The position numbers and the translations under genes were made by a program. 43,610 bases of DNA, taken from Fibrobacter sp. GTDB taxonomy: Bacteria > Fibrobacterota > Chitinivibrionia > Chitinivibrionales > Chitinispirillaceae. Positions 1-43,610 of the stretch are shown piece after piece. Position 1 is the first letter of the stretch, and the number at the start of each line of letters is the position of its first letter. The stretch is taken from NCBI GenBank assembly GCA_012728995.1, contig JAAYEB010000009.1, positions 1 to 43,610 on the forward strand, written 5' to 3'. Below the pieces are notes generated by a model. That model ran no database searches and was not told where the DNA came from. It saw nothing but the letters and a program-made list of their open reading frames with translations.

Positions 1-740
1 GTTAAAAAGTAAACGCCACTAGATAGGGCGGGTATTTTTTCTGGGATTTTTATGATTTCATTTTGAGTGCCTTTTAAAGCTTTCTTAGAAATCAGTTTGG
101 CAATTCTACGCCCGGACAGTGAAACAAGTTCGCAATTAATTATTGATGCCTTGGAAAGGTTAAAATGAATCTTGATCTGGTTATTGTTCATTTTTAAAGA
201 AGGTGCCGAAAATGTATTTCGTTTGTTTCTTGTCAAAATGCTTGTGGTATCATTGATAGTGGCGTAGAATTGAAGTTCACCTGAGGAGTTCAATATATTA
301 ATTCTGGTTTTATCAGAGTTGGTTTCATAAGAAATCTTGTTAATCACAGATCCTTTTTGTTTTACTTCAAAGTTATTTGAAGAATTTTCGCTGTAGCTGA
401 TTTGTCCGCCCAGCATATCCAGATTAAACTGATCTAAAACAGAGAGATTTGTTGAAGAACCATCTTTATTATAATTGGAAGTTAAAACGGTATCCCCATT
501 AAAGTTAATCGAATACTCTTTATTACCATCGATTAAAACTTCACGAATAAATGTGCTGTCACTCATGTAAATAGAACGTGAAATATTATTTCCGCTGTTA
601 TCATATTTAAAATTAATAAACATGAGATGATTGTTTGCAGAGTCAAAAATATCCACTTTTTCGATTGGATTAACAAAAACCGTAAAAGGTAATAAAAGGA
701 CTAATAAAAGCGCATAACTGCTTTTAAAAAGATATTTCAT
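1..740 (-). CDS. Partial secreted protein with T9SS-like C-terminal sorting domain
   Basis: An open frame starts at ATG 740-738 and runs without a stop to base 1, so about 246 codons are present and the last residues lie outside the window. The N-terminus (MKYLFKSSYALLLVLLLPF) is a good signal peptide: a lysine, then a long hydrophobic core. The middle is polar, beta-rich and Asn/Ser-rich, and I recognise no enzymatic domain in it. The visible C-terminus reads ELVSLSGRRIAKL, then PALSSGVYFL, which is the hallmark of a Por/T9SS-type sorting domain that directs export and surface attachment. The gene follows the RidA-like gene on the same strand with a 121-base gap, so it may belong to the same minus-strand group. 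Function is unknown; only secretion is supported. Confidence 0.75.
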   Translation of the reverse strand, partial: MKYLFKSSYALLLVLLLPFTVFVNPIEKVDIFDSANNHLMFINFKYDNSGNNISRSIYMSDSTFIREVLIDGNKEYSINFNGDTVLTSNYNKDGSSTNLSVLDQFNLDMLGGQISYSENSSNNFEVKQKGSVINKISYETNSDKTRINILNSSGELQFYATINDTTSILTRNKRNTFSAPSLKMNNNQIKIHFNLSKASIINCELVSLSGRRIAKLISKKALKGTQNEIIKIPEKIPALSSGVYFL

Positions 741-861
741 ATATGTCTATCCTTGGCTTGTGGGTAGTACGATAATAAACTCAACCTATAATATAAGAAA
801 AAATCGATTAATTTCAATAATAATTTCCAAATATATTGAACTATTTTATTATAAATATGAA

Positions 862-2043
862 CTAAAGAAGGGGAGGGTATTCTGTCTTATCCGAAATAAT
901 ACCAACGCCTTCCATTTCAACCAGCCACCCCGGTCTGCAAACAGGACCTTCAACAGTAATCAAGGAAACATTATCCGGTATTCTTTTGTTCAATATATCA
1001 GTTAGTAAAGAATAATGCTTCGGGTTACGGAGATAAAGAATAAGGTACATCATGTCAGAAAGTTTTGCACCATGGGGTTCAAGAAGTGCTTCCACATTAT
1101 CGATAGTTCTGTCAAGTTGTTTCCTGACATCGCTTTCGTAAAGAATGTTGCCATTTTTATCGATACTTGCAGTACCGGAAATATAAAAATGAGACCTGTC
1201 ACCGAAACGGATTCGTGTTCCACGATCGAATGTAACCCCATACACACTTGTGCATGAAAGATTATCAAGAGCTTCCATTTTTATAATCTGTTCTTCTTTT
1301 ATGTTCCCTATATTAAGAGCATCCATAGAAACAAGACGATGTGGATCAAAGGATTTACCCTCAATTCCTGTTGATGCGATATATCTTGTTTGAGGTGTTA
1401 GCCCAATTTTGTCAAACAATTCCCTTCGTTCCTTAACCATACCAGCATAGTTGTTATCTATATCTCTTACATAGATCCATGTACGGATAGTATTATGTCT
1501 GAGATCCATTTTATGCCACTGAAGACATTTTGTGTAATCTGAAAAAATATTTCGGGTTTGAGATGCAGAATCGGATGATGAATTATCAGTAAAATTTGTA
1601 CACCAAAGAATAGAATAGTTTTTTCCAGCAGTACATACTTTCTGAGAGTTGTAATCTTTTTGATTCGTAAAAAGATTCTGACGGAATGAACCTATTTCAG
1701 ATTTTATGTGGTAAACTAACATTCCTAACGGACCTCCACCAAGAGGACCTTGTTGAATGAAAGAGACTGCACCGGGTGATACTTTCTGGAACAGATCAGA
1801 ATTAATCAGGAAATTGAAATCATTTGTAATATCACTGAAATAGAATCTTGTAAATTGTAAAGTAGATTCATCAAGACCATTTTCGAGAAGAGTTGCAGCA
1901 TACAGGTCGGTTAATTCACTGATTGCATCCTCAAAAGAGAGACCTTCACTGGATACCAATGTGAAATAACATTCCTGAACTCCGGATGGTGTTGAGAATG
2001 TTGTTAGTTTCATTCCCTTTGTTGTGTCAAAAACTGTGTGCAT
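862..2043 (-). CDS. RidA/YjgF-fold protein, chorismatase-like two-domain type
   Basis: This is a 393-residue protein without signal peptide, so probably cytoplasmic. Its C-terminal third (about 275-393) is a clear YjgF/RidA/UK114 domain: FYISGTASIDKNG, then a QLDRTIDNVEALLEPHGAKL helix, LRNP and a closing RPGWLVEMEGVGI. The N-terminal part looks like a second, more diverged copy of the same fold. That arrangement, and the HFYISGTASI stretch, recall chorismatases (FkbO/Hyg5), which hydrolyse chorismate, but single-domain RidA proteins deaminate reactive enamines, and I cannot tell which applies. Translation should be strong: GGAGGTGAT lies just before ATG 2043. It sits directly downstream of the HzsA-related gene on the same strand, but a terminator separates them, so cotranscription would need readthrough. 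Confidence 0.7.
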   Translation of the reverse strand: MHTVFDTTKGMKLTTFSTPSGVQECYFTLVSSEGLSFEDAISELTDLYAATLLENGLDESTLQFTRFYFSDITNDFNFLINSDLFQKVSPGAVSFIQQGPLGGGPLGMLVYHIKSEIGSFRQNLFTNQKDYNSQKVCTAGKNYSILWCTNFTDNSSSDSASQTRNIFSDYTKCLQWHKMDLRHNTIRTWIYVRDIDNNYAGMVKERRELFDKIGLTPQTRYIASTGIEGKSFDPHRLVSMDALNIGNIKEEQIIKMEALDNLSCTSVYGVTFDRGTRIRFGDRSHFYISGTASIDKNGNILYESDVRKQLDRTIDNVEALLEPHGAKLSDMMYLILYLRNPKHYSLLTDILNKRIPDNVSLITVEGPVCRPGWLVEMEGVGIISDKTEYPPLL

Positions 2044-2090
2044 TAATCACCTCCGTGTTTGCTGGCTACAAAATTTAAAATGAACAGGTT

Positions 2091-2131
2091 ACAAAAATAT
2101 TCCACTCCGGTTTTTGAAAACCGAAGTGGAA
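2091..2131 (-). terminator. Rho-independent terminator of the HzsA-related gene
   Basis: On the minus strand a near-perfect hairpin (arms 2125-2131/2117-2123 against 2100-2106/2108-2114, one mismatch, about 14 pairs, very tight loop) is followed by TATTTTTGT. It begins 24 bases after the stop codon of the HzsA-related gene and lies 48 bases or more before the start of the RidA-like gene. It should end or attenuate transcription between the two. Confidence 0.75.
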
Positions 2132-2154
2132 AAAAATAATTATTATCGTTTTTT

Positions 2155-4833
2155 TTAACGTACAACTGAAATCAATCTTTCTCTGGTTGAATGATTGTCA
2201 GAAATTTTAGCAATATAAATTCCCCTGCTCAATGAAGAAGGCAAAGGTATATACATTGACCGTTTTGCATTTGTATTTTCAGCAAAGATATTGGATTTAT
2301 TTAACTGCCTCCCACAAAGGTCAAGAAGTGTAAATTCAATATCTCCTGTTGCTGTAACGAAAAGGATTCTTTCATTTGCCAGGAATTTGATATTGGAAAT
2401 ATGTTTGTTTGTGTTTATTGATTTGATATCATCAGAGTTAAAATAACTGATTGAAGTTGGATTGTATAAATCTTGTAAATATTGACCATCAGCTACAAAC
2501 TCTTCTATGTTAGTTTTTTCAATTTTCTCGTGGTTGATGCGATTTTCCAGAGCTTTCATAAAAGCAGTAGAATCTGAAGATTTCATAAAGTCTGTATAGT
2601 ATCCTGCATGTGGAATACATAGATCAATCCAGCAGGCAATGATCTCTTTTTCGGATTGTGAAAGGGTTGCTCCTTTATGACCACCTTCAATTTTCTGCAT
2701 CAATTTGCTGTTTTTTGAACTTTCACTAAAATATGCACGTTTAGGAGGGGCGGGATCATAAAGGTTAATCCATTTGACATATGCTCCTTCGTCCTCAGTA
2801 AGTGATATATAGGAGCGGGTCCAATATTTTTTAGAAGGACGATTAAGTGCATGTTTATTTTGATTGAGATCCTCACACCATATAAGATCACCACGAAGAT
2901 CAGGTTTTTGTGTACCATCATGACATTCTATACAATGTTCATCCCAGATCGGCTGAACAAATTTGCGGTAATTGAAACCTTCATTTTCAATGCCATTAAA
3001 TGGTGTCAATGGCTTAGGCCCTGTTTGACCTGCAATAGACTGGCCTTTTGGTGGAAAGCTTTCATTTTTGTCTTCATGGCATCCATAACAACTGAAAGTT
3101 TCACCTGGCATGAGAGTCGACCAGCTTCTCATGGTCTGAACGCAATAACCATTTTCATCAAGTAACTGAAAGTAAACCGGTTCAAGGGCAGGAACTTCAA
3201 AAGATGCTGAACCGTCCTCATAAACAGGGGCTTCACCTAAAACCCGTTTAGCTTCCCATGATCCGGTCCATCGCGAAACAGGTGTCATTTGGTATCCGTC
3301 GTAATCGCTTCCAGTATATCCGACCTGATGGTTTATTCTGTAATCAAGTGCGACAACACGAATTTTCTTGACAGTTCCTTGAGGAACCTGCTTGCCACCG
3401 CTTTGTACCATACCAGTACCATAATGAACGTCTTCAACCGTAAACACGCCGGTTTTTTTAGTCCAGTCTGCACCTACTCTGGGCATTGGGGGTTTTTCTC
3501 TTTCTTTTAGAAGCACAGGCTGGCTTACAGACTGATCATCCCACGCAATAAGTTCCCGTTCGCCATCAACATTCATAAAATAGAGTTTAAAAAGTTTTGT
3601 TGATGAACTAGGTCTCCAGGAGATCAGGAAATTTTCTTCATCAAGGGGCCAGGGATTTTGAAATGTAAACTCAACACCACCATCGGTACCAAGGAAAAAA
3701 GTGTTTTTAGGCTCTCTTTTTGGAGCTACAAGCTGAACAGAACTTGAACTGTTCCGGCCCAGATAGGGATCTATTACAACAAGTTCACCATTGTAGGTTG
3801 CGTGATGCCCACTAATGACAGCCATAATTTTACTGCTACCAGGAATTTGACGTCCATGAATGATAGTCATGGGCCATGTTAACTGATTTCCAAAATATTC
3901 AGTTTGATTGGTACCATCGGGATTCATGGTAAACAGTCCCATAGCATTCATCAAGGTACGGTCATTATATTCCCATCTGGTGTACATTACCTTTCCGTTA
4001 TCCATTAGAACCGGATAAAATGTATGTACCTGATCGTAACACACTCTTCGGAGATATTTTCCACTTTCGTGACACATATAAAGATTGCTGGTTTGGTTGT
4101 ATGCACAGTCTACCATGCCAAAGCATCTTGATGAATTGAACATTATATCACCATTCTGCAGATAGCACGGCTCATAATCAGATACTTTGAGTCCTGATGG
4201 GTTATGTGTAATTTGCCGTTGTTTTGAGGGATCATCTAATTCAAGTTCAAAAAGTTTAAAACCTTCAGGCATGGCGAAACCGCCTCTTGAAGAGCCAGAA
4301 CCTTTGCACCAGGCAAAAAGAAGTTTTTTACCATCAAATGATACACAAGGATCTTTTAAAACACCACTTGGATCTTCAAGAATGTACGAATGTTTTGAAT
4401 AATAGTCCTTAAATTCCAGTAAACAGAGGGCGGATTGGTTTTCCCATTCAGTAGCTACGGACATCGGCCAAAGTCCTTCTGTAAATCCTACCAATGGACC
4501 ACCCATGTTATGGTGTTTTGCAAAAATGATTTTCTGAATATCTTCGGCATAAGGTTTCATTCTGTACACACGCCGCCAATGACAGGCACTCTCGAAGGAA
4601 CCGTCACATTTTTCTGCGTATTCTGCAGGAAGAGACGCTTTAATTTGTTCAGCAGTCCCACCCTGAGCTTTCCAGTCATCGACTATCTCTTTTGGAATGG
4701 AACCAGGCATCTTTTCATCAATTATACTGGAAAAACTAGTTTTTACAGATAATGAAACAAAAGCTACGACTAACAGCCAAATTTTAAGCTGCTTGTTCAC
4801 ACATTTTAGAACAGCTAAATTTGATGAACACAT
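2155..4833 (-). CDS. HzsA-related exported dihaem cytochrome c, paralogue 1
   Basis: This 892-residue protein is related to the alpha subunit of anammox hydrazine synthase. The start at 4833 is chosen because AAGGAGGAG lies just before it and it gives a signal peptide (core about 17-31); an in-frame start at 4941 lacks both. The mature protein has a PD40/TolB-like propeller region (about 160-430, including SGHHATYNGELVVID) and then a middle domain with MRSWSTLMPGETFSCYGCHE. It carries two haem-attachment motifs, C582-Y-G-C-H586 and C634-I-E-C-H638, the second in a planctomycete-type cytochrome context. The tail (about 810-892, ending SSLSRGIYIAKIS) is T9SS-like. It should be an exported, possibly surface-anchored redox protein. 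No HzsB/C partner is visible, so hydrazine synthesis is not implied. Its paralogue lies at 13245-15920. Confidence 0.85.
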   Translation of the reverse strand: MCSSNLAVLKCVNKQLKIWLLVVAFVSLSVKTSFSSIIDEKMPGSIPKEIVDDWKAQGGTAEQIKASLPAEYAEKCDGSFESACHWRRVYRMKPYAEDIQKIIFAKHHNMGGPLVGFTEGLWPMSVATEWENQSALCLLEFKDYYSKHSYILEDPSGVLKDPCVSFDGKKLLFAWCKGSGSSRGGFAMPEGFKLFELELDDPSKQRQITHNPSGLKVSDYEPCYLQNGDIMFNSSRCFGMVDCAYNQTSNLYMCHESGKYLRRVCYDQVHTFYPVLMDNGKVMYTRWEYNDRTLMNAMGLFTMNPDGTNQTEYFGNQLTWPMTIIHGRQIPGSSKIMAVISGHHATYNGELVVIDPYLGRNSSSSVQLVAPKREPKNTFFLGTDGGVEFTFQNPWPLDEENFLISWRPSSSTKLFKLYFMNVDGERELIAWDDQSVSQPVLLKEREKPPMPRVGADWTKKTGVFTVEDVHYGTGMVQSGGKQVPQGTVKKIRVVALDYRINHQVGYTGSDYDGYQMTPVSRWTGSWEAKRVLGEAPVYEDGSASFEVPALEPVYFQLLDENGYCVQTMRSWSTLMPGETFSCYGCHEDKNESFPPKGQSIAGQTGPKPLTPFNGIENEGFNYRKFVQPIWDEHCIECHDGTQKPDLRGDLIWCEDLNQNKHALNRPSKKYWTRSYISLTEDEGAYVKWINLYDPAPPKRAYFSESSKNSKLMQKIEGGHKGATLSQSEKEIIACWIDLCIPHAGYYTDFMKSSDSTAFMKALENRINHEKIEKTNIEEFVADGQYLQDLYNPTSISYFNSDDIKSINTNKHISNIKFLANERILFVTATGDIEFTLLDLCGRQLNKSNIFAENTNAKRSMYIPLPSSLSRGIYIAKISDNHSTRERLISVVR

Positions 4834-5447
4834 GGTCTCCTCCTTCTGGGGTAATGTTTCAGATTTTTCTGGATCTATTCCCATTGTAAGAACAATAACC
4901 TGAAATTGGTGAAAAACAACTTTGATGCTCAGACATCTCAACCGTATAAGTTATTTGGATTTTACCCATATGTTCAATAAAAATTAAAAGAATTTGTCAA
5001 AATGTGGAACTTATGAACTACATGAAAAAGACAATCACTAATCTTCATTATACCCTATTATACCGTTTAAATAATAATTTTAAATTAATTGATATTAGAT
5101 TCTTTAATTGATATCATTAGTATAAAAGTTATAAATGATTACAAATGAATCATTTTTTAATATACCTCAAATATAAAGAATAAATAGAAAAAATTGTCAG
5201 GTTTAGTAAGATTTATGTTGAAAATGTTGAACTATGGTTCTACATGGAACCATGTATTTGGAGTTTTGGTGGACTTCAAATTTGAAAAAAATGAAAATCG
5301 GTTCAACTATGCGGAAAACGACTAAGATTTGATTATCAACGTGACTTCATCTGGTTCGTTTCGCCAGTATCAGCATGATTATCTGCTGTGGCCTTAATGA
5401 TTTAAACTTTATTGAAATTTCAATGTACCAAAACGCATTTTTATATA
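4834..5447. promoter_or_regulatory. Divergent intergenic region with a dyad and TATAAT boxes
   Basis: About 610 bases separate the HzsA-related gene (minus) from the ABC transporter (plus). A perfect dyad, ATGGTTC (5234-5240) and GAACCAT (5247-5253) with a six-base spacer, could be an operator. On the minus strand two TATAAT boxes lie between 5050 and 5063. GGTTGAGAT on the minus strand (4943-4935), about 100 bases before the HzsA start, also occurs upstream of the second HzsA paralogue and of the gene at 23474. I see no coding sequence here. Confidence 0.35.
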
Positions 5448-6371
5448 ATGCCTCCGATAATTAATGTTTCTAAATTAAACAAATCGTTTTCCAAATATTC
5501 AATTCTGGATAATATTTCGATTCAAATTGAACCTGGTACTGTATATGGTCTTGTAGGACTTAATGGGGCTGGAAAAACCACACTGTTGCGTTTGTTGACA
5601 GGATTATTAAAACCGGATAATGGAACTGTTTCGGTTTTAAACTGTAATCCATGGGAACATAAAAGAGAATACTATCAGAAAATTGGAGTAGTACTTGAAA
5701 ATGACGGTTTCTGGGGCAACTTAAGTGTTAAGGATAATCTTGCAATTTATGCTTCTGCCAAAGGGTTGAATAGTTCTGAAGTTGAAAAATATATTGATGA
5801 GTACTGGAAAAATTCTGAAATCCATAGCAATACCAGGAAAGTAAAAACTCTCTCCAGAGGCCAGAGAATGCAATGTGGCTTGTGCAGAGCTTTTATGGGA
5901 TGGCCTGAAGTTTATTTTCTGGATGAACCGGCATTGGCTCTTGATATGACAGCCTATGAGCACATGTGTTCAATAATAAGGCATGCTCAAAAAAGAGGAG
6001 CTGCAATGATTATAAGTTCACATCAACTTGATACAATAGATAAACTCTGTGACAGAGTGGGCATTTTACAGGATAAACGAATTCAGGAATTGGAAAAAGA
6101 GAAACCGGATTCGGTTTCAGGTTGGCAGATTGTTACAGAGAACCTTGAGCAATATGGAAAAATAATTAAAGATGCCGGTGGTGAAGAGATCGTGTATGAT
6201 AACGGATATTATTTCAAAATCGACACTCCAAAAACAATCCCTTTGATTATAAAAAATCTTGTTGCTGTCGATTGTAAAATTTATGAAGTAAAACGGTTGC
6301 AGGACGGATTCAGTAACACAATCAGGAACTATTATAACAGCAAAAAAGAGGGTTTTAATGATAGATATTAA
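5448..6371 (+). CDS. ABC transporter ATP-binding protein
   Basis: This 307-residue ATPase powers the membrane protein encoded next to it. All nucleotide-binding motifs are present: Walker A GLNGAGKTT (37-45), signature LSRGQ (135-139), Walker B VYFLDEP (155-161) and the H-loop histidine in IISSHQ (192). The glutamate after the Walker B aspartate is intact, so it should be active. The last 90 residues form a C-terminal extension typical of ABC-2 exporter ATPases. The frame also opens at TTG 5412; I prefer ATG 5448 because homology begins there, though neither has a clear ribosome binding site. It overlaps the permease gene by 14 bases. The cargo cannot be told from sequence. Confidence 0.88.
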   Translation: MPPIINVSKLNKSFSKYSILDNISIQIEPGTVYGLVGLNGAGKTTLLRLLTGLLKPDNGTVSVLNCNPWEHKREYYQKIGVVLENDGFWGNLSVKDNLAIYASAKGLNSSEVEKYIDEYWKNSEIHSNTRKVKTLSRGQRMQCGLCRAFMGWPEVYFLDEPALALDMTAYEHMCSIIRHAQKRGAAMIISSHQLDTIDKLCDRVGILQDKRIQELEKEKPDSVSGWQIVTENLEQYGKIIKDAGGEEIVYDNGYYFKIDTPKTIPLIIKNLVAVDCKIYEVKRLQDGFSNTIRNYYNSKKEGFNDRY

Positions 6372-7023
6372 CGGGGTCAGGACTGTTTTAATTAAAGAAT
6401 GGAAATGTTTTGTGGGGTCTGACCGCTCTGTATTTATACTATATATGATTCTTGTAGTATCATGGAGTTTTCTTATTGCGAATAGTAATACACAGATAAA
6501 TACCGGGTCGTTATGGCTGGTTTTTTTTTCAGTAATTGTAGCTGCCAATTTTTCAAATACGGTTTTCATATCAGAACGGGTTACAGGAACACTGGAAATT
6601 TTTATGACATCAGGAATCACCAGAGACAGCATTTTATTTGGAAAAATGGTATTTGTATTCCTGATGAGTTCCTTTATGGGTTTATTATGCATTATGTTTG
6701 GAATAACATGGCAGACCATATTTCCGGAATTCGGGACTACATCAATTGGGGTTTATGAAATAATTGTATATTTATCCTCAACGGTTTTGAATATTGGAAG
6801 CAGTGCTTTTCTTTCTGTTAAAATGGCTAATCCCCGGCTGCTTCATTTTGCAAATATTCTAATTACTGCAGGAGTCGTAATAGTTTATATAGCAGTTTCC
6901 GGGTTTCTTTACCTGCCACACTATCTGTTACCTGCTGTTTTGATATGCGGTGGAATTGTTATGAGTATATTTGCAAGAAGAGAATTTAACAGTGAAAAGA
7001 TTCTCCAGCCGGTAATTTTTTAA
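6358..7023 (+). CDS. ABC-2 type membrane permease
   Basis: This 221-residue protein has about six hydrophobic spans (around 25-45, 52-70, 102-122, 133-153, 166-185 and 188-206) and the ISERVTGTLEIFMTSGITRDSILFGK stretch after the second span, a familiar ABC-2/CcmB-like coupling region in which an enzyme-like ERxxGTLE motif contacts the ATPase. The gene starts inside the end of the ATPase gene, so the two are translationally coupled and form a half-size exporter. Substrate is unknown; small exporters of this kind move lipids, drugs, haem-related compounds or polysaccharides. The position beside haem-binding HzsA-related genes is suggestive only. Confidence 0.8.
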   Translation: MIDINGVRTVLIKEWKCFVGSDRSVFILYMILVVSWSFLIANSNTQINTGSLWLVFFSVIVAANFSNTVFISERVTGTLEIFMTSGITRDSILFGKMVFVFLMSSFMGLLCIMFGITWQTIFPEFGTTSIGVYEIIVYLSSTVLNIGSSAFLSVKMANPRLLHFANILITAGVVIVYIAVSGFLYLPHYLLPAVLICGGIVMSIFARREFNSEKILQPVIF

Positions 7024-7030
7024 CGGCTGG
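7005..7030 (+). terminator. Hairpin at the end of the ABC-2 permease gene
   Basis: CCAGCCG (7005-7011) pairs with CGGCTGG (7024-7030) around a 12-base loop that contains the stop codon. The stem is GC-rich in an AT-rich setting, but no T-run follows, so intrinsic termination is uncertain; it may only protect the 3' end. Confidence 0.35.
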
Positions 7031-7215
7031 ATTGTAATCACTATTCAGGCGAAACGATTATAAAAATTTCAGAATATTTGTCCGGTTTGATCAGTTTGGT
7101 TGTGTTTTTACTGTGATTTGATAAAAAAAACGACTATACCTATATTGAAGAGGGTACAAAGATAAAGATGGTGAATTCGGTTTCAGATCTTAACAGTTTA
7201 TAAAAAGGAGTATGT

Positions 7216-7362
7216 GTGAATATTGAATGTAAATTAAATGAGAATCGGAAAAAATGTACATGTCCAGAAGCTACCTGCAAACGTTATGGAGCCTGTTGCG
7301 AATGTGTTGCTTATCATCGTGAAAACGGAAATCTCCCTCATTGTCTCAAAAAGAACAAATAG
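7216..7362 (+). CDS. Small cysteine-rich protein, DUF6485-like
   Basis: A 48-codon gene starts at GTG 7216, five bases after AAAAAGGAG. The protein has seven cysteines in the order C5, C14, C16, C21, C27, C28, C30 and then C43, giving CTCPEATC, GACCECVAYHRENG and LPHC. This pattern, with the CCEC-x-x-YHR-x-x-x-x-LPxC core, is what I remember of the short DUF6485 family; it looks like a metal (zinc or iron) binding knuckle. There is no signal peptide, so it should be cytoplasmic. It stands alone, between the exporter and the GH57 gene. Function is unknown. The longer frame at 7238-7459 on the same strand overlaps it but has no binding site and is not real. Confidence 0.7.
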   Translation: MNIECKLNENRKKCTCPEATCKRYGACCECVAYHRENGNLPHCLKKNK

Positions 7363-7531
7363 TAATATGAACCATACTCGTTTACGATTGATATTTATAA
7401 CATGGAAAGTAAAGGTTCAAAATAGTAAAATTTTCTGCAGAAAGTTCACCTTGAATTGACTTGCAAGAACAAGTGTCATTGAATCTTATTTATTCTGTAA
7501 TATATCCTGAAAACTTTATCAATGCAAGAGC

Positions 7532-8707
7532 TCAGGAAATGCTGACATTGTGGATTGCAGAATCTATTAGTTCTTCTGCCAGATCCAGGTCCTGATGGCA
7601 TCTGTGGACCCACGCTTCTCCCCAGAAAACATTGCAGCTTGTTTCTGAGCGCAAAATTCGCCAGTAGGCTTCTTCGAGGTCATTTTTATCAATTTTATTA
7701 TTTGAATCTGACAATTGATGAAATTTATCACTCACTTTTTTTATCCGATCAAGAGTATTTTTCTGTCCCTGTGAACCGGTCCACTGAATAAATCCTTCAC
7801 CATGATGCCATCCGGTATTCCATGCTCCGGTTTTAACATTCACGTATCCATGTGCTCCGTGGGTATCCAGATAATTATCTATAAATACTGGTTTAATATT
7901 ACATAATCCAGCTCTTGCTTTATTCATGAATTCTTTGTAGAAGTACTGCCAGAAATTACTTTTTTCGTTTGTATTTCTGAACCACCCTCCATTTTCACCA
8001 TCAGTACAAGTCGTTACAAGTGGTACAAAATTGCAGAATTTTGTACGTTGATTTACTTCATAGGAAAACCATCCCCAGTCCATCCCGGCTTCCTGAGCAT
8101 CAGAAAGTTCTCTGTCACGTACGATTACTATGATTTCATCACTGCCATATTTCGCGAAATGTGGTTGATAATGGATCTCTTCCCAACTCATTTTTTCGAG
8201 GGGTTCTATATATTTGCTGTCTACAAGTACATATCTGTAACCCAAACTTTTTAACAGAGGAATCATTTCCATACAGAATCCCATTTCAGGTGGCCAGAAA
8301 CCTGAAAAAGAGGTACGCCAGAAAACGTGTTTTCCAATTCCGAGCCATCTGGTACACTGTTCTTTCCAGTCATTTTCCGGGGTAAGAGGGAAAACAGGAT
8401 GATAATAACCAGTACCGAGTATATGGAAAAGATTTGTGTTTTGCAGGAACCATAAAAGATCACCAACTTTTGTAATTCCATAAACCTTTTCCTGAAAATC
8501 AGGATTGATCAAAGTTTCAAGAAGTGTTCCGGATAAAGAGAGATGAACCCTTGCGATATCCTCATAACCCCACAAGGAACGTGGAATACGGTCCATTGCC
8601 CATAGAATTTCTTTTGCTTCCCACTGCTGGTTTTCTAAAAGATATTCAAGATTTCCAGAAGGTTGATGAAGATTTAATACCAGTGCATGATTAATAAGTG
8701 TACTCAT
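7532..8707 (-). CDS. GH57 family alpha-glucan glycoside hydrolase
   Basis: This 391-residue enzyme carries the ordered GH57 signatures: LNLHQPSG (12-18), GTGYYHPVFPL (98-108), FWPPEMGF (137-144) holding the expected glutamate region, and TCTDGENGGWF (234-243). GH57 enzymes act on alpha-1,4/1,6-glucans as amylases, 4-alpha-glucanotransferases or branching enzymes. The protein is short for the family and has no added binding module. There is no signal peptide, so it acts in the cytoplasm, which fits storage glucan metabolism rather than extracellular starch use. AGGAG precedes the ATG. It is a single gene, but a six-hairpin glycosidase, a GT4 and a trehalose synthase at 32-43 kb may work on the same glucan pool. 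Confidence 0.85.
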   Translation of the reverse strand: MSTLINHALVLNLHQPSGNLEYLLENQQWEAKEILWAMDRIPRSLWGYEDIARVHLSLSGTLLETLINPDFQEKVYGITKVGDLLWFLQNTNLFHILGTGYYHPVFPLTPENDWKEQCTRWLGIGKHVFWRTSFSGFWPPEMGFCMEMIPLLKSLGYRYVLVDSKYIEPLEKMSWEEIHYQPHFAKYGSDEIIVIVRDRELSDAQEAGMDWGWFSYEVNQRTKFCNFVPLVTTCTDGENGGWFRNTNEKSNFWQYFYKEFMNKARAGLCNIKPVFIDNYLDTHGAHGYVNVKTGAWNTGWHHGEGFIQWTGSQGQKNTLDRIKKVSDKFHQLSDSNNKIDKNDLEEAYWRILRSETSCNVFWGEAWVHRCHQDLDLAEELIDSAIHNVSIS

Positions 8708-9097
8708 GTTTTGTGCTCCTGATATGTTGTGTTAAAATCAGCATAATAATTAACCTGAATAACAACTATTTTTTTATACTAATGGTGATAGCACCCCTTT
8801 ATTGCTCAAAAGACGCTTCCGGTCGTTAAACATTTGATTTTTACAGGACGCTACAGAGATTTACGATTATTTTAAAGAAATAAGGAGAATAGGTATAATA
8901 TACTAAATTGCAGGATCTTTTTTACAGATTTGCTCAAATTTAATGAACAACTAGCAATTGTCCGTTATGGTCGGTGTCAGAACCCCCTTTTTCTTCTTTG
9001 GGCCGGATCTGATAATCAGAAGTAGAAACTGTTACAGCATTCAACTCAAATGCTGGGGAATTAAAACGGGTTCAAGGCAGTTACAGGAGATATAAAG
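8708..9097. other. Intergenic region between divergent GH57 and beta-helix genes
   Basis: About 390 bases without a plausible gene. It must hold promoters for both flanking genes. I see no strong promoter, dyad or repeat; the ribosome binding site AGGAGA for the plus-strand gene lies at 9085-9090. Confidence 0.5.
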
Positions 9098-10864
9098 GTG
9101 ATCATTGATAAAAAATTAATTGCGTTTTTAAATGTCGTTATTTTCATGCGTATGGCAAATTGTGAATTGGGAATTCCTGAAAGGATTACAGTGTGGAAAC
9201 CGGGAATACCAGGAAGCGTACCTGCCATATCTGAACCGGTTAAAAATGTGTTGAATTATGGTGCCGACAACAAGGGAGTATCGGATTGTAAAAATGCCGT
9301 TATTGCTGCAATAAATTCTGTTCCGGATGAGGGTGGTGTTGTTTACTTTCCTGAAGGAACATATTTATTAACTGGTAAAATTGAAACAGGGAAGAGTAAA
9401 GTTGTTTTTCGAGGTGACGGCTATAATAAAACCAAAATTCTATGCAATCATGAAGATCTGTGTTTTGAAATCATTACTTATAAAAGAGGAGAATGGCAGA
9501 ATCTTATTAGCGGATATGACAAAGGCTCATTTTCAGTAGTAGTAGAGGATGGAAGTAAATTTCATGCCGGAGAGTTTGCAGAGGTTCAACAGAACAACGA
9601 TTCTGCTCTCATGTATACAGATCCGGAATGGGTAACAGACTGGGCCCAAAATGCAGTCGGACAATTATTTGAAATCGTAAATATTGATAAGGATACTGTC
9701 TATTTTCAAAACCGGATTCACCATGGATTCAGAAAAGATTTGTTGCCTGTCATTCGGCCACAGAAATTTGTAACCGAAGTAGGTTTTGAAAAGTTCTACA
9801 TTGAAAGATTGAAAAGTGGAAACAGTACATTTCAGTTCAAGAATGCTGCTTATTGCTGGATAAAAGAAATAGAAAGTAAAAATACATATAAAGCTCATGT
9901 AAACAATTCTACCACTCTGGGGTGTGAATATCGTGACAGTTATTTTCACAATTCATTTTCATATGGTGGAGGCGGGTGTGGATATGGAGTAGAATTTGGA
10001 TTTCATGCAACAGATGGACTATGCGAGAATAACATTTTTGATTCTTTACGACATTCGATGATGGTACATTTAGGAGCCACAGGTTGCGTTTTTGGTTACA
10101 ATTATTCAATTAACCCAGTTCAGGGCGAGAACAAGGAGAATCTTAATGATGTATGGAATCCGCCCGATATTTCACTTCATGGTCATTATGCACAGATGAA
10201 TCTTTTTGAAGGGAATATTGTTCAGGAGGTTGGAATAAGTGATTATTGGGGTCCTATGGGGCCGGGTAACACTTTTTTAAGAAATCTCATTGAAGGGGAG
10301 GGGGTGTTTTTAAATGACCATAGTGATTATCAAAACCTGATTGGAAATACATATTATTTCTGGGGTGATGACAGTACATCGATTGGCACACTAAGGCATG
10401 GAGAAAAAGTTAAGAATGAGTTAATTTGGGATAGCAGCTTGATACATCAGATACCAGAGACATTTTATTTGGATTCAGTTCCATCTTTTTATGCCAATCT
10501 GAATTGGCCTTCAACAGGATCTTCTATTGCTGTAAATGTTATTCCGGCACAGATCAGGTGGAATAACAGTAAGGTTATTACAAATCTTTCAGGAAGGGAA
10601 ACTGAATTGATTTCTAAAAAGAATCGTTCTGTTATTTACAATTTAAATTTCGATTCAGGCAGAATTCGATTGTTTTTACAAAAAGAAACAGAAACAATTA
10701 ATCTTCTGGATATACGCGGGAGAATTATTAAGAAATGGTTCATTCCTGTTAAAGAAGCTTCAAAATATGAACTTTTTTTCAATCGCAATGTTTGTCGGGG
10801 AATTTATCTTTTACAGATCAAACATAAGCATGGAATGATCCATCACAGGATTTTGTTTCCTTGA
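9098..10864 (+). CDS. Secreted right-handed beta-helix protein, pectate lyase superfamily
   Basis: The 588-residue product starts at GTG 9098, seven bases after AGGAGA. A short signal peptide seems to end near residue 22. From about 48 it has the N-terminal Pectate_lyase_3 pattern NYGADNKGVSDCKNAVIAAI, then GGVVYFPEGTYLL, followed by repeated beta-helix coils to about 500 (many short N/G-rich turns, HATDGLCENNIFDSLRH, LFEGNIVQEVG). The last 75 residues, with LLDIRGRIIKKW and RGIYLLQI, form a T9SS-like sorting domain. Such helices hold polysaccharide lyases and hydrolases; I cannot assign substrate or catalytic residues. It lies just before a GH10-fold gene, so plant or microbial polysaccharide binding or cleavage is plausible. 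Confidence 0.75.
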   Translation: MIIDKKLIAFLNVVIFMRMANCELGIPERITVWKPGIPGSVPAISEPVKNVLNYGADNKGVSDCKNAVIAAINSVPDEGGVVYFPEGTYLLTGKIETGKSKVVFRGDGYNKTKILCNHEDLCFEIITYKRGEWQNLISGYDKGSFSVVVEDGSKFHAGEFAEVQQNNDSALMYTDPEWVTDWAQNAVGQLFEIVNIDKDTVYFQNRIHHGFRKDLLPVIRPQKFVTEVGFEKFYIERLKSGNSTFQFKNAAYCWIKEIESKNTYKAHVNNSTTLGCEYRDSYFHNSFSYGGGGCGYGVEFGFHATDGLCENNIFDSLRHSMMVHLGATGCVFGYNYSINPVQGENKENLNDVWNPPDISLHGHYAQMNLFEGNIVQEVGISDYWGPMGPGNTFLRNLIEGEGVFLNDHSDYQNLIGNTYYFWGDDSTSIGTLRHGEKVKNELIWDSSLIHQIPETFYLDSVPSFYANLNWPSTGSSIAVNVIPAQIRWNNSKVITNLSGRETELISKKNRSVIYNLNFDSGRIRLFLQKETETINLLDIRGRIIKKWFIPVKEASKYELFFNRNVCRGIYLLQIKHKHGMIHHRILFP

Positions 10865-11112
10865 TATATGCAGAATATAAATGACTGATTATGAATTAAT
10901 TACAAACCATTTCTTTAATAATAAAACAGACCAGTTCAATATTTGTGTATATCGTTGAAAACCATATCTCCCGTTTGAAAAAATTATCCAACTGGTAATT
11001 ATACCATTGCTGATCTTGCTTCCGGTTCTCTCGGATGTTATCTTCATTTTGTCCTGTTATTTGATTCTTTATATAAACCTGTTGTCGATTTTGGTTAAGA
11101 GTGTGGGGGATT

Positions 11113-12642
11113 ATGAATCAAACTATATGTAAACAGTTTTTTTTCTTTATTTTGCTGTTGATTCAAATCTGTTTTTTAAAGGAAATAATGACGGAAATAT
11201 CTGTGGAAGATTATGATTACAGCCACAGAAAACGTGATTGTGAAATAAAGCTTGTTACCTCTAATGGACAGCCGGTTCCTGAGGTTTTGATCGGTATTGC
11301 ACAAATACGTAGCGATTTTGCATTCGGAGGAACGGTAAGTGCAGAGGCATTCGATACCCTTGGTGATTCATACGGAGAAAGGTTTTTGGATTATTTCGAT
11401 GTTGGTACTCCTGAAAATGAGATGAAGTGGAATTATGTAATGAAATGTTCTGAAAAGTGTGATCCGGATTTTTCAAAAGCAGATTTTCTTGTTGACTGGC
11501 TTTTTAAAAATAACATAGCTGTCCGTGGTCACAATCTTTTCTGTAATGAAAGTGAGGATCTGATTCCTGAATGGACCCGTAATCTTGAAAACGCTGCATT
11601 CAAACAGGCTATGCTGGAGCATATCAGTTCTGCTATGGAGCATTATAAAGGAATGGTGGTTCAGTGGGATCTTATCAGCGGCATTTGCCACGGGACAGAC
11701 GGTTCATTTTCAACAAGTAGCATGCTTGAAAACAAAAGCGGTGACCAGGATATTTTCAACTGGATATTGGACGAAGCTCGCAAAATAGACACTGTTGCCG
11801 ATTTGGTCATCAGCGCCCATAATTTGATAACCTCCAATGATATGACCATTATTGACCAATATATAAACAAGGTTAAGCCATTAAGCAGCAAGTTTCAAAT
11901 CATAGGTACTGAGAGTCATTTCGGTGAGAGTATGGATAAAGATTCCTATGAACCAAAAATAAACTATCTTGCAGAGCAACTCGAAAAACCTGTATTGTTG
12001 ACTGATGTTGATTTCAGTTTTGATATCAATCAGGCACCGGATAAAGTAGAGGAGTTGATGCGTACCTGTTTTGCTAATCCCAATGTTGGAGGTCTCATTA
12101 TGGGAAGCTGGTATCAACATTCTATGACACGTAGTGATGTTACCAGTTATTTTGTTGATTCCATGAACAACGAAACCCCTGCTGGTCAGCGTTGGCGTGA
12201 AGTTCGGGCAGAGTGGAAAACTGAAGCGAGTGGTTATACCGATGAATCCGGTAAGTTCAGTTTCAATGGTTTTCAGGGTAAATACATGATAATTGTCAGT
12301 TGTTTTCTCGACTCTTTTTATCTTGAACCTGGTGAGGGAGTTAAAACAATAGAAGTGGGATATTTTCCAAATTTTACTGTAGATTACAAATCGTCCAGTA
12401 TTAAAACAATCGAAATCATGGTCAATGGAATAATAGTACCAGTCAAGCTGCCTTCACGTTACAATAGACAATTGTTTCTGACTACCTATTCACTGTCAGG
12501 AAAACAGTTGTCCCGTTCTCCGGTGAACATAAAAAACAGAAAGTACCAGATTACACCTTCTATCCCATACTGCCGCATAATGAGGATTGAGACAGCCGAT
12601 CGGTTGCCGCTTTATACAGGTAAAATTATGGCAGCTCATTGA
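11113..12642 (+). CDS. GH10-fold secreted protein with missing catalytic residues
   Basis: A 509-residue protein with signal peptide (core about 8-22). ATG 11113 follows a G-rich site; GTG 11101 is possible. After a small beta domain (VTSNGQPVPEVLIGIAQIRSDFAFGG) it has the GH10 xylanase path: TPENEMKW (99-106), VRGHNLF (137-143), VQWDLISG (183-190), IIGTESHFG (263-271), LLTDVDFS (295-302) and GSWYQHS (331-337). In active GH10 enzymes these sites read WDVVNE and ITELD. Here the acid/base position is Gly190 and the nucleophile position is Asp298, so xylanase activity is unlikely; it may bind carbohydrate instead. The last 130 residues hold a DESGKFSFNGF beta domain and a degenerate sorting-tail-like end (TTYSLSGKQLSRSPV). 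Confidence 0.78.
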   Translation: MNQTICKQFFFFILLLIQICFLKEIMTEISVEDYDYSHRKRDCEIKLVTSNGQPVPEVLIGIAQIRSDFAFGGTVSAEAFDTLGDSYGERFLDYFDVGTPENEMKWNYVMKCSEKCDPDFSKADFLVDWLFKNNIAVRGHNLFCNESEDLIPEWTRNLENAAFKQAMLEHISSAMEHYKGMVVQWDLISGICHGTDGSFSTSSMLENKSGDQDIFNWILDEARKIDTVADLVISAHNLITSNDMTIIDQYINKVKPLSSKFQIIGTESHFGESMDKDSYEPKINYLAEQLEKPVLLTDVDFSFDINQAPDKVEELMRTCFANPNVGGLIMGSWYQHSMTRSDVTSYFVDSMNNETPAGQRWREVRAEWKTEASGYTDESGKFSFNGFQGKYMIIVSCFLDSFYLEPGEGVKTIEVGYFPNFTVDYKSSSIKTIEIMVNGIIVPVKLPSRYNRQLFLTTYSLSGKQLSRSPVNIKNRKYQITPSIPYCRIMRIETADRLPLYTGKIMAAH

Positions 12643-13244
12643 TTGCAGCAGGTCTGGCATTAATTGTAATGAGTAATTGAGTTTGACAATATTATTTTCC
12701 GAAATGGATAGCAGAGAATTGAGTTACTATAATATTATCGATTCAATTCCAAACAGCCAAATCCACGCGATTCACCAATTGTTCATTAATTGAATTACAT
12801 AATTGTTGCATACTAATAATAATTAATGACTTAAAAGATAGTGACTTCGGAAAAACTTTTGTCACTTACTATAATGTATGTCAACACGCGGTTTCATACA
12901 TGCTAAAACTTGCTATAACAATTGGATTGAAGTGAAAATGCAAAATACTGATGATAGTTTTCTCTTTATGCTGGTTAGTATTTGATGGAGTTAGTTACGT
13001 TTTTTCTGTACAGATAGAGTTCTACAATTCCATTCAATTATTTATCCTCTCTTATGTGGAATATTAGATCCACAAAAACCATGTAATAAATACTGCCATA
13101 TGGAACAATTTAAGAACTAATTGTTTATATTAATATAATAATCTAAAGTATGGTTGAGATACTGATTACGATTTAATTTAATCGCTTATTTCAATAACTG
13201 AAAAATACATAATAATTTACATCACCTTACCCGAGGGGGGGATA
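12643..13244. promoter_or_regulatory. Long upstream region of the second HzsA-related gene
   Basis: About 600 very AT-rich bases with no credible gene. It contains the dyad TGTGGA (13055-13060) / TCCACA (13069-13074) and, 85-93 bases before the HzsA start, GGTTGAGAT (13152-13160), the same nonamer found upstream of HzsA paralogue 1. The ribosome binding site is GAGGGGGG just before 13245. A long leader could carry regulation, but I recognise no riboswitch. Confidence 0.35.
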
Positions 13245-15920
13245 ATGAATAAAAAAGATTTTTTCAATCTGAAAACATCTTTTATACAGAAAGTTGTATT
13301 CACTGCAATTATTACAGGCTTTTTTCTGGTACCTGTTATAAATGCTGCTATTGATGAAACAATGCCATCCAATATTCCCAGTGAAATCATTGATGACTGG
13401 AGAGATCAGGGCGAGACGGCAGATCAAATTAAAGCATCTCTTCCTGCAGAATATGCAGAAAAATGTGACGGTTCATTCGAGAGTGCCTGTCATTGGCGAC
13501 GGGTGTATCGAATGAAACAATTTCCTCAGATGGAAACCATCATGTTTGCCAGACATCATAATTTAGGTAGCACAGCTATAGGATTCTGGGTTAATGTTGG
13601 TTCCTCTGATGTTACTGATGCAAATTTTAAAGCTGAAGGTGCCCTCTGTCTTCAGAAATTCGAAAATTACTATTCCCAATATGAAGAAATTTTAACAAAA
13701 AATGATGCTTGCGTAAAGGACCCCTGTATCTCCCTTGATGGTAAAAAGGTTGTTTTTGCAATGTCAGGGAACCGTAAGGGTACAGGATACAGGCTTTATG
13801 AAATGGAAATCAATAATCCGGGATCAATCAAACAGCTCACCGAAAACCCTGCAGGCTTGACTGTAGCGGATTTCGAACCATGCTATCTACCCAATGGAGA
13901 TATCATGTTTTCTTCCACACGCTGTTTTGGTACGATTGATTGTGGATGGCAGGCTACTTCGAACATGTTCATTATGGACAGCACAGGGAAATATATGCGT
14001 CAGGTCGGATTCGATCAGGTCCATACATGTGGTCCGGCTTTGTGTGGTAATGGTACTGTTCTTTACTGTCGCTGGGAGTATAACGACCGCGATATCGCAA
14101 ACATAATGGGATTATTCAGGATGAATCCTGATGGCTGCCAGCAAACTGAAGTTTTCGGAAACCAGACCACATGGCCAATGAACCTGATTCACGCTCGACC
14201 TGTTCCAGGTAATAATAATAAGTTTTTCGCGATTGCAAGTGGACACCATGGTTCTTATTCGGGTGAAGTTTGCGTAATTGATAACACCCTGAATACCAAT
14301 GGAGTGGAACATATCACAATGGTCAGCCCACCGCGTAAAACGGAAACCCTGGATAAAAACGACACCTGGGCGATGGGAGGCGTGTATAGGAATTCAGAGT
14401 ACCCGTATCCTTTAAATGAAGAGTGGTATCTTGTTTCCTATCGCGATGAAGGACAAGAGAGTCTTTTTGGAGGTATAAGCACCAAAAAGTACAGGATCTA
14501 TTTAAAACATGTTGATGGAAATAGCAGGGAACTTCTTGCCTGGGGAGACGGATCTTTACACCATCCTGTTGTTGTTGCACCCTGGAAAGATATCTGGGGA
14601 TCTGACCCATTTCCAATTGTTGAACAGGCAAATTACAATGACAGCATGGGAATTTTTACTATGCAGGATGTCTATTATGGTGAGGGCATGAAAGGCATTG
14701 ATAAAGAAAGTGGCGTAGCCAAGTCAATTCGTGTTATTGCACTTAATTACCGTGTTGCGGGATCTTGCGATCAATCTCAGAATCTCGGTATGGTTTCTGG
14801 TAATGCACCAAGAGGAGTTATCTTTAGTGCTCCAACTCTTTGCCCGATTGCTATCTATGGTGGCTCATGGGATGCAAAGGAGGTTCTGGGTGAGGCAAAA
14901 ATTTATGAGGATGGTTCTGCGGCATTCAAGGTACCAGCAAGAAAACCTGTTTATTTACAGGTGCTTGATTCAAATGGATGTTGTATTTCAAGTATGCGCA
15001 GTTGGGCTACGCTTATGCCGGGTGAAACATTTTCCTGTTACGGATGCCATGAAAACAAGCGTGAAGGTATTCCACCATCTGGTATCGCAATGGCTGGCCA
15101 GGCCAAGCCACTCGAAAAACCTTTAGGAATTGAAGACAAACCGTTTGATTTCGGAGAATTCGTTCAGCCGATTCTTGATGAACATTGTGTAAGTTGTCAT
15201 GGATCAAATCATCAATCCGGTTTCGATTTGCGTGGAGATCTGGAATATGATAATAGTGCAAAAAAATACTGGACAAAATCCTACAAGTCCCTGATGAAAG
15301 GGGTTAGCAGTTCATACGGGAATAAAGCAATTCGTCTCGCTACAATATTTTCCCCTGCAGAACAGATGCCTCCAAAATCATTCGGTTCAACACAAAGCGG
15401 AATGATTAAAAATGTCCTCGAGGGCCATAATGGAGTCAATCTTTCCGAGGATGAGATCAAAATTCTGGCTTGCTGGATCGACCTTGAGGCTCCATTTGCA
15501 GGAACCTATGACAGTTATATGAATGATGGAGATAAACAAAAATATAAGGAACTGGAAAGAAAAGCACAAAAATGGTATGATATAGAAGCACAGAATATCA
15601 AGGATTTTGCAGCAACTCAAGAGCCTGTAGCGGTTATACATCAAGACCATAACAGCAAAAAAGCTGTTACCATTACCAAACCATCCAGTATCGGGTACAT
15701 AGAGTCAGCACGTGCTCTGGTTCTGAAGAATTTCTACAAAGGGAATTTGACACTTGTGGATCTCAGAGGAAAAGTGGTTTCACGTTACAATCTGTCAAAT
15801 CTGAATACTCAAGGTAGTATTACCGTTTCATTGCCAGCATCTCTAAGTACGGGATTATATATTGCCCGACTTGAAGGTGTAAATGGAATTGAGCAGACAA
15901 AGATATCTATTACACAATAA
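13245..15920 (+). CDS. HzsA-related exported dihaem cytochrome c, paralogue 2
   Basis: This 891-residue protein is the paralogue of the gene at 2155-4833 and has the same plan. A signal peptide (cleavage near NAA, 33-35) is followed by a propeller region with PD40-like repeats and SGHHGSYSGEVCVID (332-346), then RSWATLMPGETFSCYGCHE with haem motif C598-Y-G-C-H602, and a second motif C648-V-S-C-H652. A T9SS-like tail closes it (LTLVDLRGKVVSRY, PASLSTGLYIARL). Family knowledge: in anammox HzsA these two haem regions form hydrazine from NO-derived hydroxylamine and ammonia, but with HzsB and HzsC, which are absent here. Residues 60-91 are almost identical to paralogue 1, far more than the rest. 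It is a single-gene unit with its own strong terminator. Confidence 0.85.
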   Translation: MNKKDFFNLKTSFIQKVVFTAIITGFFLVPVINAAIDETMPSNIPSEIIDDWRDQGETADQIKASLPAEYAEKCDGSFESACHWRRVYRMKQFPQMETIMFARHHNLGSTAIGFWVNVGSSDVTDANFKAEGALCLQKFENYYSQYEEILTKNDACVKDPCISLDGKKVVFAMSGNRKGTGYRLYEMEINNPGSIKQLTENPAGLTVADFEPCYLPNGDIMFSSTRCFGTIDCGWQATSNMFIMDSTGKYMRQVGFDQVHTCGPALCGNGTVLYCRWEYNDRDIANIMGLFRMNPDGCQQTEVFGNQTTWPMNLIHARPVPGNNNKFFAIASGHHGSYSGEVCVIDNTLNTNGVEHITMVSPPRKTETLDKNDTWAMGGVYRNSEYPYPLNEEWYLVSYRDEGQESLFGGISTKKYRIYLKHVDGNSRELLAWGDGSLHHPVVVAPWKDIWGSDPFPIVEQANYNDSMGIFTMQDVYYGEGMKGIDKESGVAKSIRVIALNYRVAGSCDQSQNLGMVSGNAPRGVIFSAPTLCPIAIYGGSWDAKEVLGEAKIYEDGSAAFKVPARKPVYLQVLDSNGCCISSMRSWATLMPGETFSCYGCHENKREGIPPSGIAMAGQAKPLEKPLGIEDKPFDFGEFVQPILDEHCVSCHGSNHQSGFDLRGDLEYDNSAKKYWTKSYKSLMKGVSSSYGNKAIRLATIFSPAEQMPPKSFGSTQSGMIKNVLEGHNGVNLSEDEIKILACWIDLEAPFAGTYDSYMNDGDKQKYKELERKAQKWYDIEAQNIKDFAATQEPVAVIHQDHNSKKAVTITKPSSIGYIESARALVLKNFYKGNLTLVDLRGKVVSRYNLSNLNTQGSITVSLPASLSTGLYIARLEGVNGIEQTKISITQ

Positions 15921-15942
15921 TTAATCAACTCCTGTCTAATTT

Positions 15943-15982
15943 AACAACCAGACTATTATTTCTAGTCTGGTTGTTTTTTTTT
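15943..15982 (+). terminator. Strong rho-independent terminator after HzsA paralogue 2
   Basis: AACAACCAGACTA (15943-15955) pairs perfectly with TAGTCTGGTTGTT (15963-15975) around a seven-base loop, and the T-run continues to 15982. Thirteen uninterrupted pairs plus nine T's make this a textbook terminator 23 bases after the stop codon. Confidence 0.95.
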
Positions 15983-16265
15983 GTACATTCAAAGAATCGC
16001 CACAATGAATTATTTTTATACATTTTTTTAACACGAGTTATATGGTTTGTATCTATAAACAGATATTTAAACCTCATATTATACGGTAAATCAGATTAAA
16101 AACGCAGTTGTTAGCTGAGCCTTCGTTTGTGGAAGGAAAAAAGTTATCGTATAGTTTACAGTCCGTCAAAAGAATATCCCATGATTGGTAGATTAATTTT
16201 ACATATCGAATTTTAAGAATGAGATAACAGAACAGTATTCAGTTAAATTTTATGTTTTCAAAACA

Positions 16266-16667
16266 TTAGACTGAACGGCTATGAATTAATTCAGCTACTG
16301 TTTCTTCAAGAGTTGAGATATAAAAAGGTTTTAAAAGTAGTTTTGAGAATCCCGCTTTTTCGATTCTGATATATGTATTGTTGTCACAAAATCCGGTAAG
16401 AGCGACAAGAATTGTTGATTTAAATTTGCTGTATGCTCGTACGGATCGTGCTATTTCACAACCATCGATGTCCTCTAACTTGATATCAATAAACATAATA
16501 TCAGGAATGAATTTCCTTATGAGCAAAAGGGCTTCAGTTCCGGTATTTGCAGATTTGACAATGCATCCTTTTTCTTTAAGTATTTGGGTAATACCCCATA
16601 CTACTGCTTCATTGTCATCAACTACAACAATCCTTGTATCTTTAATATTCAGATTAATATTGTTCAT
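16266..16667 (-). CDS. Single-domain response regulator (receiver only)
   Basis: A 133-residue protein made of one CheY-like receiver domain. The acidic pair is D17-D18 (VVVDDNE), the phosphorylated aspartate is D61 (IMFIDIKLED), the conserved Thr/Ser site is in LVALTG (about 91) and the lysine is K113 (LLKPF). No output domain follows, so it must act by protein contact, for example as a phosphorelay shuttle. The hybrid kinase at 20702 is the nearest possible partner, but it already carries its own receiver. The gene stands alone on the minus strand, with only a weak ribosome binding site. Confidence 0.88.
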   Translation of the reverse strand: MNNINLNIKDTRIVVVDDNEAVVWGITQILKEKGCIVKSANTGTEALLLIRKFIPDIMFIDIKLEDIDGCEIARSVRAYSKFKSTILVALTGFCDNNTYIRIEKAGFSKLLLKPFYISTLEETVAELIHSRSV

Positions 16668-17560
16668 ATCATCTATTTAAAAGAGAATTAAAATATGAAA
16701 AAGCAGTTAAAATCTCTTTTGAGAATGAGATGTTTAAGTAAATTATAAACCAGATTCAATTCAAGTCTACGGTTTGAAAAGGAATTGCAATGTTTACACA
16801 ACAAAATCTGAGTCGTTATATTATTCGTTTTTGTTCAAAGAATAGCTGACATGCCATGAGATTGCAGATTTAGATATTTTTTAGCATGTCTGTTTTTTCA
16901 ACATTTATTCTATGTGTCAGGAAATATCGTTTTTATTCCGATTAGTAGATGGATCAATTTATAGAAAAACCAAAAAAATAATTATTAGAAACTATAATAA
17001 TATTTACCCAGCTTACCACATTGTATCGTATTAATCTGGTCACTGTCATAAAAGCGACAAAAGAATAATATACTTTGGAAAATATAAAAAGACAAAAATA
17101 AAACATTCTAAAATTAGTTATGGTTTCTTTATGGAAACTATCCTTTTCGCATCTTCTTCTGATGTGTGATCTTAGGTTATCCCACTCTGTTTTCGAGAGT
17201 TGAATCGTGGAATGTGTTTAATTCTGAGAGACCCAAACGGCTTGCATTTCAATACAAGAAGTTAATCACTATTGTGTTACATAAATATTCAGATTAAGCT
17301 GGAGCTTATATTTTGAGAAGCAAAGGTTATTGATTTTGATAAAAGTACCCTTACATCCTGTTATCTGATTCTGCTTTGAACAGGTTATGGAATTGGTACT
17401 GCTTATCTGGTATTGGCAGTTTATTTATACATATGAGTGCATATAGTTTAAAATATAAAACAAAAATCGAGGTTAAAAAATAATTTATTGAAGTAAAAAA
17501 TATATCTATATATAATAAAGTTAAAATCACATGTGAAATATAAATGAAAAGGAGATTGCT
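16668..17560. other. Long AT-rich intergenic region
   Basis: Nearly 900 bases without a credible gene, between the receiver gene (minus) and the radical SAM gene (plus). GACATGC (16848-16854) and GCATGTC (16884-16890) can pair around a 29-base loop, and TTTTTT follows, but the loop is long for a terminator. I looked here for a peptide precursor for the radical SAM enzyme and found only short frames without ribosome binding sites. Confidence 0.5.
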
Positions 17561-19123
17561 ATGAGTAAATGTAAAATGTTGTTTGTAAAGAGTTTGGATA
17601 AACGGGTATTGTTCTCGACAGAGGAGTTTGCCAGAGAAGTATTAAATGATCCACATTATGATAATATCCCCTTTGTTGATAAGGGTTCAATTCAAAGGGC
17701 ATTCGATCTTTATGGTGATAAACTGGTTTCTTTAGATCAGGATGTTAACTCTGCTTTAGGTGGGATAACACTTAATATTGAAGGACATTTTCTGGCTTCA
17801 AATCTTCCTGAAATAGAAACGATCGTAACTGATCAATCCTGTGACACTTATATGTTGGACCAGATCCTTGGGGATAATCAGGATATTACACACATAGGAT
17901 TAACTGCATATGTTTCTGGGATGGATAAAACGATTGATTTAATAAAGCATATTCAGGAAAAATATCCTGAAAAAGAGCTGTATGTTGGAGGTGTTGGCGC
18001 TGTTTATCCTCATATTGAAGCTGTAATTAAAGAAAAGAATAAGATATGTACAGGAGAAGGTGTAAGTTTTTTACGTAAGCATTTAGGACTTTCTGAATTG
18101 AAATCAGAAGAAATGAAAATAACATCAGTGCATGGACAGGCTGCATTTATCCCTCTTTCCAGGCCTGCCATTTACGTTGTTACACAGCTTGGGTGTTTTA
18201 ACAACTGTGATTTTTGTATAACAAACAAAATGCACAGGTATAATCCTTTTTCAAAGTCTGAACAGATCATTAATTATTTTGATCAATTACTAAAAAATTC
18301 GAAGCAGGATGAATTTGTAGTACTATGTGAACCCAATGCATTCAATCCGGTTGCAGTATGGAAGCGGGTGTTTAACTTTTTTATAGAGAACGCAAATTCT
18401 TATGATAACAAGATTTTTCTATTTGGGCCAAGTTCGATTAAAACACTAAGTCAATTTGATCTGGAAAAAATACAGTATGAGAGCCCGTTAAAGATATTCT
18501 TTGTGAATTATGGAATCGAAAAAACAGTAGGAGAAGGTTACGAAAAAAATGGGGGTGACCCCAAAGGGATGATCCGGCATATGAACAGACTTGGGATAGT
18601 TACCAATCACAGTTATATTGTTGGACTTCCGGAACAAAATTCAGAAATGGTTGATGAAGAAATCAGGAACAATCTGGAATATGAGTCTGATTTCATCAAC
18701 ATAATTACATTCAAACCGATACCAAAAACAACACTTTATGAACAGTTGGAGAAAAAAAACAGAATAATTACCATGAAAGTGCCTCCTGAGTTTCTTTATG
18801 TTGATGGTTATTTACCATTTGATCATGAGTATTTTGGTCCAGGTTTTACGTTGCTGGAGCAGACATTCAAGGCTTATTATGAAAACGAAAAAGGGATTGT
18901 AGACATATGCAATAATGTATGTAATAAACTTATTCGTTTATGGGAAATATGCGGATCGCAGGTTTTGCTTCAATTGGCAGAGAAGTATCTTGAAACCAGC
19001 AGAAAAAGATTGCCATCATTTTCGAAAAGAATGCCATCGGAAGTTACAAATGAATATAAACGTCGTCTTTTAGATACACAGAAGCGTTTTGATAAAACAC
19101 TAAACAAGGTTCTGGTAAAATAA
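17561..19123 (+). CDS. Radical SAM protein with B12-binding-like N-terminal domain
   Basis: A 520-residue protein. AAGGAG lies seven bases before ATG 17561. Residues about 85-175 resemble a cobalamin-binding Rossmann domain (THIGLTAYVSGMDKTIDLI, YVGGVGAVYPHIE, CTGEGVSFLRK), though without a visible DxHxxG, so base-off cobalamin binding is doubtful. The radical SAM core follows with C212-F-N-N-C216-D-F-C219, the three cysteines for the 4Fe-4S cluster, and later GLPEQN and ITFKPIPKTTLYEQL, as in Elp3/NirJ-like cores. The C-terminus (430-520) is helical and unassigned. It is followed after five bases by a methyltransferase, so they are surely cotranscribed. The substrate is unknown; the locus could modify a peptide, lipid or small molecule. 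Confidence 0.82.
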   Translation: MSKCKMLFVKSLDKRVLFSTEEFAREVLNDPHYDNIPFVDKGSIQRAFDLYGDKLVSLDQDVNSALGGITLNIEGHFLASNLPEIETIVTDQSCDTYMLDQILGDNQDITHIGLTAYVSGMDKTIDLIKHIQEKYPEKELYVGGVGAVYPHIEAVIKEKNKICTGEGVSFLRKHLGLSELKSEEMKITSVHGQAAFIPLSRPAIYVVTQLGCFNNCDFCITNKMHRYNPFSKSEQIINYFDQLLKNSKQDEFVVLCEPNAFNPVAVWKRVFNFFIENANSYDNKIFLFGPSSIKTLSQFDLEKIQYESPLKIFFVNYGIEKTVGEGYEKNGGDPKGMIRHMNRLGIVTNHSYIVGLPEQNSEMVDEEIRNNLEYESDFINIITFKPIPKTTLYEQLEKKNRIITMKVPPEFLYVDGYLPFDHEYFGPGFTLLEQTFKAYYENEKGIVDICNNVCNKLIRLWEICGSQVLLQLAEKYLETSRKRLPSFSKRMPSEVTNEYKRRLLDTQKRFDKTLNKVLVK

Positions 19124-19128
19124 AAATC

Positions 19129-19734
19129 ATGTTATGTAGTTTAATTTTAAAGATCAATGATTTGGTTGTTGAGCCATTTATAAGAAAAATGAAAGAGCAA
19201 ATCTGTACTCTTTTGCCTGAAAATAATGGTGGGTTACTTCTTGACCTTTGCTCTTCTTCTGGTGAACAAAGTAACATTGCTTTTTGCCAAGGTTATAAAG
19301 TAATCGGACTTGATTTGAATTATTATTCTCTCAGATATGCCAGGAAAAAATATCCACAGATCAATTTTATTTGTGCTGATGCGTCAAAAATACCTTTTAA
19401 AGAGGGAACCTTTTCTTATATTGTGATAACAAATGGTATTCATGATAAACATGAGCTTTTGCGAAATTCAATAATTGAGCAAGCTTATATGATGCTGAAA
19501 CAGAACGGATACTTGGCCATTACAGATCTTGAAAAACCCTGGAACAAACGATCTTTCATTCAGAATATATTTACCAGTATTATTGAAATATTTTCCGGGC
19601 ATTGTAAAAATGGTTTTAGCTTTCTAAAGCTGGGTGGGGTTACAATCTTTATTAAAAAAATCAATGTAGAAATTGTTAAAACGAAGAGGTATTCAAACCG
19701 TAATATAATTTCCTTAATATGTCAAAAAATCTGA
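19129..19734 (+). CDS. Class I SAM-dependent methyltransferase
   Basis: A 201-residue methyltransferase of the Methyltransf_11 type. Motif I is LLLDLCSSSGEQ (36-47; the usual G-x-G is replaced by serines), the acidic ribose-binding loop is IGLDLN (59-64), motif II is ICADASKIPFKEGTFSYIVITNGIHD (81-106) and motif III follows LKQNGYLAIT. The serine-rich motif I is unusual but the fold is clear. No ribosome binding site of its own is evident; the start lies five bases after the radical SAM stop, so translation is coupled. It probably methylates the same molecule that the radical SAM enzyme alters. Confidence 0.8.
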   Translation: MLCSLILKINDLVVEPFIRKMKEQICTLLPENNGGLLLDLCSSSGEQSNIAFCQGYKVIGLDLNYYSLRYARKKYPQINFICADASKIPFKEGTFSYIVITNGIHDKHELLRNSIIEQAYMMLKQNGYLAITDLEKPWNKRSFIQNIFTSIIEIFSGHCKNGFSFLKLGGVTIFIKKINVEIVKTKRYSNRNIISLICQKI

Positions 19735-19798
19735 ATTCAGCTAATTCAATAAAGTGCAAAGTGCAAATACACGCGTAATATGCCCTTGGGCAAGTGAT

Positions 19799-20578
19799 TC
19801 ACTCTTTAAAAAGGTCAATATCTCTTCGGATCGGTTCTTTTGCCAAGTAAGATTCAGGGTGAAGAATAACATTCATTACCTCAAATGCAGTGATTACACT
19901 AGTCAGACCAACTCCAATAGAGTTCGTGGGAGCTGGTATTTTTCCTTGAATTATATCTTCTATCAGGCTTTCTTTCCCTTTTAAAAATACTGACGAGTTT
20001 GATAATACTTTTTTATAGCAGCTATCGGGATCTGCTTTAGTCTGGTTAACTCTGAAGTAGTTGAATTTTTCCAGGGAAATACAGCGCGGACCGAATGTAT
20101 AGATTACAGCACAGAATCCTATTGCTGATGAAAAAATATAAGATCCATTGTTTTTATGGATAGCATTATCCAGGTAAACGGACTGATCAAATAAGCCATA
20201 ATCCATTTCATCAACACAGATATTTACATCTTTGCAGAGCTCTTGAGCACTATTTTGATCTGTGATTCCATTTGTATCTATGATTATTTCTGCTTCCGGA
20301 TTAATTTCCATGCAAATGCTTTTAATAACTGAAGCTTTGAATTTTCCTATAGTTTCTGAATTACATCCAAGTTGCCTGTTTAGATTTGATATTTCAAATG
20401 TTTCGGGATCAGAAATTTTCAGAAAATTAACTCCAAGGCGAATAAGGCGCTCAGCTAGTAATCCACCTACACCACCAGCACCAGCAATAGCAACTTTGGC
20501 ATTTTTAATTTTTTGTTGTTCTTCGGTTGAAAAAATGCCTATATTTCGGCTAACCATTTTAGAATAATAGTCATTCAT
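19799..20578 (-). CDS. E1-like ThiF/MoeB-family adenylyltransferase
   Basis: A 259-residue protein with the nucleotide-binding loop GAGGVGG (33-39), D57 at the end of strand 2, SNLNRQ (64-69), K79/K81 and CVDEMD (121-126), the core ATP sites of ThiF/MoeB/HesA/E1 enzymes, which adenylate the C-terminus of a ubiquitin-like or peptide carrier. The two CxxC zinc pairs of MoeB and ThiF are absent and no obvious transfer cysteine is visible, so it may be a TcdA- or MccB-like branch that forms an amide or cyclic product rather than a thiocarboxylate. It converges on the radical SAM-methyltransferase pair with a 64-base gap. No ThiS/MoaD-like carrier is encoded nearby. Confidence 0.82.
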   Translation of the reverse strand: MNDYYSKMVSRNIGIFSTEEQQKIKNAKVAIAGAGGVGGLLAERLIRLGVNFLKISDPETFEISNLNRQLGCNSETIGKFKASVIKSICMEINPEAEIIIDTNGITDQNSAQELCKDVNICVDEMDYGLFDQSVYLDNAIHKNNGSYIFSSAIGFCAVIYTFGPRCISLEKFNYFRVNQTKADPDSCYKKVLSNSSVFLKGKESLIEDIIQGKIPAPTNSIGVGLTSVITAFEVMNVILHPESYLAKEPIRRDIDLFKE

Positions 20579-20600
20579 GGCAAAATTATTGATTTTTTAG

Positions 20601-20656
20601 AAATTAGGGAAGGTTTTCTAATTTTAATCATATATCTTACAATAATATTGTATAAT
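20601..20656. promoter_or_regulatory. Divergent promoter region with palindrome over a -10 box
   Basis: Between the E1-like gene and the hybrid kinase gene, the odd palindrome TACAATAATATTGTA (20638-20652, 7-1-7) runs into TATAAT (20651-20656), a good plus-strand -10 box. A second dyad, AAATTAG (20601-20607) / CTAATTT (20618-20624), lies beside it. A repressor on the palindrome would cover the -10 element. No clear -35 box is seen. Confidence 0.4.
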
Positions 20657-20701
20657 AAAACCAAAGTGGTTAAAAGGTGAAAATTAGTATATGGAGTAAT
20701 A

Positions 20702-23221
20702 ATGTCCAGAAATATTTCCTGTTACAGTACTTCTGCAATACTCAGGTATGCTAAATCCAGGGGTATTGATAAAAAAAAGTTACTTTATAATATCTCCACA
20801 CCTGAAGAAATACTGGAAAATCAGCTTGAGTGGATCGATTCTCATACATGGATTAAGCTGGCTTGTAATCTGGAAAAAGAACTTGGTGAAGAGAATGGAT
20901 CTCTTTATGAATTTGGACGTCATATTTTAAAAACAGAAATAAAAACATTTTTTATGCTTTTTTTAAAAATTGCACCTCTTTCTTTAGTAATAAAAAAACT
21001 GCCTTTTTACCTTAAAAAATATGTTAATAAGGATGCAAATGTAAGGATTAAACTGATTCGTGAAGGACTTCTGGAGCTATATTACACTTCGCCTGAAGAT
21101 AAAAGTAAGTATTCACCGCAATTTTGTGAATTCAATAAAGGTGTAACTGTAAGTACAATGGAGTTAAAAGGATTTAAAAATGTGAGGTTAACTGAATTGC
21201 AATGTGCAGCCAGGAGTGATGTAGCAGAATGTCACTATCGTATTGAATGGGCCTGGAAAAGATCGTGGATTCGCAGAAAGTTGGAAAATCTGTTATTTAT
21301 TGGTTTTCGTGATAGGCAGAGCATAATTCGTCATCTTGAAGAACGTCATCTGGAACTTCAGGATCAGTATTCTCAAATATTACATCTCAAGGATTTCTAT
21401 TTTCATATCATGAGTAATATGAGTGAGGGTATTGTCTGGTTTGATGAAAAAGGGTTGATTAATTTTGTTAATGACGGGTTTTGCAGGATTTGTGGCAGGA
21501 ATACTTCAGAAATAATCAACAAACACATAACTACTATCCTTTCGGATCAAAAGACAAAAGAAAGGTTTCAGATATTAGTAAATAAACAGCGCTTAAATCC
21601 TAATCGGTCGTTAACTGAAAAATATGGCGTTTTGCATAATAATGGTGAAAGAAAAATCACTCAATTTAATATTATTTGGGTAACAAATGAAATCAGGAAT
21701 CCTGGGTTTCTTTGTACTGTCATAGACATAACTGATCGTCTGAAAATGGAGAGCCGACTTTACATTACAGAGCATAGGTATCGTTCTCTATATGAAAATT
21801 CGCCAGCTATTATTATTGGAATCGATCTGGAAGGAAGATTTATATATGCAAATCCGGCCATGGAAAAACAGTCCGGTTATTCCGAAGAAGAGTTGAAAAG
21901 AATGCATTTAAGTGAACTGGCTGGAGATGATACGGTTTTTGCTGATTTACAAATAAAACTGGGGGAAAAGCCCAAAATCCTTGAAGCTCATTTTAAAACA
22001 AAATCCGGAAACTGGAAGACAATTACCCTTAACACATATCCGATAATTGGAGAGGATGGTATTGTAATCGGTATTTCCGGAATTGGTGTAGATATTACAG
22101 AGACCGTTTTACTCCATGAACAGTTATTACAGACCCAAAGAATGGATCTGCTTGGGAAAATGGCAGGTGGATTAGCTCACGATTTCAATAATTTGTTAGT
22201 GTCCATAATGGGATACAGTAGAATGATACAGGATAGATCTTGTGAAGAAAAAATCAAAAAATATGCCGAAATTATCCAAAGTGCATCAGAACGGGCTGCA
22301 GTATTGACCCGGAATCTTTTAACATTCAGCAGAGGGGATATTGTCAAAAATCAGATATTTTCTCTTAATGCCCTTTTGACAGAAGTTAAAGAATTGCTTG
22401 TTCCGGTTATACCGTCGAACATTACCGTCTTAACAGACATTTCTAAAGAAACATTCGATATATACGGCGATTCCGGAAAACTTCATCAATGCATTCTGAA
22501 TATGTGTATTAATGCCCGTGATGCAATAGGTAATAAAACTGGAATTATAACATTGAGATTGATGCGCTCTCCCAAAAAAGATTTTGCTCGAATCCAGGTT
22601 GAGGATTCCGGAAACGGTATACCACTCAAGTATCTTGATAAAATATTTGATCCTTTCTTTTCTACTAAAGCTAGAGGAAAAGGCACCGGATTAGGATTAT
22701 CTGTAGTTTATGGTGTAGTTAAAACGCATAAAGGAGAGATTACTGTAGATTCACGACCGGGACAAGGAACAATATTCAATATTGATTTTCCCTTTATTAT
22801 TAAAAGTGTTGATTCCAGATCAACCAGTATATCTGAAATGGAATTTATGGCAAAGGTAGAAAAGACCAATTTGAGGGATGGTATCATTCTTATTATCGAC
22901 AATGATGAGCTTATGGTTGAGTTTTGTCGTGAAATTCTTCAAAATGCAGGATATAACACTGTTCAGTTCTGTTCATCAATGGATGCACTGGTATGGTTTG
23001 AGCAAAACAGCAGTAAAGTCAATCTTGTTTTAACCGATATTATCATGCCTGAAATTGGTGGCATAAAACTGGTATCCAGAATCCGTGAGATAAAAAAAGA
23101 TATAAAGGTTATTTGGATGACAGGCTATGCACCAGAATCCCTGGCTTTGCCCGAATTCGGACACGTTATCATGAAACCATTTACTTCCTCAATGATGATA
23201 TCTGCAATTGAAAAAGTTTGA
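20702..23221 (+). CDS. Hybrid sensor histidine kinase (V4R-like, PAS-PAS-HK-REC)
   Basis: An 839-residue hybrid kinase without membrane spans, so cytoplasmic. Residues 1-185 form a sensory domain ending in LTELQCAARSDVAECHYRIEW, which resembles V4R/haem-NO-binding-like ligand domains; its C168 and C177 could bind metal. Two PAS domains follow (about 235-350 and 355-470), then the phosphoacceptor H493 in GGLAHDFNNLL, the HATPase with N-box NMCINARDA, VEDSGNGIP and GKGTGLGLSVVYG, and a receiver domain with D779 in LVLTDIIMPE and K825. GGAG precedes the ATG. It probably senses a small molecule or redox change and passes phosphate to an unlinked protein, perhaps the lone receiver at 16266-16667. 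Confidence 0.88.
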   Translation: MSRNISCYSTSAILRYAKSRGIDKKKLLYNISTPEEILENQLEWIDSHTWIKLACNLEKELGEENGSLYEFGRHILKTEIKTFFMLFLKIAPLSLVIKKLPFYLKKYVNKDANVRIKLIREGLLELYYTSPEDKSKYSPQFCEFNKGVTVSTMELKGFKNVRLTELQCAARSDVAECHYRIEWAWKRSWIRRKLENLLFIGFRDRQSIIRHLEERHLELQDQYSQILHLKDFYFHIMSNMSEGIVWFDEKGLINFVNDGFCRICGRNTSEIINKHITTILSDQKTKERFQILVNKQRLNPNRSLTEKYGVLHNNGERKITQFNIIWVTNEIRNPGFLCTVIDITDRLKMESRLYITEHRYRSLYENSPAIIIGIDLEGRFIYANPAMEKQSGYSEEELKRMHLSELAGDDTVFADLQIKLGEKPKILEAHFKTKSGNWKTITLNTYPIIGEDGIVIGISGIGVDITETVLLHEQLLQTQRMDLLGKMAGGLAHDFNNLLVSIMGYSRMIQDRSCEEKIKKYAEIIQSASERAAVLTRNLLTFSRGDIVKNQIFSLNALLTEVKELLVPVIPSNITVLTDISKETFDIYGDSGKLHQCILNMCINARDAIGNKTGIITLRLMRSPKKDFARIQVEDSGNGIPLKYLDKIFDPFFSTKARGKGTGLGLSVVYGVVKTHKGEITVDSRPGQGTIFNIDFPFIIKSVDSRSTSISEMEFMAKVEKTNLRDGIILIIDNDELMVEFCREILQNAGYNTVQFCSSMDALVWFEQNSSKVNLVLTDIIMPEIGGIKLVSRIREIKKDIKVIWMTGYAPESLALPEFGHVIMKPFTSSMMISAIEKV

Positions 23222-23292
23222 ACTGATCTTTTTCAGAAAAAAATATACTCGCCATAGAAAACATCCAATTAATTAGATACTCTTGATAACTT

Positions 23293-23307
23293 GACAAGCA
23301 GCTTGTC
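23293..23307. promoter_or_regulatory. Short palindrome GACAAGC-A-GCTTGTC
   Basis: A perfect 7-1-7 palindrome lies 72 bases after the hybrid kinase and about 170 before the next gene. With a one-base centre it would not fold well as RNA, so a dimeric DNA-binding protein is more likely. GGTTGAGAT at 23383-23391 lies 83-91 bases before the next start. Confidence 0.3.
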
Positions 23308-23473
23308 GGGTCGTACCATGATTACAACAACAACAGTTGGTTTTGAATAGTGTTAACGGTGAAAGTGAATTGTCAAACAACAGGTTGAGATAAATAGTAT
23401 GCATTTCGTTATCCAGAACTAGATGTAAAGATATTGTTTAACCAGGTGTTTAGCAGAAAGTAAACAACAATAA

Positions 23474-24469
23474 ATGATTACATTTTTTGTTGTAAAATTA
23501 CTCATAGTGAGATATAATAAATATAGTTGCTATGTGAAATGGTCTGACATTTATCCTTTCACACTGGCGGAAGGTATGAAAATTGAGACTGCAAGAATCC
23601 TCTCAAAAATGATACCTTTGGATGTGATTAATTCAATTGGAAGCCTGTATTGTTATCTTATAGCGTTAATAAAATACCCTTCGATATCTTCTCCTGTGTA
23701 TTACCGGTCCCAGTCAGGTTTAAAATTAACAGAGTATAATATGAATTACGCCAATTCAGAAACCATTAATTTATTCAAAGAATTTTTTTACAAAAAAGAT
23801 GGCAGATTTCTTGAAAAGGAATATCAATATGATTCAGGATATTTTGATCATTCTTTCTTGTATTTAATTCAGAATGAATTAAATGATGTTGTTGCAAGTT
23901 TCATGATAATCAATAAAACCAGACAGGGTCTATTGCCGGTTGAATATGCTCAGATCGGCGATAAAACCGGAATGAATTATGGCAGAGTGGATGTTGGGAA
24001 TTATAAATTTTATAATCTTGAAGGTGACTATAGAAAATATAAAGTTTGTGAGATATATCGATTGAAAAAGGCGGAATTGATTGAGTCAAAATTACAGGAT
24101 CTGGAAACAACATATCTGATTTTCACTGCTTTGCTTGGGAGAGTTCTAATCTCTAATTACAGATATGGAATTTTAACATGCCGATGTGCGGATTCAGGAT
24201 TACAAAATCTTTACATGAGAAATCTTCATTTTAAGGATACAGAACTTTTAGCAAGTTATCCGGGAGAGAATGAATCATTCAGGATTATGACAATCGATTT
24301 TTGGAAACAGCAGAAAATATTCGCAAATTTTGGCAGGAAGCAGTTTGCAATGGAACTTTACATGCTTTCAAAACTTCGGAAAAGGTCATTTAAAATGAGA
24401 AATGGCAAGATTAACAGACCATTTTCGTTTAATAAAAAAAGATCTCAAAAATTGATTAACACTTGTTAA
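23474..24469 (+). CDS. Unassigned protein, possible GNAT/N-acyltransferase
   Basis: A 331-residue protein I do not recognise with certainty. After a hydrophobic N-terminus (1-12), residues 110-300 alternate strands and helices like a GNAT fold. YKVCEIYRLKKAEL (189-202) recalls the V-E-V-S-R-L block of autoinducer synthases and exosortase-associated acyltransferases, followed by a helix, a strand ending in GILTCRCADSGLQNLY, and a Tyr-rich loop. On this thin basis it could N-acylate a small molecule. The C-terminal 30 residues are very basic (RKRSFKMRNGKINRPFSFNKKRS). No ribosome binding site supports ATG 23474; ATG 23576 has a GGAAGG touching it. It follows the sensor kinase but has its own 250-base upstream region. 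Confidence 0.5.
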   Translation: MITFFVVKLLIVRYNKYSCYVKWSDIYPFTLAEGMKIETARILSKMIPLDVINSIGSLYCYLIALIKYPSISSPVYYRSQSGLKLTEYNMNYANSETINLFKEFFYKKDGRFLEKEYQYDSGYFDHSFLYLIQNELNDVVASFMIINKTRQGLLPVEYAQIGDKTGMNYGRVDVGNYKFYNLEGDYRKYKVCEIYRLKKAELIESKLQDLETTYLIFTALLGRVLISNYRYGILTCRCADSGLQNLYMRNLHFKDTELLASYPGENESFRIMTIDFWKQQKIFANFGRKQFAMELYMLSKLRKRSFKMRNGKINRPFSFNKKRSQKLINTC

Positions 24470-25271
24470 AATTGCCTTAATTACAGCAATACAAACATGA
24501 ACTACTTATATCATAGAATAGATTGAATTTTTGTGAACATCAGGTTTATATAAATCGGTTCGATCATTACCACATATAGGGAGTGTTCATAAAAATTGTA
24601 CGTTTTAAAAATATTATCTGGAAAAAGGTGTTTTCTTATTACCAAAATAGTAACATTCTTTCTCGCGATCTGCTTCGCGGACATTGGCACCTTGATAATT
24701 ATGAATTATGAATTGCTCTACATTCACCATTTTTAATTCATCATTACCTTATGACCTTCACAACTATAAAAGCTTTTCTGCGGTAAGCTCATCGTAAATT
24801 AATCGTATCATTCAGGTATTATTTCCTTATGTTTTGGTAGATTAATTATCTGATCAGTGCGTTTTTAAATAGATTTTAAAATTCAGAAGGTGTTTTCAGG
24901 ACTGATATATAAAGAGTAAAACCCTTTTTGGCCTTTAAATGGATTTTTAAGTATATTTATTTATATCAGAAACCGATACCTAAACGTGATCTGATTAATG
25001 ATATTTATTGTTTAGTTAAGAAAGTAAATGCATAATTACTCTGAGGGTTATTTAAATTCAGAAGATAAATCATAAGTAGAAGTGCTGTATTGTTAATGTT
25101 TTTAAAATTTTCCTTTAGTTAAATAAAAGGGGAGAAGACTTTTAATATTACCACAGTACATACAATTATCAAAATGCAGAAAGTATTGTGTGTGATGGCT
25201 CCGTATAGTTCATTAACAGTGTATCACCAGGCTTAGATAAAAATCCAAAAAAAATTAGTAGGAGAAATGCA
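24470..25271. other. Long AT-rich intergenic region with short repeats
   Basis: About 800 bases without a credible gene. TAATTATGAATTATGAATTG (24696-24714 region) is a tandem nonamer, and CGCGA...TCGCG (24664-24678) is a GC-rich mini-dyad in AT-rich DNA. They may be remnants of a small decayed element, but I find no terminal repeats or transposase. The ribosome binding site of the AsmA gene is at the right end. Confidence 0.45.
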
Positions 25272-28034
25272 ATGAAAAAAACGGGAAGAATTTTGGGGAT
25301 TATTGCAATTGTTTTTCTGATAATGATTGCAGGCAGTATCGTAACACTATGGATAATGTTTCCACCACAAAAGATTAAAGCATTAATTGTTCCCCAGGTG
25401 GAGAAAGTACTGGGAAGGGAAATAATTGTTGAGAAAGCTGGTATAAGTGTTTTTCCGGTGCTTGGAGTGTCTTTTGGAGATGTCGAGATTGCTAATACAA
25501 GCAGAGCTGGATTTTCACCCGAACCTTTTATTAAACTGGAGAGGTTTCTCGTTCAGATAGGGGTATTATCGATTTTTAAGGGAGAACCTCAAATAGGAAA
25601 GATTTTGTTAGAAAAACCGTTTGTTTGTCTGGAAAAAGATTCAAGCGGGTCCTTCAATTTTGAAGACATACCAATTTTAGCCTCAAAGAATACATTACAA
25701 AAGGATGAAAAGGACAAAGGTGCTTTTCCTGTATTACCGGTTCCAATTACTTTGAAAACTTTTAAAATCGAGAATGGATCTGCGATTTATATGGACAAAA
25801 CTACAGGACAGGATTTTACCATCGGGGACATGGATCTTAATATTGCTTTTTTGATCGATAAGAGTCTTAAGGATATAAAAACCTCTGGAGAACTGAATGT
25901 ATCTCAGGTTTCTGTAAAAACAAAAGAAATAAGTAAACCGCTTACTGATTTGGCGATCACACTTTCTCATGATGTGAACGCGAATCTGGTTGATGGAATA
26001 GCAGAAATTAACCAGTTACGGCTATCATTCCAAAAAGTTTATCTAAACTGCACCGGAAAGATCTCGGGATTGAATGAAAAACCGGATCTTGACCTCAGGA
26101 TTGCTTCTGATCCAATTGCCATACAGGATTTGCTTGAAGAGATCCCAACAGAGCTTGTTCCGGTTATTGCACAATTAAATGCATCTGGTATTGCCAATTG
26201 TGATATTGTTGTTAAAGGTACTTTGGAGGATGAGGAACCATTTCCAGTAAATGGAAAACTGACACTTGAAAATTGTCAGATTAGATACAGGACACTGCCC
26301 AAGACGATCAATGGATTGAATACTTCAGTATCTTTCACAGGCAACAGCCTCGATATTCATGATTTCAGAATGCGTTTTGGGGATAACCCGATTAATCTGA
26401 AAGGATCAATTCAAAACTTTGAACAGCCTTTAATTGATATTGCCCTGGATGCCAGAATAGATCTGGATGATGTTAAGGATATGATAGAAGTTCCCCAGGA
26501 GGCATCTCTTGGAGGTATAATTGAGGCTGATGTAACTGCCAAAGGAGAAGTGGATCCGGCAGATCCTTCCAAACTGGATGTAAAAGGAAAAACTGAGCTC
26601 AAAAATGTTACTGTTTTGTGGTCACCTCTTCTGAAACCTGCAGTCGTAAACGGTGAATTTAATCTGTCATCTAAAGCCATTGGTGAAAACCTTGATGTTT
26701 CGATAGGAAATTCTTCCCTGTCCATGTCTGCATCTGTTAGTGATTATTTATCATTATTATTTAGTGATTCGACAAAATCCTTACCAAGGCCAAATGCCCG
26801 GTTCGATTTAAAAGCACCGCTTCTCAATGTTGACGAAATTATTGCTGTTAAAAGCGATACTCAAAATACCAATGGTAACAAGCAGGATGCCAATAATACT
26901 CCCTTGATTGCTCCGCTTCCCGGACTTGATATGAAAGGAACTGTAACTGCCGGGAAAATCATTTATGAAGGTATAAAGATGGAAAATCTTAAAATGTCCA
27001 TATCTGTTATAAATGATATTGCAGATTTAAATTTTAATACAGATTTCAGTAATGGAATCATTTCTGATATAATGAATGCTGATCTTCGGAATACAAGAAA
27101 TATCAGTTTCAGTAATAAATTAACAGTAAAAGGAATTGAAATTAATGAGTTGCTCAAAAGTTTCGGAGGATTTGTACAACCAACAAATCCGCTGAATAAA
27201 GAACTGTTAAACCTTCAAAAAAGTCTATATGGTAAAATAAATCTCAACTGTAATTTAACAGGGAATGGTGCAACACCGGAAGATATTACAAAAAGTCTTA
27301 ATGGTAAAATTACTGCGGGTATCAATAATGGAAAAATATCCAATTCTTTAATTCTGGCTAAAATATCTGATAAAATTGAAAAATTTATCAGTATTGACGA
27401 TATCAATTTCAGGGATTTATCAACAATATTATTAATAGCTGATGAGAAAGTTTTATTTGAAAAACTTTCAATCAGATCCCAGTCTTCAGGAGACTGGGAT
27501 GCAAAAGGAAGTGTCGGTTTTGATGCAGGGCTCGACATGAATATTACAAACAAGTTAACTAAAGGTGTATCATCAAAAATCCTTTCTGTTCAAAAAAGTG
27601 GAAAAGAGGCTTTGAAAGGATTGTTTCAGGGTACCAAATTAGGTTCTGCTGCAACGAATCTCATTGACGATACTGGTATTCCTTCAGATAAAGACGGAAG
27701 GATAACTGTTAAGTTGGCATTAAGCGGGACTGCATCTGAGCCCAAGGTCTCTTTTGATGGATTTGGAGAAGGTGATAAAATTGGTACTGCCATTGATAAA
27801 CAGGTTAAAACGAAAATCGTTGAAGAGGTTAAGGAAACGTTGATACAGAAAAAACAGGAGCTTGAAAATAAACTTGAAGAGGAAAAGAAAAAGGCGGAAG
27901 AAGAATTAAGGAAAAAGGCACAGGAGCAGAAAGCAGAGATTGACAAAGAAATAAAAAAACAGAGTGAAACAATTCAAAAACAAAGTGAAGATGTCAAGAA
28001 AAAAGCAGTCAATAAATTAAAGAAACTTTTTTAA
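25272..28034 (+). CDS. AsmA family envelope protein with charged coiled-coil tail
   Basis: A 920-residue protein anchored by one N-terminal span (about 7-29) with the rest in the periplasm. Residues 30-130 match the AsmA N-terminal pattern (VEKVLGREIIVEKAGISVFPVLGVSFGDVEIAN, then KPFVCLEKDSSGSFNFEDI), and long repeats of 20-30 residue beta units follow, as in TamB/AsmA lipid-transfer grooves. Around 640-800 is the AsmA_2-like C-terminal region (LNGKITAGINNGKISN, GSVGFDAGLDMNI). The last 80 residues are a K/E/Q-rich coiled coil. The family moves phospholipids between inner and outer membrane. AGGAG stands eight bases before the start. It is a single gene convergent with the TatT-type lipoprotein. 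Confidence 0.82.
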   Translation: MKKTGRILGIIAIVFLIMIAGSIVTLWIMFPPQKIKALIVPQVEKVLGREIIVEKAGISVFPVLGVSFGDVEIANTSRAGFSPEPFIKLERFLVQIGVLSIFKGEPQIGKILLEKPFVCLEKDSSGSFNFEDIPILASKNTLQKDEKDKGAFPVLPVPITLKTFKIENGSAIYMDKTTGQDFTIGDMDLNIAFLIDKSLKDIKTSGELNVSQVSVKTKEISKPLTDLAITLSHDVNANLVDGIAEINQLRLSFQKVYLNCTGKISGLNEKPDLDLRIASDPIAIQDLLEEIPTELVPVIAQLNASGIANCDIVVKGTLEDEEPFPVNGKLTLENCQIRYRTLPKTINGLNTSVSFTGNSLDIHDFRMRFGDNPINLKGSIQNFEQPLIDIALDARIDLDDVKDMIEVPQEASLGGIIEADVTAKGEVDPADPSKLDVKGKTELKNVTVLWSPLLKPAVVNGEFNLSSKAIGENLDVSIGNSSLSMSASVSDYLSLLFSDSTKSLPRPNARFDLKAPLLNVDEIIAVKSDTQNTNGNKQDANNTPLIAPLPGLDMKGTVTAGKIIYEGIKMENLKMSISVINDIADLNFNTDFSNGIISDIMNADLRNTRNISFSNKLTVKGIEINELLKSFGGFVQPTNPLNKELLNLQKSLYGKINLNCNLTGNGATPEDITKSLNGKITAGINNGKISNSLILAKISDKIEKFISIDDINFRDLSTILLIADEKVLFEKLSIRSQSSGDWDAKGSVGFDAGLDMNITNKLTKGVSSKILSVQKSGKEALKGLFQGTKLGSAATNLIDDTGIPSDKDGRITVKLALSGTASEPKVSFDGFGEGDKIGTAIDKQVKTKIVEEVKETLIQKKQELENKLEEEKKKAEEELRKKAQEQKAEIDKEIKKQSETIQKQSEDVKKKAVNKLKKLF

Positions 28035-28226
28035 AACTGTGATATGCTGATTTAGATATAATAGTGTGAACAAGATGTGCTATGATATTATTAATCCAGA
28101 CTTAAATGATATTATTTCTCTGTTTTATTGTTATCTTCAGGTGTTTTAGACCGGATTGTATTTATTGCAGGCTGGAAGATGTGATCTTTACAGTCAAAGT
28201 GTAACGACTGCAGTCTGCATTTTAAA

Positions 28227-29183
28227 TTAATTTTTGGGTTCAGGTTTATTATTGCTGTCGGTTATATCTTTGTCATTAAAAAACCTGCTCTGGTTTTCTA
28301 GTAACCATTTTGCATGTTGTTGATAAATTGTATTCTGCAATAATGAAGTTTTAAAGGATCGAATATTAATTTTGACTGCTTTTTTTAAAATTTCATTGAA
28401 TTCATCTTTATTGCCATTTTTAATGCATAGTGATGATGCGAAGGCAACATATGGGGATACCTTTGATTTGGAAGATATATCAATCGCTTTTTGAAAATGT
28501 TCACGAGCTTTATTATCATCGCCACCCAGTGCTTCAGGAGCAGAAGCATAATAAGAACAAAAAAATTCGTGAACAGCTCCATTATCATAAGAATGGTTAA
28601 GTTCAAAAACTCGTCTCATAAGAGTTAAAGCTTTTTTTGTAGACATGGCCAGTGCAAGATCAGAGCGATCGGCTCTTATTGCACCCATCCATGAAACTCC
28701 ACTCCAGTATAAGAATGAAGTGTCTGAATTATCTGTAATTGTAAGGGCAGAATCGATGGAACCTTTTTTAATGGAATCATTTATTCCCGGATATTTCAGT
28801 TCAAGTGCTTGCAGAGCGTAATCGCGTCCACGAAGAAACAATTTTTTGGCTCTTTTTCCCATTGCTTTTTTCTGAATTTTCAGTGAATCATGAAGTGTAT
28901 CAGCAGGAAATTGAACGAAGGCCTGGGCGTATAGACACAAAAGCCTGCCAGTAGCGAGTAAAAGATCCGGATTCAGAGAATCTTTTTTCGCCAAAGATTC
29001 ATAAAATTTAATTGTAAAAGGAAGAGCATCACGTATTAGTTCAGGGTCATCATCACTGGTAAAAACTTCAGTATCACTGGTTAGAGTATTGGTAATTTTG
29101 GACATGGTAAATTTTGAAACCGAACATCCATTTATAAGGAACAGAAACAAAAAAAAAACCTGGAAAAAACTTTTTTTAATCAT
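28227..29183 (-). CDS. TatT-type (TRAP transporter-associated) TPR lipoprotein
   Basis: A 318-residue lipoprotein. The N-terminus is a lipoprotein signal with lipobox LINGC (cysteine 20), so it should be lipidated at the periplasmic face. The rest is all-alpha: GRLLCLYAQAFVQFPAD, RAKKLFLRGRDYALQALELKYPG, YWSGVSWMGAIRADRSDLALAM, and AREHFQKAIDISSKSKVSPYVAFASSLC are the usual helices of the TatT family, whose TPR-like trimers bind TRAP-transporter ligand proteins. No TRAP permease is in the window, and the family is also seen without one in FCB bacteria. No clear ribosome binding site precedes the start. It converges on the AsmA gene with a 190-base gap, where the palindrome GACTGCAGTC (28206-28215) lies. 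Confidence 0.78.
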   Translation of the reverse strand: MIKKSFFQVFFLFLFLINGCSVSKFTMSKITNTLTSDTEVFTSDDDPELIRDALPFTIKFYESLAKKDSLNPDLLLATGRLLCLYAQAFVQFPADTLHDSLKIQKKAMGKRAKKLFLRGRDYALQALELKYPGINDSIKKGSIDSALTITDNSDTSFLYWSGVSWMGAIRADRSDLALAMSTKKALTLMRRVFELNHSYDNGAVHEFFCSYYASAPEALGGDDNKAREHFQKAIDISSKSKVSPYVAFASSLCIKNGNKDEFNEILKKAVKINIRSFKTSLLQNTIYQQHAKWLLENQSRFFNDKDITDSNNKPEPKN

Positions 29184-30013
29184 TTGTGTATTCTATTCAG
29201 TAGAAGTTTTAATATATCAATTTGTAATAGATTGATTTTGTCAGTATTATTAAAATTACTTCAGGGTAGAATTTTATCAAAATCCGCCAAAAAGATATTT
29301 TCTGTTTTGATTTTCAGAAGAAAAAGTTTTGAAGGTATTAGCCCTGGTTAGGACATTATCATGTTCGCCGCATCTTGATCTACACCTATCAATTGGTCCA
29401 CATAGATCAGTTTCATTTCAGTTTCACAGTCTTTTTTATTATGGTTTGCTTCAATTTCGTATTTGAGGTCATTTTCCTCTTTAATTTTATCTTGTTAATT
29501 GTGGTTTATCTTTTTACCCACAATGTATTTCGAGTAGATTTAAATCTGGACCCTTCGACTTTAAATAAAGAAATGTTTTATGTTTTTTGTACAATTTTTG
29601 GAAAACATTTTTAGTGATAACCTTTAATTAAAGACAAAAAAACATTATTTTAACCGCGAGCGAAGACTGAATTTATTTTTCTATATCCATGATGGAAATC
29701 CAGACAAATTTTTATGAGAATTTTGTCTATTGTTTTCAGGCATTACGCTACTCCATTTTTTATTTGATTAGTTTAAATGGCCATGCTGCCGGACTTAGCC
29801 GCAGGTTGAAAGTGTTTTAAAAACCGGGTGTCTTGAATTCGCTTTATTTTATCGTAACCGGGTTTAATTGTTGAAAAAATGGAGTTTATCAGACAGTACA
29901 GCGATTAATTGAAGTCAGAATTTTGATAATCAGGTTTTTTGATTGAGAAGAATTGTTATATACATTTTTCAAACAGAAAAAACTTCTTCTATTTCAACAA
30001 AGGAGTAAATAAA
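29184..30013. other. Long intergenic region upstream of apt
   Basis: About 830 bases. An A/T-only dyad, AAATGTTTT (29571-29579) / AAAACATTT (29602-29610), could be a weak hairpin. AACCGGGT occurs twice (around 29822 and 29859). A 79-codon Phe-rich frame at 29375-29614 is not supported. The apt ribosome binding site AAAGGAG is at 29999-30005. Confidence 0.45.
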
Positions 30014-30535
30014 ATGGATCTGGATAAAGTAATAAGGAAGGTTCCAGACTTTCCCAAACCTGGTATTCTTTTTTATGATATTACAAGTATTTTTACAAAC
30101 CCTGAGGCGTTCAGGTATGTTATCGATAAAATGATTTCTCTTTATAAAGATGAACAGGTTGATGGGATAATATCTATAGAAAGCCGTGGTTTTCTTGTTG
30201 GTGCGTGTTTTGCATACAAAAATGGACTTCCGTTGGTTTTGGCAAGAAAAAAAGGTAAATTACCTGGCAAAACAGTTTCTCAAAGTTATTTACTGGAATA
30301 TGGATCTGCTACTCTTGAAATACACGAGGCAGATCTGATCCCAGGTAAAAAGTGGTTAATTATTGATGATCTGATTGCAACAGGTGGCACACTGGAAGCT
30401 GTTGCCGGGATGATAGAACGCGTAGGGGCGAACATCGCAGGAATATTTTCAATTATTGGATTACCATTTTTAAATTATGATGAAAGAATTGGAAAATACA
30501 ATCCCAAAACTTTGATAAATTATTATAGTGAATGA
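30014..30535 (+). CDS. apt: Adenine phosphoribosyltransferase
   Basis: A 173-residue enzyme that salvages adenine with PRPP to form AMP in the cytosol. ATG 30014 is preceded by AAAGGAG at a nine-base spacing and starts at the usual family N-terminus ([24 protein letters not shown]). An upstream in-frame ATG-like start would add 25 residues without support. Diagnostic sites are ESRGFLVG (adenine-binding loop), the flexible-loop [10 protein letters not shown] and the PRPP-binding signature [15 protein letters not shown]. Length and order fit the family (170-180). The stop overlaps the asnS start as ATGA, so the two are translationally coupled. Confidence 0.95.
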
Positions 30536-31926
30536 TTATGCAAAATCTGAGAGTAAAAGAAATATTAAATCTTCCGGAATCTGGTATTCAGGTAAAAGTT
30601 AATGGATGGGTAAGGACAAAACGCGATTCAAAAGGGTTCTCTTTTCTGGAGGTAAATGATGGTTCCTGTATAAAAAGTATACAGGTAATCGTTGACAGTA
30701 GTGTTGATGGATATGCCGAGAATATATTAAAAATTACAACCGGAAGTTCACTTACAATAAAAGGAGTTGTAAAAGATTCGCCTGGAAAGGGACAAAAGTA
30801 TGAAATCCATGCTGGTAATGTTTTTATCCATGGTATAGCTCCACAGGAATATCCACTTCAAAAAAAACATCACAGTTTGGAGTTTTTAAGAGAGATTGCT
30901 CATCTGAGACCCAGAACCAATGCTATCGGATCGGTTTCAAGGCTACGAAGTTCTCTTAGTTATGGCGTTCATCAGTTTTTCCAGGACAGAGGTTTTTACT
31001 ATGTAAATACACCAATTATCACAACAAGCGATTGTGAGGGTGCAGGAGAGATGTTTCGGGTTACAACTCTGGATCTCAGAGAAGCTCCCCGTACCGAAAA
31101 AGGGGATATTGATTATGCAAAAGATTTCTTCGGAAAACCTGCATCATTGACAGTCAGTGGACAACTGGAAGGTGAAATTTATGCACTTTCACTTGGAAAT
31201 GTTTATACATTTGGGCCAACATTCAGAGCAGAAAACTCCAACACCCCCAGACACCTGGCAGAATTCTGGATGATTGAACCGGAAATGGCATTTTATCATC
31301 TCAAAGAGGATATGGATCTGGCAGAAGAGTTTGTGAAATTTTTAGTAAAATACGTTCTGGATAAAAATAGTGATGAACTTGATTTTTTTAACGCAAGGAT
31401 TGACACTACTGTGTTCAGTCGACTGGAAAATATTGCAAATACTTCGTTCGAGCGGATAACATATACAGAAGCTATAAAAATTCTTGAAAAAAACAACAAT
31501 GAATTTGAATTTCCGGTATCGTGGGGAGTGGATATTCAATCTGAGCACGAAAAGTATCTTAGTGAAAAAGTATTCAATAAACCGGTGATTGTTTTTGACT
31601 ATCCAAAAGAGATTAAAGCTTTTTATATGCGATTGAACGATGATGAAAAGACTGTTGGTGCCATGGATGTACTTGTACCGCGAATAGGAGAACTGATTGG
31701 CGGAAGTGAACGTGAAGAACGTTATGAAATGCTTTCAAAACGGATACGATCCATTGGTCTGAGTGAAGAAGATTACTGGTGGTATCTTGATTTACGAAAA
31801 TATGGTACAGTTCCTCATGCCGGATTTGGTCTTGGTTTTGAACGGTTGATTTTGTTAGTGACCGGATTACAGAACATTCGTGATGTGATACCGTTTCCAC
31901 GTTATCCGGGAAATGCCCGGTTTTAA
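30532..31926 (+). CDS. asnS: Asparagine-tRNA ligase
   Basis: A 464-residue class IIb aminoacyl-tRNA synthetase that charges tRNA-Asn. Residues 1-105 are the OB-fold anticodon-binding domain ([23 protein letters not shown]). The catalytic domain has motif 2 [28 protein letters not shown], a full AsnRS signature, and motif 3 [27 protein letters not shown]. The length is typical. It overlaps apt by four bases; an in-frame ATG six bases later (30538) is an equally possible start. Presence of AsnRS means that direct charging of Asn is possible. No other translation genes are near. Confidence 0.96.
31906..31926 (+). terminator. Weak terminator overlapping the asnS stop codon
   Basis: CCGGG (31906-31910) pairs with CCCGG (31916-31920) around AAATG and is followed by TTTTAA, the last bases of the gene. 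The GC stem plus T-run is terminator-like but short. Confidence 0.35.
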
Positions 31927-32212
31927 TCAGATTTATAATGTGCCCGCATTTATAGGACACACCAGATTGATATGTACTTCTATTGCATCAACTTAAGGAC
32001 GCTCTGTAATTAAATTAAATTTATAACTAATTACCATACATTGGAAAATGATTATAAACAAGGCGTTTATAATTGATATAAAATAAATAGACATGTGATT
32101 GGCATTTAGTCAATCAATACTGTTTCTCGGTAATTTTCTTCACTCCTCTATGGAAGGGAAGAAAACGAATTGTATGATTAATAATCAATTTTTTTATTAT
32201 ACTGCCACTTAA
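31927..32212. other. Intergenic region upstream of the sigma-54 promoter
   Basis: About 290 AT-rich bases that would host activator sites for the sigma-54 promoter that follows. TGCCA (32203-32207) / TGGCA (32213-32217) is a short dyad overlapping the promoter -24 element. No gene is seen. Confidence 0.4.
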
Positions 32213-32228
32213 TGGCACTTCTCTTGCT
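32213..32228 (+). promoter_or_regulatory. Near-perfect sigma-54 (RpoN) -24/-12 promoter
   Basis: TGGCAC (32213-32218), exactly five bases, then TTGCT (32224-32228) matches the sigma-54 consensus TGGCAC-N5-TTGCW. Transcription would begin near 32238-32240, just before the ribosome binding site AAGGAGG (32244-32250) and ATG 32255, giving a very short leader. No RpoN or bacterial enhancer-binding protein is encoded in this window, so regulation by a distant activator is inferred. Confidence 0.6.
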
Positions 32229-32254
32229 CGTTACCCTTCTAATAAGGAGGGTTG

Positions 32255-34522
32255 ATGAGTAAAAAATGGCTTCCCTGGAAATTTATTCTTAAAAAAGTAG
32301 CCCGGGCACAAGGGTTTGTTGATCCTATAGTGTTAATGTCACAATTCAACCGCTTTGCACAGCCGTCTGAAGTTTTGGCACCGGTTGAACTTCTAAGAGC
32401 AGGTGCTGTACTTCATGCACGTGGATTGATAAACAGCCAGGTTATTCAACATAATCTGGACTGGGTGTGGCCATACTGGGCAAGATGTCAGTTTGATCCC
32501 AGGGATAGTTCGTTTATTCCAAGAGCATTTTCACTTACACATATCAATCTTACACATAGAAACTGGACAGCTGTTGGAGTTCCTGGTTTTCAGGAGTTAC
32601 CGATTGTTGATCCGAGAGGACTTGTTACTCCGTTTTTTGACAGTTGGTCGATTGATGGATGGATTATACCACTGAATGGTGAAAATCTTATCCCCTCAAG
32701 AACAGAAAATGCTGTACAAAGAGTTGAGTACAGAGATTCTTTTGTTGTCACAACAGAAATTTCAGAAGATAGAAAATTACTTCATTCCAGAGCCGAAGTC
32801 ACAATTAAAAACGGAACTCCTGTATGTCAAATTAATTACAGCGGGAGATGTTGCGGAGAGGGCTGGCTTGTTGCAGCTTTACGTCCTTACAATCCCGAGG
32901 GAATCAGTTTCATTCACGATATAAAATTGCTTCATACGTGTGATGGCTGGAATGTAAACAAGGAACAGTTTGTTTTTTTCAGCAGACAGCCGGATTATTA
33001 TCGTTTTTCACATTATAGAAAAGGGGATGTGTATCACTGGATTCATTCATCAATGCTCAGGGACCGTAAATCAATCAATTGTGAGATAGGTCTTGCGACT
33101 GCATTAGCAGCATGGAAGTTTGATGGAGAAAAATGCGACATTCAGATAAGTATTCCATTGGAGCGTGAAAGGAAAAAAACAAAAAAATTCTCTGTAGGGG
33201 AAAGCAAAGAACAAGTATGGTTGAGAGTTCTGAGTGGTAAATGTGATTTAGAGATGGAGTATGGACGTTTTAGTGATCTTTATGAAACAGCAATCAGGAC
33301 TTTAATTTTGCATACACCTTCCCATTCATTTGCAGGACCATATACTTATCGAAGGTTTTGGTTTCGTGATGCAGCATTTATTGTAAATGCACTTCTTGTT
33401 TGTGGAATGATACCACGTTGTGAGTGCATAATTAATACATTCTTCTCACATCAGAATTCAGATGGGTATTTTCTTTCACAGCAGGGGGAATGGGATTCGA
33501 ATGGAGAAGCACTTTGGGCAATGCAGCGCTATTGTATGGTAAGTGGGTCAAAAACGCCTGTAGCCTGGAAAGAGGCTATAGTAAAGGGAGCAGACTGGAT
33601 AACAAAAAAAAGGATTTCGTCAGAATTGCCTAATGTTTATGCAGGGTTGTTTCCATCTGGATTCAGTGCAGAACATCTTGGGCCAAATGATTATTATTAT
33701 TGGGATGATTTCTGGGGAATAGCAGGGTTACGGGCTGCAGCATGGTTGCTTGATTCATTGGGGGAACAAGAGTATAGTAAACGATACAGTTATGAAGCTG
33801 ATGAATTTATGAAATCGGTTTTAAAAAGTCTGAAAAAAGTAGCCGGGTCACATCGTCGTCCTATTATGCCAGCTTCACCATTTCGCAGACCTGATAGCGG
33901 AGCTGTTGGATCACTTGCAGTTGGTTATCCTCTTCAATTATGGAAACCTGATGATAAACATCTCAAACTTACAGCGGAGTATCTTTATGAAAAATGCCTG
34001 ATTGATAATGCATTTTATCATGATATCAGTCATTCCGGAATCAATCCATATTTAACTCTTCATATTGCTCAGGTACTTATGCGTGCATCAGATATAAGGT
34101 TTGCAGATTTGATGGAGAGTATTGCTGCTTTATCATCAAAAACTGGTCAGTGGCCCGAGGCAATTCACCCACAGTTAAAGACGGGGTGTATGGGAGATGG
34201 ACAACATGTGTGGGCAGCGGCAGAATGGGTTTTGATAATTAGGAGTTGTTTTATATCTGAAGAAACAGATCCGCCAGTACTTTTCTTATGCCGCGGTATT
34301 TATGGAAAGATAATAGAAAATGTTAAAAACCTTTCTTTCGGACCATCACCAACCATTTTTGGTTTAGTATCGATTCTAATAACAAACAACAAAAAGGAAA
34401 CTATTATTGAATGGGAAGGGAAATGGCATAATGGGAAAGAGCCAATTATTGTAATTGCGTTTCCGGAAAAAAAGCCTCTAAGAGTTGAAACTGGTACATC
34501 GAAAGTGGTTTTATCAAGGTAA
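32255..34522 (+). CDS. Six-hairpin glycosidase-fold protein (GH15/debranching-like)
   Basis: A 755-residue cytoplasmic protein. ATG 32255 has AAGGAGG four bases upstream; the TTG one codon earlier is unnecessary. The N-terminal 330 residues look like a beta-sandwich; residues about 340-720 look like an (alpha/alpha)6 barrel of the six-hairpin glycosidase superfamily: RFWFRDAAFIVNALL (367-381), FFSHQNSDGYFLSQQGEWDSNGEALWAM (397-424, candidate acids D414 and E418) and GPNDYYYWDDFWGIAGL (478-494). The superfamily includes glucoamylases and debranching enzymes, so an alpha-glucan hydrolase is likely but unproven. It is the first gene of an operon with GT4 and M50 genes (six-base gaps) under a sigma-54 promoter. 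Confidence 0.7.
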   Translation: MSKKWLPWKFILKKVARAQGFVDPIVLMSQFNRFAQPSEVLAPVELLRAGAVLHARGLINSQVIQHNLDWVWPYWARCQFDPRDSSFIPRAFSLTHINLTHRNWTAVGVPGFQELPIVDPRGLVTPFFDSWSIDGWIIPLNGENLIPSRTENAVQRVEYRDSFVVTTEISEDRKLLHSRAEVTIKNGTPVCQINYSGRCCGEGWLVAALRPYNPEGISFIHDIKLLHTCDGWNVNKEQFVFFSRQPDYYRFSHYRKGDVYHWIHSSMLRDRKSINCEIGLATALAAWKFDGEKCDIQISIPLERERKKTKKFSVGESKEQVWLRVLSGKCDLEMEYGRFSDLYETAIRTLILHTPSHSFAGPYTYRRFWFRDAAFIVNALLVCGMIPRCECIINTFFSHQNSDGYFLSQQGEWDSNGEALWAMQRYCMVSGSKTPVAWKEAIVKGADWITKKRISSELPNVYAGLFPSGFSAEHLGPNDYYYWDDFWGIAGLRAAAWLLDSLGEQEYSKRYSYEADEFMKSVLKSLKKVAGSHRRPIMPASPFRRPDSGAVGSLAVGYPLQLWKPDDKHLKLTAEYLYEKCLIDNAFYHDISHSGINPYLTLHIAQVLMRASDIRFADLMESIAALSSKTGQWPEAIHPQLKTGCMGDGQHVWAAAEWVLIIRSCFISEETDPPVLFLCRGIYGKIIENVKNLSFGPSPTIFGLVSILITNNKKETIIEWEGKWHNGKEPIIVIAFPEKKPLRVETGTSKVVLSR

Positions 34523-34528
34523 ACATAC

Positions 34529-35800
34529 ATGAAAATACTTATGGTGACTAATACATACCTGCCATTTATTGGAGGTGTAGAGAGGTCAATAGAGATATTT
34601 GCAACAGAATACAGAAATCAGGGGCATCAGGTATTGATTGTGGCTCCAAGGATAAATCATTCGGAGAATAATGAACCTGATGTTATCAGAGTACCCGCAA
34701 TACAAAACTTTAATGGAACAGATTTTTCGGTTCAATTACCTGTACCTGGTTTACTGAATAAAGCTTTAAAAAAGTTTCAACCTGATATTGTCCATTCTCA
34801 TCACCCTTTTATGCTCGGTGATACTGCATTACGAATTGCTGCACAATATAAAATTCCAATAGTTTACACGTTTCATACCTATTATGAGTATTATACACAT
34901 TATGTTCCAGGAAATTGCAGCGCTCTGAAAAGATTTGTTATTGCTCTTTCTACAGGATATGCAAATTTATGTGATCATATTATTGCGCCCAGCAGCAGTG
35001 TTGCAATAGAATTAAAAGATCGTGGAGTGGAGACCTGTATCGATGTAATCCCGACAGGTATAGATGTTCAGAAATATTTATCAGGCAATGGCAAAGAATT
35101 AAGGGCAGAAATGGGAATACCAAAAAATGCATTTGTAATTGGATTTGTAAGCCGGCTTGCTCCTGAAAAGAATCTGAGTTTTCTTACAGACTGTGTAATT
35201 CAGTTTATGGAAAAGCATAAAAACACATGTTTTTTGATGATTGGGTGTGGACCACTTGAAGCTGAAGTAAAGCAAAAATTTGCTTTGTGTGGTTTAAAAA
35301 ATCGTTTTTATCCAACAGGTATATTGGTTACTGAAAAGTTGCTGAACGCTTATAATGCAATGAATGTTTTTGCTTTTGCATCTAAAACTGAAACACAGGG
35401 GCTTGTACTTACTGAGGCAATTGCATCAGGAGTACCAGTTGTTGCACTTGATGGTCCCTGTATAGGTGAAGTGATAGAAAATCGTATAAATGGAAGATTA
35501 ATCAATACTCAAAACAAGGATGAATTTTGTAAAGCATTATCATGGGTAAAAAAATTGAGTAAAAGGGAACTGAAAATAATAAAGGAAAATAATCGGGCCA
35601 GAGCAAAAGAGTTTTCAAAAAGAGAATCTACCTCTAAATTACTGGATATTTATAATAATCTCTTATCGAAAAATTATATTGCGCGTGATCATGCAGATAG
35701 TGGATGGGATAAAGCAAAACGTTTGATTAAAGCTGAGCTTGATCTCATAAAAAATTTAACACGCGCTACAGGTGCCGCAATTAATGATTCCACAGAGTAA
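34529..35800 (+). CDS. GT4 family glycosyltransferase
   Basis: A 423-residue GT-B glycosyltransferase. The N-terminal Rossmann half begins MKILMVTNTYLPFIGGVERS, with the G-G nucleotide-sugar loop, and includes VHSHHPFMLGDTALR. The C-terminal half has FVSRLAPEKNLSFLTDC and the donor-binding E-x7-E stretch TETQGLVLTEAIASGVPVVA. The family transfers a sugar from a nucleotide or phospho donor; diglucosyl-diacylglycerol synthases and trehalose/sucrose-like synthases are relatives. The last 45 residues form a helical extension. It lies six bases after the six-hairpin gene and six before the M50 gene, so all three act in one unit; lipid or glucan glycosylation at the membrane is a reasonable guess. 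Confidence 0.85.
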   Translation: MKILMVTNTYLPFIGGVERSIEIFATEYRNQGHQVLIVAPRINHSENNEPDVIRVPAIQNFNGTDFSVQLPVPGLLNKALKKFQPDIVHSHHPFMLGDTALRIAAQYKIPIVYTFHTYYEYYTHYVPGNCSALKRFVIALSTGYANLCDHIIAPSSSVAIELKDRGVETCIDVIPTGIDVQKYLSGNGKELRAEMGIPKNAFVIGFVSRLAPEKNLSFLTDCVIQFMEKHKNTCFLMIGCGPLEAEVKQKFALCGLKNRFYPTGILVTEKLLNAYNAMNVFAFASKTETQGLVLTEAIASGVPVVALDGPCIGEVIENRINGRLINTQNKDEFCKALSWVKKLSKRELKIIKENNRARAKEFSKRESTSKLLDIYNNLLSKNYIARDHADSGWDKAKRLIKAELDLIKNLTRATGAAINDSTE

Positions 35801-35806
35801 ACGCGA

Positions 35807-36910
35807 ATGTTCTACGAATTCAGATGGAAAAAAACAGATATAAGAATAGATTCAAGCTGGATATATAATCTGTTTCTAATCGTTTATATTTTATCTCAGG
35901 GGGTATTTCCGTTCTATTATAAAAATATCAATGGGCTTACCTACACCTGGATGGGAATCGTTGGAGCAACAGGATTATTAACGATAGTTTTATTACATGA
36001 GTTGTCTCATATATTAATGGGTATAATTGTTGGCCAGCCTGCCAAATCGGTAACTCTTTTTTTAACAGGTGGTGTAAGGGAACACAGAACGCAAATAATG
36101 TCTGTATCAGATGAATTTATTATTAATTTGGCTGGTCCATTTTTAAATATAGTGTTTTACATGGTTTTCAACAGTTGTTTGGTAAAAGGCGAAGAAGCAC
36201 TATGGTCAATAGAATTTTTGGCACTTATTGAATATTTCAGGACTTTGAATGTGGTTTTAATTTTTTCCAATCTGATTCCTGTTTTACCGTTTGACAGTGG
36301 GAGAATTGTCAGTGCGCTTATATGTAAGGTGAAAAATCATGAGTTTGCAATAAATATTATGTCATTTGCAGGAATGGTACTGGCTTTGCTGGTAATATCT
36401 ATCGGTATTCTCATACTTTTTAACGGAATAATTACCGGAGGTATCTGCTGGATTTTAATCGGAATATCTATTCGAAAAGGTGCAAAGTTCTCGAAAAAAA
36501 GATATATTATAAGAAAGATACTTAAAGGTGAAAAAATTCAGACAATAATGTCATCTGCACTGGTAAGTGTGCCCCTGTGGATTTCTCTTGAGAAATTTTT
36601 TGAAAATTATCTCTGCAGGTACCAGTTTAAGCTGTTTCCGGTAATGGGATTTGAAAATGAGATTATCGGTTGTATTTGTACAGAAAACTTGAGAGCAGTA
36701 TCCCCGGATCAGGTGAAATCAAATAGTATAAAGGAATACATTTCGCCTTTAAGTGAGAATGCTGTTGATGCTGAAAATGATATTTTAAAATTGCTTTCTA
36801 TTATGGACGAAAAACATAGAAGCAGATTTATTGTCCAGAAATCAAAACGTGTTGCTGGAATAGTAACTCACAAGGATGTATTGAAATTTCTGGAGCAGAA
36901 ACTGATTTGA
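35807..36910 (+). CDS. M50 family site-2 metalloprotease with CBS-like domain
   Basis: A 367-residue intramembrane protease. The zinc-binding HELSH (64-68) lies in a span, with the third ligand D163 in NLIPVLPFDSGR (155-166), the Rip3/SpoIVFB-like arrangement. About six spans cover residues 18-215. The C-terminus (245-367) resembles a CBS pair (VPLWISLEKFFENYL, FPVMGFENEIIGCI, RSRFIVQKSKRVAGIVTHKDVLKFL), an adenosine-nucleotide-sensing module. It is the third gene of the six-hairpin-GT4 operon. Such proteases cleave membrane-bound anti-sigma or regulatory proteins; here its partner is unknown. Cleavage under the control of energy charge would fit the carbohydrate-storage neighbours. Confidence 0.85.
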   Translation: MFYEFRWKKTDIRIDSSWIYNLFLIVYILSQGVFPFYYKNINGLTYTWMGIVGATGLLTIVLLHELSHILMGIIVGQPAKSVTLFLTGGVREHRTQIMSVSDEFIINLAGPFLNIVFYMVFNSCLVKGEEALWSIEFLALIEYFRTLNVVLIFSNLIPVLPFDSGRIVSALICKVKNHEFAINIMSFAGMVLALLVISIGILILFNGIITGGICWILIGISIRKGAKFSKKRYIIRKILKGEKIQTIMSSALVSVPLWISLEKFFENYLCRYQFKLFPVMGFENEIIGCICTENLRAVSPDQVKSNSIKEYISPLSENAVDAENDILKLLSIMDEKHRSRFIVQKSKRVAGIVTHKDVLKFLEQKLI

Positions 36911-37340
36911 CAAAAACCATCTTTTATTTGTGCTTATGATGTATGATAAAAATCCATAATGGGATGGCCCATGAATAATTGAAATTGTTAGGGGATAAGG
37001 TTTTCTGTGGATTTTGCAGTTTTGATCAGCCTGATTGTAAAGATTTATTTACAGGAGATTCTGTCACCAATAAGTTTTTGAAAACTCAAATCTGAAGATT
37101 AAATATCAGCAAGACATTTATTATGACAATTCGAAACAACAGAGATGTGATCAGTTGAAAAAACAATATCAATCGAACCCCAAAACCCCGTTCGATTAAC
37201 GATCATTTTAGTAGCTGCAATTCTGATTAAATAATCTCTGTTAAGGCCATATCAACAAATTTTCGTAAATCATATCAAGCAAATAATTGGATATCTGCGG
37301 TTTTTAGTTTGCAAAATTATTTAAACGTTAAAATTAAAAA
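36911..37340. promoter_or_regulatory. Intergenic region upstream of ptsI with a C-loop dyad
   Basis: About 430 bases. AATCGAAC (37171-37178) and GTTCGATT (37190-37197) form a perfect 8-pair dyad around the C-rich loop CCCAAAACCCC, notable in this AT-rich stretch. It lies 144 bases before the ptsI start and has no T-run, so it is an operator or RNA structure rather than a terminator. No gene is seen. Confidence 0.4.
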
Positions 37341-38972
37341 ATGAAAAATAAAAAATTGTCTGAATATTCAATAAAAGGAGTAAGTATCTCACCTGGATTA
37401 GCTATGGGACGGGCATATATTTATACAGATGTTTTATTACGAGATCATGAGTTTTATACAATTAAATCTTCAGAAAAAAAAGAAGAGTTTAGAAGAATAG
37501 AGCAGGCCTTATTGGATGTAACAAAGGATTTGGCTTTATCTGCTGAACGTATAGAAAGGGAGTTGAATTCACAAATAGCAGGTATATTTTTTTCGCAGGC
37601 AGAGATACTGAAAGATCCTGAATTGCTTAAAGAATTGAAGACAGAATTGGAAGTAAATCTCGTAAATGCCGAGCAGATTGTTAAAAGGGTTTTTAGAAAA
37701 TGGGAATTACGGTTCAGACAAATACAGAATGAAATAATCAGTTGCAAGGCTGACGATATTGTAGACTTAAGCAGACGGTTGATTCGTGCTTTGACAGGAA
37801 TTAATGTCCATACATTAGAACGGCTTCCTTCAGGAAGCATAATAATAGCTAAACGGTTATTACCTTCAGATACGGTTTTTTTGTCCCGTAAATCTGCAAA
37901 AGGAATTGTTACTGAATCAGGTGGTCCAGCATCACATGCAGCACTTTTAACAAGAGAAATTGGTATCCCTGCAATGGGAAAAGTCAATGGAGTTCTGGAT
38001 CTGATACATCAGGGAGATTTTCTACTTATTGACGGAGCAGAGGGAAAACTTATAGTAAATCCAAAAGAGAAGACAAAGAAGGTATTTAATTCAAAATTAA
38101 AGAGTAGAAGTGCGGAATTTAGAAAAAACCAAAAAAAATCCTGGGGACCAGCAGTTTGTCGAAACGGTACTGTCGTTGAAGTAATGGCAAATGTAAGTTG
38201 TCGTAAGGATGTTGAATTTTCAATAGAAAATGGTGCTGATGGAATAGGACTTTTCAGAATAGAAAACATATATCTTTCAAGGAAACTGCCGCCATCTGCA
38301 ACAGAATTACATGATGAGATAGCCAAAGTGATTGCTCCGGCACAAAATAAACCTGTTACAGTCAGACTCCTTGATATAGGTGGAGACAAAAAATTAACAT
38401 ATCTGAATAGTGTTGGTGTTGATGATTCCTTTTTAGGGCGCAGGGGTATCCGTTTTCTTCTGGAATATCCGGAATTACTATATACACAGTTTAATGCCCT
38501 TATAAGACTATCCGAGAAATTTAATATAAAAATACTGGTTCCAATGGTTACATTCTGGCATGAAATGAAGATAGTAAGAGAAATTTTTGAAGAAATAGTT
38601 CAGTTAACAAATTGTAAAAGAAAAATATTACTTGGAGCCATGATTGAGACACCCGCAGCAGCCCTTTGTGTTTCGGATTTTTTACCATACGTGGATTTTT
38701 TCAGTATCGGAACCAATGACTTAACACAGTACACAATGGCGGCTGGAAGAGAAAATCATACGGTAATAGATTATTTTCTGGATAATCATCCAGCTATTTT
38801 CAAATTAATTGATTCCACAATGAAAAATGCAGGTCAAGTGCCAGTTTCATTGTGTGGTGAATTAGCATCAGAGATAAATATGTTGAACTTGATTATAAGT
38901 ATTGGTATAAAATCGATTAGTGTAGCTCCATCATTTATTCCCGATATTAAAGAAGCAATTAGATCTATATAA
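37341..38972 (+). CDS. ptsI: Phosphoenolpyruvate-protein phosphotransferase (enzyme I)
   Basis: A 543-residue enzyme I, the first phosphotransfer step of the PTS, which takes phosphate from phosphoenolpyruvate to HPr. The swivelling domain has the phosphorylated H199 in GGPASHAALLTREIGIPAM (195-212), preceded by an HPr-binding helical region (45-150). The PEP-binding barrel is complete: RLLDIGGDKKL, FSIGTNDLTQYTMAA, and the C-terminal cysteine loop SLCGELASE. Length is close to the family (about 570). No HPr or EII is in the window, so it may serve a regulatory (nitrogen-type) or sugar PTS elsewhere. The ribosome binding site is weak. Confidence 0.9.
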   Translation: MKNKKLSEYSIKGVSISPGLAMGRAYIYTDVLLRDHEFYTIKSSEKKEEFRRIEQALLDVTKDLALSAERIERELNSQIAGIFFSQAEILKDPELLKELKTELEVNLVNAEQIVKRVFRKWELRFRQIQNEIISCKADDIVDLSRRLIRALTGINVHTLERLPSGSIIIAKRLLPSDTVFLSRKSAKGIVTESGGPASHAALLTREIGIPAMGKVNGVLDLIHQGDFLLIDGAEGKLIVNPKEKTKKVFNSKLKSRSAEFRKNQKKSWGPAVCRNGTVVEVMANVSCRKDVEFSIENGADGIGLFRIENIYLSRKLPPSATELHDEIAKVIAPAQNKPVTVRLLDIGGDKKLTYLNSVGVDDSFLGRRGIRFLLEYPELLYTQFNALIRLSEKFNIKILVPMVTFWHEMKIVREIFEEIVQLTNCKRKILLGAMIETPAAALCVSDFLPYVDFFSIGTNDLTQYTMAAGRENHTVIDYFLDNHPAIFKLIDSTMKNAGQVPVSLCGELASEINMLNLIISIGIKSISVAPSFIPDIKEAIRSI

Positions 38973-39276
38973 ATTCTTCAAAAAATAATCTTGTTCTGAA
39001 TGGAGAACGATAAATTGACAATGGGCTTGCAGGAATAATGCTGTCTAATAATATGTCTTGTGTGGTTATTGATATTCATCTCTATCGCAATGGTTATTGA
39101 TGTTTATTAAAATACCGACCATTCCTTTGGATATTGCATTGTCCAAGACTGTTGGGCGGTATTATGTTGAGTCCATCGGGACATTATGTCCAGAGATGTG
39201 GTTATCGAGTGTATTGACTGGACATGCTCAATGAACTAAGTTGGAATCATTGAGCAAAATAAATATGTTATAGGGT
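38973..39276. terminator. Convergent intergenic region with two dyads
   Basis: Between ptsI (plus) and nadE (minus). TGCTCAATGA (39225-39234) pairs perfectly with TCATTGAGCA (39247-39256) around a 12-base loop, a ten-pair stem that could stop or protect both transcripts, though neither strand has a T-run of the usual length. GGACATTATGTCC (39179-39191) is an additional palindrome, and GGTTATTGAT is repeated nearby. Confidence 0.45.
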
Positions 39277-40302
39277 TTAATCTATTTGAGTGATTTTTTC
39301 AATCTTGAGAGCACCAAGGTGCTGGTATCTTGTAGTTTTCCGTTTTGTATCGATGTCAATGAAAATCTTTCTGGCTTGAAGAGGTGTTAAACCTGTTGCT
39401 TCGCAAACTGATTCTGGATGCATATTATTATTTTTTGCAAACAAACAGAGATCCATTTTCTGATAAGGCAGAGCGAAATAAAATTCTTCCTGAGTTTGTT
39501 CCAGAGGGTAAGTGTCTGTCGTTGGGGTTCTGTTTCTTATTTCTTCAGGTATTCCTAAGGATTTTGCCAATTCATAGACCTGTATTTTATATAGATGAGC
39601 AATTGGTTTAAGATCAGCTGAACCATCACCCGATTTTACAAAAAAACCCTGATCATATTCCAGACGGTTGGGGCTGCCTGCTACAGCAAAGTTGAATTTA
39701 TCCGCATAATAGTACTCAAGCATTTTACGAACACGTTGTTTGAAATTTGTTGCTGCAACCAGGTTCAGATAGGAATCGTGTGTCATTCGTTTACGGTAAA
39801 CATTGTTGTTATTGTCTTTTACAATGAGTGAAAAGATCTGATATCCAATGGTGCTGGTATTTTCAGGAAGAGCAATTTTGAATGGGTAATTAGGTTGATA
39901 TTGTGGAATTAATTGTCTGATTGCCTCGTTTTGTCGATTGTAACAACCTGTTGCTGACAGTATTTCGGTAATGTCATGATCTATAAGTTCCATGCCCAGA
40001 TGAGATGAAAAAAGTTTTGCAAGGCGGAATGTATCTTCAGAGGTATGCCGTTCTGGCATAAACAGGCCTTTAACTCTTTCACATCCGATGGCTCTGGCAC
40101 ATAATGCCGCAGTTACACTACTGTCAATACCTCCGGAAAGGGCAATAATAATGCCCCTTCGTTTGAGAACAGAGACAAGTGATTTCTGAATGAAACTGCA
40201 TATACGTTCTATTTCTGATGTACAGTCGATCTGCAAGACATTAAAACCTATCTGATTTACATTTTCTGATACTGAATTGCTGTTTGATGGTAATGGAGGC
40301 AT
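39277..40302 (-). CDS. NAD synthetase-type amide ligase (NadE-like)
   Basis: A 341-residue protein with the PP-loop SGGIDSSVTAALCARA (about 55-70) of NAD synthetases, ATNFKQRVRKMLEYYYAD, GSPNRLEYDQGFFVKSGDGSADLKPIAHLYK and NRTPTTDTYPLEQTQEEFYFALPYQKMDLC. It lacks the glutaminase domain, so free ammonia is the likely nitrogen source. The normal role is amidation of nicotinate-adenine dinucleotide, but this branch, with an ACP and a radical SAM gene upstream (17- and 18-base gaps), is better placed in a biosynthetic cluster, and an amide transfer onto another adenylated acid is possible. AAGGAG precedes ATG 40302. I leave the gene symbol empty for that reason. Confidence 0.8.
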   Translation of the reverse strand: MPPLPSNSNSVSENVNQIGFNVLQIDCTSEIERICSFIQKSLVSVLKRRGIIIALSGGIDSSVTAALCARAIGCERVKGLFMPERHTSEDTFRLAKLFSSHLGMELIDHDITEILSATGCYNRQNEAIRQLIPQYQPNYPFKIALPENTSTIGYQIFSLIVKDNNNNVYRKRMTHDSYLNLVAATNFKQRVRKMLEYYYADKFNFAVAGSPNRLEYDQGFFVKSGDGSADLKPIAHLYKIQVYELAKSLGIPEEIRNRTPTTDTYPLEQTQEEFYFALPYQKMDLCLFAKNNNMHPESVCEATGLTPLQARKIFIDIDTKRKTTRYQHLGALKIEKITQID

Positions 40303-40319
40303 GTTTAAACTCCTTGGTA

Positions 40320-40589
40320 TTATGACCCTGTTGTTTTTTTTCGTTTAATGTAGCTGACCAGGTTATTAACTGAATCGAGATTTTCCGGTGTCAGATCTTC
40401 ATCATTAACAGTAATCTTAAATGTTTGTTGAATAAAATTTACCAATTCCAATACTCCGGTTGAATCTATTATACCTCTTTCCATAAATGAGTCTGCATTT
40501 GAATATTTAACAGCATCAGAATTCATAAGGAAATTCCTGTTAACAAAATCAATGATTGATAATTGCAAATTGGTGTCGTTTTCTAACAT
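40320..40589 (-). CDS. Acyl carrier protein
   Basis: An 89-residue carrier with the four-helix ACP pattern. The phosphopantetheine serine is S43 in GIIDSTGVLELV; helix 3-4 reads LTPENLDSVNNLVSYIKRK. The usual D-S-L becomes D-S-T, as in stand-alone carriers for secondary metabolism and D-alanyl carriers rather than fatty-acid AcpP. The N-terminal helix (SIIDFVNRNFL) is longer than in AcpP. GAGG precedes the start. It stands between a radical SAM gene and an NadE-like ligase, so it probably carries an acyl or amino-acyl intermediate that these enzymes modify. Confidence 0.88.
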   Translation of the reverse strand: MLENDTNLQLSIIDFVNRNFLMNSDAVKYSNADSFMERGIIDSTGVLELVNFIQQTFKITVNDEDLTPENLDSVNNLVSYIKRKKTTGS

Positions 40590-40607
40590 AACTGCCTCAT
40601 TTCAGGT

Positions 40608-42059
40608 TTACTTATCTGTCTTGGTGTTCTTATTATTAATTCCTTTCAAATCGTATGCCGTTACATCGTTTAATTTTTGTAGGTAATCAAGATAAGCCTT
40701 ATTGGTTTTAAGCCAATTTCTGATAATTGATTTTCCGATAATTTTCATCAAAACCGGATAAAAAGATTGAGGGTATAAATGTGGATAAAAATGCTTAAAT
40801 GAACCTAACAGAGAGAAAAAAAGAACATAAAGAAAATTCTTTACTGCATGTAAATAGGAATAAAAGGAGCTGAAACAGTATATCATTCCCTTTTGGAGTT
40901 CTACAGGTGACATATGTTTTGGTTTAAAAACAACATGCAATCCGTCGTAAAGGCTCCAGTTTTTGTGCAAAAGCCTTCCGGATTTTTCAAAATTTTGAAA
41001 AACTTCAGTTCCTGGTAAAGGAGTAAGAATGCTGTATTGGACAAAATCAAGATGTTTTTGTTTGCTGAATTTAGATGTTGATTTAAATAGGTTAGTTGAA
41101 TCTGGATCATTTCCAAGCATAAACATGCCATGTACCTGAATTCCGGCTTTTTTAAAACTACTGATTGCATTTGTTATATCATTGATTCCCTGGCTTTTAC
41201 GCATTTCTTTGAGAGTTTCAGGATTGATCGATTCAAAACCAATAAAAACGATTCGGCATCCGGCTTCATACATTTTAGGAGCCAGTAGGGGATCCCGGGC
41301 AGCATCTACTCTGACCTGAGCTGTCCAGTTGCGTTTGAATCTGTATTTCAACATTTGATCCAGTAATTTATGTGTTCGTGAAGTATTGGCAGAAAAATTA
41401 TCATCAACGAAAAAGATCCAGTCACGTTTGTAGTTAAAAATTTCATCTATAATACGTTCAGTACTCTGGAAACGGAAATCTCTGCCGAACATCTGAGTTA
41501 CTGAACAGAAATTGCAATCATATGGACACCCCCGTGATGTCATTACAGGCCAGACATGAATTCTGGAATTATCTTTAACGATTGAAAAATCAGGTATGGG
41601 TATAGAATCCAGATTTTCAATACGTTTACCTTTAATAATATGTTTGTTGTTTTCTCCATTAATTACAGAAAGAAATTCTTCTTCAGCTTCTCCGCAAATT
41701 ACCTGATCAAAATCTTCATGTGTTTCTTCAGGAAGCATACTGGCATGTATACCTCCAACTAAAGTTCGAGATGGTAAATTGTGACTTTTTCGAATCTTGC
41801 GGTATTGTCTGGCGATCGAACGACCTCTATTAAATGTTGCAGTTATACAACTGACACATAAGATGTCTGCATCTAGTAGTTCATTTTCAGTGATTTGTCT
41901 TTTTAGAATGTTTTCGTTAAGAATTATAACAGGATAACCAGCTTGTTTTGCAATAGTACCAAGATAGACAGGTCCTAATAACGGAATAGTCATGAATTTG
42001 GCAAATACATTAGATGGTGCGCCGGCTGGTTCAACAAAAACAATTTTGTTTTTTTTCAT
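40608..42059 (-). CDS. B12-binding-domain radical SAM protein
   Basis: A 483-residue protein of the BchE/P-methylase-like group. Residues 1-145 form a cobalamin-binding-type Rossmann domain (GPVYLGTIAKQAGYPVIILNE, ADILCVSCITATFNRGRSIA, LVGGIHASMLPEE, ICGEAEEEF). The radical SAM core has C-P-Y-D-C-N-F-C near 178-185 and the later FVDDNFSANTSRTHKLLDQML, RVDAARDPLLAPKMYEAGCRIVFIGFES and GMFMLGNDPD blocks. The C-terminus (about 395-470) has a hydrophobic stretch that may associate with the membrane. It leads the operon with ACP and NadE-like genes. It could methylate, rearrange or cyclise an ACP- or lipid-bound intermediate. Confidence 0.85.
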   Translation of the reverse strand: MKKNKIVFVEPAGAPSNVFAKFMTIPLLGPVYLGTIAKQAGYPVIILNENILKRQITENELLDADILCVSCITATFNRGRSIARQYRKIRKSHNLPSRTLVGGIHASMLPEETHEDFDQVICGEAEEEFLSVINGENNKHIIKGKRIENLDSIPIPDFSIVKDNSRIHVWPVMTSRGCPYDCNFCSVTQMFGRDFRFQSTERIIDEIFNYKRDWIFFVDDNFSANTSRTHKLLDQMLKYRFKRNWTAQVRVDAARDPLLAPKMYEAGCRIVFIGFESINPETLKEMRKSQGINDITNAISSFKKAGIQVHGMFMLGNDPDSTNLFKSTSKFSKQKHLDFVQYSILTPLPGTEVFQNFEKSGRLLHKNWSLYDGLHVVFKPKHMSPVELQKGMIYCFSSFYSYLHAVKNFLYVLFFSLLGSFKHFYPHLYPQSFYPVLMKIIGKSIIRNWLKTNKAYLDYLQKLNDVTAYDLKGINNKNTKTDK

Positions 42060-42269
42060 TCATATTCCCTTCATGTTCAGTAGTTCTGATGTTCAAACAA
42101 AATTTGTACCAACATTGTGCACAACAAAATGTCCTTTTGGAACAACAGTTGCAAATAATTTGCAATCAGATCTGAATAAAACAACCGTATGAGGAGGCTG
42201 ACTTCTTGAAAGTATATGAAAAGCTCATGATATATCTGACAATAACTAATGTAAAGAGTAGAGCAAATT

Positions 42270-43610
42270 ATGAGTGATGAAAAAAACATATTTATTCCAG
42301 GAGAAACTCATTCAGATGAGGAAAAGTTATGGTATAAAGACGCAATTATTTACGAGGTGCACGTACGGGCATTCAGAGACAGTAATGGTGACGGGATAGG
42401 TGATTTTATAGGTCTGAGAGAAAGACTTGATTATTTGCAGGATCTTGGTGTAACAGCCATATGGTTGCTTCCATTTTATCCGTCACCATTGCGTGATGAC
42501 GGGTATGACATTTCAGATTATTTAAACATCCATTCTGATTATGGTACTATACGTGATTTTAAGGAGTTTTTAAAAGCTGCACATAAAAGAGGTATAAATG
42601 TTATTGCTGAACTGGTTCTTAATCATACATCATCAGAACACATTTGGTTCAAGCGTGCCCGAAGAGCAGAGCCACAGACCAAAGTTCGTAATATGTATGT
42701 ATGGAGTGAAAATCCGGATAAGTATAAAGATGCCAGAATAATTTTCAGTGATTTTGAATCGTCTAACTGGGCGTGGGATCCTGTTGTCAGGTCTTATTAC
42801 TGGCACAGGTTTTATTCCCACCAGCCGGATCTTAATTTTGAAAATCCTAATGTTCATAAAAGCCTTATCAGAGTAATTGACTTCTGGTTTAATTTGGGTG
42901 TTGATGGGTTACGACTGGATGCAGTACCTTATCTGTATGAGGAGGAAAATTCAAATTGTGAAAACTTACCACAAACTCATGAATTTCTAAAGAAACTGCG
43001 TGCTCATGTTGACCAGAAATTCCAAAACCGGATGTTGCTTGCAGAAGCAAATCAATGGCCGGAAGATGCTGTTGCATATATGGGCAATGGTGATGAATGT
43101 CAGATGGCTTTTCACTTTCCACTTATGCCCAGAATGTTTATGGCTATTCAAATGGAAGATAATTTCCCTATTATCGATATTTTAAGATCAACTCCACCTA
43201 TTCCGTATTCATGTCAGTGGGCGATGTTTCTTCGCAATCATGATGAGTTGACATTAGAAATGGTGACAGATGAAGAACGGGATTATATGTACCGGGTGTA
43301 TGCCAGGGATGCGCGTGCAAAGATCAATCTTGGTATCAGAAGAAGGCTTGCACCACTGCTATCAAATGATCGGCGAAAAATTGAGTTGATGAACATTCTT
43401 CTGTTCTCTCTTCCCGGTACTCCCATAATTTATTATGGAGATGAAATTGGAATGGGTGATAATTACTATCTGGGTGATCGAAACGGTGTTAGAACTCCCA
43501 TGCAATGGGGACCAGATCGCAATGCAGGTTTTTCTGATGCCAATCCCCACAAATTGTTTTTACCAGTGATAATTGATCCCGAATATCATTATGAAACTAT
43601 TAATGTAAGA
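42270..43610 (+). CDS. treS: Trehalose synthase (maltose alpha-D-glucosyltransferase), partial
   Basis: An open frame of 447 codons starts at ATG 42270 and runs off the right edge, so the C-terminus is missing. It is a GH13 subfamily 16 enzyme that interconverts maltose and trehalose in the cytoplasm. Seen in order: WYKDAIIYEVHVRAFRDSNGDG, region I AELVLNHTSSEHIWF, region II GLRLDAVPYL with nucleophile D217, region III LLAEANQWPED with acid E259, region IV FLRNHDELTLEM with D325, and YYGDEIGMGDN. The WYKDAIIYE...DSNGDGIGDF opening is typical of TreS. Only a weak purine site precedes the start. With GH57, the six-hairpin enzyme and GT4 it suggests a glucan/trehalose pathway; maltokinase often follows or is fused, but that lies outside. 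Confidence 0.93.
   Translation, partial: MSDEKNIFIPGETHSDEEKLWYKDAIIYEVHVRAFRDSNGDGIGDFIGLRERLDYLQDLGVTAIWLLPFYPSPLRDDGYDISDYLNIHSDYGTIRDFKEFLKAAHKRGINVIAELVLNHTSSEHIWFKRARRAEPQTKVRNMYVWSENPDKYKDARIIFSDFESSNWAWDPVVRSYYWHRFYSHQPDLNFENPNVHKSLIRVIDFWFNLGVDGLRLDAVPYLYEEENSNCENLPQTHEFLKKLRAHVDQKFQNRMLLAEANQWPEDAVAYMGNGDECQMAFHFPLMPRMFMAIQMEDNFPIIDILRSTPPIPYSCQWAMFLRNHDELTLEMVTDEERDYMYRVYARDARAKINLGIRRRLAPLLSNDRRKIELMNILLFSLPGTPIIYYGDEIGMGDNYYLGDRNGVRTPMQWGPDRNAGFSDANPHKLFLPVIIDPEYHYETINVR

Follow-up and report, generated by a model that had tools for sequence, protein, structure and literature searches.

Genes and features of the window

The window analysed here is a stretch of 43,610 nucleotides, which corresponds to contig C52 of a draft genome of 4.97 Mb (97.65% complete). 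It contains two ORFs, copy 1 (892 aa) and copy 2 (891 aa), whose products are true relatives, outside anammox, of subunit A of hydrazine synthase (HzsA). The initial annotation had described two HzsA relatives of about 890 residues; their coordinates are correct, but the minus strand of copy 1 was left unmentioned. The features of both copies and of the genes around them are summarized in Table 1.

Table 1. Position of the HzsA-like genes, their domains and motifs, and the adjacent features in the window
Feature	Coordinates	Strand	Remarks
Small secreted protein with T9SS-like tail	3..740	-	cut by contig end
Chorismatase (FkbO/Hyg5)-like protein, 393 aa	862..2043	-	catalytic Glu kept
Terminator-like stem-loop, 14 pairs	2100..2131	-	between copy 1 and the chorismatase-like gene
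HzsA-like dihaem protein copy 1, 892 aa	2155..4833	-	first gene of conserved cluster
T9SS-like C-terminal tail, copy 1	2155..2364	-	TIGR04183 14.8 bits, cut-off 23
CIECH haem motif, copy 1	2920..2934	-	equivalent of haem alpha-II
PF18582 (HZS_alpha middle domain), copy 1	3073..3378	-	110-113 bits
CYGCH haem motif, copy 1	3076..3090	-	corresponds to haem alpha-I; lacks the Tyr591 of anammox HzsA
GH10-like protein paired with copy 2	11101..12642	+	catalytic Glu positions altered
HzsA-like dihaem protein copy 2, 891 aa	13245..15920	+
PF18582, copy 2	14712..15053	+	97-100 bits
CYGCH haem motif, copy 2	15036..15050	+
CVSCH haem motif, copy 2	15186..15200	+
T9SS tail, copy 2	15732..15917	+	TIGR04183 24.5 bits, over cut-off 23
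Terminator-like stem-loop after copy 2	15943..15975	+

Each protein starts with a hydrophobic N-terminus and carries two CxxCH haem motifs, as had been annotated. Some paralogues seem to have lost the second haem, but the one row checked carries a CX4CH motif there, as do two further alignment rows. The middle domain of HzsA (PF18582) was detected in both copies far above its curated cut-off (E 6e-32 in copy 1 and 7.5e-28 in copy 2), while a whole-genome search of 14 control genomes returned none. When solved structures were searched by sequence, each copy matched Kuenenia HzsA (5c2v_A) only. Copy 1 was modelled with AlphaFold (pLDDT 82.5, pTM 0.81), and in a Foldseek comparison with known folds 5c2v_A (E 9e-29) and 5c2v_D (E 4e-28) were the clear top matches, with more than 820 aligned columns. 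Together with the T9SS-like tails, these features exceed what chance would give. Thus the proposed homology with HzsA holds, including the middle domain, and the copies share with anammox HzsA (5c2v_A, NF052339), their closest fold match, the propeller, the HZS_alpha domain with haem I and the C-terminal haem II. One feature that the annotation listed as kept from HzsA has to be reassigned: anammox HzsA has other residues at the SGHH site, and SGHH marks the non-anammox relatives.

Comparison with anammox hydrazine synthase

Copies 1 and 2 are not hydrazine synthases, judging from profile scores, aligned residues and phylogeny. On the NF052339 profile, copy 1 scored 64.1 bits and copy 2 scored 72.7 bits, against an equivalog cut-off of 800, whereas the anammox HzsA proteins identified among 392 sampled planctomycete genomes scored 1351-1642 bits. 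The two copies are only about 21% identical to anammox HzsA. Haem pockets and residue positions were judged from alignments. Tyr591, the proximal ligand of haem alpha-I, is kept in all five anammox rows shown, but its position is occupied by Asn in copy 1 and Arg in copy 2. The zinc-ligand position Cys303 is Gln in both copies, although Cys303 is not universal even within anammox. As for His772, the distal ligand of haem alpha-II, a near-invariant His adjoins the site (H719 in copy 1) in a part of the alignment that has indels. In the tree (SH-aLRT support, quick mode), the anammox HzsA proteins form a single clade (support 100%), and the two copies group with sequences of Fibrobacterota. No octahaem protein of the HAO/hydrazine dehydrogenase type (PF13447) was matched in the genome, in a search whose positive control stayed silent. 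The non-anammox setting claimed at the outset is thus borne out by the NF052339 scores, the loss of Tyr591 and Cys303, and the separate clade, on which grounds the true anammox enzyme was rejected.

The conserved gene cluster and its HzsBC-like partner

Copy 1 belongs to a conserved cluster, in which the HzsA-like gene is accompanied by genes for a chorismatase-like enzyme, the small secreted protein with a T9SS-like tail, an HzsBC-like protein, a barrel-like protein, ResB and CcsA, with slight variation in their order. At least 8 further Fibrobacterota genomes have loci with the same set, whole or for the most part. Behind copy 1 in the window come the chorismatase-like gene and the gene of the small secreted protein, and then the contig ends inside the cluster. 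The other four genes occupy the extreme end of a second contig of this genome (C159), where order and orientation match, and from gene order and content we infer that C52 and C159 are joined. Since copy 1 and the chorismatase-like gene are separated by a terminator-like stem, the set is called a gene cluster and not a proven operon; the total of terminator-like sites across the region is close to that in shuffles. No Rfam match was found within the window.

The HzsBC-like protein consists of a beta-propeller and a dihaem-peroxidase domain, and matches both HzsB (5c2v_B, 1e-44) and HzsC (5c2v_C, 9e-26), and is thus the counterpart of the fused HzsBC that some anammox species have. It matches dihaem cytochrome c peroxidases too. 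Compared with the anammox enzyme, it lacks HzsC His144 and Cys165: the position of gamma His144 is mostly Trp in the Fibrobacterota copies, with different residues in other lineages, and there is no Cys at the position of gamma Cys165. According to PMC12758564, Trp at the His144 position is as in CcP/MauG.

The absence of HzsB and HzsC stated in the initial annotation is correct inside the 43.6 kb window, but not for the genome, which has two HzsBC-like genes elsewhere, one of them completing the copy 1 cluster from the other contig. The partners were missed because the window cuts the cluster. A third HzsA-like copy (contig C3) lies directly upstream of an HzsBC-like gene. Nor can HzsA-like proteins be regarded as standing alone in general, since HzsBC-like proteins are their conserved cluster partners and are fused to them in two genomes. 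Among 101 relatives sampled, 14 have this HzsA type, and 13 of these carry the full-length HzsBC-like gene; the 87 relatives without this type all lack it. The p-values for this association take no account of kinship, but ten genera are involved. Outside Fibrobacterota, the gene was present in all genomes tested (12 of 12).

The natural fusions are single ORFs of 1415 aa in two MAGs labelled Sedimentisphaerales and Spirochaetes, both from one spring metagenome, and they are 75.6% identical to each other. In the HzsA half they share 64% identity with copy 2, the part that matches HzsBC is nearest to planctomycete proteins, and in the Sedimentisphaerales MAG a chorismatase gene follows directly after the fusion. 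Such fusions are good evidence that the HzsA-like and HzsBC-like proteins work together physically, and a complex of the two is likely. The hallmarks of the non-anammox HzsA/HzsBC-like family are present here, namely HZS_alpha, the canonical alpha-I motif and a fused beta-gamma homologue linked to it in the genome.

As for the remaining genes of the cluster, ResB and CcsA are the System II pair that attaches haem c, and a search with the CcsA protein of a relative gave the cluster's own gene as the sole match in the genome. The barrel-like protein has no family match; from its strand-rich but poor model (pLDDT 45, four sequences) we infer a putative outer-membrane barrel.

The chorismatase-like protein

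Profile searches placed the protein encoded next to copy 1 with the chorismatases Hyg5 (1e-29) and FkbO (1.5e-24). Like FkbO/Hyg5 enzymes (5ag3, 5a3k, 4bps), it has a two-domain RidA-like fold region and the CR..LLVEIEG motif (CR..LVE.EG in the protein), within which the catalytic Glu334 corresponds to its Glu376. The role of Glu334 in chorismatases has been reported (PMC7170507). The differences lie in the score and the surroundings: TIGR04444 gave 35.7 bits, far below the cut-off of 325, and the neighbours are haem complex genes instead of a natural-product cluster. The positions of Gly240 and Cys327, which we take to be typical of 3-hydroxybenzoate-forming enzymes, are kept.

Of the 14 genomes that have this HzsA type, 12 carry the gene, as do 4 of the 87 others, and chorismatase-like genes in three genomes of the set have no intact HzsBC-like gene nearby. 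An assignment as RidA deaminase was considered and dropped, because the chorismatase profile match is far better; in the pairwise alignment with RutC, no Arg is aligned at the position of the residue that is presumably catalytic in RidA. From its sequence, the protein is a cytoplasmic chorismatase-like enzyme.

T9SS-like tails and the host genome

T9SS-like tails had been annotated at the ends of both HzsA-like proteins. Both copies do have them, but that of copy 1 scores below the curated cut-off of TIGR04183. This profile matches 13 of 44 rows in a mixed alignment and none of the 31 rows outside Fibrobacterota; that the 13 tailed rows are those of Fibrobacterota follows from the equal counts. 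Relatives outside Fibrobacterota mostly end about 50-60 residues past a conserved WIDL, and some have an F5/8-type-C-like domain instead; the tail distinguishes the copies from anammox HzsA as well.

The T9SS translocon was searched via SprA (TIGR04189), which was found in the genome (208 bits, contig C422) and is present in all relatives. T9SS export of plant-polymer enzymes has been proposed for Fibrobacter (PMC6851124). The HzsA-like proteins resemble this type A cargo in the TIGR04183-like C-terminus, the SprA gene in the genome and the plant-polymer enzyme context, while the cargo here is a c-type cytochrome and not a glycoside hydrolase. Because of the tail, SprA and the Fibrobacter precedent, a surface location of the HzsA-like proteins is likely. 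The HzsBC-like protein has no T9SS tail.

Neither heme-copper oxidase nor NrfA was found in the genome, which fits an anaerobic fermenter. The host is taken to be anaerobic and probably degrades fibre.

Proposed role and alternatives

The reading that we prefer, with a probability of about one half, is that both copies serve a multi-haem redox complex, repurposed in a fermenter of the Chitinispirillaceae type, with the HzsA-like subunit exported by T9SS. The most certain of its inferred steps is that the HzsA-like and HzsBC-like proteins would form one four-haem complex, matured by the ResB and CcsA of the cluster; second in certainty is the export of the HzsA-like subunit to the cell surface. 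As a working hypothesis, the complex would run an oxidoreductase reaction, in which the dihaem site of the HzsBC-like protein is a peroxidase-like centre of the CcP/MauG type and the HzsA haem is a second site. Least certain, the chorismatase might supply a hydroxybenzoate that is used by or with the complex as substrate, electron donor or mediator, a use that would probably lie in plant-polymer breakdown or sensing. A point against a complex at the surface is that the tailless HzsBC-like protein must meet the exported HzsA-like protein, so the complex might be periplasmic.

A more specific version, which we consider a long shot, has the four-haem enzyme at the surface and a hydroxybenzoate made by the chorismatase as mediator or cosubstrate, giving anoxic redox reactions on plant polymers or phenolics. 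If true, it would be an anaerobic counterpart of mediator-assisted lignocellulose oxidation.

Of the roles that the initial annotation had suggested, extracellular electron transfer, NO chemistry and oxidative polymer attack may each apply, though the residues of hydrazine synthase are absent. Foremost among the alternatives, though itself unlikely, is extracellular electron transfer, in which the surface HzsA-like protein would be non-catalytic and link the HzsBC-like cytochrome and the barrel electrically to an acceptor outside the cell. The T9SS-like tail, the two haems per protein, the cluster's own System II and the barrel-like protein would all suit this role, and another electron sink is plausible in a genome without heme-copper oxidase or NrfA. 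However, many non-haem residues are strongly conserved across phyla at about 40% identity, which points to catalysis, and a trans-membrane wire would call for more than two haems per protein. The barrel of a putative porin-cytochrome conduit has a poor model (pLDDT 45), and the chorismatase would be left unexplained.

Next, and about equally unlikely, the tails may be remnants, and the proteins ordinary periplasmic cytochromes in a periplasmic HZS-like complex as in planctomycetes. The tailless HzsBC-like partner, the score of the copy 1 tail under the curated cut-off and the tailless relatives outside Fibrobacterota are consistent with this. Against it, the tail is found in Fibrobacterota members of two distinct HzsA groups and also in the small secreted protein of the cluster, with scores that resemble those of the neighbouring pectate-lyase-like and xylanase-like proteins.

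Third in order, detoxification of peroxide or of NO/hydroxylamine by the CcP/MauG-like centre of the HzsBC-like partner, with the HzsA-like protein as an accessory, seems improbable. It would agree with the match to dihaem cytochrome c peroxidases in addition to HzsC, and with the CcP/MauG-like Trp at the His144 position in most Fibrobacterota copies; but residues other than Trp stand there in other lineages, and the surface tail, the chorismatase and the pairing of copy 2 with the GH10-like protein would go unexplained.

A true hydrazine synthase, which would give Fibrobacterota an anammox-type metabolism like the one suggested for those Phycisphaerae that carry hzsABC-like genes, is strongly disfavoured and very improbable: homologues of all three subunits are indeed encoded together, but the NF052339 scores, the missing Tyr591, Cys303, HzsC His144 and HzsC Cys165, the fully supported separate clade of anammox HzsA and the lack of an HAO-type match (silent search control) are all against it, and PMC12758564 rejects the same reading for other homologues on the same grounds.

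Published relatives and implications

The setting is not wholly new for the HzsA family, as the initial annotation had supposed, since HzsA/HzsBC-like pairs outside anammox are already described in PMC12758564 and PMC10732223. In the sections that treat these pairs (Hagglund et al. 2025, PMC12758564, for clades I-IV; PMC10732223 for Phycisphaerae and KSB1), an HzsA-like gene lies upstream of a fused HzsBC-like gene and the same hydrazine-synthase residues are lost, as in the present genes. Several differences were noted. A word search of the available text of PMC12758564 found no Fibrobacterota named; the neighbours given for the published pairs are CRTAC1 and ABC-transporter genes, not a chorismatase, T9SS-tailed protein, barrel, ResB and CcsA; and an HzsA-HzsBC fusion is not among the pairs described in those sections. 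In summary of these differences, the T9SS tail, the chorismatase, the dedicated haem-lyase genes and the three-part fusion appear new.

By degenerate pattern search alone, 352 HzsA-like relatives were found in reference genomes. In this broad family outside anammox, we know of no member with known function, and the cluster offers handles on it: its gene set is fixed, its chorismatase points to a particular small molecule, and the natural fusions are single chains. The cluster also bears on the origin of hydrazine synthase, as homologues of its subunits that lack the anammox residues probably act jointly outside anammox. Furthermore, it is a warning that hzsABC-like genes are not to be read as evidence of anammox.

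Copy 2 and its GH10-like neighbour

In the preferred reading of a repurposed redox complex, copy 2, paired with the GH10-like protein, would be a diverged paralogue of the same complex. The GH10-like gene precedes copy 2, and the same pair is found in four other loci. Gly and Asp stand at the usual positions of the catalytic Glu residues, so the GH10-like protein may bind instead of cut, as far as its sequence goes. HzsA-like genes elsewhere have neighbours such as GH8, GH2, glucuronoyl esterase, sulfatase and rhamnosidase, with 1-4 members each, counted without a background set.

Variants of the HzsA-like proteins and their cluster

The genome of the window (G000) contains a third HzsA-like paralogue, with HzsBC-like (fused homologue of HzsB and HzsC) and barrel-like genes located 3' of it, and GH5-like, esterase-like and GH30-xylanase-like genes in the flanks of the locus. 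In two MAGs, labelled Sedimentisphaerales and Spirochaetes, HzsA-like and HzsBC-like are fused in a single ORF of 1415 aa. The HzsA half is placed inside the Fibrobacterota clade of copy 2, and this nesting suggests lateral transfer.

Paralogues at L035, L062 and L074 seemingly lack the second CxxCH motif, and CX4CH (e.g. CVKSGCH) occupies its site, so two haems may be kept. In some HzsA-like proteins outside Fibrobacterota, weak F5/8-type-C or DUF7402 domains, mostly matched slightly under the Pfam cut-offs, take the place of the T9SS tail, and they are C-terminal in L100, L126, L148 and L141 and N-terminal in L112. A distant third HzsA-like group without T9SS-like tail, in Fibrobacterota family f11 (L042, L045, L046, L057), has its own conserved neighbourhood. 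The HzsBC-like protein of L180 carries a long N-terminal extension (~800 aa), which by eye looks like lectin and Calx-beta-like domains.

The cluster is decayed at L177 (G033 contig C542), where a seemingly intact chorismatase-like gene adjoins remains of an HzsBC-like gene interrupted by stop codons, along with short fragments of ResB and CcsA.

In the GH10-like protein of the window, Gly and Asp stand where the catalytic Glu residues are normally found. Its four homologues at other loci adjoin HzsA-like genes as well. The window also encodes a radical SAM protein similar to BchE and, after it, a small methyltransferase-like protein.

Coordinates of the features described
Feature	Location	Strand	Remark
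Third HzsA-like paralogue	contig C3, L004:11244-14021	-	
HzsA-like/HzsBC-like fusion	L178:1666-5913	+	MAG
HzsA-like/HzsBC-like fusion	L179:1629-5876	+	MAG
Extended HzsBC-like protein	L180:4081-8280	-	adjoins HzsA-like gene
GH10-like protein	window 11101-12642	+	
Radical SAM and methyltransferase-like proteins	window 17561-19734	+
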